This document shows, in pieces, positions 1 to 64,000 of a stretch of DNA of 64,000 nt (the first letter of the stretch is position 1; the number at the start of each line of letters is the position of its first letter). This DNA is from Siphonodentalium dalli (Eukaryota > Mollusca > Scaphopoda > Gadilida > Siphonodentaliidae). The notes below the pieces were generated by a model, which saw only the letters and a program-made list of their open reading frames with translations, did not search any database and was not told where the DNA came from. A program made the position numbers and the translations under genes. The stretch is from contig CP136061.1 of NCBI GenBank assembly GCA_032622095.1, forward strand, positions 59,227,301 through 59,291,300, given 5' to 3'.

Positions 1-820
1 GAATAATTCTGGCAATTTCAGTGGTTGAAATAGTAACAAATACCCAAGGTGCATCAGAAATGTTAGTAGTCAATTGTGTGCATCACCACAACTTGTAAGT
101 GGTTGCATGGCACGCTGGGATAACAATTAACATTTTCCATATTTTGTCGGCCATTTTGACAGCCATTTTGAGCCAAAGTGACAATTTCTGTACCATTGAG
201 TTCGAATATCAATAAGATATAGAATGCATCACTTACATTGCAAAGTTCTTCCAACTTCTTGATGAAATATGACTAGAAACCCAATGGGGATCTTTTCTAA
301 AATGTTATACCGCGTTTTGTAAAATCGAATTTTTGAGTGATCGGAAGGGGTGTGGACCGCACGAACAGCATATTTCATTGCTCCAATGGTCAGTTAACAT
401 GCTAAATACAAAATAAAGTCACAATTCTCAACCAGTTCCAAACCACAGAAACTTATCTTAAAATATATTATTAAAAAACTTTAAAACTCCACTTCCTGTC
501 GCCATTTTGACGGCCATCTTAGACGAGGAGTTCCAATTTTGGCACATAAAGGTGGCGTTATGTCTTAGCTTCACAAAAATATATACATGTGTATACATAT
601 GACAATATGTTCTCACTATAATTGCTTCAAGCTGACTTATAGAAAAATGGCAGCCATCTTGGACGCCATCTTGAATTACAAAAAATGCTCAAAGCGGATT
701 TTAGCGGATTTTGGATATGTTATAGAGGATATATTCCTCTTCAAAATGGTATACAAACCAACTTAGTCCAAATTTGTTCTAGGTCAAACCTTTTATCGAC
801 CAGTCTATATATATGAATAC
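1..820. repeat. Dispersed repeat, related copy at 33.6-34.4 kb
   Basis: Non-coding AT-rich DNA. The stretch at about 690-805 (AAGCGGATTTTAG, then AATTTGTTCTAGGT) recurs at about 34226-34370 in the same order, and both copies carry GCCATTTTG or GCCATCTTG words upstream. This marks an old dispersed repeat of unknown class. No coding potential was seen. Confidence 0.45.
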
Positions 821-907
821 TAGCGTAATCGTATTTTTCATTCCTCGTGTGGTTTTTGTGGTGGGGTGCAAATTTGTATTCATTTCTGGTTAAATACGCC
901 CAGAATA

Positions 908-1010
908 GAAAACCTTCGGAATAGCGAACCTTCGGAATAATGAACCTTCGGAATAGGGAACCTTCGGAATAATGAACCTTCGGAATAGCGAACCTTCGGA
1001 ATAGAGAACC
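908..1010. repeat. 16-bp minisatellite (CCTTCGGAATA)
   Basis: The word CCTTCGG recurs at 913, 929, 945, 961, 977 and 993, exactly 16 bp apart, with the last few bases of each unit varying. The sequence just before it (GGTTAAATACGCCCAGAATA) is repeated at about 49144, also followed by diverged units, so the minisatellite travels with a dispersed repeat. Confidence 0.9.
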
Positions 1011-1084
1011 CTACCCGTCCGTGCACACAAGCTAACGTTCGATGCGATGCATCAGTGCTGGCTTCAGAGCACGAGGAAACAAGA

Positions 1085-1495
1085 TTTTATTTGTTGGATA
1101 ATGAGTGAAAGAAGTATTTCCAGACAGGAAAGGACATCTACATACTAAAGACAGGTATCGGAAACAATGATGAAGATGGGGAATTGTCTAACAAGCTTGA
1201 TTTATTCTGCGAATTAAGTTCCGAGAACAGCACATTTCATTACTGGTTGCAGTACATAAATTTTGTTCAAATGTTATTGTACTTTATTCTGAGAGTAAAG
1301 GTAATGGTATCTACATCTATATATGTTCAGGAGAATGCTACCAATGATGGCTGTATATGGCCATGACACCGAGTATCACGACTGCGAGCCATTAGCGAAA
1401 ACATTTAAGGAAATCACCACGTGTAAATGTTCAGGTTCCAAGTGTTCTCCAAGTGTAGCTGTCGAAAATCCAACTTGAATTGTTCCCTCGCCTGT
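1085..1495 (+). pseudogene. Decayed fragment of a gene with a cysteine-rich C-terminal tail
   Basis: Conceptual translation gives scattered protein-like blocks in different frames. One (about 1227-1300) reads FHYWLQYINFVQMLLYFILR. A second (about 1327-1445) begins RMLPMMAVYGHD and ends TCKCSGSKC. A third, frameshifted (about 1451-1490), reads KCSCRKSNLNCSLACK. The order, a YW...LL.FI block, an MLP block, then a C.C...C...C.C.K tail, resembles an uncharacterised multicopy protein I have seen in invertebrate genomes, often near mobile elements. That family link is from memory and unverified. Frameshifts and stops make it non-functional. A GTAAGT donor-like site at 1494 directly follows. Confidence 0.35.
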
Positions 1496-2135
1496 AAGTA
1501 ACAGCTGGAAAATATAATAGACAATCGTGACAGTGACTCATCTTTGGATGATACACATATTTGAACCGTTTAAAACAGTGTGAGATTCTGGTATTCAAAT
1601 TTTAAAATGAAAATATAAAATTATGAATCTCAATTTCGATCAATTTTGTATCAAATTTGCATATTTTAGTGAATAATCACATTTTAAATTGTTTTGAAGT
1701 CATGTTGTTATTCAATAACCCACCACAATCTGATATAAATATAAGCAGACTTCCAGGAGTGACCTATTGTACATATTTTTAAGTTTTGTCGGATTATACC
1801 AAAATATAGAACAATTTCGTGATTTTTTAATTTTTGGGGGAGGGGTAGTATATTTCTAATAATACTCAAACTATTGTACGTAAGACATTGTGTTCAATCC
1901 CATTATTAAGACAAATTTGAGACCATAAACACCATGTAAAGATAACAAATTATTGGGTGGAAAAATATCTGAAATTCTTATTTTTTCCAAATAATTGACC
2001 TTTTTTTTTTAGGTAAAATTTTGTCTTCTTCTAAATGATGAAATTATTTGGATGAATTTTCAGGTAGAATATCTATAAAAACAATTTGGATGATCTTTTT
2101 ATTCAAACATTGGGATAAATAACTTTTTATAATTT

Positions 2136-2160
2136 TTTTTTTTTTTTTTTTTTTTTTTTA
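2136..2160. repeat. Poly-T tract
   Basis: A near-pure run of T inside AT-rich non-coding DNA. On the minus strand it would be a poly-A tail, but no retroposon body is recognisable next to it. Confidence 0.8.
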
Positions 2161-2349
2161 CGTCAAACAACATTTTTTACCAAAAAAAAGTCGCCGCACA
2201 CCTTAAACTGTTGAATACCGGTATTGAAGGGACCAAAGATACACTGCCTAATAGAAAAACATGTTTTCGGTTATATACATTCCGATGTCGGCGAAATTAT
2301 TTTTATCTTGCCTGGCCGCTGTACTTCGGTTTTTTTTTATCACTTATTA

Positions 2350-3890
2350 GAGCCATTGAGGACACTTAGGGTGGATACACACATGCATGTAATCTCTGTA
2401 TGTAAAATCCATGTATTTTACATGGTCACACCAATCATTGATAGCATTAATCGCATGCGCGCGATCGGTCTATTTAAACAGGCGAGACCAGTGAGTAGTT
2501 TTTAGCCAAACTCAAACTAACTGCTATCAAGAGATTTCAGGCCAGTCATGACCATGTCTTCTTTCATGGGTGCCGAAATGAATAAATCCTGTATTATATC
2601 TGTTGCTGTTTTTCACGAGTTTTAGTTCATTTCGAAAAGTGGATTTGAGTCCGTCGATTTTATACTTGATTTGTTTCTCGTCATTTCTTGGAAACAGGGT
2701 CATCCAAAATAAAAATAAAATGTGCAGACTTTTGAAGCTCTTTTATGACGATTGTGATACATGAGTGTTTAATTTCCCACCCACTGACTCCCAATTTGAT
2801 CTCGTCCAGCAAAACCCGAACGGCTCTATGGCTCCACATATTGGAAGTGCTATATTAATACACATGGCAATCAACTGACTCAAACATGGTGAATTCCATG
2901 CTAAGTGATTTATCTTAATCGGACAACAAAATTAATGCAGGTACAGCGTTGAAAGAAAAAATAGTCACCCCCTCCCCCCATTTTTAACCCAGACTTTACA
3001 GAACAGTATATGTTACTCAGGCCAAAGGATGAACAGGTTCCTAACTGTCACAATTTTAGCCTGTTCAGTCTTGAATTATAACATTTTGGACTATAATCCA
3101 TTATTGGGGGAGGGGGCTGGTTCTCGAAAGTTTCGAATAACTAAGGGATTTAGTTGGATGTATCGGCCGGGATTATCTGGGCAAGAATGTACAACATAAT
3201 GTTTTACTTAAATTTTCCATAGTTGTAAATGTTTCGTATATAACATATGAGAGGAAAGGTAACGTAGTTGTGAACTCGTAGCTAGACAACCCTATTCCCA
3301 AATGAAGACACACAGCAACACCACCTTCTATACCTTCAAATTTAAAGCTGTAATAATATGTTCATAATTATATGAATAGCATAAATTGCTGCATATGAGA
3401 TTACTCACTCATAGCAAACAAACACGACAGATATGACTGTCAACTACAATATTTACAAATCAAGAGTGGCTTCTTGGCCTCAGTGTGGGGTCAGGACTCA
3501 GCGTGTTGCATGGCCCCGTCGATGAAATATGTAGTGGTCAGTCCGGTAGCTTCCGGGATAATATAGCCCCCATGTTGGGGATCATAGCCCCTGCATTGGG
3601 GAAATCCTGGGACCATCTCTGGTACAAAATCAAGAAAAGACTGACAATGATATTAACAGAACGTCCAACATTTGGGTTATCTCGGGAACAATTATTTTAA
3701 GCGGCCTGACGACTTCGTCCAGTCAACGGCTCTATGCACGTTCTGAGCTTGACTCACTGTGGTCAAACATAGCCGCAATGGTTGGGTTGTCAGCAGACAC
3801 ATATTACATGGTCTGTATGATCCATGTAAAACGCAAAATACATGATATTTACAGAGATTACATGCATGTTTGTATCCATCCTTAGGTAAT
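2350..3890. mobile_element. TIR element of about 1.5 kb, no transposase seen
   Basis: About 2356-2432 (CTTAGGGTGGATACA, ACATGCATGTAATCTCTGTA, CATGTATTTTACATGG) is repeated in inverted orientation at about 3799-3885 (CCATGTAAAAC, TACAGAGATTACATGCATG, GTATCCATCCTTAG). The arms are imperfect and about 75 bp long. The interior holds short non-conserved ORFs only. Superfamily unknown, because no clear TSD could be read. Confidence 0.55.
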
Positions 3891-4130
3891 ACGGAAACCG
3901 TTCTTAGATCACTTTATACGCGACCACTCTTCTTTTTTTTTGTTCGACATAAGAAATCCGACTTATCACTCAAATTGGTCGGGACGCAGCGACATGGGGT
4001 GTTTGGGGTATCTCACCACACCCAATTCGGCAAATATTTTCAACTGTTTCACGCAAGACCATTGGTTGAAATTTTGAGATCAAAGTAACAGTTGAATATT
4101 CCGATAGTTTTATTTTTCTACCAGTGCCAT

Positions 4131-4707
4131 GCAGGGTTCGCCTGCCACTTGCCAAATTTTCCAATGGCCAAAATAATTTTCATTTGGCAAACGTTTTGGC
4201 AAGTTACTTTTTAATTCCTCAAAAAAGTTGAAAAATATCGGTCAATCAATACCATTCATTTCCGGAAACTCTTACAATATAATTATATTAGTGGTGTTTT
4301 ATATGGATTAGGGAAAGTTCACACCCATATTAAGATGCAATTAATCTGGTAGCATTAGCATCGATGGGGAGGGATCACCCTCAGTTGGTTTGGTGGTGTT
4401 TACATGGCTAATCCTCCTGTGATGTGCCCTACTGATGAACCAACCCTTCTACTATTTGTTTGTTTGGTGATCAGTTTGTTGTATGATAAACTACAATAGA
4501 GATGCGAATATAATTATTAACTAACTGCGTTCCTATTGATAACAAAAGTCGTTTAAACCGTGAGTGTCTAAACAGAAGACTTATAATGTTACAGATAATG
4601 ACACCAACAGGGATAGCATTTGGCAAATGCTAAAAGAATTTGACAAAAATATTTTCATTTGGCAAAATATTTGGCAAAAGTCAATTTCGGTCCAGCGCGG
4701 ACTGTAT
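4131..4707. mobile_element. Putative hAT-like non-autonomous element
   Basis: The left end starts CAGGGTTCGC and the inverted right end starts CAGTCCGCGCTGGACC. Both ends are followed by TTGCCAAAT-type words, and the interior is short and non-coding. The left end recurs at about 62533 (CAGGGTTCGCGCTGCCACTT) inside another element. No matching 8-bp TSD was found here, so boundaries are tentative. Confidence 0.4.
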
Positions 4708-4781
4708 CATGTTTTTAGACTAACATTCGTACATTTTCATACTTTCATGGCCATCGGTTGGAAAATTGGCAGCTATTTTTA

Positions 4782-5160
4782 AAGGGCTGTCAGGTTAGAA
4801 ATTCCCAACAGTTGGGAAGCTTGAAGAACCAGTTAGAAAAAAATTAAAGCCAAGGGGTCGGAAATGCAAATGGAATTTTACAGACCAAACTTGGGATTTT
4901 GGGTCTAGCTCAGGGGGTGGCTGCTGTTTGAAATTTTAATGGAGACCCTTTAGTCACGTCCCTGTTGAGTTCATTTATGTTTATTCTATAGCATTTATAC
5001 GACTTTGGGTAATACATATTTATGATTGAAAAGTTGACAAAAAGAAAACGAGGCTGAAGTACCACAGCGCAGATCCGTGTTACTAAACCAATGATAGCGT
5101 AAGAGTGCATATGAACCAAAAACCTCCACATCGGTGTCTGCATACAGGTGACATCTTTAG
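4782..5160. repeat. Dispersed repeat shared with 15.5-15.9 kb
   Basis: Words such as CCCAACAGTTGGGAA, GCAAATGGAATT and the block ending GTCACGTCC recur in the same order at about 15590-15890. Non-coding, class unknown. It ends just upstream of the putative promoter at 5194. Confidence 0.5.
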
Positions 5161-5193
5161 AATGTCGCAGGAAGAGAACACTCCAGTTGATAT

Positions 5194-5226
5194 TATAAAT
5201 ATGCTTCAGTGGTTCGCGCTCAATCA
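5194..5226 (+). promoter_or_regulatory. TATA box and initiator, putative core promoter
   Basis: TATAAATA starts at 5194, and an initiator-like TCAGTC has its A at 5226. The 32-bp spacing is the usual metazoan TATA-to-start distance. About 57 bp downstream comes a strong splice donor (AAG|GTAAGT), so the pair would define a short first non-coding exon. Assigning it to the PLAC8-like gene rests on strand and proximity and not on transcript evidence. Confidence 0.45.
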
Positions 5227-5282
5227 GTCTTGTTCTGAAATATTTCCTTCCAACAAGAACATATTTTTTCGTATGAACTAAG
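5226..5282 (+). other. Putative 5' UTR exon with a two-codon uORF
   Basis: The interval runs from the initiator to the donor GTAAGT at 5283. It contains a single ATG at 5273 followed by AAC and TAA, a minimal upstream ORF next to the exon end. Splicing to the acceptor before 8923 would give a leader of about 66 nt for the PLAC8-like gene. Inference only. Confidence 0.4.
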
Positions 5283-6081
5283 GTAAGTGATTTGCTTGAT
5301 ATGTATTATGCTGTTTCTTTTCATTGTTGTTTTTTTTTCTGTTCTTTTCCTTTATTTTTTTATAATTCATGCTAATGGCTGCGGACATACGTACCACAGT
5401 AGATATGGCAAAGTAGGTGTGACAATTTATTATGGTGGAGTTTGGTGACAATTGGTCGTCATAATTAATGTGCCATATCTAGCCATGTCGCAAGCTGCAT
5501 ATTCGCACTGAATGAGTCTTCCAAATTTCGTTATAATAAGCCTTTTTTTGTTCTGTATGGTCCTTGTATATATAGTTCGCTTTGTTTATTCAAGATACTT
5601 TCTCTCAGCTGCATTTCCTCCAACAGTTCCGACACAGCTTCATCGGCCCAAATAATAATGTTAGCTGAACTAAACGTCGCAAAATAGAAAACGCAATTGG
5701 GGAACTGTCTTAATGCACATGAAATTAATATAAGTAGATAAACATGCATTGAGATCATATCAATAAAACGTACTACATACACGGGTATACGTGGCCTTGG
5801 TAAATATAACCAATATTATTTCTACATATAAACACAGTCTCTGCCACAGAGTACCGTATGTAGACAATTGTGGACAAGTTTAGAATTTATTGAAGATAAT
5901 CTATTCTACTTCTTTGTGTTTTGATGAATTGCGTCCATACATGCAGTAAACCACCAAAAGCGAAATACGAATGTTTCATCGCTTGATCGGAAGCAACTAT
6001 GACTACTATTTTGAGACATTGGCAATAGTATCTACACATTTTACCCAGTAGTCTATAACCATATTTTGAAAGATTTTATAT

Positions 6082-6601
6082 TCTCATATATATTTTGAAG
6101 ACCTCTGTCTGTCTGTCTGTCTGTCTGTCTGTTGTTGTCTGTCTGTTTGTCATTAATACAAATCTACGATTCTCGACCGATCGGGACGAAACTTGGTACG
6201 TGTGTGTAGATTGACCAGGCGGTGGACGTTGTCGTATTGGCGAGCCCGTGCGGCGCCCGTGCAGCGCATGCGCAGACGAGATCTCGGAAACGGGTGGAGC
6301 TATCGAATTGAAATTTGCTATGTGAATGTATCTTGCCCCGGATACGAATTTTATCGGGTCGCCGAGCCCGTGCGACGCCAGCTTCGCGCATGCGCAGACC
6401 GGATCTCGGAAACAGGTGGAGCTATCGACTTGAAATTTGGTATGTGAATGTATCTAGCCCCGGATACGAATTTTATCGGGTCGCCGAGACCGTGCGACGC
6501 CAGCTTCGCGCATGCGCAGACCATATCTCGGAAACGGGTGGAGCTATCGACTTGAAATTTGATTTTTGAATAGCCCGGACAACGTCGGGCTCATCGGCTA
6601 G
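6082..6601 (+). mobile_element. Helitron/Helentron-like non-autonomous element, copy 1
   Basis: Begins TCTCATATATATTTTGAAGA, followed by a (TCTG)n microsatellite (about 6104-6160) and a minisatellite of about 122 bp whose units carry CGCGCATGCGCAGACC and ATCTCGGAAACGGGTGGAGC. It ends with a hairpin (AGCCCGG...CGGGCT), a short spacer and CTAG. This layout of TC start, microsatellite, tandem core, 3' hairpin and CTAG end matches Helitron/Helentron-derived elements such as DINE-1-like and oyster pearl-type repeats. Its 3' end abuts the next copy. The short ORFs inside are by-products of the tandem repeat. Confidence 0.65.
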
Positions 6602-7969
6602 TCTCATATATATTTTGAAGACCTCTGTATGTTTGTATGTCTGTCTGTCTGTATGTCTGTCATTTATACAAATCTACGATTCTCGACCGATCGGGACGAA
6701 ACTTCGTACGTGTGTGTAGTTTGACCAGGTGGTCGTCGTTGTTGTATTGACGAGCCCGTGCGACGCCCATGCAGCGCATGCGCAGACGATATCTAGGAAA
6801 CTGGTGGAGCTATCGACTTGAAATTTGCTATGTGAATGTAAATTTTATCGGGTCGCCGAGCCCGTGCGACGCAAGCTTCGCGCATGCGCAGACCAGATCT
6901 CGGAAACGGGTGGAGCTATCGACTTGAAATTTGGTGTGTGAATGTATCTTGCCCCGGATACGAATTTTATCTGGTCGCCGAATCCGTGCGACGCAAGCTT
7001 CACGCATGCGCAGACCAGATCTCGGAAACGGGTGGAGCTATCGACTTGAAATTTGTTTTTTGAATAGCCCGGACAACGTCGGTAAATCTACGATTCTCGA
7101 CCGATCGGGACGAAACTTGATACGAGTGTGTAGTTTGAACAGGCGGTCGTCGTTGTCGTATTGGCGAGCCCGTGCGGCGCCCGCTTCGCGTATGCGCAGA
7201 CGAGATCTCGGGAACGGGTGGAGCTATCGACTTGAAATTTGCTATGTGAATGTATCTTGCCCCGGATACGAATTTTATCGGGTCGCCGAGCGCGAGCCCG
7301 TGTGGCGCCGGCTTCGCGCATGCGCAGACGAGATCTCGGAAACGGGTGGAGTTATCGACTTGAAATTTGTTTTTTGAATAGCCCGGACAACGTCGGTAAA
7401 TCTACGATTCTCGACCGATCGGGACGAAACTTGATACGTGTGTGTAGTTTGAACAGGCGGTCGTCGTTGTCGTATTGGCGAGCCCGTGCGGCGCCCGCTT
7501 CGCGTATGCGCAGACGAGATCTCGGGAACGGGTGGAGCTATCGACTTGAAATTTGCTATGTGAATGTATCTTGCCCCGGATACGAATTTTATCGGGTCGC
7601 CGAGCGCGAGTCCGTGCGGCGCCGGCTTCGCGCATGCGCAGACGAGATCTCGGAAACGGGTGGAGCTATCGACTTGAAATTTGCTATGTGAATGTATCTT
7701 GCCCCGGATACGAATTTTATCGGGTCGCCGAGCCCGTGCGACGCGCCAGCTTCGCGCATGCGCAGACCAGATATCGGAAACGGGTGGAGCTATCGACTTG
7801 AAATTTGGTATGTGAATGTATCTAGCCCCGGATACGAATTTTATCGGGTCGCCGAGCTCGTGCGACGCCAGCTTCGCGCATGCGCAGACCAGATCTCGGA
7901 AACGGGTAGAGCTATTGACTTGAAATTTGGTTTTTGAATAGCCCGGACAATGTCGGGCTCATCGGCTAG
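6602..7969 (+). mobile_element. Helitron/Helentron-like element, copy 2, expanded core
   Basis: Starts with the same TCTCATATAT end immediately after the CTAG of copy 1 and finishes with the same hairpin and CTAG at 7966-7969, followed by T. The core is expanded: a near-identical 314-bp block begins at 7082 and again at 7396, and units of about 122-124 bp continue to 7900. The bases flanking the pair are T on the left (6081) and T on the right (7970). Two copies head to tail suggest rolling-circle-type insertion or slippage. No Rep/helicase is encoded. Confidence 0.65.
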
Positions 7970-8146
7970 TGTAGATATAAAAATAAATGATGATCGGTCA
8001 CAAAATCAATACATCCAAATTAAATCACATTTAACTGTTTAATTACACATATATCACACGACTGAAAATAAACAGTGCAAATTAATCTTCGTTGTTTTTT
8101 TGTTCCTGGGCGCCCAAATGTCCAGATTTAACCGTTGTATGAGACC

Positions 8147-8205
8147 TTGCTTTCGCTTGCTTTCGCTTGCTTTCGCTTGCTTTCGCTTGCTTTCGCTTGC
8201 TTTCG
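8147..8205. repeat. 10-bp tandem repeat (TTGCTTTCGC)
   Basis: Almost six perfect copies of a decamer. The 10-bp period does not preserve a reading frame, although both strands stay open across it. No function seen. Confidence 0.9.
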
Positions 8206-8339
8206 TGAGATACATTAGAGATAGTTTATATATCACTGATACATTTTCATTTGTGCGCAATGATATTCCAAGACTGGTGATCCATGCGGCAAGAGTAATC
8301 ATTTTCGGCGAGTTTCTCTCTGAAACTGTCAATAAATAG

Positions 8340-8922
8340 GCCCAATAACTAACCCTACCCCATTACGACCATCGGTGACTTTGCCGATATGGGTTACCCC
8401 CAGAAATTGGCCAGAATATGCTCGATTATGAAATGTCGCACACAGATCTCATATAGAGGATTTTTTTTATTGGAATAGTGTACTGATTCGAAAAATGACA
8501 AAACCATTTGTATACACATTTTGTCTAGATCAAACACTATGTTGACTGGACTGCATGTGCCCGTCACTACTTTAGTTCCCGAGCAACTGCTCTATCATAT
8601 AACTCAAGTGGATTAGTAAGCTGATGTTTTGAACCTAATTTTAGAAGAGGTCTAATTTTGCAAAGTGACCCTTTTCATAATAAATATATAAAAACAAAAA
8701 TAAAAGACAACTCACTAAACATGGGCTTTATATATGACTAGGAATACGAACATATTTTTAAAGAAATCAGTTTACCCATATTGCAAAAAATATAAATATT
8801 GATTGCCCGTTAAATATCAGAGACAGTATAAGCTTCATTTAGATCCCCCCAAGTAATTTTAAGGGCGAGCACTCCTCATCAGTGTAATTCAATATGCTAT
8901 TTTTATCTGGTGGTCATTGCAG
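8340..8922. other. Non-coding stretch upstream of the PLAC8-like start
   Basis: No repeat or gene recognised. It ends with a 3' splice site (TGGTCATTGCAG, ending 8922), which would begin the first coding exon nine bases before its ATG. Confidence 0.5.
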
Positions 8923-8931
8923 AGCCGTGAA

Positions 8932-9064
8932 ATGACCACTGTTATAGTGAATCAGCCTGTGTGTGGAAGAATGGATGGTGCCCCCAGGCTGCTCGCGGCT
9001 CCGGTTGTTGGGACTCGGGACTGGTCAGCTGGCCTTTGTGGTTGTTTAGGCGATTTTTGCAATC
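8932..9064 (+). CDS. PLAC8-like gene, coding exon 1
   Basis: Encodes residues 1-44 plus one base. The acceptor before it ends at 8922 and the donor GTGAGT starts at 9065. The N-terminal part is a short variable tail rich in V, P and A, followed by the conserved RDWSAGLCGC start of the domain. Confidence 0.88.
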
Positions 9065-12000
9065 GTGAGTGAAGGTGTTAAAGACATATTAACTGCTTAT
9101 TTCACTACTTCAAACTGATAGCTTACTACTCTTACACTACACCCATTTGAATAATGTATATAAACTACTATTGTCGAAAACTTCAACAACAATGAATGAA
9201 TCATTTCATAAATCACACCATCTAATCTGAACTACGAACAAATGTAAACAATCAGTCCGCCATTCGTCCCGACCAAATCGCCGATAAACTAACGACAGTG
9301 TTACCCTTAGCGGCGAACAAATCGCTGATAAACTAACCACAGTGTTACCCTTAGCGAACAAATCGCTGATAAACTAACCACAGTGTTACCCTTAGCGAAC
9401 AAATCGCCGATAAACTAACCACAGTGTTACCCTTAGCGAACAAATCGCCGATAAACTAACCACAGTGTTACCCTTAGCGAACAAATCGCTGATAATCTAA
9501 CCACAGTGTTACCCTTAGCGAACAAATCGCTGATGATCTAACCACAGTGTTACCCTTAGCGATCAAATCGCCGATAAACTAACCACAGTGTTACCCTTAG
9601 CGAACAAATCGCTGATAAACTAACGACAGTGTTACCCTTAGCGGCGAACAAATCGCTGATAAACTAACCACAGTGTTACCCTTAGCGAACAAATCGCTGA
9701 TAAACTAACCACAGTGTTACCCTTAGCGAACAAATCGCCGATAAACTAACCACAGTGTTACCCTTAGCGAACAAATCGCCGATAAACTAACCACAGTGTT
9801 ACCCTTAGCGAACAAATCGCTGATAATCTAACCACAGTGTTACCCTTAGCGAACAAATCGCTGATGATCTAACCACAGTGTTACCCTTAGCGATCAAATC
9901 GCCGATAAACTAACCACAGTGTTACCCTTAGCGAACAAATCGCCGATAAACTAACCACAGTGTTACCCTTAGCGAACAAATCGCTGATAAACTAACCACA
10001 GTGTTATCCTTAGCGATCAAATCGCCGATAAACTAACCACAGTGTTACCCTTAGCGAACAAATCGCCGATAAACTAACCACAGTGTTACCCTTAGCGAAC
10101 AAATCGCCGATAAACTAACCACAGTGTTACCCTTAGCGAACAAATCGCTGATAAACTAACCACAGTGTTACCCTTAGCGATCAAATCGCCGATAATCTAA
10201 CCACAGTGTTACCCTTAGCGAACAAATCGCCGATAAACTAACCACAGTGTTACCCTTAGCGAACAAATCGCCGATAAACTATCCACAGTGTTACCCTTAG
10301 CGAACAAATCGCCGATAATCTAACCACAGTGTTACCCTTAGCGAACAAATCGCCGATAAACTAACCACAGTGTTACCCTTAGCGAACAAATCGCTGATAA
10401 ACTATCCACAGTGTTACCCTTAGCGAACAAATCGCTGATAAACTAACCACAGTGTTACCCTTAGCGAACAAATCGCCGATAATCTAACCACAGTGTTACC
10501 CTTAGCGAACAAATCGCTGATAAACTAACCAGAGTGTTACCCTTAGCGAACAAATCGCCGATAAACTAACCACAGTGTTACCCTTAGCGAACAAATCGCT
10601 GATAAACTAACCACAGTGTTACCCTTAGCGAACAAATCGCCGATAATCTAACCACAGTGTTACCCTTAGCGAACAAATCGCTGATAAACTAACCAGAGTG
10701 TTACCCTTAGCGAACAAATCGCCGATAAACTAACCACAGTGTTACCCTTAGCGAACAAATTGCTGATAAACTAACCACAGTGTTACCCTTAGCGAACAAA
10801 TCGCTGATAAACTAACCACAGTGTTACCCTTAGCGAACAAATCGCCGATAAACTAACCACAGTGTTACCCTTAGCGAACAAATCGCTGATAAACTAACCA
10901 CAGTGTTACCCTTAGCGAACAAATCGCCGATAATCTAACCACAGTGTTACCCTTAGCGAACAAATCGCTGATAAACTAACCAGAGTGTTGCCCTTAGCGA
11001 ACAAATCGCCGATAAACTAACCACAGTGTTACCTTTAGCGAACAAATCGCTGATAAACTAACCACAGTTTTACCCTTAGCGAACAAATCGCTGATAAACT
11101 AACCACAGTGTTACCCTTAGCGAACAAATCGCTGATAAACTAACCACAGTGTTACCCTTAGCGAACAAATCGCCGATAAACTAACCACAGTGTTACCCTT
11201 AGCGAACAAATCGCCGATAAACTAACCACCGTGTTACCCTTAGCGAACAAATCGCTGATAAACTAACCACAGTGTTACCCTTAGCTAGAGAGTCACCCAT
11301 TGTTCTCGACGGCTAATTATAAACACATAAAATTTAAGTCCGCCTGATATTTTCGAACGAAAAGTGAATTATGTTTAACACAAGCTACTTCTTCTCTGTG
11401 TGTATTATTTTCCGGAAGGGGGGTAACAATGCAAACGTTTCTGTCAATTTTTTTTACATAGAACATTTTATTTGTGTTTGGGAAGGTTACAAGTAAGAGA
11501 TGGACCATAGCCAAGAACTTAAACTACAGATAGTGTTTATCAGTGTCCCATAGAAGAATTACGCGAGATTAATAAACACCCCAAAAAAAAACTAAGTAAT
11601 TATACTGTTCAGTCAATCGTATTGAAAATTTGAACGATTTGAGAACGTGGTAAATGCAGTACATTATGAGCATCAATTAACAAGGTGGTGTTATAACATT
11701 CGTTTCAACGGTATTTGCTTTAAAAAAAACAATTCCATTAAAAAAAAAACTTTGAACTTTGACACCAAATAGCATCGCGTGCGCATGGATTAACTGTGTA
11801 GTAAATGACCAGTGTTGGTTTAGTGTCGCCGACCTTATTATTGCGTGCGATTGTTTTGAAACAGACCAGTTGTCACGGTATGGGAATTCAGTGATGATTT
11901 TGAAACACCCATATCTGACCCGTTTCATTCACTCGAAAGGAGCCATGCATGCCCCATATATATTACGGACAGAGCAAGGACTATCGCCATAGATGCAACC

Positions 12001-15000
12001 TCACAAAGTAGGTGGCTCGTAGGATATGGGTGTAAAGGTGTTCCACCGAAACCTGTTGGAAAACTCATGGCGAAATGTGCCCATTGAAAAAAGCGCATAT
12101 AGAACGAAAGACCAAAAATAACATCTCGGAGGTATATATGGCCGCCTGAGTTTGACACTCAGACATTAAATTTCGACATGGCAGATGACCATTTTCGTTC
12201 AAACTCGTTTATTCAATTTCTGTTTGGGATTCAAAATGTATGCCCATTGAAGTCTTTCACATAGCAATTTTCTTTAAATTAACCATAAGTTTTCCTATAT
12301 AGTTTGGTGGAACACCCATCCGCGTCCTATATACGAGCTGTCTGGTTTACGAGGCCGATGTGACAGCTGATATCTTTCAATGTAAAGGCGTGTATTCATA
12401 TATAAGGCCGGTGACAATAAATCAACAGTACCCATTTAACCCACGTGTTACTGTTGAGTGTCGCAGTTCAAAGTTTGATTTCTGAAAATGTACAAGTTTC
12501 CAATCAAAAGAATGTTATATAACGACACCAGGTTAATTACATCCCAGAATATGCTGCCTTTACCATGTTCTAATTTGTTCAAAATTTCAACACGATTGGA
12601 TGTATAGAATAGGATATACGGGTTATTATATGAGGGGGAACGTACGTTTTGTTTATAGATTTTTAGTTCATTTAGTGTTCTTCCTGCAAAATAAACCAAA
12701 TTCACTTTCCAACCGAACGTATTGGCATTCCTGAGAATAAATGCCACCAGATGCAGCTTTGAAGCATTATCAAACCAAAAGATGCACTAAATTTTAACTC
12801 GTAAACGGCACCATTGTTCTAACCCTTTAACCCTTTCAGTGCCAAGTCCAATGTTTGTATCAACCCATATTTCCTTGATCATTTTTCAAATTTATTGATT
12901 GTAATAATGTGATACATTGATGGGAAGAGCTCTTATAGCTCTTTCCATCAATGTATCACATTATTATAATCAATACATTTGAAAAATAATCAAGGAAATA
13001 TGGGTTGATACAAAAATCGGACTTGGCACTGAAATGGTTAACTGCGCATGTAGCTCGGAAGTGATTTCCGGATCATTTGAATGAAACCTATACACAGTGG
13101 CGTGGAACCATCAGATTCCGAGCTCTCCATAATCAACTTATATTTTCAGTGAGCTGGAAACATGATAACCAATATGTTATGTGTCTCGATCGATACTTTC
13201 TATTTATTCCCGTTGCGTGCGATACTATATATATTATAGTGTTACACAACTTACACTAAATTATGTTCCGTGATTGGTCAACCCATTTCATACCCCAATA
13301 CACGAACACGACGTCATAAATTGTTTACCTAATCTGACCTAATCACTAAAAGCGGTCGTTTCAAAGTTCAGCCGTATATATTCACACACAATGTGACCCA
13401 TCAACCACAGCGCCGTGTTCACCAATAACATACAGTAATTCCCAAATTAATTGACCACTTAACCACAGCAGAATTATGGGTAATTTTTCAGGATTTAGTC
13501 GGAAATATGGCCATTACTGTACACCGACTACATTTATTTCTGAAATATCTTTAGCTACACATGTAAATAAAGACTCGTTATTCTCTGAATATTAGAGGTT
13601 CTAGCTATCAATTTATATAGTATTGAAAGAAATCGATACGACGCCCATGACATCGCCATTCTTCATTGTGTCGACATAAATTATAAATTATGTTGATGTT
13701 CTTTGTATATATATATAAATACATTAACATAATATATCATTTAGGCATTTATGTCTTCCCCTTAATTCTAATTCCATAAAGAAAGAAAGGACTGTGTTGT
13801 CGATTGGGGTAGAACCGTATCTGTAATATATACCATTAAATACTTGGTTTCTATGGGAAAGACGCCACGCGGTGGAAGGGACCCTACAGTCAACAGTGAG
13901 GGAAACGTGGTTTAGCCTTCCTGGCACCAAATAATGACTTTTAAATTTGAATTGGATGTAACTCAATAGTAACACAATGTCAACGCACATACGTGTATCT
14001 AAACCGATATATTACCAAAGATAAGGTATAGCTATTTTGCGTAAACTCAGGCAAGAATTGTTATACATTCACAAAAGAATTTCTCTGTAAACTCCTGGGA
14101 ATCGTTAAAAAGTTAATCCTGTTCAAGTTCTGTGTTTGCACCACGCTTGGTGTGTTCCTTTTCAGTTTTCCTTGTATGTTGCTGTTATCCGTGGGCTCTT
14201 GCAAAGCTGGCTTCTAAACTAGGTGATTGCTTCTGCATGCCATGCTGTGTTCCTGGGTCCATGGTTGCAATGCGCACACGAATAAGGACCCTTGGAGGAA
14301 TACGCGTGAGTCATATAATTATATAGATGATTTACACCGAGTCCCCAGTTTATAGTGAAATTTAAAAAAAACGATTCCAGTAAAAAAATAGATCTGGACC
14401 CAGCCTTTGCCGAGGTCCAGACCCAATTTACTGGACGAGTTTTGTAAATTTCACGACAAGTTGGGTGCGAGTATTGTTGGAGATTCTATGTATTACTTGA
14501 CCCAAACCTCCATAAAACATACTTAAATCAATAACTGGGACGTGAAAGTAACAGCTGCTTCTATACGGTCTGCTATGACGTTTCACGTAACTATGCGTCG
14601 TTTGACCGCGTAAAGAAATAGTCCCAGACAAATAAGACCAAGCAACGTGTTCCAAATTCAAAGAATGGTAAAAATCTGCAAGTTGATTTTATTGTGGATA
14701 TGAAATACATGCCATCTAGTAAATTATTTAGTAAGACTTGTTTAGGGGGTAGCAGGAAGACAGCCCATCACAGCTAGGTTACCCCATCAATGTTCATCAT
14801 TACTTTGTTGTGTGCTATTGCCATTGTGCAATTCATGTGTGTATTGTAAATAAATTATCCTATCCTATCCTATTGTCATTGACCAAGACTGTACTCCTAT
14901 TATCGGCATTACATACATGATTTACAACTTATGACTGTGAAATGTGAAAGTATTCTCTCTGATTCCTGATGACAATCTCACAAAAGAACATGTGATTGCT

Positions 15001-17910
15001 GAATATTCTAAGTTTTTGTTTAGGCCATTGGCCTCATACCAGGAGAATTTCAGATCCAAATAGATCAAATGACAAAGCCTGTAGTACACCAGCCAAGAAA
15101 AATCCCATTAGCACTACAAGACAGACTGAAAGCTGAGTTGGAAAATCTAGCTGACACTGGAATAATTGCTCCTGTTATTGAACCAACGCCATGGTTTTCT
15201 TGCCTGGTTATTGCTGAGAAGCCAGATTCGATATTTCGTGGGGAAATCTGGATTCAGAATCCGAAACCGATTACGGGGACGGGGCTAAATCAAGATTACA
15301 CAGATTCTAGGTCATATTTTGAAATCCACGACGTCGTCGATACTAGATTTAATGCCCCCCCCCAGCGTCAAACATAGCGCATGCATTTGGCACAAGTATT
15401 AATTTGCATCTTATATGTATAATGTTCATATTTGTTGTGAAAGTCATGCATGGCACCCAATTAGCTGCCAATCCGCTCTTAGTCGAGTCTTTTTCAAGTT
15501 AAAGTTTGTTTATTGATGAGAGCAAGAATTTCTAACAGCTATCCTGAATCAAATTCCGAAGAGGTTTTGGAGAACACACGAAACTTCCAACAGTTGGAAA
15601 TTTCATGCCTGACATAACATTAGTTGGACATTAGACACCAGATATAGGTTGGAATTGTTCTCATTGTTTGATTTTCCAACCAGTAATTAGTGTGTGAAAT
15701 GGTCATCAGTTGGTAATTTTCCGACCGTATAATAGGGTGTGCCAGGTTGGATATTTCCAAGGGGGTGCAAATGGAATTCTGCGAACCTGGGAGTTTGATT
15801 CGGGGGGGGGGGGGGGGGGGGGGTGGGGGGGGGGGGTGGTGCAGTTGGTAATTTGAAGGGACCCCCATGGGAACCCTCTGGCCACGTCCTAAGAACTTGT
15901 ACGTGTGGGTATTTAATCAAATACATTGACAGACATTTCGACTATAGTCCTGCGTCCTAGAATAAACTTTACATTTAACTCAATTACTTAATCCTTATTC
16001 GGAAATTGTGACAAATGACCACGGGAATGTCCTTGGTGAAGTGGGATGTTGCATTGAGCCGAAAAATAAATCGGGCCGAAAATAAGCAGAGTCCTAAAAT
16101 AAAGGGATATTGTCCAAAATAACTTCAGAATCGTACGGTACCTAGGCGGAATATTTTTGGCCGAAAAAACTTGGACTTGTATTTAAAAAAGTGCTCCAAA
16201 AGTGACCCAGCCCTCTGCTTGGTCGGGAAAATTTTGAAAATGTGCCAAAAATGACTCACATGCATTTGTGTGCGAACCTGGGCGATACATTTGAGGCCGA
16301 AATAAAAAACCTTTGGGTCGAAAATATCGGAAATATCGGAAATTGTGACGATTGATCACGGGAACATCCTTATTGAAGTAAGTCGTAATTTAGGGCGTTC
16401 TTGTGATCATTTGCCACAATTTCAGAAATGTTCCCGACCGAGCAGAGGGCCGAGTCATTTTCGGACCACTTTTTGAAACCCAGACCAATTTTTTTCGGCC
16501 CGAAATGTTTCGGCCATGTGGCCACTCGCGAATTTGGGGCATTTGCCACATTTTCCCATATCTTTGGGTTAAAATTTTCATTGTATAATCGAAAAACAAA
16601 AGCGTGCATTGATTTTAAATGATATATCTATTAATTTGGAATTGTCACCTTTGATTTTCAGTCGACGTTTGAATATAAACGTGACATTTACTTTTGCGTT
16701 GATAAATTATTGGGTTTAAAATATTAGTTGTAAAATCGAAAAACACGAGCGTTGATTTTGAAACTATTTCTATTGTCTTCGAATTGACATATTGATTATT
16801 ATTTGACACATAATGATTTTCATTCGACATCTATTAGCCTGGTTATACATCATACGTTATGAACACCCACAAACGACGTTTATTACAAATTGGCGACTTA
16901 CATTTATAAATTTGTGTTTTGTCCATGGCATTGGTTATAATATATACGATAGATGTTTCCCATTCGTGCCTTTTTCGCAAATATTTACTTCGAAGCTAAG
17001 TGTAATAATTCGCACCATGGCACAGAATATATTATTTGTTGTTTGACACTTTCTGATTTTTGAAAGGATGTCTATTAATTTAAAATGATTTATCATTAAT
17101 TAAAGTTTTCAAAAATATATATATATACAATAAGTTTTGATGGATGACTATTTAAAATAAACGTGACATATATTTTTGTTACTAAATAATAATTTAATCT
17201 AGAACTGGCATATTTAAGAAATAAATACACTGCGCATCGGCGTGTATAGTAGAATATGACCACACAGAAACTGATTGTAGGACGACGCGAAGCGGAGTCC
17301 TACGATCAGTTTCTGTGGTTAAATTGCCGATGCGCAGTGTATTTATTTATTTTGTAATTCGACTGTATGGTCTGGTCGAAATTGTAGTGACATACGTTCA
17401 ACCTGCTATACAATAGCCCAGTTTCTAGCTCTGCAAAACCAATTTCAGTTAAGATTTATTTTTGTTCTATCCTAAAAAGACCAGTATAGTACAGCAGGCT
17501 GCAGGTAGTCATTATATGTCTCTTTCTTCGGTATATTATAGTATGATATTAACCAATACCCGTGTGGTTTGACACCTGAAAGTTTGGGGCGTTGGCAGCA
17601 TTTCACTGATTGTACCATATGAATACATGATACTGACCAATCAGGTCTTTGTAGGTTTAGGCAAGTTCGTATTACAATGATTGTTATTGGACACCTATTG
17701 ATTTTCATTTTAGAAACCAAATGGCAGTCCATAGATGTGTACCAAATTGGGATTCCAAGAACCTAATAACCACATTCATGGGCATTTTAGTGGTGTATAA
17801 TTCATATCTCATTTCAGGGATCAATATGTACGGACTGTATGGTCGTGTCGTGTTTACCGACATGTGCACTGTGCCAGATGCTCAATGAAGCGGACAAGAT
17901 GGGCCTATGA
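8932..17910 (+). CDS. PLAC8/cornifelin-like cysteine-rich protein gene, join(8932..9064,14166..14305,17818..17910)
   Basis: A 121-aa PLAC8-domain (Pfam PF04749) protein assembled from three exons. Exon 1 begins MTTVIVNQP and carries the family signature RDWSAGLCGCLGDFCN (residues 29-44). Exon 2 gives FLVCCCYPWALAKLASKLGD (46-65), CFCMPCCVPG and MRTRIRTLGGIR. Exon 3 gives GSICTDC, then CLPTCALCQMLNEAD, and ends at TGA. Both donors are GTGAGT and both acceptors are TTTCAG. Exon 1 leaves one base that completes a codon with exon 2; exons 2 and 3 join in phase 0. The ATG has G at -3. Animal members include PLAC8/onzin and cornifelin: small, Cys-rich, often membrane-associated proteins of unsettled molecular role; plant relatives affect metal transport and organ size. 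Intron 1 (5.1 kb) holds a satellite, intron 2 (3.5 kb) TE fragments. An AATAAA lies 120 nt past the stop. Confidence 0.9.
9272..11285. repeat. 41-bp satellite array, about 49 copies, in intron 1
   Basis: Head-to-tail monomers of 41 bp that include ACAAATCGCCGATAAAC and CAGTGTTACCCTTAG, with little divergence. Recurrent variants (CC/CT in GCCGAT, AAAC/AATC, GAAC/GATC, CACAG/GACAG/CAGAG) form higher-order repeats. An eight-monomer block of 331 bp, marked by a 3-nt GCG insertion, occurs at about 9272-9600 and again at 9601-9931, and four-monomer blocks (164 bp) recur near 10531-10695. Homogeneity implies recent expansion. It sits between coding exons 1 and 2 of the PLAC8-like gene. Confidence 0.95.
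11290..12826. other. Intronic sequence without recognised features
   Basis: AT-rich DNA between the satellite and the piggyBac-like hairpin, within intron 1 of the PLAC8-like gene. Several ORFs under 100 aa exist on both strands, but none resembles a known protein. Confidence 0.5.
12831..13037. mobile_element. piggyBac-like foldback MITE, 207 bp, TTAA-flanked
   Basis: TTAA at 12827-12830 and TTAA at 13038-13041 bound a nearly perfect hairpin. The left arm begins CCCTTTCAGTGCCAAGTCC and the inverted right arm begins CCATTTCAGTGCCAAGTCC. Arms of about 103 nt meet at GAGCTCTTATAGCTC (about 12935). The TTAA duplication and CC[C/A]TTT-type ends are typical of piggyBac-derived MITEs. Intronic in the PLAC8-like gene. 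Confidence 0.85.
13457..13511 (+). repeat. Single-arm fragment of the 35.8-kb hairpin element
   Basis: TTAACCACAGCAGAATTATG and TCAGGATTTAGTCGGAAATA match the left arm of the palindrome at 35729-35946. Only one arm is present here, so it is a broken or partial copy. Confidence 0.75.
13512..14165. other. Intron 1 sequence up to the exon 2 acceptor
   Basis: No repeat or gene recognised apart from a short AT microsatellite near 13707. It ends with a polypyrimidine tract and acceptor (TGTTCCTTTTCAG, ending 14165). Confidence 0.45.
14166..14305 (+). CDS. PLAC8-like gene, coding exon 2
   Basis: Encodes residues 45-91, the cysteine-rich core (CCCYPW, CFCMPCC) and the MRTRIRT segment typical of the family. 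Acceptor TTTCAG precedes it; donor GTGAGT starts at 14306 immediately after the CGC codon. Confidence 0.9.
14745..14871 (+). mobile_element. Possible 3' end of a truncated LINE
   Basis: A 3'-UTR-like stretch ends GTAAATAAATTATCC followed by further TATCC repeats. Short pentamer tails of this kind are common at CR1/Jockey-group LINE 3' ends. No coding part is left. Confidence 0.35.
15013..15245 (+). pseudogene. Ty3/gypsy-type retrotransposon pol fragment (N-terminal reverse transcriptase)
   Basis: Translation reads IGLIPGEFQIQID, then PVVHQPRKIPLALQ, DRLKAELENLADTGIIAPV and a PTPWFSCLVIAEKPD block. That is the conserved region at the start of Ty3/gypsy reverse transcriptase (PVVH.PRK.P...LK.EL..L...GII.PV.EPT.W.S..V...KPD). 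An in-frame stop lies just upstream (about 15020), and homology ends after KPD, before the catalytic motifs. No LTRs were seen. It is a short relic in intron 2 of the PLAC8-like gene. Confidence 0.8.
15560..15900. repeat. Second copy of the 4.8-kb dispersed repeat
   Basis: Matches 4782-5160 in word order (CCAACAGTTGGAAA, GCAAATGGAATT, GGCCACGTCC). It contains the G-rich homopolymer described separately. The proline-rich reading frames on the minus strand are artefacts of that tract. Confidence 0.5.
15802..15836 (+). repeat. Poly-G tract, G22-T-G12
   Basis: Uninterrupted G from 15802 to 15823, one T, then twelve more G. Such a run can form G-quadruplex structures and is prone to length change and assembly error. 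It is in intron 2 on the coding strand of the PLAC8-like gene. Confidence 0.9.
15990..16600. repeat. Foldback repeat cluster
   Basis: CGGAAATTGTGACAAATGACCACGGGAA (about 16001) recurs diverged at about 16339, and its inverse appears at about 16392-16430 (TGTGATCATTTGCCACAATTTC). A second inverted pair is CCCTCTGCTTGGTCGGGAA (16211) with TTCCCGACCGAGCAGAGGG (16431). Probably a degraded foldback element; no TSD resolved. Confidence 0.5.
17218..17349. repeat. Hairpin, about 132 bp
   Basis: AAATAAATACACTGCGCATC pairs with GATGCGCAGTGTATTTATTT, and an inner arm CACAGAAACTGATTGTAGGAC pairs with GTCCTACGATCAGTTTCTGTG around a short loop. A compact foldback sequence inside intron 2 of the PLAC8-like gene. 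Confidence 0.85.
17818..17910 (+). CDS. PLAC8-like gene, terminal coding exon
   Basis: Acceptor TATCTCATTTCAG ends at 17817. The exon encodes residues 92-121, GSICTDC, MVVSCLPTCALCQ and MLNEADKMGL, then TGA at 17908. The DC...C.P.CALCQ segment is the conserved C-terminal half of the PLAC8 domain. Confidence 0.9.
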   Translation, partial: GSICTDCMVVSCLPTCALCQMLNEADKMGL

Positions 17911-18029
17911 TTTTACACCGCACGTTTAACAATGGCGGGTACCATACTCTCTGACCACCTGTTGTTACCGATATTGACGATTTTGTGTTCAGTCGAGAAC
18001 AAGACAGAAATGGATAATCGATCCCAAGA

Positions 18030-18035
18030 AATAAA
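18030..18035 (+). terminator. Candidate polyadenylation signal of the PLAC8-like gene
   Basis: AATAAA about 120 nt after the stop codon. Position is plausible, with no transcript evidence. Confidence 0.4.
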
Positions 18036-18194
18036 TCGTGCATAACCTGGCATGGTTTTTCTACATTTGTGTATTGCATTCTGTGGGCTGGATGTGCAGT
18101 GTGTAAGCCTGTTCTCGAGGATTTGCCTCTTTTCCGATTTTGGCCAGAGTGGCCGCCCCAGTGTTTGGGTGCCCCGCGCTAGGAGTGCACCAGA

Positions 18195-18275
18195 TTGGCT
18201 ACCCAAGCACTAGAGAGATTTCCGATGAATGGCAACAAGCCATATTTCAGGAGTCGATTATTTAGGGCATTACGG
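18195..18275 (-). repeat. Deleted derivative of the 35.8-kb hairpin element
   Basis: TTTCCGATGAATGGCAACAA and GCCATATTTC match the right arm of the palindrome at 35837-35946. The sequence then jumps to AGGAGTCGATTA, so about 40 bp of the arm is missing. Confidence 0.7.
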
Positions 18276-18664
18276 CACTTCTCCAAGTGCCAGACGTGTC
18301 TACCATGCATACATATTATATCATGCTATATAATACACAGGGCAGTTTTCCTTTTAGCATCAGTTTCACAGAAATTCAACAATTGTGGCCATCCGCCGCT
18401 CCCTCCGCCTCATTTAACAACATTTAACGTTAGCGGGCGCTTACATATTCATTCACATATAAATTAATTGGGAAATATTATATATTTTTACATTTTTTGT
18501 GTCCTGATACTTGATTATTGACAAAAGAAATTTCATTTCAATTGGGAAGTATCGATCTCTTTTCTATTCTTTGTGTCTTGATATCATTAACGCCTTCCGC
18601 CTTCTGTACATAATTAATGCACCAGCTCGGTTTTTGCTCCTTATTGTTTCAACGCATGCCTTAA

Positions 18665-19085
18665 AGGCCCACTTAATTTTCGAATCACCAGATCACATAA
18701 AATACAACATATTCCATGTTATATACCATTTGAAAGAGGAAGCTTCAAAACATTGTATTATTAACTGATCCGGTCAAATAAACTGGGAACATGTTGTTTT
18801 TGTCGAGGTACCAAGGTGTGTCCTGCATTTAATTTTGATCTGGACTGTACTATAAAGTATATTATACTCAATGGAAGGGGAATAACTTTATCTCTTAGTA
18901 TGAATTTTGATGGATTCTGGGTTGACAAGTGGGGAAGTCTTGGCATGAATTTCTATCACTTGGTGGACAGTCCTAGGTCACAGCTGCTTCGTATTCTGGT
19001 GGAATATATATTTTTTTGGTTCCTCTTCCAAATGGTATATAATATGGAATAATGTAATCTGAGCATTCGAAAATTAAGTGGGCAT
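18665..19085. mobile_element. TTAA MITE, family D (Kolobok/T2-like), 421 bp
   Basis: Bounded by TTAA at 18661-18664 and 19086-19089. The left end begins AGGCCCACTTAATTTTCGAA and the inverted right end begins ATGCCCACTTAATTTTCGAA. The arms extend about 75 bp (TTATATACCATTTG near both inner ends). TTAA plus AGG-type ends match the TTAAAGG termini of Kolobok/T2 MITEs. No transposase. Confidence 0.8.
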
Positions 19086-19120
19086 TTAATCTACACCTAT
19101 ATATACTATTGTCTAGTCAA

Positions 19121-19657
19121 AGGGGTACTGTACTCAAAAATTGTTGTTGGTTTCTATAGTCTTTGTATCGTAGAATAAGGTAACCAGATTTCGATTATTT
19201 GAAAGTATGTTGAGTACGAAGTAATGTTACGGATGGCAGATTAGCCGGAATGCGAACTTACAAATTGTCGTTGTCGAGTAATGTTTGTAAAGTTTTCAAG
19301 CAAATGTATCAAATAAATATCATATGCATACTAGACCCATATACTCATTTAAGTTATTGAATAGTCACTAGTCGATAATTTGTTTACACGATCATGTGTG
19401 CCACGCGTTGACCAATCCACTATCCGTTAATTAATATGATTACGTCTTGTACACGGAAATTTTACTTTAATTTGTGGCTCCAGCCATAAATTAAATTTAT
19501 ATCAAATTATTAACTTTGATTTTAAGATAACCTATTAACGTTATGTACGTTTACAGAATACATCTTCGACTCAAATTACTTATTTTTCTATATATATTAT
19601 TGATATTAGATCGTTGATATTAACGACAATTTATTGAAAATGGCGTACAGTACCCCT
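19121..19657 (+). mobile_element. TTAA MITE, family B, 537 bp
   Basis: Left end AGGGGTACTGTACTC, right end GGCGTACAGTACCCCT, so the inverted ends read AGGGGTACTGTAC. Preceded by TCAA (a mutated TTAA) and followed by TTAA at 19658-19661. Other family B copies are at 62199-62934, and as separated ends at 48039 and 52369. Kolobok-like by its TTAA/AGGG termini. It has no coding capacity. Confidence 0.8.
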
Positions 19658-19690
19658 TTAATCTACACATATATATTATTGTCTAGTTAA

Positions 19691-20543
19691 CACGTTGAGT
19701 GCCAGAACCCTATAGTGTAACATTCCAGGGTGCCAACTTTATATTATGTATTAAATAGGTAGATAGCACCATATAACCACACTCAAACCCCAAAACTGGG
19801 CTTGGATCACATAAAAACGTGGCATAAACACACTACGAGATAACTCGTAGTCGGCACAGAGCAACGCCATCTCATGGTATTTTGGCTGGGTGCCGACTAC
19901 GAGTTATCTCGTATCCACACTTTACCATGTTTTTCTCATGAGTACTTCATCAGATGATCATGTTCGATATTGTAAATAATAAACATGGTGCTCATTTTAC
20001 CTTTTGGAGTACCCGGAGCTAGTTCTGGCTGCAACATAACTCGTTGTTACAGCCGGGAAATATCATATCCCACATTCCAGGTTTAGATGGGTGGCGCTGG
20101 GTGCCGACTACGAGTTATCTCGTACCTAAATTAGACATATACAATCTTACATGTATGATCGTGCTACTTCAAAATTGATGTCTACTATTCAAATACACGA
20201 ACTAACTCGTTATTCTGGAGTGCAGAATGTTAGTGGCTTTTGTGGATCTTATCATAAAATGCCAATTCAGACGGCACAATGGAGTTAGGGGCCAATGCAT
20301 CAGTATAACCATACTGTCGGCCAGAATAAGGTTGCTTTGTTACAGAGATGCAGTGGCACCAATCACATCACATATATATTTGAGCTTCCTATAAGATGGT
20401 TGAAATAATTATTACGTGGGGAACTCAATTTCACAAATTTCTACAGCAGAATATCTAGACCACATATAAAGTACGAAATAACTCGTAGTGGCACCCTGGA
20501 ATATAGTGTAGTACGAGATAACTCGTAGTCGGCACTCAACGTG
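19691..20543. mobile_element. piggyBac-like element, 853 bp, with repeated 18-bp palindromes
   Basis: TTAA at 19687-19690 precedes CACGTTGAGTGCC; the inverted right end reads CACGTTGAGTGCC next to TTTA (mutated TTAA). Inside, the near-palindrome CTACGAGATAACTCGTAG or its complement occurs at about 19833, 19896, 20105, 20474 and 20512, often joined to GGCACCC or GTCGGCAC. The repeated subterminal palindromes could be transposase sites. No ORF of transposase size. Confidence 0.7.
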
Positions 20544-20544
20544 T

Positions 20545-21170
20545 TTATATTATATGAATTTCAGCTTTATCGCCGTTATGTTTCATGTTCTCTTGTATAT
20601 ATATCGAATAGTTCTGTCCCCACCAAATTTACATGCAGATTATTACGTCAGCGTTTTAAACATAATACACGTTTACGGATTTATAAGTTCATGTTTTCCG
20701 ATCGTTTGTCACGTAAGATTCCGCATACATTCGGCTAATAATGGCGAGTGATTTCAATCCTACGATGACTTGTTACACTATACACGCACCAATTGTCCAA
20801 CTTTGGAAATAGTAAGGTGATATATATATCGTCCTATGCTGCATTCCATAGTCAAAATTCTAGTGCGTGACCATTACAGCGATATTAACGCATGTTGAAT
20901 TGACGAATATATACGTATATATGTAGTGGTGTCCTACCAAGCTCCATGTAGAGTTCAGTCCCCATCGCAGGACTTACCGCTGCCCGCACCTACACGTATA
21001 TGTGAAGAAATGTCACAGTTATTTATTTGAGATTTGTGTAGGTTACAATTCATTCTGCATTAGTCTGTCCATATTCATTAGAAAATTGTCTAGATCAAGT
21101 CAGAATGAATTGTAACTGGCAAAACACTTCAGTAAAAAAAGAGTTAGATTTAACAAGAGGTGTGCACTCG
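20545..21170. other. No feature recognised
   Basis: AT-rich, with short ATATATAC stretches near 20820 and 20910. Small ORFs only, none with recognisable protein features. Confidence 0.4.
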
Positions 21171-21179
21171 CGTGCTAGC

Positions 21180-21752
21180 ATACCCCCACCGTGGCAAATT
21201 CAACCCGCATTATCCGTAAACCCAACAAAAAAGATTTTTAACTTTAAAGAAAAATTTGGATTAATAATCCCAAAATTTTCTAAGTCAAAATAAGTCGAAA
21301 ATGAAGTGTAATGTTAGGAAAAACAGTCCGAGCCAACCCTGAGCCACATCATGTAGAGAGGGTGTTGTGAGAAGCATGTATACCAAAAATTATTGAAATC
21401 GGTTCATATTTGTTAAAGTTATTAAGTCGGACATAATTTTCTAAGTCAAAATAAGTCGAAAAGTAAGGCGTAACTTTAAAAAAGAAAGTCGGACCGCACC
21501 GCAATTAGCATCATGCGGAGAGGCGGTACTAAGGAGATTGCATACAAAACATCATTGAAATCGGTTCATAGTTGTTCGAGTTATGAGGTCGGACGGACGG
21601 ACGGACGGACGGACAGACACACGGAGGGAGAAAGTGTGACGGACAGACGCAGTCAATCCAGTATACTCGGACGGACACACGGAGGGAGAAAGTGTGACGG
21701 ACAGACGCAGTCAATCCAGTATACCCCCCATTTTCTTCGAAAGTGGGGGTAT
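21180..21752. mobile_element. Element with ATACCCCCAC ends and internal tandem repeats
   Basis: Begins ATACCCCCACCGTGG and ends with CGAAAGTGGGGGTAT, an inverted pair. The interior holds two diverged units of about 155 bp (ATTGAAATCGGTTCAT at about 21391 and 21556), a (GGAC)n microsatellite (21592-21616) and a 57-bp duplication (ACACACGGAGGGAGAAAGTG at 21616 and 21673). The ORF spanning the last part is a repeat artefact. Non-autonomous element of uncertain superfamily. Confidence 0.6.
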
Positions 21753-21949
21753 AATTAAGAGAATATACGTGTCGGCAGCGTTGAGACATCGCGTAGCTTG
21801 GGACTGAACTCTGTTTTGCAGCGTGGTGTCCTATATACATTAAGATAACCAACCTTTTTTCTGATCACCGGATATCATCTATACGTTTTTAATTTATTGC
21901 GCCATACATTTTATCGGTTGCAAATACCGATCTGGCCTTCTGTATACAT

Positions 21950-22127
21950 GTAAGCTCTTCGCGCCTCCTTCTGGCACCGTGCGCCATGCACCCGTACATG
22001 TCCAGACTGTCTCCGGATCGCATTCGGTCGGTCCACACTGCTGGGATCCATTTGCCACATTCGGCTGTACACATGTATTCTATTCGCGTCTCGTTCTGAC
22101 TCCGTCTGCTATGCAGAAGTACATGTC

Positions 22128-22177
<50 letters not shown>

Positions 22178-22262
22178 TATATACTGTCTTCGGATCGCAT
22201 TCGACCGGATCACACTGCTGGGACCCCTTCGTCACATTCGTGTCTCGTTCTGGCTCCAGGGG
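21950..22262. repeat. Tandem duplication split by a (TA)n microsatellite
   Basis: CGGATCGCATTCGGTCGG (22015) and CGGATCGCATTCGACCGG (22192) mark two copies, each followed by TCACACTGCTGGGA-like sequence and each preceded by a GTACATGTC block. A TA run of about 42 bp (22132-22173) interrupts the second. Non-coding. Confidence 0.7.
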
Positions 22263-22299
22263 CGATGAATACTTAAGTATCCTCTCACAATAAAGCCTC

Positions 22300-23590
22300 T
22301 CGTAAGACTCATACAGAATTTTAATTTGTAGAACATGTTCTAAAGCGAGTTACAGGTATTCAACTGATCTGCATGTTACGCAATGTTCTTAGCATTTAAA
22401 TAATGTAGCGAATCTGCCTGCTAAACTTTCAACCTGTATCTCTAATAGTATTGTGGGTGGACAGAACATTCCCCGTGAAGCCAAAGATATGTATATGTAT
22501 ATAGATGTTTATAGTTTGCATGGTATAATAAAATATATCACTGACTTATCTTGTCGTTGGTCTTATTTACTTAAACTAGGACAATATTATTCAGCGAAGT
22601 CCGTGCTCTAAAACTGTTATGGTTTATAGAAAAATACTTAGAGTAGATCAATTAGAATAATTACAACGGAGATTGCTTCAGTCAACTAAAAATACCACAC
22701 CAAGACCGTTTACCTTACTAGTATTTAAATTCGCGCAGTTCTATTTTTCCCTCAGTTTTGAATCTGCGCGATCACAGTTTCAGTTCTCAGTCGTTTCTGA
22801 AGATACATATGTATAACACACACGATCAAAATGGATTTACATCGTGAAAAACATAACTGCATCATCATTTTGTTGCGATGATGGATGTTTATATGCTCCA
22901 AATTATGACTCTAATATTGAAGTAGTTATTGCCTGGACATCAATGCAATGAACTCGAAAACAGAAAAACACAACTGCGAAGGCAACTGCCTTCAGAAAAA
23001 TCAACACCTGGTTGCGGGTTGTGATAACATAGCTAACTCAGACTGTATGGTTACGCTGTCACTCCAGGGTGGTGAATTGGGGGGGGGGGGGGTACTTTCA
23101 TGCACATGCAATCTATATGTGTATTTCAACCATTGTCGACGTTACCATGATTTGTACGTCGCTTGGCATTGGGTAATGGTTTAACTTTTGAATTTTTTTA
23201 TATCGGTTGACCGAATTTAACATAGGCCTACATGTATATGCGTACTTGTTTATGCAGTGTCCAACGTTTCGTAATGTATGTAACTCATCGACATAACTCT
23301 CTCGTTTTTCCCATTGTATATTTTAAATTCAGATTCGTACTATTTTTCGCTCAGTTTTAAATTCGCGCACCGACGGGGGCGCGAAAATTAGTACTGGGTG
23401 AATTTAAATACAAGAACTTTGATTCATGACGTCAACCGTCAGCTAAAAATATTCATCGCAAAAACCCGTTTACGTTGATCCGTTAAATTAAACGTCAAAA
23501 AATGCGTCATGTACCAGCTGCACGTACCAGGGAGAAGCTGATAAAAGTCGGGCGTTCGTTTTTTTATGTGTGTGGTAAAGTAACAAAATG
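22300..23590. other. Mostly unrecognised, with a repeated TTCGCGCA module
   Basis: AAATTCGCGCAGTTCTATTT with CCCTCAGTTTTGAATCTGCG (22730-22775) is echoed by GCTCAGTTTTAAATTCGCGC (23350-23370), probably remnants of one dispersed element. G13 near 23081 is a homopolymer. Two short ATG-led frames at 22831 and 22948 both encode an EKHNC motif near the start; no protein family recognised. Confidence 0.4.
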
Positions 23591-23599
23591 AAAGTGTCA

Positions 23600-26500
23600 A
23601 TCACACTAAAGCTCAACCTGAATATGGGATATTGTCAAATGTTACAGTTAATGGAGGGATAGGGAATGCGGACAGTTGGTGTGTCTATGTAATACTAAAC
23701 ACGCAACGGATTTAGTCATACAAAGAGTAAAATACAAGATGGCCACTGGCAGTCATGTTTTTAACTTAATTCGGAAAAAATGGTAAACTCACATATAGAG
23801 AACACTCCGAAGATCCATGTGAAGTTTGGTGACGATCGGATGAGAGATGTGACCTGTAATGTGTGCTGAAATATATAGTTATACAAAGAGTAAAATCCAA
23901 TGGCCACCATGTTTTTAACATAATTCGGAAAACTGGTAGGCCTAAGCTTCTCATCTAGAAGTCACTGGCATCCCGAAGATCCGTATGAAGTTTGGTGACG
24001 ATCGGATTAGAGAAGTGACCTGTATGGCGCACTAAATGATTCAGTCATAGAAAGAGTAAAATCCAAGATGGCCGTTGGCAGCCATGTTTTAACAGAATTA
24101 TGAAAAAATTATAAGCTACCATCGAGATGTCACCCCGATTATCCATATAAAGTGTGGTAACGATCGGATGAGGGGTCTGACCTGTAGGGTGTGCCAAAAT
24201 TTATAATTTAGTGATGCAAAGAGTAAAATACAAGATGGCTGCCAGCGGCCATATTTTTCGTCGAAAATCGTTCAATTCTATAGCTCCCATCTAGAGGTGA
24301 TCCCAAACAGGCCTGTAAATTTTAAAAACATTTCGGAAATAATTGTGGGATGCATGGCGTGCCGATGGATCCGAATTTGAAATCCTATAGCCCATATAGA
24401 GATCACCCCGAAGATCCATGTGAAGTTTGGTGATGATCGAACCAGGAAGTGGCATGTGTGGTGTGCCAAATGATTTAGTGATGCAAAGAGTAAAATTCAA
24501 GATGGTCCATATGAAGTTTGGTGACGATCGGGTGAGGGGTGTGACACGTAGGGTGTGATAAGGGATTACGTCATACCAAGCGTAAAATCCAAGATGGCCG
24601 CTGGCAGTCATGTTTTTTAAAACATAATTCGGAAATGAAATTGTCAATGACATTTTAGCTCAACTTGGGGAGGGGATAATTTCACGTGTTACAGTCAATG
24701 GATCGATTAGGAATGTGGAAAGTTGAAATGTCTGAGTATACTGGATATCAACATGAATATAAATATATAGAAAGTAACATCGAAGATGGCCGCTGGTGGC
24801 CACATTTTCCAAAGAAACTCAAAATATTTGGTAGGTCCCATCTAGTGGTCAACCCGAATATCAATGTGAAGTTTGGTGATGATCATATGAGGAATGTGGT
24901 CTGTGGGTGTGCTCATGGATTTAGTCATGCAAACAGTAAATTCCAACATGGCCACGCTTTTTAACGAAATTCGAAAAAAAGAAAGATTATTCCCATCATG
25001 TGGTCATCACGAAGATACATGTGCAGTTTAGTGACAATCGGACAAGGGATGTATCTAGGGTGTACCAAAGATTGTCATACAAAGAGTAAAATCCAAGATG
25101 GCCGCTGGCGGCAATGTTCTCCCAACGGAATTTGGAAAAGTGTTATGGCTCCTATCTAGTGGTCACCCAACATATCCATGTGAAGTTTGGTGACAATCGT
25201 ATCATGCAGGGATGTGGTATGCAGGGTGTGCTAAAGTATTTAATCATGCACAGAGTAAAATTCAAGATGGCTGTCGGTGGCCATGTTTTTCAAAAAAATG
25301 TTCAATTTTGATAGCTGCCATCTATAGGTGATCCTAAACATGCCTGTAATTGTTCAAAACAATTCTCCAATAAATGCGGACCACAGGGTATGCCGATACA
25401 TTCAAATTGAAATCTAAGATGGCTGTTGTCGGTCATGTTTTATCACACATTTCGGAAAAAAATATGGCTGCCATCTAGAGGTCACCCCGATGATCCATGT
25501 GAAGGTTGTGCCCAAGGATTTAGTCATGCAAAGAGCAAAATCCAAGATGGCTGCCGCCAGCAATATTTTATGGCAGAATAACCCCAAAATGACTCGTTGC
25601 CATCAACATGTCAATGTTAACAATGACAAATTTCATGATGATCAGACGAACATTCCGGCCTGTAGCCAGTTCTAATGGATTAAATTGTTAATTCCAATAT
25701 GGCTGCTACACATCTACATGTCAATGTCAACAGCCATGACAATTTTCATAATGATCTGATCAATGGCGCTATCGACATGTAGCCCATGCCAAAGGATTTA
25801 GTCATACAAAGAGTAAAATTAAAGATGGCTGCCGGAGGCCATGTTTTATGGCAGAATGACCACAAAATGACTCGTTCCCAACTATATGTCACCATTCATG
25901 ACAAATTTCATACTAATGGATTGAATTTCGAAATCCAAGATGTTTTCAACGAAATTCGGAAAACTTTGATGGCTCCCATCTAGAGGTCACCCCGATGATC
26001 CATATGGAGTTTGGTGATAGATGAGGTCTGTATGTTGTGCCCAAGGATTTAGTCGTGCAAAGACGGCGGCGGCCATGTTTTATGGACGAATGACCCCAAT
26101 ATGACTCGTTCCCATCTACATGTATTAACATCCACGACAAATTTCACGATGATCAGACTAACATTCCGGCCATTGGCCGTGCTAATGGATTGAATTTTGA
26201 AATCCAAGATGGCCACTGGCGGCCTTGACAAATTTCATAATGATCCAAGCAAAGGTACGACCTGTAGTCGGCGCAAAGGATCTACTCATGCAAAAAGTAA
26301 AATCCAAAATGACTCGTTTCCATGTGCATGTCAATATTAACATCCACGACACATAAGATACTATGGGTGGCGGGATGGGGTGGTGGGTGGGATATCATTA
26401 GACTACTTATTTATGTGGGCAGTAGCCTCTATACGGGCGCCTGTGGCGCATAAGATACTATGGGTGGCGGGATGGGGTGGTGGGTGGGATATAATTAGAC

Positions 26501-28740
26501 TACTTATTTATGTGGGCAGTAGCCTATATACGGGCGCCTGTGGCGCATAATATACTATGGGTGGCGGGATGGGGTGGTGGGTGGGATATAATTAGACTAC
26601 TTATTTATGTGGGCAGTAGCCTATATACGGGCGCCTGTGGCGCATAATATACTATGGGTGGCGGGATGGGGTGGTGAGTGGGATATAATTAGACTACTTA
26701 GGCCGTGCTAATGGATTCAAATTTGAAATCCAAGATGGGCGCCAGCGGCCATGTATTTTTTGACGAATGACCCAAAAATTACTCGTTCCCATCTAAATGT
26801 CAATATTAACATCCACGACACATTTCATGATGATCAGACGAACATTCCGGCCATTGGCCGTGCTAATGGATTGAATTTTGAAATCCAAGATGGCCACTGG
26901 CGGCCTTGACAAATTTCATAATGATCCAAGCAAAGGTACGACCTGTAGTCGGCGCAAAGGATCTACTCATGCAAAAAGTAAAATCCAAAATGACTCGTTT
27001 CCATGTGCATGTCAATATTAACATCCACGACACATAAGATACTATGGGTGGCGGGATGGGGTGGTGGGTGGGATATCATTAGACTACTTATTTATGTGGG
27101 CAGTAGCCTCTATACGGGCGCCTGTGGCGCATAAGATACTATGGGTGGCGTGATGGGGTGGTGGGTGGGATATAATTAGACTACTTATTTATGTGGGCAG
27201 TAGCCTATATACGGGCGCCTGTGGCGCATAATATACTATGGGTGGCGGGATGGGGTGGTGGGTGGGATATAATTAGACTACTTATTTATGTGGGCAGTAG
27301 CCTATATACGGGCGCCTGTGGCGCATAATATACTATGGGTGGCGGGATGGGGTGGTGAGTGGGATATAATTAGACTACTTAGGCCGTGCTAATGGATTCA
27401 AATTTGAAATCCAAGATGGGCGCCAGCGGCCATGTATTTTTTGACGAATGACCCAAAAATTACTCGTTCCCATCTAAATGTCAATATTAACATCCACGAC
27501 ACATTTCATGATGATCAGACGAACAGTTCGGCCTTTTGCCTGTACTAATGGATTGAATTTTGAAGCCCGTGCCAAAGGATTTCATGCAAAGAGTAAAATC
27601 CAAGATAGCTGCCGGCGGTCATGTATTATGGCCGAATGCCCCCAAAATGACTCATTCCCATTTACATGTCAATATTAACATCCACGACGAATTGTATGAT
27701 GATCAGACGAACTCTCCGCCTGTAGGCCGTGCTAATGGATTCAAATTTGAAATCCAAGATGGGCGCCAGCTGCCATGTATTTTTTGCCGAATGACCCAAA
27801 CATGACTCGTTCCCATCTACATGTCAATGACAACAGCCATGACAAATTTCATAATGATCCGACCAAAGGTACGACCGTGCTAATGGAATTGTTGGCGGAG
27901 TCTCCACGCACGTCGCACACACGGACGACGGATACCAACCCATGACAATAGCTCAAACTTTACAAAGTAAAGTTGAGCTTAAAATGGTAGACTCCCAGCA
28001 AGAGGTCACTCCGAAGACCAATATGAAGATTGGTGACGATCGGATGAGAGATGTGACCTGTAGATTGTGCTAAAGGATTTAGTAATAAAAATAGTAAATT
28101 CCAAGATGGCCGCTGGCAGCCATGTTTAAAAAAAAACAGAATTCGGAAAAAATAGTAAGCTCCCATCTATAGGCCATGCCGAAGACCAATATGAAGTTTG
28201 GTGGCGATCGATTGAGGGATGTGGCCTGTAGAGTGTGCCAAAGGATTTAGTGATCCAATGAGTAAAACCCATGATGGCCGCTGGCGGCTATGTTTTCCGT
28301 TGAAAATCGGGAAAATTGGTAAGCTCCCATCTAGAGGTCACCATGATGATCCACGTGCAGTTTGCTGATGATCGGGTGAGGGATGTGGCCTGTATGTTGT
28401 GCTAATGGACTCAAACTGAATTCCAAGATGGCCGCTGGCGGCCATGTTTTTCAACGAAATTCGGAAAAAATTGTAAGTTCCCATCTAGAGGTCACCCGAA
28501 CATATAGTCTTGTAACACTGACCACAGATAGCTGAGCATCTATCGGTATCGATTCGAGTCACGTGTGGAGAATATCCGAAGATCCATGTGAAGCTTGGTA
28601 ACGATCGGATGGGGGATGTGGCATGTAGGGTGTGCCAAAGAAAATTGTTGACGGATGCACGCTCATGCGCCCGGACGACGGACGACCAACCCACGACAAT
28701 AGCTCAAACGTTACAAAGTAAAGTTGAGCTAAAATGTCTC
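23600..28740. repeat. Five-kb array of diverged units carrying AAGATGGC
   Basis: Repeated module of very roughly 150-250 bp: AAAATCCAAGATGGCCGCTGG, GGCCATGTTTTT, TTCGGAAAA, CTCCCATCTAGAGGTCACCC, GATCCATGTGAAGTTTGGTG, ACGATCGGATGAGGGATGTG, then GTGCCAAAGGATTTAGTCAT. Many units are shuffled or truncated. Boundary sequences TTTAGCTCAAC (about 23614 and 24656) and AAAGTTGAGCTTAAAAT or its variant (about 27965 and 28720) suggest several elements with inverted AGCTCAAC ends joined in tandem. All ORFs inside are short and unrelated to known proteins. Confidence 0.85.
26147..27508. repeat. 681-bp tandem duplication with a nested 97-bp satellite
   Basis: The word ACATTCCGG occurs at 26161 and 26842, and GGGTGGCGGG at 26365 and 27046; both pairs are 681 bp apart. 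Within each copy, a 97-bp unit (TGGCGGGATGGGGTGGTGGG, ATTTATGTGGGCAGTAGCCT, CGGGCGCCTGTGGCGCATAA) repeats 3.6 times (26365, 26462, 26559, 26656 and again from 27046). The copies are nearly identical, so the duplication is recent or kept uniform. Confidence 0.92.
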
Positions 28741-29154
28741 TTTCGGTCAATTTGACGGCATGGCCAATTTGACGCATGAGTGGATAGCCCGACCCAAATA
28801 CCCCATTGAAACACCCCACCCCTCACCCCGGGTGTTCATATTGGGTATTTGGGCAGGCTACCAACACATGCCATCAAAATGGCCGATTTTTTTACCGTTC
28901 TCGAAAATATTCCATACCCCGTTTTCACCCCTCCGGGGGTGAGGGTGGGGATGTTTCGAGAGGGTATTTTGGACGGGCCACCCACTCATGCCGTCAACGT
29001 GGCCGAAATCCCTACCGTTCTCGAAAATCGTCCTTACCTCATGTTCACTCCCCCGGGATGGTACCCCCCGGGGTGTGATGGTGGGGGTAAGGGTGTTTCT
29101 AGTTGGTATTTGGGGCGAGACACCCACCATTGCCGTCAAATTGACCGAAAGAGT
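28737..29154. mobile_element. TIR element with 126-bp-like GC-richer repeats
   Basis: Left end CTCTTTCGGTCAATTTGACG, right end CGTCAAATTGACCGAAAGAG, a perfect 20-bp inverted repeat. The inside holds three diverged units (CCGTTCTCGAAAAT at about 28897 and 29016; GGGTATTTGGGC, GGGTATTTTGGAC, TGGTATTTGGGGC). The interior is less AT-rich than its surroundings. Overlapping ORFs on both strands are repeat-driven. Confidence 0.7.
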
Positions 29155-29205
29155 TATTTTTGAGAATAAGGAATAGGCAATAAGTTCCAAATGTCATGTT
29201 CGTGT

Positions 29206-30127
29206 CTGACGTTGGTATGTACTACACACCAACGTCAGACATGAACATGACATTACGATTACAATTACTTTTGATGTACATGATTACGATTACGATTACG
29301 ATTACTAGTTACATCTTTTCCAATATAATTGATTACGATTACAATTACTTCAGTAAATGTAATCGATTACTTTTTGATTACATCTGATTACAATTTTTAG
29401 TTTCCATTTTGATCGCATAGGAATAAATAATGAAATAAATCAAATTAAAATATAAAATTTGATTGAATAAAACATCACTACATAACATGGAAACAAGAAA
29501 CGACTGAAACAATAGAAAGAAGCAAGCAATAAACACATACACTTTTTGCATTGTATTGGTGAGGTTTCAGCATGAAGTTGTGCACCAACTTATTGGGAAT
29601 ATATTATGTTTTATGTGTATTTATTTATGTAGATATATTTTTACGCATACTATTTATGAAACTATCATTAGAAACAATTATAAATTATTTGCATGTTCTG
29701 TTAGATTCAATACCCAACACAATGAAAATAACATTAAGGTTTATTTGATGATATCCTGATGAGTGCAGTAAATGACAAACTAGATAATTAGGTCTACTGA
29801 TGTTCATCACACCTGCTTTATTCAGTTAATAATACAAAGTGTATCACATGAAAAAAATGTACTACTTTCTGATATGTTGTTTGTATCTGTGCACACTCCA
29901 CAGTAATACAATGTGGGACTATGCGTATCCAATAGCCATCCATATGGATATTTTAGTAAAAGTAATCAAAAAGTAATCAAAATGTAATCATGATTACATG
30001 TATATTTGTAAGTAATCGATTACGATTATGATAACTTGTAATAAAAAAATGTCATGATTACCGATTACAGGCGATTACTCCAAATTTTGTAATCAATTAC
30101 ATTGATTACGATTACCCCAACCCTGGT
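29206..30127. mobile_element. hAT-like element with GATTAC-repeat ends
   Basis: The inverted right end reads CAGGGTTGGGGTAATCGTAA, a hAT-type terminus. Both ends are rich in GATTACGATTAC words (29255-29400 and 29950-30120). The expected left CAGGG end is missing; instead there is a perfect hairpin TGTCTGACGTTGG...CCAACGTCAGACA (29203-29242). GTATGTAC or GTATGTAT lies beside both ends and may be a decayed TSD. No transposase. Confidence 0.55.
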
Positions 30128-30484
30128 ATGTATGTCGGAATTTGGTCAACTAGGACCCCGAAATCAACCCAGTAAACCGGAATCCGAGTAACTAAGACAC
30201 TCGCTCTGAAACGGAGGCCATAATAGTCTAGTCGTTTAGACTCGATGTTGAGGTGAACCAAGCACAAATTGTTAATAGGCTGTGTTTGGTGTCATTTAAT
30301 CTGGCAGAATCTGGGAACAACATATTTAAAATCCACTAAAATCAGCTTTGGTATGCTTTAGGAGAAATTGTCTACAGGTCTTTGAAATATGGTCCTATTG
30401 TTACTTTTATGTCCATATTTGGCGTTTTTGAATGTGACTATACCCATACAATAACATATAAATCCCCATTAATCCCAGGATTAA

Positions 30485-30979
30485 AGGCACGGGAGGCCTT
30501 AATTGTCGAAAATATTCATATTTGTTCCAAACACCGTAAACAGAAAAACATAGTAAAACGCACACAGTTTCGTTCATATATACCATGGCCATCGCGTAAA
30601 CAACATGTTATCATAAAGACCTACTATAGTTTACCTAAGCTAGAGCCTGATTGTGTTACAGAAGACAGCACAATGCTACTGGCTAATCACACACAACTGA
30701 CATAAACGCTCTTTATTAGTTCCATATCAGGAAATCACCAACAAAGAACGCTCTTTATGTTTACCATCATAATATAAACAAACACCAGAAAAGTAACTTT
30801 TTATGCTTTTGTTTACATAACAATGGTCAAATATATGACAATAACATACTATTTATGCGATATTTCTTATTTGTATACGACAAAGTCTGTCTACATTTTG
30901 ATGTTCTTTCTGTTTGTGGCGGATTTTGACGGGTGGAAATATTTTCACAGGATACCCACCGCCAAGGCCAACCGTACCT
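30485..30979. mobile_element. TTAA MITE, family F (Kolobok/T2-like), 495 bp
   Basis: TTAA at 30481-30484 followed by AGGCACGGGAGGCCTTAATT; the inverted right end reads AGGTACGGTTGGCCTTGGCG next to TTAA at 30980-30983. Further inner pairing involves GAAAATATT on both sides. The 107-codon frame that runs across the left boundary is chance. Confidence 0.7.
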
Positions 30980-31346
30980 TTAATCCCAGTCGTAATTTTT
31001 GGGTCAAAATAGAGGAATATGTATAACAAAAATAATGGTGAAATTGGAATCTTGTTATAGTAAACAAATCTGCCGACTACAAAAGCTGAGTCGAGTTCCC
31101 TGACTGCTAAATATGACCACACAATAACATGTCCTAAATGTTGATGCGTTCCGTGGAGGGATGGTCGTTATATTTGGGTAAAAAATGCAAACAAACAAAA
31201 ATGTGAGAAAATATGAATTTTAGTCCGGGAACCAGGTCGGTCAATGTGCACCCCAGGATTACACTTGATCTATGTTTGTTTTGTTCGTTAGGATGTTTGC
31301 TCTAACTATTTTGACTTTCGACTGTCCGTGTATGTAACAAACAATA

Positions 31347-31788
31347 TGTGACCCACCATATCAAATCCAGTCGGAAGTCGGGATTTTTTTTACCCTGTGC
31401 CAATGCATTCTCTTATATATGCGAGTCGACCATAGGTCGCCTCGCATATATAAGAGAATGCATTGGCCTAACAATTTTTTATCATGTTTTTTAAATAAAT
31501 CTTTCTTACAATTTTTAGGACATAAAATAAAAAAACATCCATACACATATATAGAAGCACCTAGAAGAGTGTCGTCTGCTCATGTTTGTCTGGGGCTCTG
31601 TATGGGTGAAATTATAAAATTGTTAAAGAATACAAGAACAAATTATTAAAATTGTAAAAAATTGTTAGACCAATGCATTCTCTTATATATGCGAGGCGAC
31701 CTATGGTCGACTCGCATATATAAGAGAATGCATTGGCACAGGGTAACAAAATCCCGACTTCCGACTGGATTTGATATGGCGGGTCACA
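31347..31788. mobile_element. TA-flanked element with a hairpin in each TIR, 442 bp
   Basis: TA, then TGTGACCCACCATATCAAAT; the inverted right end reads TGTGACCCGCCATATCAAAT followed by TA. Terminal repeats of about 130 bp each contain their own palindrome, CCAATGCATTCTCTTATATA around a GTCGACC/GGTCGCC core. The element can thus fold as two hairpins or as one long stem. A TA duplication suggests a Tc1/mariner-type MITE. Confidence 0.8.
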
Positions 31789-32249
31789 TATGGTTGCCAA
31801 GATAGCCTCCATTTCCGGGAGTATACACCGCTCACTTCAATGTCGTCTAATGTTATACTATGACAGAAACCTGCATCAGAAACACACTAGTCTTGTTGCG
31901 ATGGCATATGCCTGTCATCTCATGCAAAATATGACTGCAAAACAAAAAAAATGGCGGGGAAAATGGCATCCGGAAGTTGTAACATTTCACCAGATCTTTT
32001 CCTCTTATACGAAAACTATAGGTGTAAATGGCTAGTTGTGAAACCATACATAATCCGAGATTAGTAAGACATAGTCTGAGGATTTGACAATTCGGCGTTT
32101 CAAAGGTTCGCAATGACTGCAAAAATTGCGGTCGCAAGTCGACAATTGAATTATTTTTGTTGATTTTTCATTAGATCTTCACATATCGAATAATTGATAG
32201 CTAATAAGTAGTGATATATGCCACCAAAGCCGTCAACTACTCTCAGAAT

Positions 32250-33500
32250 TCATCAAATGAGTGTCCCAAACCACATAACGACTGTACCAAACAATACACA
32301 GAGTTACAAACCATCCACCAAGATTGCAAAACCGGAATGGTATCTCAGCCCACACAGATAGTGTCTCAAACCATGCATCTAGTGTTCCATCTAACATAAA
32401 TGAGTGTCCCAAACCACCCAAATGATGTCTCAATCCACCCGATTAGTGTCCCAATCCATTCAAGGAATGTTCAAAACCACACTGGTAGTGTCAAAGACAA
32501 AGCAAATAGTGTTCCAAACCACACCGGTTGTGTCCCAAATCATCAAACAGGTTTTCAAACTACACAATGTGTGTCCGTAGCCACCCAATGAGTGTTCCAA
32601 ACCATACAACGAGTGTGTCAAATCATTCAATGAGTCCCACACCACGCAAACTATTCAGTTGGTGTCCGAAACCACACAATGAGTGTCAAATATGCATCCA
32701 TTGTGTATCTTATGCCACACATCTAGTGTTCCAAGCTACCTGGGTAGTGTCCTATGTCATACAACAGTTGTCCAAAGCCACACAAATGTCGTCTCAGTCC
32801 ATTCAACTAATGTCACAAACGGCCCAATCAGTGACCCAACAAGTGTCCCAAATCCAACCAACTAGTGTCCTAAATCCATAGTGAGTGGCCCAATTAAACC
32901 ACACAATTGGTGTCCCAAACCATCCAACGGGTAGCGTGTGACCCAAACCATAAAACTAGTACCATCAACTGAGTGTTCCAAACCATCCAATGAGTTTACC
33001 AAACCATGGGTCACTCGCTGGATGGTTTGAGATATTCGATGGGTGGTTTTGTAAACTAGTTTGGGACACATATTAGGTGGTGTGTGGCATTCAGGGTGTG
33101 GTTTGAGACACTATTTGAATATTTTTAGACATCCTGTTGGTTTGATGCAAGCGTCGTGTGGCTTGGGATACTCAGTGTGTGGTTATGGACACATATTGGT
33201 TCATCTGGGACACCCATTGGATGGTTTATGGTACCCGGTTAATGGTTTGAGACACTCATTGGGTGGTTTGGGACCACCACATGCATGCATGATTTGGGAC
33301 ACTCTGTGGTGGCATATATATGGCAATCGTTAGATGGTTTGGAATATAATTGGGTTGGATTTGGCACAATTTTCGTGGGTTTTTTGGGGGACTCTAGTTG
33401 GGTGCATTGGGATACTTATTATGTGATTTGGGACAACAGTTATATGGACAGGGACACTCATCGGTTGGTTTGGTATACTATACTATTATAATGTGGTGGT
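32250..33500. repeat. Array of about 25-bp units that switches strand midway
   Basis: From about 32250 to 33005 the + strand carries units like AGTGTCCCAAACCACACAA. From about 33010 to 33500 it carries the complement, such as GGTTTGGGACACTCATTGGG. Units diverge 10-30% by eye. The switch lies at ACCATGGGTCACTCGC. Small ORFs here only reflect the repeat. Confidence 0.85.
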
Positions 33501-33519
33501 TTGAGAGGACCGTTGCGTG

Positions 33520-34400
33520 GTTTTAATCCTTATATATATTGTTTTTATACACTTGTTGTATAGCTCACTATTATCGAATTATTATTGGATACAATTAACG
33601 GTGGTGCAACTAGCTATTTACGCGAATAAATTTTGTCTAAATGGAAACAATTTGGTGTACTTTAGCGAATTTTGCCCAATTTTACAACTTTCGCCAGCTT
33701 TCGGTTGCCATTTTGTCAATATTATGGAAACTGATGTCCACAGTTCTGCTCAAATGGGCACTAGTAGTTCATATCTGACATAAAATTTGTATTCAGTACA
33801 CTGCAGTGTTCGAGTCAGGATGTTCTGGGCAATTTTTGGGACACGGAAGGCCCAATCCTCATGATATGGCTCACAATTATGCGTTATTTATTTAATATGG
33901 TATATGTAGGCACAAATGGCCATTTAAACCAATAGTTTCTTATATATAAATGAAAACTATCCGGTGAAATTTAGCGAAAATTGCCAAAATTTTACCACTT
34001 CCGGTCGCCACTTTGTCCGTCTTTTTGAATTTTGATCATCGAATGGTACACGAAATAACAAAATTTAATGTCAGTCATGATAACATTACAAATTTGCTTT
34101 TGTTGCATGTTTCTGTCATATTTATAACTTAAATTTAAATGCCTTTGAAGTGTATATTCCATCAGGAACGGAAAATTTGACATAAAAGCCAAACAATATA
34201 TGTCAAAAAGCTCTACAAAAATATCCCCAAAGCGGATTTTAGATATGTTTTTCCCCAGATGCTGCCCGACAAAATAACACACACGCACACACCCTCACCC
34301 TCACACACACAAAAAAAAACAGCTTAATGACAATTTGTTCTAGGTTCAATGCTTCAACGAACAGACTATTAGCTAGAATGTACTCAGTGTCTTACTGATC
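33520..34400. repeat. Second copy of the 0-0.8 kb dispersed repeat
   Basis: Shares CCAAAGCGGATTTTAG and CAATTTGTTCTAGGTTCAA with 690-805. A CA-rich microsatellite (34270-34320) is embedded. Non-coding. Confidence 0.45.
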
Positions 34401-34726
34401 TTTCCTATCGTGTACGGACTACAATACTGTGTTGGTCCATATTACGTGGATGTGTTACATAAAACTATGCAGTGGGTTGAATCGGTCATTTTATGAGTGT
34501 TGAAAATAAGTGGGAATGTTGGAATGCGGAGTCGGATCTGAATGACAGTAATGTCATCTCGATACTTGTATAGAGCGCAATAAGTGCTTACATCCGATGC
34601 ATGATTATTATCACGTAGACCCGCAAGCATTATGCACACTTAGTCAAGATCTGAAGATATGCAATACATTTGTATATGTCACAGCTAAAATAAATATTGC
34701 TAAAATAAGTGTATGACAACGAAATT

Positions 34727-35425
34727 GCACGATTTAAGCGCAATAAGATATTCCGTAAGTGGGCTTAAGCGCAATTACATCCTTATTGTACTTAAGCGTA
34801 ATTAATATCTCCCTCATGAGATCACCCCTCTGCAAATAGTAGAATCCGAATAGACCTACATGTGGACAGTCACCAGGTCACCTCGCCAATAAACTCCACC
34901 CATCGCACTATGGACTTCAAGAAATCACAAAATTTCAAGTTGTGGAGTTTAAAATTACAGGGCAATTGAAAAAAAACAAGGCAATCTCACACGACTTCCC
35001 CGTCATTTTGGGCTGAAGTTTGTGATAATGTTCTGCCAACCTCCCCCAAGCCGATCCACCCTGCCAGGTTTATTTTTTATAAACTTCTTGAAATGTGTCT
35101 CTCTGCACATGGTGTGATTCTTTTGGTGTGCCCGTTATTTAGTAAAGGTGATTTTTTTTACTAAATAACGGGAATACCAGATATATATTTCTTTGAAAAA
35201 CTCAAAACATTGGGCGACGATGGGGAAGTCGTATGATATTGCCAAAAAGAGCACGCCAATATGGGAGGCCAAATTCACATTTAATAATGAATTGCGCTTA
35301 AGCGCAATTGATTGCGCTTAAGCGCAAATGCCACATATTGTACTTAAGCGCAAATAGGGCATTTACGCTTAAGCGTAATTAATTACGCTTAAGCGCAATC
35401 AATTGCGCTTAAGCGTAATTGTGAC
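34727..35425. repeat. GCGCTTAAGCGC palindrome arrays, part 1
   Basis: CTTAAGCGCAATTA-type palindromes occur at 34730-34803, then densely at 35290-35420 as ATTGCGCTTAAGCGCAATTG. The intervening DNA is unique. CCAAATTCACATTTAATAAT before the second block reappears inverted at about 37120 after the part 2 array, so 35260-37150 is bounded by an inverted repeat. Confidence 0.85.
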
Positions 35426-35728
35426 TACTATCTAACCTACCCATAAACTATTAGCATGACCTGGTGTATCACCTAGCAACACAAGATGAGCATTGGGCTA
35501 ATTTTGACCTGTAATCAACAGTCAAACTGTGAGTGTGTGTTCAACAAGGAGAATCCCCTAATTACATATTATCAGCATCCCTATATCCAAAGAATTGATG
35601 TCGCCTTCCCGGAACTCTAGTAATGTTTTGTATGATGTTTTTAATGTATTTTTGCACAGCTTTTAGCCTTTACTATGGTAATATCCTATACATGCATGCT
35701 GTGTCACTGCATGAGGGCTTTCTTAGCT

Positions 35729-35946
35729 CATACAGTAATGCTCTATTTAATCGACTTCTTAACCACAGCAGAATTATGGGTAACTTTTCAGGATTTAGTC
35801 GGAAATATGGCTTGTTGCCATTCATCGAAAAGCTCTCGAGAGCTTTCCGATGAATGGCAACAAGCCATATTTCCGACTAAATCCTGAAAAGTTATCCATA
35901 ATTCTGCTGTGGTTAAGGAGTCGATTAATTAGAGCAGTACTGTATG
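35729..35946. repeat. 218-bp palindrome (foldback element)
   Basis: Arms of about 108 nt centred at CTCGAG (35834-35839): CATACAGTAATGCTCTATTT ... GTTGCCATTCATCGAAAAGC pairs with its complement ending GCAGTACTGTATGG. Only a few mismatches. Partial copies at 13457-13511 and 18195-18275 show it is a dispersed mobile sequence. No clear TSD. Confidence 0.9.
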
Positions 35947-36463
35947 GTTTACTTATTGACTTAAATCAGGGGGAAAAAACCCTATTTTCATATTATCAGC
36001 ATCCCTGTCCAAAAAATGGTGTGTAATTACTGGAGCTTTGGTGTCTCAGTCCTGAAGCTCTAGTTTTTCGTATTAAATCAGCAGCTCTTGCACAAATCTA
36101 TAGTATTTCCATGATCATATAGTGTGAATGTGGTGTCACCGAGGGCTTGCTTCCCTCATATGGTGTGCCTGTATACTCGAAAATTTAAGAAAATCAATGT
36201 CGCCCCGACGACTAATACAGAAAGTAATGCTATTGAAAGTAGCCCCAACTAATATATACCGAAGATAATATATTGCTATCACGAATCGCTCCAACTAAAA
36301 CAGAAGGTGATACTATTGCGAGTCAGCCATTTTGATAAAGAAGTTGGGCTAGCTCCCTACCCATCCAAACCAATGAAACCAAGAAGTGACATGTCAATAG
36401 GAGTTAATGCTAAGTTATGGAGAAACCTATTTATTCACCAGGGGTGTTTTGTTACATATAACC

Positions 36464-37125
36464 ATGAATTGCGCTTAAGTGCAATTAATTGCGCTTAAAG
36501 GTGGATTATCTCTTTGTAAACATGTATTATATAGTTACCGGCGTATAAAATATTAGATTTGAATCGAAGACTCCTGTCCGGAAATGCTTCTATCGATTAA
36601 TATTAATTTTATTTCGAATATTTTCTGGTCTAAAAAGGTGTGTTTGTTCAGCTAACGAACAATAGTGGTTACTGTTAACATAGACCAGAAATTATATTGT
36701 GCAATTTTGTCACAAATAAACGTTAATTATACTCATTATCGCTTATATCTGTGGAACAAAACAATACAAACAACCAATCTGCGACATTTGACATTCGTTG
36801 CGTAGCCGTAGGAACAGCCCAGTGCTCTACATGTATATCGCAATACGGTCTCATCCGAATGGTCGGTTCTAAAAATAGTAACATAAATGGGCCCGATTTA
36901 ATATTCGAAATAAAATAAAATATTAATTGATAGAAGCTTTTCCGGACATAGGTCTTCAGATCATATCTATTATTTTATACCCACGCAACTATTTAAAATT
37001 TGTTATTTAAAGAGATAATCCATCTTTAAGCGCAAATAATTACGCTTAAGCGCAATTAATTACGCTTAAGCGAAATGATTGCGCTTAAGCGAAATTGATT
37101 ACGCTTAAGCACAATTAATTATTAA
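36464..37125. repeat. GCGCTTAAGCGC array, part 2, split by a MITE
   Basis: Palindromic words flank the MITE at 36499-37025: AATTAATTGCGCTTAA on the left and TTAAGCGCAAATAATTACGC on the right, continuing to 37115. Removing the MITE and one TTAA restores GCGCTTAAGCGC. Confidence 0.88.
36499..37025 (+). mobile_element. TTAA MITE, family A, 527 bp (Kolobok/T2-like)
   Basis: Flanked by TTAA at 36495-36498 and 37026-37029. Starts AGGTGGATTATCTCTTTG and ends AAAGAGATAATCCATCT. The outer 130 nt of each side pair with each other (CTTCTATCGATTAATATTAA against its inverse near the right end). Other copies: 52374-52893, 54440-54959, a LINE-split copy (58098-61044) and a half copy (61622-61866). Confidence 0.9.
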
Positions 37126-37171
37126 ATGTGAATTTGGCCTCCCATACGCCAAAGAACGAACTTGATTGATA

Positions 37172-38514
37172 CAGGGGTGGCGCCAGGATTTCCCCGACAG
37201 AGGGGCTATGGTCCCCGACAGGGGGGCTAGACCGGTGACCGAAGGTCATCGGCGGCTGCCGAAGGCAGCCCCGGGGAGAGCTCGAGAGGGATGTCCCCTC
37301 TCGCACGGGGGGTTTGGGGGACCTCCCCGACGAAAATTTTGAAAATACATAGCCTGAGATCGATTCTGGAGTGTTCTGGTGTCAACATACACACTGTTCT
37401 AGGGGATCATAATTGTCACTTTTACTTGAGTATTTGGAAAAAAAAATCAGCATATACAATAGTAATGACAATATGGAATTGATCTTAAAGGTACTCAACC
37501 CGTAAAGAGGGTCCCCATCTCAACATATTCCAACAACAACAATCCGATCAGAGGGTCCTATATTACTATTTCTTTGGCTTTGGGGGTAAAAAATATTTGA
37601 TTCGAGTCGAGGAACCTATCAAACAAAGCTCAGAGTTATTAGATATTGATTTTTGAAAATTCTTATGTTCTCGAGATGAGTACTGATAACTGCCGTCAAT
37701 TTGGTAACCTGCTCGAGATTTTAGGCCAAAATTCTATTCAAACAGACAAGGATGGATAACTCTATAATCAAGTGGGTAATAATAACGAATTTTTGATTGT
37801 CTTCTGGGCCAGAAAGAATTCCCGATAATGAAAAATAATAGATTTCTAATATCGATATCTAACAAATCTGAGCTTTGATAGGTGACTTCCTCGACTCGAA
37901 TCAAATATTTTTGACCCCCGAAGCCATTGAAATAGTAATTGAGAGGAGTTTTATCGGGTTGAGTACCTTTAAGTTAACTCACCTGGGTGTGTTCCTTTGA
38001 TCATTTCGAGCATTTCTGAATTTTATGACGTCATTGTCAAATAATATTTGGTCTTCTTGTTTGACACCCATTACAGGGCTGTTTTTTCGGCGACGCATAG
38101 GGAACGGGAAAGGGAAGATTCGGCAGTGTGAGTCTGTGTGGAATTTGTAATACATGTAACACGACACACACGAGGATGGTGACGGCATCTATGACACCCT
38201 AACCCTATAGTTCCATGCACGAATTTAATAAGTATACGATATGACTCACGGTAGTCTCACGAGTGACTCGTGTCGAGTCTGTCGGACTAAAAATAGAACT
38301 CTGGTAATGTGATTCATTAACTCTGCACGCCCACGTCGATTTGTTAATCACCAGTGCGCGTGTTTCGAGTCGCGGATTTTCCAATGTTTATCGTCTTTGC
38401 ATAATTTTATCTCCCCGACGAATTTGGCAGATATCCCCGACGGGGGGGCTGACCATCCCCGACGGGGGGGGGGGCTGTAGCCCCCCTGACCCCCCCCCCT
38501 TGGAGCCACCCCTG
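37172..38514. mobile_element. hAT-like element, 1343 bp, perfect 8-bp TSD
   Basis: GATTGATA at 37164-37171 and 38515-38522 is an exact 8-bp target duplication. Ends are CAGGGGTGGCGCCA and, inverted, CAGGGGTGGCTCCA. Subterminal DNA on both sides is G/C-rich with repeated CCCCGACGGGGGGGCT words and runs of up to 11 G. A family C MITE is nested inside (37489-37968). No hAT transposase is encoded, so it is non-autonomous. Confidence 0.9.
37489..37968. mobile_element. TTAA MITE, family C, 480 bp, nested in the hAT element
   Basis: TTAA at 37485-37488 and 37969-37972. Left end AGGTACTCAACCCG; inverted right end AGGTACTCAACCCGATAAAA. Long arms share ATTTGATTCGAGTCGAGGAA with the inverse near 37893. 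A related complete copy is at 49775-50219 and a truncated one at 48879. Kolobok-like ends. Confidence 0.85.
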
Positions 38515-38522
38515 GATTGATA

Positions 38523-39190
38523 TGGTAATTGAATGGGCAGATCGTATCGAGTTGCGCCTTTCCTCGTTCCAATTTTCTTCGCACTATTATGAGCTCTACT
38601 ACTAAGAACCAACATTTTGTGGTCACACTTGTGGCTTAATCCGCAAATAAATTCTGGCTCACGGACAATTACATAATTATCCAACCTGACTAACGACATA
38701 TCGGAATTAGATTATGTAACAATTTCAGAAGGTAGGTTTATTTGTTTAGATGGGTACAGGTATCCTAGTTAAAATGTAATATGAATCGTACATTAAGGAC
38801 TTTGCTAACCCAATTTCCCCCAAATTTGATGGAGTCAAAATAAAGGTTTATGTTCACTTTTGTTAGTAATCACAGTAACCAACCCCATGAATGCAACATT
38901 TTAAGAGTAAAATTCATGGTGGAATATGTTAGAAATACTAAATGTGAAAATTATCTGATTATAGAGGTTTTTAAAATCTATTTTTTCGAAACCAAAATCA
39001 ATAAAAGTCTATATCAAAGAAAAAAATATGACAATGTGTACTGAACACTGTGAAGAATGATGAACAATAAAATAATATTTATATTTATCAAGCATTCTTT
39101 GATAAAATTACTAAGAACCAATTGTTTACAAATAATTTAGAAACTTGCCTGACATCGCTTGTAGTGTATGGGAAGACAAATTGACATTTA
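38523..39190. other. No feature recognised
   Basis: AT-rich flank of the hAT element. Short ORFs only. Confidence 0.4.
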
Positions 39191-39194
39191 ATAA

Positions 39195-39487
39195 ATAATT
39201 GAGCTTAAGCGCAATAAGGAATCCCTTATTGCGCTTAGCGCAATTAGGATTTAAGCGCAATAAGGGAAGATCTAATTGCGCTTAAGCGCAATAAGGAATA
39301 TTCTTATTTCGCTTAAGCGCAATAAGGAATCTTCTTATTGCGCTAAAAGGAATTTTATTGCGCTTAAGCGCAATTAGATCTTCCCTTATTGCGCTTAAGC
39401 GCAATAAGTGATTCCTTATTGCGCTTAAGCGCAATTAGCTCTTATTGCGCTAAAGCGCAATAAGAATATTCCTTATTGCGCTTAAGC
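39195..39487. repeat. GCGCTTAAGCGC array, part 3
   Basis: About ten palindromic units, TTATTGCGCTTAAGCGCAAT, separated by AAGGAAT, AGATCTTCC or TAGGA spacers. The spacers themselves recur inverted (AAGGAATATTC with GAATATTCCTT), so the array folds at several scales. Confidence 0.88.
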
Positions 39488-39617
39488 ATTATCAGACTCG
39501 AGATATGACTGAATTTCGCGACACACGTCACACTCGTATGGTCGATCCCCGGCGTGGATACTCTTGCAAATGGTCAGATTCCAGATATGACTGAATTCCT
39601 TCTGACACACATCAAAG
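39487..39617 (-). pseudogene. C2H2 zinc-finger gene remnant, minus strand
   Basis: Reading leftward from about 39617 gives DVCQKEFSHIWNLTICKSIH, then AGDRPYECDVCREIQSYLES. These are two finger starts with a recognisable HxGDRPYECDVC linker; zinc-binding residues are partly lost (H to C in the first). It lies on the strand opposite to the next remnant, which implies local inversion. Confidence 0.7.
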
Positions 39618-39629
39618 GTGCCCAAAATT

Positions 39630-40150
39630 GACGGGTGATTTTACTTCAAAACTGGTTGCCTATTTTTTTTACATCAAAAGCTGGCGATTTTACTTTAAAA
39701 TTGGTGACCTTATTTTACACCAAAAGCTTTTTATAATTTTATAATTTCATAGAATAAATTGTCCTCACAATTGAAGGAAATTAGTCGCTGGTAGTGATGT
39801 ACACATGTTGCACGATTTCATGGATAGCATTATAGGTCCCATGATTCTTAATATTAATTTTTTTAGAAATGGGTCTACCGGTAGCATTGTCAGCTGAGTA
39901 GATCATATAGTATGGGACACCTGTTACGCCAGCTATTGAAGTAGGTCTCCACTTTTGAAGTAGGTCTCCACTTTTGAAGTAAAAATCGCCAACTATTTAA
40001 GTACCTCACCACTTTTGTAACAAAATCGCCAGCTTTTGTAGTAAAGTAAGGTCTCCGCTTTTGTAATAAAAATCACCAGCTTTTGTAGTAAAAAAAAAAC
40101 ATGTCTCCACTTTTGTAATAACAAAATTATAGCTTTTGAAGTTAACCGAC
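39630..40150. repeat. Foldback cluster of about 45-bp units
   Basis: Left part (39640-39740): GGGTGATTTTACTTCAAAAC, ATCAAAAGCTGGCGATTTTA. Right part (39945-40140): the complement, such as AGGTCTCCACTTTTGAAGTA, AAAATCGCCAGCTTTTGTAG. The two halves are in inverted orientation around unrelated sequence. Confidence 0.7.
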
Positions 40151-40204
40151 GCAATCAATTTTACTTGCGCTGGATAATTTTTATGACAAAGCAACCCAAT
40201 AATC

Positions 40205-40640
40205 CATAGCGGCTATCGCCCATACGAGTGTGACTTGTGGCCGAGGGAATTTAATGAGTCCGGTACTATGACAAACGAATAGACACCGGTAATCGACCAC
40301 ACGAGTGTGTCGAATAGCTTTCAGTCACACCAACACAGGAGAACCCACACAGTTGATCGCCCATACCAGTGTGACGTGTACCAGGAGGCATCTAGTGAGT
40401 CCGATTCCCTGCCTAAGCATAAGAGAACACACAAGTGATCAATCATACGAGTATTTATGATTGTTCCCAGTCAGTCCGGTAACCCTGGTGAACGCCCTTA
40501 TGGGTGCGACGTTTGTCAGAAGAAGTTCGGCGTGACCGTGAGTCTGACAAGACATAAGAGGATACACACTGGTGACCAGATGTGTGTCCGAAGACGTTAT
40601 GTCAGTCCAGTAACATGACAACATATATACTCTCGAAATC
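40205..40640 (+). pseudogene. Degenerate C2H2 zinc-finger array
   Basis: Four or five finger units are visible. The best, at 40489-40580, reads [19 protein letters not shown] followed by [11 protein letters not shown], a complete finger (C-x2-C-x12-H-x3-H) and linker. Upstream units RPYQCDVYQEAS...LPKHKRTHK and RPYECDLWPREFN have lost a cysteine or histidine and contain stops. The following unit ([13 protein letters not shown]) is also broken. It is upstream of, and on the same strand as, the intact finger gene at 42193; probably a dead paralogue. Confidence 0.85.
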
Positions 40641-40947
40641 GGGTGACGTAGGAGATGTATCAGTTCCAATGGAAAATGGTTGGTCTGTTTGGCCTCGTCT
40701 TTGGAGGAAATATCCCACGTCAAACTTTCAAGTCACAATGTTCGTGGTGCCAAACGGTTCAGTCTCCTTTAAAAATTTATTCAACGAAATGAACGAATAC
40801 AAATAATTTTATTCTCGATTGTCAGGCAGAGCAATACAAAATGAAACACATAACACAATTAGGAACGAATTGAACCCGATTGTGGTTGATGAAGTAAAAT
40901 AATTAGTTAACTTTATCACCAACCTACCCTTGGATTTTGTAGTTATT

Positions 40948-41775
40948 GAATAGCTATGTATAATACATTTGTATGCTATCATGAAGGCAATACATGATGG
41001 TATAATAAATTACTATTGCTATGTTGCACCTATCAAATGGGGTCAGACTAAGTGGTGTACTATCGACAGGGAAGGTTGAGGTTTCTCATGAACTGATAAC
41101 TTACCGGTAACATAAAATACAAAGATAAATTTTTATATATGGAAAATATATTTTCTGACATGACCACATATATATTTATCTTCTAATTGTAATTATGCCT
41201 TTCGGCTTTCGCTCATAATTGAGCTCTTCAGATTACAAAGATACATTTAGTATTTTTGCTATTGCTACATCAGTTTCCTACCAACGTATAGTACAGTTTC
41301 CGGTAATGACAGGTGCTGACAGGATGACGTTATTAGATCGCATTCAGTTCAGGTTTATATTTAAATCCCGGATGAGTCTTTGGAAGCTGTTTGGTGTTTT
41401 CATGTCATGGAATGGAAATATTTTTAAATTTCCGTTGCCGCAAACATCCAGGAGTTCTCTCAGTTTAATTTTTCTGTATTCTGGCTGTCTTATGTGATGG
41501 CGATGCCCCGAAACACTTTGGCGCAAGAGTGTTGCCAATTTCGCCAATGTATGATTCTCTGAACCCAGAGCACATGATGTAGACATTTACATGTCATACA
41601 TGCATTTGGTGTGATAGACATACCATCTTGTGCAGTAGTTTGGAACCTGTTTGGGTATAAGACTAACACATATTCTGTGTTCTGTGGGATTTTAATTGAT
41701 AGGTGCAACATCGCAATAGTATTTTATTGCACCATCATATATTACCTTCGTGATAGCATATTATACATAGTTTTT
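40948..41775. mobile_element. TIR element of about 830 bp
   Basis: TAGCTATGTATAATACATTT ... TTGCTATGTTGCACCTATCA (40950-41036) is inverted at 41696-41774 (TGATAGGTGCAACATCGCAA ... GATAGCATATTATACATAG). Arms of about 80 bp. Interior without coding capacity. No TSD could be defined. Confidence 0.65.
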
Positions 41776-41779
41776 TATG

Positions 41780-41948
41780 TTATATTATGAACACAATTCG
41801 TGATATCAAACATTGAAATTTGTGATATCATAAAATATTTAATGATATAACATATTCAATGATATAATATTTTAGATTTTTGTGCTATCATATATTCGTT
41901 TTGTGATATCATAAAATTTAATTTGTAATATCACTTATTGATTGTGTG
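41780..41948. repeat. Array of TGATATCA palindromes
   Basis: TTGTGATATCATAAAATTTA-like words recur every 25-30 bp (CGTGATATCAAAC, TGTGATATCATAAAA, AATGATATAAC, TGTGCTATCATATA). A second array of the same kind lies at about 62015-62130. Confidence 0.7.
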
Positions 41949-41957
41949 ACATAGATA

Positions 41958-42026
41958 CATAGATAATGGTCTAGCTGGCCATTGAGCAAAGATACATAGA
42001 AAATGGTCTAGCTGGCCATTGAACAA
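41958..42026. repeat. Short direct duplication
   Basis: GATACATAGATAATGGTCTA and GATACATAGAAAATGGTCTA, each followed by GCTGGCCATTGA, lie side by side about 38 bp apart, just upstream of the zinc-finger exon. Confidence 0.85.
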
Positions 42027-42120
42027 TTTTATGTGAACTGTGTCGCATAGCACTCTGACCAGTGTAAGAAGCTACTTGTGAATTTACCTGTTGACTGCCG
42101 TGAATCGTGTTTAACTTGAC

Positions 42121-42140
42121 ATTTCCTGTTTTCGTTGCAG
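42121..42140 (+). promoter_or_regulatory. 3' splice site upstream of the zinc-finger CDS
   Basis: ATTTCCTGTTTTCGTTGCAG, a polypyrimidine tract and CAG. It places the exon start at 42141, 52 nt before the ATG, and implies an upstream non-coding exon not identified here. Confidence 0.65.
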
Positions 42141-42192
42141 GAACTACTGCTTTGCGAACTTTTACCGACGTGATAGCAACTGAACCTCCATC

Positions 42193-45100
42193 ATGGAAGG
42201 GACACATGGTAGTCCAATGAAAGCACTGAAATGCGATATATGTGACAAAACGTTCTCACTGAAGGGCGATCTGAAAACTCACATGTCAGAAGCACACAGG
42301 GCGTTCGTGCAAAATGTTCTGGAGTTATTCTTACCCACTAAGACAACTCTAGCCACTACTTATCGTATTTTGAAAGTCATGGAAGGTTCGGTGTCTGCGA
42401 ACGTTGTCGCAGATGGCCCCACTACAGTTTCTCTGTCAGGGCATTCTGATAATACTGGCATACACTTAGCTGGAGATGCAGACATGAAGAATATTGATCA
42501 GAACGATAGTACAGCTTCTGGACATGATATATTTGATTCAGCAGATGCCACAGGCAGTTGCCGGCAGGAATGTGCTGGCTTTAGGAACAAAAACCCAAAA
42601 TCGGGATTTAATAATTCGTCTACCGACGAACACAACGTATGTTCTTGGATAGATATTGGAGAAGGATATGCAACCGACACGGATACTGGAAGTGTGTTGG
42701 GTAATCTTGATCCTGAAACTGAACTAAATGGAGTATCTGACAAAACCCAAAATTCTGACAACAGCAATGCAATCGCAGATTCTCCGAACTTAGATTTGGA
42801 GATGGATAATACATGTAACTTAGATAAAGAAACTAATGACGTCATAGCTGAACACCCTGTCACTGCAATCTGTTCCAGGTTACACCGGGGTGCAAGCCGG
42901 TGTCTAACCCCGTCTGATCGGAAATCGCAAATGATGCGCGATGATACATTTACAAATGGAGCACATCTTGGAGGCCATATGTTCAGTACACACATAAAGA
43001 CTCTTCCGTTAGAGAATAGAATGACAACTCGGAGCAAACGTAAGAGAAATGAATCGGTCGAGCAGAAATCTGTTATAGAAAACTTTACCGAAAGCGTGTC
43101 CGTTATAAATGGTGTCGACAAGCCTGTGCCCCACTACGAGACTATGGCGAAAATTAATATGATTACCGAAGCAGAGCGCAGCGAACCGGAGTGCCTTGTT
43201 CTTCGTCACCAATGCAATATTTGCTTGAAAAGATTCTACAGGAAATCTGAATGTGTTAGACATTTGCGCGTCCACTCAGGGGATCGACCTTTTGAATGCG
43301 AGATTTGCCTTAAGAAATTTGCAAATAAGGGCCATCTGAATAAACACATGGAAAGCGTTCACAATGTTCGGCGAAATAGTGATCAAGTCAATAACTCTTC
43401 GCATGAGGGTAATGAAGGCGACCGTGGTGATGGACAAACTAAGGAACACCCTATGGGATCAGTCCGCAAACTGCCAGGTGGAAATGTACCTAATCCACAA
43501 AACCAAAATGAAAGAGTCAATTCGCAAATACCGCGTGATCTTAGATCGAGAAAAACTGGGCACACAATCAGTACGAAGAGACTGCGCAAGGCTGTGACAG
43601 AGGCACAGAAACGCCACCCGTGCAACGTTTGTTCTAAAAAGTTCTACAGGCCGTCTGAACGTGACAGGCATTTGCGAATCCACTCAGAACGCCCGTTTGC
43701 GTGTGAGATATGCCAGATGACGTTCACTCAGAAAGGGGGTCTCGATAATCATATAGCGCATTTGCACAAGCTCCCTCGAAATGTGGTTCACACAATACAA
43801 GGATCGTATCCCGATGTCCCAACTACAGAGACGACAGACGACTCTATGTTTGTAGATAGTGATGCTCGTGACAGTATATCTGAAAACAAATGTATATCTA
43901 ATGAAAATGATGAAGCGAAACTTTTGCCGCAATATAGATCTGATTCCGCCAATGAGAGTGAATTATGTAAAACAACTTTATCGCGAGAAGCGGTTGGGCT
44001 GACGATTAGCGGAACTGATAAGGGTGGTGATTCAACGGAGACTAAACAAAAACACACTTGTAGCATTTGTTTCAAGAACTTCAACGTGAGATCTAAGCTT
44101 GATCGGCATTTATGTGTTCACAGCAACGCACGACCTTTTGCTTGCAATTTCTGCGACCGAAAATACTCCCGGAAAGACAGTCGCGATGTGCACATGGCAA
44201 ATGCGCACGACATAACAAAGAAGAATTGTCCATGTCGCGAAAAACTCCAAACAATGAAGCACAGACTTTCAAAGGGTTGCAGCGAAAGTCTTGTAGAAAT
44301 ATTTGAAGACCGTGGAGACGGACAAACTAATGAACATCATATGGGACCAGACAGCACACTACCATGTGGAAATGTACCTAATCAACAAGACCAAGATAGA
44401 CGAGGAGTCGAATCCCAAATAACGCGTAATCTTAGATCGAGCAAAACTGGGCAAACAAGCGGTTCGAAGAGACTGCACAAGGTTGTGACAGGGGCACATA
44501 AACCGCATCGGTGTTACTTTTGTTCGAAAACATTCCACCGTCCATCTATACGTGATAGGCATATGCGAGTCCACATAAGAGAACGCCCGTTAGCATGTGA
44601 GATATGCCAGATCACGTTCACTCAGAAGGCGGGTCTCGATAACCATATATTGAATTCGCATAAGCTCCCAAGAGATGTAGTTAACACAAAACAAGGACCG
44701 TGTCCCGATGTCCTATCTACAGAGACGACAGACGACTCTATTGATGTAGATAGTGAAACTGCTGACAGTATATCTGAAAACAAATTGATATGTAATGAAA
44801 ATGACGAAACGAATCGTTTGCCACCAGATAAATCCGATTCCGCCGATGAGAGTGAATTATGTGAAGAAGCCGATGGGCTGACAATTAGCGGAACTGATAG
44901 GGGTGGTGATTCAACGGAGACTAAAAAGCAACACACGTGTAGCATTTGTTTCAAGAACTTCGACGTGAGATCTAAGCTTGATCGGCATTTACGTGTTCAT
45001 AGCAACGAACGACCATTTACCTGCAGTTTATGTGACAGAAAATACGCCCGAAAAGAAAGCCGGGATGTGCACATGGCAAATGCGCACGACATATCAAAGA

Positions 45101-47022
45101 AGAATTGTCTAGATCGCGAAAATTCCCAAACAACGAACGACCGCCTTGCAAACAGTTCCAGCGAAGACCTGGTGGAACTATTGGGCACCCACCTTGCTCG
45201 CAACGGAAGACCTCTAGCTCGACCAAGGCCGACGGAAGAACAGAAGAGGCATAAATGCGACATATGCCCCTGGAAGTTCTACAGGCCAGTGGAATTAAAG
45301 AGACATATCAAGACACACACCGGAGTAAAACCATTCGCATGTCAGGCTTGCGACCGCCAATTCGTACAGAAAAGATCACTTGATAGTCACTACTTGAAAA
45401 TTCACAACAATTCCGCCGATGGAGAACAACAAAGTGGATTCTCCAACATGGGAGACTATTCGAAAGCTTCTGGTAAATCGCCTGTGCATTATAACAAATT
45501 AAGTGAGGTGACTAAACCTCGAGGTAATTTAGGACAGTCGTCCAGTGAGGATTTTGAGTATGGATACAGTTATATCGGCGAGCGAGTTGAATCTAGTCCT
45601 GCAGCTGAATCAAGCAAGGAGACGAAAATTGGTGCTTCTAGCAGCGCGTCGACAGTTGACACGGAGCGAACCACATACATGTCAATTATTTGTGATACCG
45701 GCATTGCAGGTAATGCCAATTGTGATAATACGTCAATTCCTGATCACGAATTACAAAATAAGGTTATTGCAGTTTCTGGTGACTGCAATGATGCTTTGAA
45801 ACTAGATGAGAATGCTCGTCCGGCATCGCCAGATGAAGAGTCTGCTCGTCAGATCGGAAAACTTACACATAGTAAACATTTAACGAACAACAAAGGATAC
45901 CCATGTAAGATGTGTCCTAGCTCGTATAAATGTAAGGGTGAATTCAACAGGCATATGAAAAGCCATTCAGAAGTGAAACCTTGGAAATGCAATTTCTGCG
46001 GAAAAGACTTTACAGAAAGAGGAAAAGTCAGGGCACATATTCGGATTGCCCATATGGATGAGAGGAATAATGTATGCCACATGTGTGGTAAATCATTCAA
46101 ACAGAGATCCACTTTGTTATCACATATGTTAATCCATTCGGATGAGAAGCCATTTAAGTGTGACTTATGCGAAAAAGCCTTCAAAAGTAATACGCAATTG
46201 AAAGTTCACAAACTTTCTCATACGGAAGTGTACGTCTGCGATGTGTGCGGGAAAAAATTCGATCAGAAATATTGTTGGCAGAAGCATGCTGCGGTTCATT
46301 CAGAATCCCGACCATACGCGTGTGATAAGTGCAACAAGACATTTAAAAATGCAAACGCCGCACGGCGTCATGTTTGGGCATTCCATGAAGGTAAAAAACC
46401 GTACAGTTGTATTGTATGCGGCCGAGAGTTCGCGGAGAAACATCATATGCGGGAGCATACGACTCAACACTATGGCATTGGACCGAAAAATTGCAACAAT
46501 TGCAAGAACAAGCAGAATGACGATAATTGCCAATGTGTCTGCCACAAAAGCAAGTCTGATATCATACGTTTTACATGCGAAATATGCGGACGCACATTTT
46601 TGACGAAAAATAAGTTTACGGTACATTTATCGCGTCACAATAACGTTCGTTCTCACAAGTGTGACAATTGCGAGAAGGCATTTTTTCTTGAATCCGAGTT
46701 GGAATTTCATCGCCGATTAGTTCATTTAGGCGAAAAGAAATATATATGCAAGGTTTGTGGCAAGGCCTTCGGTTGTTCGGCTTATCTTCGGGAACATGAG
46801 CCGATCCACACCGGACATAAACCATTCGAGTGTGTGGTGTGCGGCTGGCGATTTTACCGTCGATCTGCTCTAAAGACCCACAAGATGACGCATACTGACC
46901 AAAAACTTTACAATTGTGATATGTGTGATACCGGCTACTCACGGAAGAAATATCTTATTCGACATACGTCTACAGCGCATGGACAAGGTGCTGTTTTGCC
47001 CACAAAGAGTATTGATAGCTAG
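42193..47022 (+). CDS. C2H2 zinc-finger protein, about 25 fingers, 1609 aa
   Basis: Probable nuclear DNA-binding protein in a single uninterrupted coding exon. The ATG has A at -3 and G at +4. Finger 1 is at residues 14-35 (C14, C17, H30, H35). Then comes a finger-free, acidic, Ser/Thr/Asn-rich stretch to about 336. Fingers follow as pairs: 2-3 (341-392), 4-5, 6-7, 8-9, 10-11 and 12-13 (from C1022), spaced by acidic linkers. A run of seven (14-20, 1238-1427), a Cys-rich segment (CNNCKNKQNDDNCQCVC) and fingers 21-25 (1460-1596) complete it. Most finger-to-finger linkers depart from TGEKP (HSGDRP, HTGVKP, HTGHKP). Residues about 410-705 and 706-1001 are a tandem internal duplication (296 codons, 888 bp). 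No KRAB, SCAN, BTB or ZAD domain is visible, so target and partners cannot be inferred. A repeat element starts right after the stop. Confidence 0.93.
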   Translation: MEGTHGSPMKALKCDICDKTFSLKGDLKTHMSEAHRAFVQNVLELFLPTKTTLATTYRILKVMEGSVSANVVADGPTTVSLSGHSDNTGIHLAGDADMKNIDQNDSTASGHDIFDSADATGSCRQECAGFRNKNPKSGFNNSSTDEHNVCSWIDIGEGYATDTDTGSVLGNLDPETELNGVSDKTQNSDNSNAIADSPNLDLEMDNTCNLDKETNDVIAEHPVTAICSRLHRGASRCLTPSDRKSQMMRDDTFTNGAHLGGHMFSTHIKTLPLENRMTTRSKRKRNESVEQKSVIENFTESVSVINGVDKPVPHYETMAKINMITEAERSEPECLVLRHQCNICLKRFYRKSECVRHLRVHSGDRPFECEICLKKFANKGHLNKHMESVHNVRRNSDQVNNSSHEGNEGDRGDGQTKEHPMGSVRKLPGGNVPNPQNQNERVNSQIPRDLRSRKTGHTISTKRLRKAVTEAQKRHPCNVCSKKFYRPSERDRHLRIHSERPFACEICQMTFTQKGGLDNHIAHLHKLPRNVVHTIQGSYPDVPTTETTDDSMFVDSDARDSISENKCISNENDEAKLLPQYRSDSANESELCKTTLSREAVGLTISGTDKGGDSTETKQKHTCSICFKNFNVRSKLDRHLCVHSNARPFACNFCDRKYSRKDSRDVHMANAHDITKKNCPCREKLQTMKHRLSKGCSESLVEIFEDRGDGQTNEHHMGPDSTLPCGNVPNQQDQDRRGVESQITRNLRSSKTGQTSGSKRLHKVVTGAHKPHRCYFCSKTFHRPSIRDRHMRVHIRERPLACEICQITFTQKAGLDNHILNSHKLPRDVVNTKQGPCPDVLSTETTDDSIDVDSETADSISENKLICNENDETNRLPPDKSDSADESELCEEADGLTISGTDRGGDSTETKKQHTCSICFKNFDVRSKLDRHLRVHSNERPFTCSLCDRKYARKESRDVHMANAHDISKKNCLDRENSQTTNDRLANSSSEDLVELLGTHLARNGRPLARPRPTEEQKRHKCDICPWKFYRPVELKRHIKTHTGVKPFACQACDRQFVQKRSLDSHYLKIHNNSADGEQQSGFSNMGDYSKASGKSPVHYNKLSEVTKPRGNLGQSSSEDFEYGYSYIGERVESSPAAESSKETKIGASSSASTVDTERTTYMSIICDTGIAGNANCDNTSIPDHELQNKVIAVSGDCNDALKLDENARPASPDEESARQIGKLTHSKHLTNNKGYPCKMCPSSYKCKGEFNRHMKSHSEVKPWKCNFCGKDFTERGKVRAHIRIAHMDERNNVCHMCGKSFKQRSTLLSHMLIHSDEKPFKCDLCEKAFKSNTQLKVHKLSHTEVYVCDVCGKKFDQKYCWQKHAAVHSESRPYACDKCNKTFKNANAARRHVWAFHEGKKPYSCIVCGREFAEKHHMREHTTQHYGIGPKNCNNCKNKQNDDNCQCVCHKSKSDIIRFTCEICGRTFLTKNKFTVHLSRHNNVRSHKCDNCEKAFFLESELEFHRRLVHLGEKKYICKVCGKAFGCSAYLREHEPIHTGHKPFECVVCGWRFYRRSALKTHKMTHTDQKLYNCDMCDTGYSRKKYLIRHTSTAHGQGAVLPTKSIDS

Positions 47023-47693
47023 TTGTCCCCCGACTTTCTGAAAGAAAAGGGGGACTATAGAAACGGGTCCGTTCGTCAGTTCGTCCGTCACACTTTTGAG
47101 TACCTTCATGGTGTAATCATCTCCTCCTACATATTTCATCCCAGAGATTTGAAACTTCAGAATATTGTTGCCCATATATTGAAGATGTGCAACATGTATA
47201 GAGATGACGGAAAAAATATTTTTTGACGGAGTTATTAACCCTTTTCGACTTAGAAAATATTAACATGTTTTATAATTTTCTGTATGAGGGTACCTTCATG
47301 GTGTAATCAACTCCTACAGTTTTTATCGTAGAGATTTGAAACTTCAGAATATTGTTGCCCATATATTGAGGATGTGCAACATGTATATAGATGACGGAAT
47401 GTTTTTTTTATTACGGAGTTATTAACGCTTTTCGACTTAGAAAATATTAACATTTTTTATAATGTTCTGTATGAGGGTACGTTCATGGTGTAATCAACTC
47501 CTCCTACAGTTTTGATCGTAGATATTTGAAACTTCAGAGTGTTGTTACCCACACATTGGAGATGTGCAACATGTATATAGATGACGGATTTTTTTTTACG
47601 GAGTTATTAACCCTTTTCGACTTCGAAAATTTCAACATTTTATGTAATTTCTTTAACAAAGCGGCATCGACTTGCCACGTTGTCGGGGGACAC
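47023..47693. mobile_element. Repeat element with GTCCCCCGAC ends and three 189-bp units
   Basis: Begins TTGTCCCCCGACTTTC directly after the zinc-finger stop codon; ends CGTTGTCGGGGGACACT. In between, three tandem units start at 47099, 47288 and 47477 (GTACCTTCATGGTGTAATCA, AGAGATTTGAAACTTCAGAA, GTGCAACATGTATA, GAGTTATTAACCCTTTTCGA). Layout resembles other tandem-core non-autonomous elements of invertebrates. It would form the 3' UTR of the zinc-finger gene. Confidence 0.75.
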
Positions 47694-48038
47694 TGTGGTC
47701 GGCTGACCTTTTATTAGTTCTTGTTGTTCGGTTGGGTATAACTGTTTCCGCGATCTCTCGCCACGATCATTCCCATTTGTGTCCGCTATGATTTGATGGA
47801 GATTAATAACCCATACATACATCTCGTTTATCTAGTATATCTGTTAACGATGTTAATAATGCTGAAGGGTATATGCACACACGTGTCCGCTGGTGTCCGA
47901 TTAGTATATCAATTAATATTTAATCTGGCCCGAATTTATAGATATATATGTTTATATCTAACGCGATGCGACTCCGGTGACTAACAGAGCTGTTCCCGGG
48001 CTCCAGATGGACGGTATTAGTATCGACGGACATTTTAA

Positions 48039-48536
48039 AGGGGTACTGTACTCAAATGTTGTTGTTGGTTTCTATACTATAGTCTCTGAGTCATAGAATA
48101 AGATAACCAGAGTTCCATTATTTGAAAGTCTGTTGAGTACGATGTAATGTTACGGAAGGCAGATTAGCCGGAATGCGAAAATACCAATTGTCGTTGTCGA
48201 GTAATATTTTGACAGTTTTCAAGCAAATGTATCAAATAAATGTCATATTATATGCATACTAGTCACATATACTCATTTAAGTCATTGTATAGTCACTTGT
48301 CAATGAGTGGCTTGATTTTGTACACGATCATGTGTGCCACGCGTTGCCCAATCCACTATCCGTGAATTATTTTGATAACGTCTTGTACACGGAAATTCGT
48401 AATTTAATTATTTATATCTAATTATTAACTTTGATTTTAAGATAACTTATTAACATGAACGTTTACAGAATACATCTTCGACTCAAATTACTTAGTTTTC
48501 TATACATGTATATTATCGATATTAGATCGTTGTTAA
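48039..48536 (+). mobile_element. Family B left end, about 500 bp
   Basis: TTAA at 48035-48038, then AGGGGTACTGTACTCAAATG, and about 490 bp matching the MITE at 19121-19610. Similarity stops near GATCGTTGTTAATATG. The matching right end is found 3.8 kb away (52326-52369). Confidence 0.8.
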
Positions 48537-48704
48537 TATGATTACGTCAATACGTATGGACAACCCAAAAACACGTACGTCCATCTATAAAATGATAAAT
48601 GTATGTTTCATAGGAGTACCTGTATTTCTGGCCAACTTGGGATATATACGATCACGCCAGTACGTATGGACCGTAGGACGGCGACATGTCACTCTGTGTC
48701 CAAA

Positions 48705-49235
48705 GGTTCGCTATTCCCAAGGTTCATTATACCGAAGTTTCGCCATTCCCAAGGTTCTCTATATTCCTCGATATTCAGAAGGATTTTATAACTTGTTATT
48801 TTGAAGTTTCATTTTATATTCTAAAGTTTTGAGAGGGTTCTTTATCATAAGACTCTTTTAATGAAGGAAATAACTTAAAGGTACTCAATCCGATAAGACG
48901 CTGCTAAATAACTCTTTCTTTGGTTTCGGTGGGGAAAAAAATATTTGATTAGTGTCGAGGAACCCACCCATCAAAGTTCAGAGTAATTAGATATCGATCT
49001 TTGCAGTTTGATAGTTTTATTGTTTCTGGGCCTGATCTTGCCATAAGGACGAGGTCAAATGGGCGGTCTTCCAGATAAAGATGGATAACTGTAAAATCGT
49101 GGTAATAATAACTACTTGGTATTAGAGTTGTCCACCTTTTCTGGTTAAATACGCCCAGAATAGCAAACCTTCAGAATAGCGAACCTTCGATGTCTGACTA
49201 AGAACCTTTGGAATATGGAACCTTCGAAATAATGA
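48705..49235. repeat. Diverged 16-bp minisatellite pieces and a truncated family C end
   Basis: AAGGTTCGCTATTCCCAAGG units (48705-48780) are the complement of the CCTTCGGAATA units at 908-1010. A family C left end starts at 48879 (TTAA, AGGTACTCAATCCG) and stops near 49125. Then GGTTAAATACGCCCAGAATA (49144) introduces another short minisatellite block in + orientation. Confidence 0.65.
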
Positions 49236-49770
49236 ACGCGATCCTGTATGAAGAGCCCATGACACGTCCATCAATAAATGAATACATGTCTCATGGGACT
49301 GTTTATATATACACATATAAGACTGGAGTAAAGTTGAGACCAACGCGTCTTTGTTAATTTTGGTGCCCAGATTTCAACGAAATTTGGTGTGGTGACTCAG
49401 GGTTCCCTGGCAGAGTGTATAATGGCGTTAGTTTTTCTAAATTTTGATTTAAACAAATTTAAATGAATAAAAAAAATATGAACATATGTGAATATTTAGG
49501 TACAAATAAACCTATTTGCACGAGAATATGTCGCAGCACCAGATATAGAGGAATGTGGGCCACAGTTAGACATGGGTCAGAGTGAGATACTAGTATTGCC
49601 TCTAACATTTCTCTAATTTCCAGACCAATATTCATGGCCCCAGTCAAGCGATATTAACCATATAGCACATTTTACTATATTTCTTCAAAATGCAATCATC
49701 AGGTGAAGGTTGAATCTGGTCAAGCGACCAATTTTCAAGGCAAAATTATTTTAATTTAATTTTTGCAATT
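49236..49770. other. No gene recognised
   Basis: A minus-strand frame at 49459-49647 reads LEIREMLEAILVSHSD and TVAHIPLYLVLRHILVQIG. It looks protein-like but matches nothing I recognise. It lies within the long family B interior. Confidence 0.3.
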
Positions 49771-49774
49771 TTAA

Positions 49775-50219
49775 AGGTACTCAATCCGAATTAACCCTCG
49801 CAGATTATTATTTCCTTGACTTCGGAGGTGAAAAATATTTGATTCAAGTCGAGGAACCCACAACATCAAAGCTCAGAGTGATCAGATACCGATTTTTAAA
49901 ATCTATCATTATAATTTTAAGTGGCCCAGCAAACAGCAGACGAGAATACTTTTTCTGACCAAATTGCAGATGAAGATAGATAATTCTAAAATCAACTGTT
50001 TTTTTTGTGTTTGTCAGATGTTTGACAAATGAGCAATATTCCTTGAGCACAAAGTTAATAAATTACAAGTTTTTGTCAATTTTATGCTATAATTGACTGC
50101 AGTTTTTTTTGGAGCAATTTATCGATTCTGTCAACTGAAACGGCATTTCAAAAAATCTTCTTGTTGTTGGAATCTGATGATATGGGGACTATTGATTCGG
50201 ATTGAATCATTGAGGACCT
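49775..50219. mobile_element. TTAA MITE, family C copy, 445 bp
   Basis: TTAA at 49771-49774 and 50220-50223. Left end AGGTACTCAATCCGAATTAA; inverted right end AGGTCCTCAATGATTCAATC. Internal ATTTGATTCAAGTCGAGGAA matches family C at 37594. Confidence 0.75.
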
Positions 50220-50437
50220 TTAAGCGAAAAATATCTTTGTTGGATAAATTCACATATAATACTGAATACATTTTTATGAATAAAGGGTTACGTAGATGGG
50301 GCACAATGACTCAATGAGACATAATTTATGGCCTATGGTAGGATCCAACTTCAGTAGATGATAGGCACTTCAAAAAGGAATGAGATAATTTGCCAAATGA
50401 CTATTGTTTTGGGGCTGGAGTAGATAAATAATTTAGA

Positions 50438-50641
50438 TCAAACAAACTGATGTCATTGTGCAATAGTGGTATGTTGTGTGCATTTCCTATATGGTTACTA
50501 CTTAGGGGTGACCCCTTCTGTGAAGTAGATGATAAGAAACAAGTATTAAGGGTGGTCCCAGCTCGAGATTGCATGCTTGTTCGTGACTTTTATGAGCTTT
50601 TATCGTACTCTCAGATGTCTAAGCATTGTGATGGTCAATAA
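50438..50641 (+). pseudogene. Unidentified protein-like ORF fragment
   Basis: Translation includes FPIWLLLRGDPFCEVDD, KKQVLRVVPARDCMLV and RDFYELLSYSQMSKHCDGQ before TAA. The residue mix looks like real coding sequence, but I do not recognise the family. It could be an exon, a retrocopy piece or part of a decayed transposase, given its place between the two family B ends (48039 and 52369). Confidence 0.35.
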
Positions 50642-51263
50642 TAGTAATAGCGGAGACCTAGACTGAAATTAACAATATTGATGGAAATTTAATTCTATTT
50701 AAATTTAATTCTATACATGTCTCTTTGTCAAAAAACTTAATCATCGTTGAGAATTTTATCTAAAATTACTAATCATGCGACACATGCTGCCACTATTGGT
50801 TAATAGGCATCTGATAGTATACAAACATTTTAATAATTGCCCGGGAGGAATGGCATTATTCTTGACAGGCATAGATACATAGATGTTCATGGCATGGTCT
50901 GAGAAAATGCTACTAGATTAAACATTTATATGATTGCCTCATTAGTCATGTATAACTAGAAGGTCGTGACAGTTCAACTACTAGTAAGTTGCCTGGAATT
51001 ATTATGTTTAGCATACATATTATTCCAATCTCAATGTGTCAAGTCGACAATAGCAAGTACGCAGGGCTATATTTAATATTTTTTCCACAAATAGCCACTA
51101 GTTAATATATATGCTAGCCATGCTGGTCAAGCTCCCGCTTAATGCTTAAGGTCTAAATCGAGAACACAGTGTTAAAATCATGAATTATTTAATATGTGAG
51201 AATGCTAAAACTTATCACCGTGCATTATAATTATTATATTTAACTTGATGTGTCCATCACAGG

Positions 51264-51420
51264 AAACAGAATTCATACACACAGATGGAAAGTTGGCCCA
51301 GAAGCATATCCTCTCACCAGTCACTGCGCATGAACTCTGCAGTGTGCCGAGACCAGTTGGGATTGGGAGATATTCTTCTTTTCCTTCGCTCAACAAGAAG
51401 ATAAACGACTCACTTTGTTA
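51264..51420 (+). pseudogene. Unidentified exon-like ORF
   Basis: Preceded by an acceptor-like GTGTCCATCACAG and ending at TAG. It reads ETEFIHTDGKLAQKHILSPV, then TAHELCSVPRPVGIGRYSSF and PSLNKKINDSLC. The opposite strand is open as well, so the coding strand is uncertain. No family recognised; same context as the ORF at 50438. Confidence 0.3.
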
Positions 51421-52325
51421 GTCACCAATTCACTGGGTTTTACATGTTTGTTACATCTGTGTGTTGACTGCTCTGTAGATGGCTAGAATTGAATTTTGAC
51501 CTGAGTCACATTCACAGTGAGTGGGTGAGGCTGAGCTGATAACTAAATTTACTAATCTGTAATCACTAAATAACAGAACAAGTCAAATCGCGGTGGTGAT
51601 CAGTCTGCACAGACCAGTCCACATTTCACTCCAGTGACCTTCATTTTCATATTTTTTTTCAGTCACAGATTCGTCATTGAGTTTCTTTTTCCGACTGATT
51701 GATTTTCAGTTTTAAACTTCCAAGTTCAAAACAAGTTGTTGTTATTCTTCTTCTCTTGACTGCTTTGACATCAAAGTCATTCCAGTAATGGGCTCGTTGT
51801 GCTATCTTCGCTTGTGTTTTCTCGTTTGTTCTTAACGGCTACGTGCGGTGATACCGTTGTATACATTTAAAATACGAGCGATAACAAGCAATTCAGTTTC
51901 AAATTTCGCAAATAAAAGAGCGCCACCATCTTGTAAAGAAAATACGTCATCATTTCCAATTAACGTTGCTATGGCTTGCCAGGGGACGTAATTTTCAAAC
52001 TTTAACGGTACGGAATCTGTCGAGGTTTGCCGAATGCTATGCGCCCGTGTCAGCTAAATCCACATTAAGCATTTAATTTTGAATAAGGTTGATTTTGTGT
52101 TTCAAATTTAATAGTGTTGCTATGGGGAGGCTGATCGAAGAAGTAAAATAAATTCGTTTTATTAATTTGTCAATTCTATTCCAACATGGCGCCCACCATA
52201 GGCCCCATAGGTCTGAATCGCCCGGATGTAAAAACAAATTTTTCATGTTGATGGGGTATAGAAATTACTGACGTCACAACTATACTTGCGTCATTTACGC
52301 AATACTGTAAAACAACCCTTTCGGG
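51421..52325. other. No gene recognised
   Basis: Contains a strong acceptor-like tract (TTTCATATTTTTTTTCAG, ending about 51661) without a following open frame, and a CCATCTTG word near 51927. Ends at the family B right terminus. Confidence 0.35.
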
Positions 52326-52369
52326 TTGTGATAATCGGGAATTTATTGAAAATGGCGTAAAGTACCCCT
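52326..52369 (+). mobile_element. Family B right end
   Basis: GGGAATTTATTGAAAATGGC and GTAAAGTACCCCT match the last 44 bp of the family B MITEs. The TTAA at 52370-52373 is shared with the family A element that follows directly. Confidence 0.8.
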
Positions 52370-52373
52370 TTAA

Positions 52374-52893
52374 AGATGGATTATCTCTTTAAATAACAAA
52401 TTTTAAATAGTTGCGTGGGTATAAAATAATAGATATGAACTGAAGACCTATGCCCGGAAAAGCTTCTATCAATTAATATTGATTTTATTTCGAATATTAA
52501 ATCGGGCCCATTTATGTTACTATTTTTAGAACCGACCATTCGGATGAGACCGTATTGCGATATAGAGCACTCGGCTGTTCCTACGGCTACGCATCGAATG
52601 TCAAATGTCACAGATTGGTTGTTTGTATTGTTTTGTTCCACAGATATAAGCGATAATGAGTATAATTAACGTTTATTTGTGACAAAATTGCACAATATAA
52701 TTTCTGGTCTCTGTTAACAGTAACCCCTATTGTTCGTTAGCTGAACAAACACACCTTTTTAGACCAGAAAATATTCGAAATAAAATCCATATTAATCGAT
52801 AGAAGCATTTCCGGACAGGAGTCTTCGATTCAAATCTAATATTTTATACCCCGGTAACTATATAATACATGTTTACAAAGAGATAATCCACCT
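52374..52893 (-). mobile_element. TTAA MITE, family A, 520 bp
   Basis: Reverse orientation of 36499-37025: starts AGATGGATTATCTCTTTAAA, ends TTTACAAAGAGATAATCCAC and CT, then TTAA (52894-52897). The minus-strand frame QSVTFDIRCVAVGTAECSIS is also present in the copies at 36.5 and 54.4 kb because the copies are close in sequence, and is unlikely to be a protein. Confidence 0.88.
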
Positions 52894-53217
52894 TTAAATA
52901 TCCGTTTTTATTATGTCAATATTGAAGAAAATTCAGGACCTGTGCATTGTACTACAAACAGTATACGGTCTAGTCATCTCACGATTTCATCATTTATATA
53001 CTGGTTCAAATATAGTCTCGAAAGATAAATTTGTTTTCGAGATATATTTGCTTCAATCCTCCCCACTCAAAAACCTCCGCAGTGCGCATGCCAACACTGA
53101 TGGAAAGAGACAAAAACCACAACTCCGGAATTATGTTCGTCGATACTAACAATCCGTATTAGACGGGTTTTAACACTTCCTATACCAACTAACAGGCTCG
53201 TTGACAAGTAGTTCCCT

Positions 53218-53277
53218 CAGGAAATGTTCAGATATAATAAGTTCAACAAACAGACTATTATCTGAACATTTCCTTCC
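53218..53277. repeat. Short hairpin
   Basis: GGAAATGTTCAGATATAATA pairs with ATTATCTGAACATTTCC around a loop of about 20 nt. Confidence 0.7.
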
Positions 53278-53464
53278 AATACATATGACTCATTTTGTAC
53301 TTATATTATCTCATAATTATCTGTCATCTGCATAGTTTTCATGAAATCCCCTCCACATAAATAATAAATCATTCCAATGTATATCTACTTTTATAACCGA
53401 GTTTGAAAAAACATTTAGTATAGAAAGGGTTAAGATGTCAGCCTAAAGCTGTGTGATGTCTTGC

Positions 53465-54210
53465 TATATAAAGTCGACGACCAACATGATGGACGCTTTG
53501 GAAAAGCACACTCATTTCACTTTTATACTGTAAAACTTGGACGAATAACCGGAAAAATACCACTAATAGAGACCTTTCGTAAGATCACTTATGATTACGG
53601 ATAGGATATATTGTCCCATATATAGTAAGGTCGACACCATCACAATTTACATACACTGGTTAATTGGTGAGAGAGAGAGAGAGAGAGATATGTTTATTCC
53701 TCCAAATATGGAGACCATTATGGTACAATATATATATATACAAAAGTTACATGAAGACATATATACACATGCAATATAATTTAACTTGAGAAATTCATTG
53801 TGGGAATGATATACTGCAAGACAAGATTTTTAAGACAAATATATAGTGAAGTATCCGATATCATAAAACTTAGTCAGAACACAGGATGAAAATAAACGGG
53901 TATATACGGGTAGGATATTGATTTTTGACCGTATATATATACGGGTAGGATATTGATTTTTGACCGTATATATATACGGGTAGGATATTGATTTTTGACC
54001 GTATATATATACGGGCAGGATATTGTCCATATCCGTAATCGTGATTTTACGAAAGGTCTCTATTATCTGAAATGTTCAAGAACTGATATAAGAAGTGTTT
54101 AAATCTGCGATAGTGTCACTATGTTTACATAAAGGTGCACACGGGGGGGGGGGGGGCGCCCTTTCACGTGTGAGATATGCAACAAGACATTAAAGATTGC
54201 CCGAATTGGT
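53465..54210 (+). pseudogene. Zinc-finger gene remnant, interrupted by a TIR element
   Basis: Outer parts (53465-53567 and 54064-54210) align with 61262-61560: GTCGACGACCAACATGATGG, CTTTGGAAA, then TTTACATAAAGGTGCACACG, and a finger start reading RPFTCEICNKTLKIARIG. The G13 run (54138-54150) replaces the linker codons. It is a decayed finger paralogue. The copy near 61.4 kb has no insertion at the equivalent of 53567. Confidence 0.65.
53568..54063. mobile_element. TIR element with a 35-bp tandem repeat, about 496 bp
   Basis: Left end ATAGAGACCTTTCGTAAGAT ... TTACGGATA; right end TATCCGTAATCGTGATTTTA ... ACGAAAGGTCTCTAT, arms of about 38 bp. Inside is a (GA)n tract (53668-53687) and a 35-bp unit (ACGGGTAGGATATTG at 53906, 53941 and 53976, with ACGGGCAGGATATTG at 54011). 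The paralogous locus near 61.38 kb (ACAACTATTATCTAAAATAC) gives the empty site. Superfamily unresolved. Confidence 0.75.
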
Positions 54211-54439
54211 TAATGTTGACTTTTTGTCAGGCGTCGAAAAGTCAGATAAACATTACCTCTCGACCAGCGTTCGCGTTTTCCCCCCAAAACGACCGAAATT
54301 AAAGTACATTCTCAATTATGAGCTTTTATACTAATTTTGGTCATATTATTTTGAATGCTTCTCAGGATTTATGTTCATGTATTTATGTTCATGTGATAAG
54401 AATATTATAATGACTATAATTTTAATAAATGGTGGTTAA

Positions 54440-54959
54440 AGGTGGATTATCTCTTTGTAAACATGTATTATATAGTTACCGGGGTATAAAATATTAGATC
54501 TGAATCGAAGACTCCTGTCCGGAAATGCTTCTATCGATTAATATTAATTTTATTTCGAATATTTTCTGGTCTAAAAAGGTGTGTTTGTTCAGCTAACGAA
54601 CAATATTGGTTAGTGTTAACAGAGACCAAAAATTAGATTGTGCAATTTTGTCACAAATAAACGTCAATTATACTCATTATCGCTTATATATGTGGAACAA
54701 AACAGTACACACAACCAATCTGTGACATTTGACATTCGTTGCGTAGCCGTAGGAACAGCCCAGTGCTCTATATCGCAATACGGTCTCATCCGAATGGTCG
54801 GTTCTAAAAATAGTAACATAAATGGGCCCGATTTAATATTCGAAATAAAATCAATATTAATTGATAGAAGCTTTTCCGGACATAGGTCTTCAGTTCATAT
54901 CTATTATTTTATACCCACGCAACTATTTAAAATTTGTTATTTAAAGAGATAATCCATCT
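54440..54959 (+). mobile_element. TTAA MITE, family A, 520 bp
   Basis: TTAA at 54436-54439 and 54960-54963. Nearly identical to 36499-37025 (AGGTGGATTATCTCTTTGTA start, AAAGAGATAATCCATCT end). Confidence 0.9.
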
Positions 54960-54963
54960 TTAA

Positions 54964-55575
54964 TAGAAGTAGTTTTCAGTCATCTGCATGCGAAAAATTT
55001 GATTAAAGAAATTATGGGTCATCTTTGGGAGTGGCTAACTTGGTTCACAGTGATTTGTGTCCTTTTGTGTGTGAGTTTCGAAGAGAACATCAATATGGCT
55101 CTCTTAAAGATCGATATAAATCCGACTCATTGTAATAGGTGTCAACTATGAGTGTTATATCTCCTGGAGAAAATTAAAGACATATTATGTACTTGTTCGG
55201 GGCGTGAAACTGATAAGTTCGTATTCAGGCGCTATGCCAACTGGGGGAATGTAACATACTAACATCGCCGAAATTCTGAAGCAGTTCGACGTTACCACTC
55301 CATAGAAACATCGTCTGAACTACGCTCAAATGTAATATTTACTACTCGATTCGGGACGCATCTATTGGCGATAAATTATTTTGCCATCGAGAGTCACTGC
55401 ATTTAATTAATATATAAGAATGACGTTGTGTGTTGTCAATTTGGATATAATATTTGTTTAAATAACAATTTTAACAAGATTATTCTCCATTTATATTTGA
55501 TCACCATACCGGCGTGTTTCACTTCACTTTAACGGCAGAATTCTTCACCCACTGCGCATAAAAGTAATACGAATC
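54964..55575. other. Mostly unrecognised, possible finger traces
   Basis: Near 55060 a frame reads PFVCEFRREHQYGSLKDRYK, which could be a degraded C2H2 finger without its second cysteine. Near 55320 the words TCTGAACTACG, CAAATGTAA and GCGATAAATTA resemble the sequence just before and within the 41-bp satellite at 9225-9290. Confidence 0.3.
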
Positions 55576-55703
55576 GTTATTTTACATGTGAGATTTACAG
55601 GATATCCTACTCATTCTAATGGGTAGCCATATGCGTGTTATATATGCAGGAAAACAACCGACTTCCCGCTTTTCCCAGTTCTACATAAAATGGTGCATAT
55701 GTT
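55576..55703 (+). pseudogene. Zinc-finger gene remnant
   Basis: After a stop, a frame reads PYACYICRKTTDFPLFPVLH and KMVH: C-x2-C-x12-H-x3-H, correct C2H2 spacing, preceded by HSNG, a linker relic. Just upstream, in another frame, FTCEIYR is a second finger start. Part of the decayed paralogue series in this region. Confidence 0.6.
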
Positions 55704-56160
55704 TGGGTGTGAAGCAAACCGCACACGATGCAACAATGTTGCGCAACATGGTGACCGCACACGATGAAACAATATCCTGCAACATTGTTGCAAGTCACCG
55801 CGCACGACGCAACATGCAGACTTGCAATAATATGTCAACGTTGACGTTACCAAAACTATCTCATAATCTACTTGAAATAATGTTATCTATTGCGACCTAT
55901 AGTCCTTTGTAATGTATATCATTAATTACAATATAGCTGATAACCAAGAGGTTGAACGAATTTATCGAATTCGAAATATTAGTATGATGTATATGTATAG
56001 CTTGATGTGCATCGTGGGGCTAAATTTGCTAAACCGAAAAACAACAAAATATTGTTAGAAAAATCTACACAAGAAGAAAGATTTCGCAACAAGTGTTGGT
56101 TATTATCTCAAACATCGCTCGGTATAACCTAAACCTATTACGTTCTTCAAATTATAGACT
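55704..56160. other. No feature recognised
   Basis: Contains a local repetition of CGCACACGATG and GCAACAT words (55720-55815). Otherwise AT-rich and non-coding. Confidence 0.4.
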
Positions 56161-56161
56161 A

Positions 56162-57224
56162 CTAGCAGATTAGCCCGCCACTGGCAGGATTCGCCCCATG
56201 ACTTTGTCAGAAATATGACTATATTAGCGTATATGAGCAAGGACACGGTGCGAAATTGGACCCGATTTGACCTTGAATTGACCATTTTGAAGGTCAGGTC
56301 GGGGTAACGATTTGACCCGTCCAATACACCCCCGGACAAAAGTACCCATAGTTATCAAATTTCTTAGAAATTCGCCAGTTTTACCCGATTTGACCTTGAA
56401 TTGACCATTTTGAAGGTCAAGGTCGGGTCATGGTCACGATTTGACCCGTCCAAAACACTCCCCGGACAAAAGCACCCCTGGGTATCAAATTTAGTCGAAA
56501 TCCGCCAGTTTTACCCTATTTGACCTTGACTGGACAATTTTGAAGGTCAAGGTCAGGTCGTGGTCACGATTTGACCCATCCAAAACAGTCCCCGAACAAA
56601 AGTATCCCTAGGTATAAAATTTCGTCTAAATCCGCCAGTTTACCAGATTTGACCTTGAATTGACCATTTTGAAGGTCAAGTCAGGTCGGGGTCACGATTT
56701 GACCCGTCCATGACACTTCCCGGACAAACGTACCCCCAAGTAGCAAGTTTGGGGCTCAATCGGTCGAGCCGTTTACATAAGAAATTTGACGTCGATGTCA
56801 CCGCTGACTACCAAGATATCGCCCAAGGTCATGTGTGGGTACCCGTTGCAATGTCAATGTCACATCGGGCGGACAAACTGACCCGACGAAAATCTCCCCC
56901 GTCCTTTGGAATCCCTAAGTACGAAATTTCGTCTCGATATCCCCAGTTTTGACCTGCCGTATATTTTCACTAAAGTAGATAAACGCTCTTTAATAACGAC
57001 GCGTCATATACAAACGCTCATTAATTATCACGCGATTAACCCATCAATCCCCATTAAGGTGGCAGTTGAAGGTGAATGAGTGGTCGCACGGGCTCGCGAA
57101 TGGTCTGATGACACTTCCCGTGGATTTTTACCCTTAGATAGGAAGTTTGGGCTCAATCGGTCGAGCCGTTTTCGAGTCTATAAAGGACACATATATATAC
57201 GGAGTTCTCAAAATATATAGTAGA
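56162..57224 (-). mobile_element. Helitron-like element, minus strand, copy 1
   Basis: On the minus strand it starts TCTACTATATATTTTGAGAA and ends GGCGGGCTAATCTGCTAG. The core has four or five units of about 130 bp (TTTGACCTTGAATTGACCAT, GGTCACGATTTGACCCGTCC, CCGGACAAAAGTACCC). An AATCGGTCGAGCCGTTTTCG block follows. The TC start with ATATATTTTGA and the CTAG end parallel the elements at 6082-7969. Confidence 0.6.
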
Positions 57225-57929
57225 CTAGCAGGTTAGCCCGCCCCATTTGACCTTGAATTGACCATTTTGAAGGTCAATGTCAGGTCGTGGTCACGATTTG
57301 ACCCGTCCGTGACACCTCCCGGACAAAAGTACCCATATGTAGCAAGTTTGGGATCAATCAGTTGAGCCGTTTTCGATCGAGTCTATAAACCCGTCCCGAA
57401 TTGACCATTTTGCTTCCCAGATAGAATTTTTAACAGTGTATCGAAGTTAATATTTAACATAGGATTTGCCATTCAAATCGATTTATGTCGATAAAACTCT
57501 TATTTTTCTAATTTTAAGCTGAGACTTCGTGTGTCTGCGTGTAATACATATATATTCTTAAAATAACAGAGTCCAACACGTAATTATGTTTTTGATGAAA
57601 GAAATAATTTTTTTTCGATGCTAAATTTCGAGCGATAACGTTGCGTTGAATTGTAAACAAACGCTCTTTTATAGCGACGCGTCATATACAAACGCTCATT
57701 AAATTATCACGTGATTAACCCCCGCAGTGCCGTTTTTGTGACTGAGAGTGGAGAACGGGTGCTCTGAGCTTCTCCAAAACGCCGCGACGACCATTCCCGT
57801 GGGATTTTACCCTTAGATAGGAAGTTTGAGCTCAATCGAGCCAGCCGTTTTCGAGTCTATATAGGACAAATATATATACACACATACACACACATATATA
57901 TATACGTAGTTATCAAAATATATCGTAGA
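57225..57929 (-). mobile_element. Helitron-like element, minus strand, copy 2
   Basis: Its CTAG (57225-57228) abuts the TCTACTATAT start of copy 1, so the two are head to tail. Minus-strand start TCTACGATATATTTTGATAA lies at 57929. One 130-bp unit remains, and AACGCTCTTTTATAGCGACG (57660) matches 56990 in copy 1. The pair is bounded by A and T on the minus strand (A|TC...CTAG|T), the standard Helitron target. Confidence 0.6.
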
Positions 57930-57985
57930 TTGTGTAACTTTTTGAATTTATTTTATATTGATTTATCAAACGTAAGCGGGTCCGC

Positions 57986-58080
57986 CAGATAAATAGCTGT
58001 TGTTTCCAAAACCACATCAAGTCACACTCAGAAGTAGGTGCCACTCTAACTTTTGCTCCGGAGATTTGCATAGAAATCAC
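57986..58080 (+). pseudogene. Zinc-finger gene remnant
   Basis: A frame reads NSCCFQNHIKSHSEVGATLT, close to FNRHMKSHSEV in finger 14 of the intact gene at 42193. The histidine pair is kept and the following cysteines are degraded. It lies between two transposon insertions. Confidence 0.5.
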
Positions 58081-58506
58081 CATTCAAAATTATTCACTCA
58101 ATATTGATTTTATTTCGAATATTTTATTATAAACTGAGATGACAAAATGGGACACTTTATTGTTCTATTTTTAGAACAGACCATTCTGGTGATACCATAT
58201 ACCGATATAGATCATTAGGGTGTCACCATAGCTACCCCCGAACGTCAAATGTCCAAGATTGATAGTTTGTATTGTTTTATTCCATATTTATAAGCGATAA
58301 TGGGTCTAATCAACGTTTATTTGTGACATAATTGCACAATAAAATTTCTGGTCACTGCTAACAGTAACCACTTTTGTTCGTGGCTAAACAACCACACGGT
58401 TTAGACCAGAATATATTCGAAATATAATCAACATTAATCGATAGAAGCATTTCCGGACAGGGGTCTTTGATTCATATCTAATATTTTACACCCCGGTAAC
58501 TATATT

Positions 58507-61005
58507 AGATTAGATTAGATTTATTTTGATAGTTCAGGTTATACATGTGTACATGAATACATATTATGGGTATGTTTACAAGTTTAATCAATATAATACA
58601 CAACAGTATATACATATTATAATTATAATAGTTTATATTAAATATAAATATGTTATATGCTGGGTTCTGATGAGACAGTTAGAGTTCAGACTGTGTAAAT
58701 AATTGATATATACCGTAAGAGGATATATCAATTTTCTCAAGAATTAATTCATTTTATTTTATAGAGGTTGCCGTCAGAATATAAGGTAAATTATGTGGCA
58801 GAAATCTGTATAAAAATAGAAATACTCATGTGACCTGAGACCATCAGGGATAACGCAAAAAGTTCTCTAAATGAGAACTTAATTCCATTGCGGTCCCTGG
58901 TGGCTTTCGGCACATGGGCAGTGAGTGAAGTTCGAAACTTCGGAGAAAATGTATAAAAGTATTTAAAATATAAATTAAAAATTAAATAAAAGCCATTTCA
59001 GAACGAGACTTATATGGAGAGGAAAAGCTAATAAAATAAGTCAATACGCAAGTAATGTAACTTCAACAGCCCTTCGCCACCTGCATATACGCACCACTGC
59101 CATGTATGGCCGGCTTTGGACTGGTCTGTCCATGACCGAAAGATGGAAACCCGAAATACAGGCAGCAGTAACAATATATGCAACTGGCCAAATACTGGCA
59201 TCGTACATTACAATACAAATTGAACTGCTGTATTGGGAAATTCTAGTTAAAAGATGATAAAATAGATTGTTCCTAGTAAAAGGCAAATGGATTTTCTTCT
59301 CTTTTCATCAATTTCTCTAGTAGGTGTTGTTTAATGCAAAATTTCCAGTGTTTGAGATCAAAAGGGGCACGAGTATGGTATACTTTATCTAGACCATTCC
59401 ACAGTTTCGCTCCTGTATAATAGAAACTGTGGATGCCCTTGGATTTTACAGAGGGTAATGAGTATTTCAGGGTCCCTGATCGAGTTACATAATTATGTAC
59501 AATGAGTACTAGCTAATATAAAATTATTATCTAGATATGCTGGAGCTTTCTTTTCCGAGATTTTTAGTACCATCAGTATTTTTCTGAAGTCTACCCTATC
59601 ACTCACTGGAAGCCATTTAACATGTTTAAATTCGTTATAACCAATATGAGTCATGCGATCTAGTTTCATGATAAATCTGACAAGTCTGTTTTGAGATGCT
59701 TGAAGACGCTTTTTGGTTTTTACTGTCAGACTAGAGAACCAAAAACCACTTGAGTAGTCAAAATGACATTGAATAAGAGCATTAATTAGAAGTTTTCTGC
59801 ATTTTTCATTCAGATAGTTTGCTTTTCTGTACAAAAATTTCAGTTTTGCATTTACCTTACTTAGAACATGCTCTGCCATCATTTCACCATTTAGCCTCTG
59901 ATCGAGGAACACCCCCAGATATTTAACAGATTTAGTTGGTGCGATGTCAACGCCATCGCAGCAGACCCTCAGTTCAGAGTGTTTTACTAGTTTCTTTCCA
60001 GACCCAAACAGAATTGATTCTGTTTTCCCTAAATGTAAGGACAATTTGTTGTCAACCAACCATAATTTCAGTTTATTCATTTCTGAACTGAGCCTCTGCT
60101 CAATAGCGCGGACATCACAACCTGAAACCAAAAGGGCAGAGTCATCCGCATATAGAAGGAGGTGACAATCCACAGCCTGGCTAGCATCGTTCACATAGAG
60201 TAGGAAAGGAAGGGGGCCTAAGAATATCCTTGAGGGACTCCACAGGTGATACGTTCAAATTTGGATAGAGTAACATATATATCTACTGCTTGCATTCTAT
60301 TTGTTAAATAAGACTCCATCCATGTCAGAGATATGTTATCAAATCCAATTGCACTAAGTTTTGACAGTAAAATTTCATGGTCGACGGTATCAAAAGCCTT
60401 CTGAAGATCAATTAGAACCATTCCTGTCATATTTCCTTTGTCCATTTCCTGACGAATGTGGTCAGTGAGATATAGGAGACAAGTATCTGTGGAGTAACCA
60501 GGTCTGAAGCCTGGTTGATGGCCATATAGAAGTTCTGCATTTGTTATATATGTTTCAATTTGTTTGTAAACGATTTTCTCTAGAACTTTGGATACTAAAT
60601 TTAGCACTGATACGGGACGATAATTTCCAGCCTGTGTCTTGTCACCCTTCTTGTATATGGGTACAACCCTGGCCATTTTCAATTCATTTGGGACCTGGCC
60701 CAGATGGATCGATAAATTTATAATATGAGTCAGGGGAGAAGCAAGGATATGGGCACCATCTCTTAGAAATCTTGCAGGAATGAGGTCAGGTCCGGTGGCC
60801 TTGGATGGACTTAAATTCTGTAGTAATTCCAAAACTTCAGAATCCGATATTACCGAAATGTAAAAAAATTTTGATCCTATTTTCTCTTTATAGAATCTGA
60901 TAATGGATTCTTTACAAAATATACCAAGTGCTTTTGGAAGTTTCGCAACCAGGTTACTAGCTATACTACAGAAAAAGCGGTTAAAGTCTTTAGCTATACT
61001 CTGTT
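58507..61005 (-). mobile_element. 5'-truncated non-LTR retrotransposon (CR1/Jockey-group-like)
   Basis: Minus strand, about 2.5 kb. It starts within ORF2 upstream of reverse transcriptase. The coding part runs 61005 to about 59280 in three frames; about 770 nt of 3' UTR follows, ending in an AATAAATCTAATCTAATAT tail at 58507, beside the MITE sequence it interrupts. The endonuclease is absent. Insertion inside a family A MITE makes it younger than that MITE. Confidence 0.85.
59493..60194 (-). pseudogene. LINE reverse transcriptase, C-terminal part
   Basis: Contains the catalytic LLLYADDSALLVSG block, NKLSLHLGKTESILFGS (palm/thumb), KYLGVFLDQRLNGEM and thumb/C-terminal HFDYSSGFWFSSL. It terminates at a frameshift near 59490, after which RSGTLKYSLPSVKS and GAKLWNGLDKVYHTRAP continue in another frame to about 59280. 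A one-base frame change near 60210 separates it from the upstream part. Non-functional. Confidence 0.88.
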
Positions 61006-61042
61006 TGTATATATAACACATGTTTACAAAGAGATAGACCAT
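60218..61042 (-). pseudogene. LINE reverse transcriptase, N-terminal part
   Basis: After a vector-like stretch from the MITE (first 14 or so codons, MVYLFVNMCYIYKQ), the LINE reads FNRFFCSIASNLVAKLP. Reverse transcriptase motifs follow: KMARVVPIYKKGD, NYRPVSVLNLVSKVLEK, GHQPGFRPGYSTDTCLLYL, the catalytic LIDLQKAFDTVDHEIL and GVPQG. The frame then breaks just before the expected LGPLLF-type segment. Its apparent ATG belongs to the interrupted MITE and not to the LINE. Confidence 0.88.
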
Positions 61043-61254
61043 CTTTAATGAACAATATCTATGGAAGAGGTATGGATGTCTGTGAAATGGTTGAATAGAA
61101 AAATTTATTTTGTATACTATATTTTCCTCTGAAATGGTGTGATTTGCCTCAAGTCAACCCGGGTGCCTTCCTAAGCCATCGTATACATATAATACTTTCT
61201 CGGACTCCTGTCGTGTGGTTATTGAGATAGTAATTATGGCTGGGTTCTCAACGC

Positions 61255-61560
61255 GCTTGCAATCGGTGTTGCTATTGTCGACGACCAACATGATGACACT
61301 TTGGAAAGTGCAACCATTTCTCCTCTATAGTGCAAACAAACAAAAAACTTTACGAACAGCCGTGGAAAATGACAACTATTATCTAAAATACCACGGAAAG
61401 GTCAATTACGGACACAAAGAGTGTTTCAATATGATATAGTTTACGCTCTGAAAGACTGTTTAGTAGTAGTGTTTACATAAAAGTGTGCATACGCAGGAAC
61501 GCCCTTTCGCATGTGAGATATGCAAACACGTCATTCAAGTTGCCCCGCCCGAAGTTGACA
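61255..61560 (+). pseudogene. Zinc-finger gene remnant, duplicate of 53.5-54.2 kb
   Basis: GTCGACGACCAACATGATGA and the following 290 bp align with the segments around the TIR element at 53568. The end reads VHTQERPFACEICKHVIQVA, a linker and finger start whose later half is lost. Together with 53465-54210 it shows that a decayed finger locus was duplicated about 7.8 kb apart. Confidence 0.65.
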
Positions 61561-61621
61561 CCATAGGTACTAATTTCACGTTTTCTATATCCGAAAGTAG
61601 TTAGAGCAGAACTCATGTTAA

Positions 61622-61866
61622 AGATGGTCTACCTCTTTGTAAACATGTGCTATATAGTTACTAGGGTATACAATATTAGATATGAATCGAAGACCCCTGT
61701 CCGGAAATGCTTCTATCAATTAATATTTATTATATTTCGAATATTTTCGGGTCTAAAACGTGTGGTTGTTTAGTGGTTACTGTTAGCAGAGACCATACAT
61801 TGTATTGTGTATTTTTGTCACAAATAAACTTTAATTATATAGACTCATTGTCCCTTATAACTATGG
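61622..61866 (+). mobile_element. Family A MITE, left half only
   Basis: TTAA (61618-61621), AGATGGTCTACCTCTTTGTA, through GTCACAAATAAACTTTAATT. Similarity to family A ends near 61866; the right half is missing. Confidence 0.75.
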
Positions 61867-62014
61867 AGGAAAGGATTTTTATAAAAGCCATAGGCTTATG
61901 GCTTGTTATCCAATCCTCATTTGTTTTTTTATATGTATAATATTATTGTCAATGTGATATGATGTTCTGTTCTTTCGTTCAAATAAATATTGTTTACACC
62001 AAAATAATAAGCAT

Positions 62015-62130
62015 TTAGTGATATGATCAATAATTCGATTTTGTGATATCACAAATTCATTTTATGATGTCACTAAAAAAATTATGATATCACTAAATTG
62101 CGTTTAGTGATATCAGTAAACAGTCTTTTC
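62015..62130. repeat. Array of GTGATATCAC palindromes
   Basis: TTTAGTGATATGATCAA, TTGTGATATCACAAATTC, TATGATGTCACTAAA, TATGATATCACTAAA and TTTAGTGATATCAGTAAA in series. Same word family as 41780-41948. Confidence 0.7.
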
Positions 62131-62198
62131 GTCCGCATTATTGATATAACAGAATGAATATAAAATGAATTTATAAAAGCCTCGGCTGATACACTAAA

Positions 62199-62934
62199 AG
62201 GGGTACTGTACGCCAAATGTTGTTGTTGGTTTCTATAGTCTCCGAGTCGGAGAATAAGGTAATCAGGGCTTACCTGACTCCAAGCATACACTTTAGGACA
62301 AGACGGCTGTCAATCAAGACTAAGAATACGGTAACAATGTTTCCATTATTTGAAAGTCTGTTGAGTACGAAGTCATCTTACGGATGACAAATTTACCGGA
62401 ATGCAAAAATACAAATTGTCGTTGTCGAGTAAGTTTTGTAAAGTTTTCAACTAAATGAATCAAATAAAAGTTATATTATATGCATACTAGTCCCATATAA
62501 TCATTTAAGTTATTGTATCGTCGCTAGTCAGCAGGGTTCGCGCTGCCACTTGCCAAATTTGCCAATGGCAAAAATAATTAACATTTGGCAAAAAATATTT
62601 ACTAGTAGTCAGTGAGTGGCTTGAGTGTTCTCCCCGTATCATCATAATATTTTAAGCGATCGTGTGTGCGATCGGTTTAACAATCCAGTATCCCTCAATT
62701 ACTGTTTTTGATTACGGTAATTCGTAATTTAATTGACGCCATTTTATGGCTCCAGTCATAAATTCAATTTATATCAAATTATTAACTTTTAAATTATTAA
62801 ATTTTAAGATAGCCTATTAACCTGAGCGTTTACAGAATACATCTTCGACTCAAATTACTTATGTTTCTATATATTATCGATATTAGATCGTTATTGTCAC
62901 CGGAAATTTAATGAAAATGGCGTACAGTACCCCT
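62199..62934 (+). mobile_element. Family B MITE with nested insertions, 736 bp
   Basis: Starts AGGGGTACTGTACGCCAAAT after TAAA (decayed TTAA) and ends GGCGTACAGTACCCCT, then TTAA (62935-62938). Compared with 19121-19657 it contains an extra block at about 62263-62335 and another at 62531-62615. The second starts CAGGGTTCGCGCTGCCACTT, the same hAT-like end as at 4131. Confidence 0.8.
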
Positions 62935-62938
62935 TTAA

Positions 62939-64000
62939 AGACATATACTGTAAACTTTTTAATCTAGTCTTGGATTCTGGGTTTATACCTGATTCCTGGG
63001 GAATTGGAACCATTATCCCCATATATAAAAATAAAGGAGATTCAAGTGACCCTAAAAACTATAGACCAATTACTTTACTCAGTTGTTTTGGGAAATTATT
63101 TACCAAAATATTATCAAATAGGATCAACACATATCTAGAAGAACATGAAGTAATGAAAGAAAATCAATCCGGTTTCATAAAAGGATATTCCACAGTTGAT
63201 AAAATCTTTGTTCTTCACATGCTGACAGAATTTACTAGGTCACTCAACAGAAGCTTATATTGTGCATTCATTGATTTTGAAAAAGCATTTGATAAAGTAT
63301 GGAGACAGGGACTATGGCACAAACTTTTATCTAACGGTGTTAATGGACAAATATTTAAAGTCATTTGCAATATGTACTCGAACATTAAGTCCAAAGTTCA
63401 ACTAGGAAATGAGTAATCCAATTACTTTCCATGTTTATCTGGTGTCAGACAAGGCGGGAATCTTTCACCAATACTCTTTGCCCTGTACGTAAACGACTTG
63501 GAATCTTATCTGACAAATACAGGAGTTATTGGTCTGCCAAAATTGTCGGATGATAATGAAAACAATTTGAACATATATATGAAACTTTTTGTAATTTTGT
63601 ATGCAGATGATACTGTACTAATGGCAGAAACACCTGCAAAATTTCAAACTGCTTTGGATTCATTCTATAAGTACTGTGAAATGTGGAAATTAACAGTTAA
63701 TGGCGATAAAACTAAAATAATGTTGATATCAAAGCGTAGCCTTCCAAAAAAAGAGAAACAAATTCTATAATGGGAGGGAAATTGAAGTTGTTAAAAAATC
63801 AAATCTGGTTCATATACGGAGGCAAAGAAGGTGCTTGTAGATAAAGCCACTAGAGCAATGTACGCTATAATCACCAAATCAAGAGCACACTGCCTTTCGA
63901 TAAAGGACCAATTTGATTTATTTGATGCACAAGTTGTACCCATACTTGCTTATGGATCTGAAATTTGGGGTACAGGAAATAATGATATACTTGAGAATAT
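62939..64000 (+). pseudogene. Second LINE: reverse transcriptase region, runs off the window
   Basis: Begins immediately after the TTAA of the family B MITE with DIYCKLFNLVLDSGFIPDSW. Then come GTIIPIYKNKGDSSD, NYRPITLLSCFGKLFTKIL, NQSGFIKGYSTVDKIFVL and catalytic FIDFEKAFDKVW. An in-frame TAA follows at 63414. The same frame continues with LSGVRQGGNLSPILFALYVN and FVILYADDTVLMAE, then a stop at 63768 and a small frame disruption. From 63831 it reads VLVDKATRAMYAIITKSRAH and VVPILAYGSEIWGTG to the window end. The family differs clearly from the LINE at 58.5-61 kb. Endonuclease not seen. Dead copy. Confidence 0.88.

Follow-up and report, generated by a model that had tools for sequence, protein, structure and literature searches.

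The question raised by this locus is whether three short exons, separated by long introns, are the coding part of one genuine spliced gene, as a first-pass annotation had proposed, and, if so, to which protein family the product belongs and where the transcript begins. The analysis covered the window, by which we mean the whole stretch of 64,000 nucleotides of DNA in which the locus lies.

Coding exons, splice sites and family match

The first-pass annotation had placed three exons of 133, 140 and 93 nt in phase on the forward strand, and their coordinates proved correct: they span about 9 kb and, when joined, make up 366 nt, a multiple of three, and encode 121 aa plus a stop codon in one open frame without an internal stop (Table 1). 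Read without splicing, the frame of exon 1 stops at 9070 and that of exon 2 at 14324, and upstream stops in frame are located at 14114 (exon 2) and 17788 (exon 3). Both coding introns are of the GT-AG type. The GTGAGT donors and TTTCAG-type acceptors described earlier can be read directly in the sequence, as ATC/GTGAGT after 9064 and CGC/GTGAGT after 14305, and as TTTTCAG/TTTTCC before 14166 and ATTTCAG/GGATCA before 17818 (a slash marks the junction). The G+C contents of the three codon positions over the 366 nt were 52, 55 and 46%, in a stretch too short for these values to count as evidence.

Table 1. Coordinates of the coding exons, introns and candidate signals (positions are those of the window)
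Feature	Position	Strand	Remarks
Possible TATA box, TATAAATA	5194..5201	+	Pattern only
Possible non-coding first exon	5226..5282	+	Tentative; from the A of an Inr-like TCAGTCT to AAG/GTAAGT
5' UTR stretch leading coding exon 1	8923..8931	+	Only if the TTGCAG acceptor before 8923 is used
Coding exon 1	8932..9064	+	133 nt; encodes the N-terminus, VIVNQP included, and the beginning of the PLAC8 domain
Intron	9065..14165	+	5101 nt, phase 1; contains an array of 49 copies of a 41-bp unit (9270-11285)
Coding exon 2	14166..14305	+	140 nt; central portion of the PLAC8 domain
Intron	14306..17817	+	3512 nt, phase 0
Coding exon 3	17818..17910	+	93 nt with TGA (17908-17910); C-terminal portion of the PLAC8 domain
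AATAAA, candidate poly(A) signal	18030..18035	+	About 120 nt past the stop codon

Splice sites were scored with approximate metazoan consensus frequencies, and all ranks given here and below depend on these weights. Among the 3740 GTs of the + strand, the donors after 9064 and 14305 ranked 190 and 95, respectively; for the acceptors, the ranks were 42 (before 14166) and 31 (before 17818) among 3113 AGs. From 9100 on, two of 231 AGs (the claimed one included) scored equal to the acceptor before 14166 or better; from 14330 on, the same was true of 2 of the 161 AGs with respect to the acceptor before 17818, which, itself included in that count, is outscored by the AG at 15366 (5.5 vs 3.49). The coding splice sites are good, not extreme, and the case for the gene is carried by the protein match.

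A search of the joined translation against Pfam PF04749 (PLAC8), which the first-pass annotation had suggested, gave an E-value of 1.2e-10 and 42.7 bits (cut-off, 34.4), with residues 31-115 aligned to the full length of the profile (positions 1-101 of 101). The same protein matched the NCBIfam model TIGR01571 (PCR/CNR Cys-rich domain) with an E-value of 2.6e-10 and 41 bits (cut-off, 35.05). Exon 3 alone matched PLAC8 positions 78-101 below the cut-off (E 2.4e-4, 22.4 bits), and neither exon 1 nor exon 2, each translated alone in its own frame, matched any Pfam family at an E-value of 1 or better. Because the protein contains 16 cysteines, the contribution of its composition was tested by shuffling: none of nine shuffled copies with the same cysteine-rich composition matched PLAC8, and three of the nine weakly matched other families (E 0.037 to 0.086), under the cut-offs of those families. 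The PLAC8/cornifelin-type identity put forward earlier is established for the predicted protein by the full-length PF04749 match together with TIGR01571, both above their cut-offs. The protein also has two moderately hydrophobic stretches (residues 35-51 and 94-110); a search of solved structures returned a single match, which was not significant (E 0.28).

The three-exon coding gene looks real, easily missed and ordinary in its biology. Very probably, it is a spliced animal protein-coding gene whose 121-aa product belongs to the PLAC8/cornifelin family.

The 5' end, the 3' end and the surrounding repeats

The beginning of the transcript is a separate matter. We see about an even chance that the coding gene is real and that its transcript starts elsewhere, either from another upstream exon, at a transcription start site just before 8932, or with a trans-spliced leader at 8923, in which case the TATA box and leader exon (5194-5282) would be part of a different transcript or of none at all. 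This alternative bears on nothing but the 5' end and agrees with the preferred reading of the coding exons. It is favoured by the abundance of TATA-Inr pairs at such spacing, of which the window holds 39 on the + and 49 on the - strand (Markov sequences gave 14.75, to be compared with the 39 on the + strand); TATAWA itself is enriched in the window (197 vs 89 in Markov sequences). Pairs followed by GTRAGT within 200 nt were found twice on the + strand vs 1.3 expected, and, of 100 Markov sequences, 30 contained the exact 9-mer of the donor after 5282, which is expected 0.34 times. Furthermore, the acceptor before 8923, TTGCAG with a poor pyrimidine tract, is mediocre, ranking 249 of 3113, and 19 of the 153 AGs in the intron upstream of it, the claimed one included, score equally well or better. 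The proposed leader can claim in return that its donor after 5282 is the best-scoring of all 3740 on the + strand, and that the combination of TATA, Inr and AGGTAAGT occurs once vs 0.2 expected.

It should be noted that the TATA box, the Inr, the GTAAGT donor and the ATG-AAC-TAA (5273-5281, inside the possible first exon) described in the first-pass annotation are all present, but that they are near chance level. The annotation had itself flagged their link to the coding exons as tentative, and with so many TATA-Inr pairs and a weak acceptor it stays so; the first exon is best regarded as guesswork. Once joined, the leader would measure 66 nt and contain a single ATG, which has a pyrimidine at -3. 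A pyrimidine at this position makes a weak ATG context, and, should the leader be genuine, this ATG would therefore probably be bypassed by the majority of scanning ribosomes. Scanning the leader for sigma-70 signals is not informative for a eukaryote.

Beyond the stop codon and the candidate AATAAA, the sequence becomes T/G-rich at about 18054-18105. As a poly(A) signal, it is suggestive only, because AATAAA is common in the window, with 73 occurrences on the + strand (1.14 per kb).

The locus had been described as lying across 13 kb of repeats, which is overstated: by self-comparison of the window, which sees only repeats with a second copy in the window, so that the true share may be higher, repeats account for 4721 of the 12717 nt of 5194-17910, and 83 nt of these match outside the region. 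They are mainly tandem arrays, namely those at 6241-7929 in the intron upstream of coding exon 1 and the 41-bp array in the intron between coding exons 1 and 2; the same self-comparison within the window found no repeats in the exons. Searching the window with tblastn recovered the three exons and neither a second PLAC8 gene nor stray exons (next best E 0.66). No RNA families were detected at the gathering threshold, and no tRNA was detected by ARAGORN. The window also carries reverse-transcriptase pieces and a 1609-aa C2H2 zinc-finger frame, which, along with the introns, would fit animal DNA.

Alternative readings of the coding exons

It is improbable that the three exons are the remains of a decayed or unexpressed duplicate, i.e., a pseudogene in which no stop codon has arisen so far. 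Long introns with repeats would suit such a duplicate, as would the replacement of the plant-family CCXXXXCPC by CNLFLVCCC; however, the 121 codons run without stop or frameshift, the coding introns keep GT-AG, and the family match is full-length and above both curated cut-offs, with the N-terminal motif present.

More improbable still is that the gene is real with its junctions a few bases off, e.g., at 9068/14128, a join that would keep the frame and add 14 residues. Ten protein versions, to which this comparison was limited, were scored against PLAC8: eight hand-picked from 192 open combinations among the 2112 near the claimed sites, and two incomplete proteins, one made of exons 1+2 and the other of exons 2+3. 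The claimed joins came out on top and 9068/14128 next with 39.1 bits, which is still above the Pfam cut-off, but 3.6 bits below the claimed join and at the price of an insertion midway through the cysteine motif. The other eight versions reached 34.0, 31.8, 30.9, 29.8, 19.6, 14.6 and 12.9 bits, with one giving no match. The Pfam E-value takes no account of the latitude in selecting the joins, but would stay small if corrected for the 2112 combinations near the claimed sites. A retrocopy is ruled out because introns are present.

Relatives, proposed function and meaning

PLAC8 proteins occur in fungi, algae, plants and animals, and their function is poorly understood, according to the available parts of PMC8501656 and PMC6488628. 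The animal cornifelin family (CNFN, PLAC8/onzin and PLAC8L1) likewise consists of small, cysteine-rich, PLAC8-domain proteins, a likeness drawn here from profiles and the N-terminal motif. In the accessible sections of PMC8501656, human PLAC8 is given as 115 aa long, similar to the 121 aa here, and as having five exons in all, compared with the three coding exons seen in our locus. Two further animal examples are likened to the present gene by their descriptions. One is the planarian Dj-Plac8, also a PLAC8 protein, which is reported from pharynx, intestine and epidermis and as responsive to LPS (PMC7958881, in part); the other is the cornifelin-like g04846 of the ascidian Botrylloides diegensis, also an invertebrate PLAC8-domain gene and a marker of stigmata cells (PMC12212465, in part).

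The plant PCR/CNR/FW2.2-like family (TIGR01571) shares the domain model that matches here. As far as the available text of PMC12467093 goes, the PCR cadmium-resistance group carries CCXXXXCPC (or CLXXXXCPC), whereas the present protein has CNLFLVCCC at residues 43-51, which keeps only the spacing of three Cys from the plant motif; the PCR/FWL group has QXXRELK after the last cysteines, in place of which we read QMLNEAD. A plant-like cadmium-transport role appears less likely because CCXXXXCPC is not kept.

Database searches covered viral, prokaryote and phage collections, in which misses say little on an animal gene: the protein search of viral contigs gave three pattern matches and no relatives, prokaryote genome contigs gave 27 pattern matches and no relatives, and phages gave no matches. 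A motif scan for viral relatives picked out two stretches, neither of which is a relative (best tblastn E 1.5). Among the matches listed in literature searches, none combined cornifelin with molluscs, brachiopods or sea stars, and none combined PLAC8 with oyster, mussel, sea urchin or hemocyte, from which absence is not implied.

Together with the AATAAA after the stop codon, the hexapeptide VIVNQP at residues 4-9 is new relative to the first-pass annotation. It fits the zDABM consensus (VIAP)(VIT)XXQP, and motifs of this type appeared at residues 2-21 in 62 of 100000 shuffles, a figure that does not amount to a clean test, the motif having been sought after the sequence and the paper were seen. 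According to the available portion of PMC5655499, this consensus mediates binding of the S-acyltransferases zDHHC17 and zDHHC13, an N-terminal motif of the type is present in all three human members (CNFN, PLAC8 and PLAC8L1), and cornifelin is palmitoylated on 5 sites and is a zDHHC13 substrate. The fourth position of our motif is Asn, and because Asn, as the same portion of that paper points out, is missing from binders, this residue would speak against strong zDHHC binding.

Given these likenesses, the product may be a small, cysteine-rich membrane-associated protein, anchored through its hydrophobic clusters of cysteines and through the S-acylation of several of the 16 cysteines; VIVNQP at its N-terminus would then be a putative docking site for a zDHHC17/13-type acyltransferase of the host. 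Its role could match one that reports attribute to the animal family: epithelial, immune or in the control of cell number. That the protein works in this way, like animal cornifelin/PLAC8 (membrane-held, S-acylated and zDHHC17/13-docked), we put at somewhat below an even chance.

Whatever the mechanism, the gene is an ordinary one, and its product is one more member of a widespread and known family. With respect to annotation, it illustrates how readily ORF-length filters discard small genes whose exons are short and whose long introns carry arrays. The docking-type motif offers one testable lead on the lipidation of animal PLAC8 proteins. If the host is an invertebrate, as published work on PLAC8 genes permits, VIVNQP would suggest, although we hold this to be unlikely, that zDHHC17/13 docking of cornifelin-type proteins predates vertebrates; recruiting an S-acyltransferase would then be basal in the animal family and not a speciality of keratinocytes or immune cells.

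Array and inverted repeat in intron 2

Intron 2 (5101 nt) of the PLAC8/cornifelin-type gene holds an inverted repeat, with 105-nt arms that are 93% complementary and separated by 5 nt, and a 41-bp tandem array whose unit contains both ACTAAC and CCCTTAG. The complete ACTAAC..CACAGTGTTACCCTTAG string is found in 29 of the 49 copies. By sequence, the copies resemble weak branch points paired with an AG, and they would have to be passed over in splicing. Scored with approximate metazoan consensus weights, on which the ranks depend, the AGs of the array have a low median acceptor score, and the best of them ranks 94th among the 3113 AGs of the plus strand.

Features of the window
Feature	Positions	Strand	Remarks
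Tandem arrays, periods ~106–128 and 314 bp	6241-7929		within putative intron 1
Tandem array, 41-bp unit, 49 copies	9270-11285		within intron 2
Inverted repeat	12827-13041		within intron 2
Two arrays, common 97-bp unit	26352-26700; 27033-27381		
Multiple arrays centred on palindrome ATTGCGCTTAAGCGCAAT	35291-39487		
Open frame, 1609 aa	42193-47022	+	~20 C2H2 zinc-finger matches
Reverse transcriptase piece	59493-60194	-	Pfam RVT_1, under cut-off (E 6.8e-5)
Reverse transcriptase piece	60218-61042	-	Pfam RVT_1, over cut-off
Reverse transcriptase piece	62970-63416	+	Pfam RVT_1, over cut-off

Other repeats and coding frames

The arrays of putative intron 1 are richer in G+C than the rest (0.51 for 6001-8000). 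Downstream, the 97-bp arrays have 3.6 copies apiece and start 681 bp apart. The zinc-finger frame is one uninterrupted ORF, for which no intron is required. The two minus-strand reverse transcriptase frames adjoin (59493-61042) and may represent a single interrupted element.
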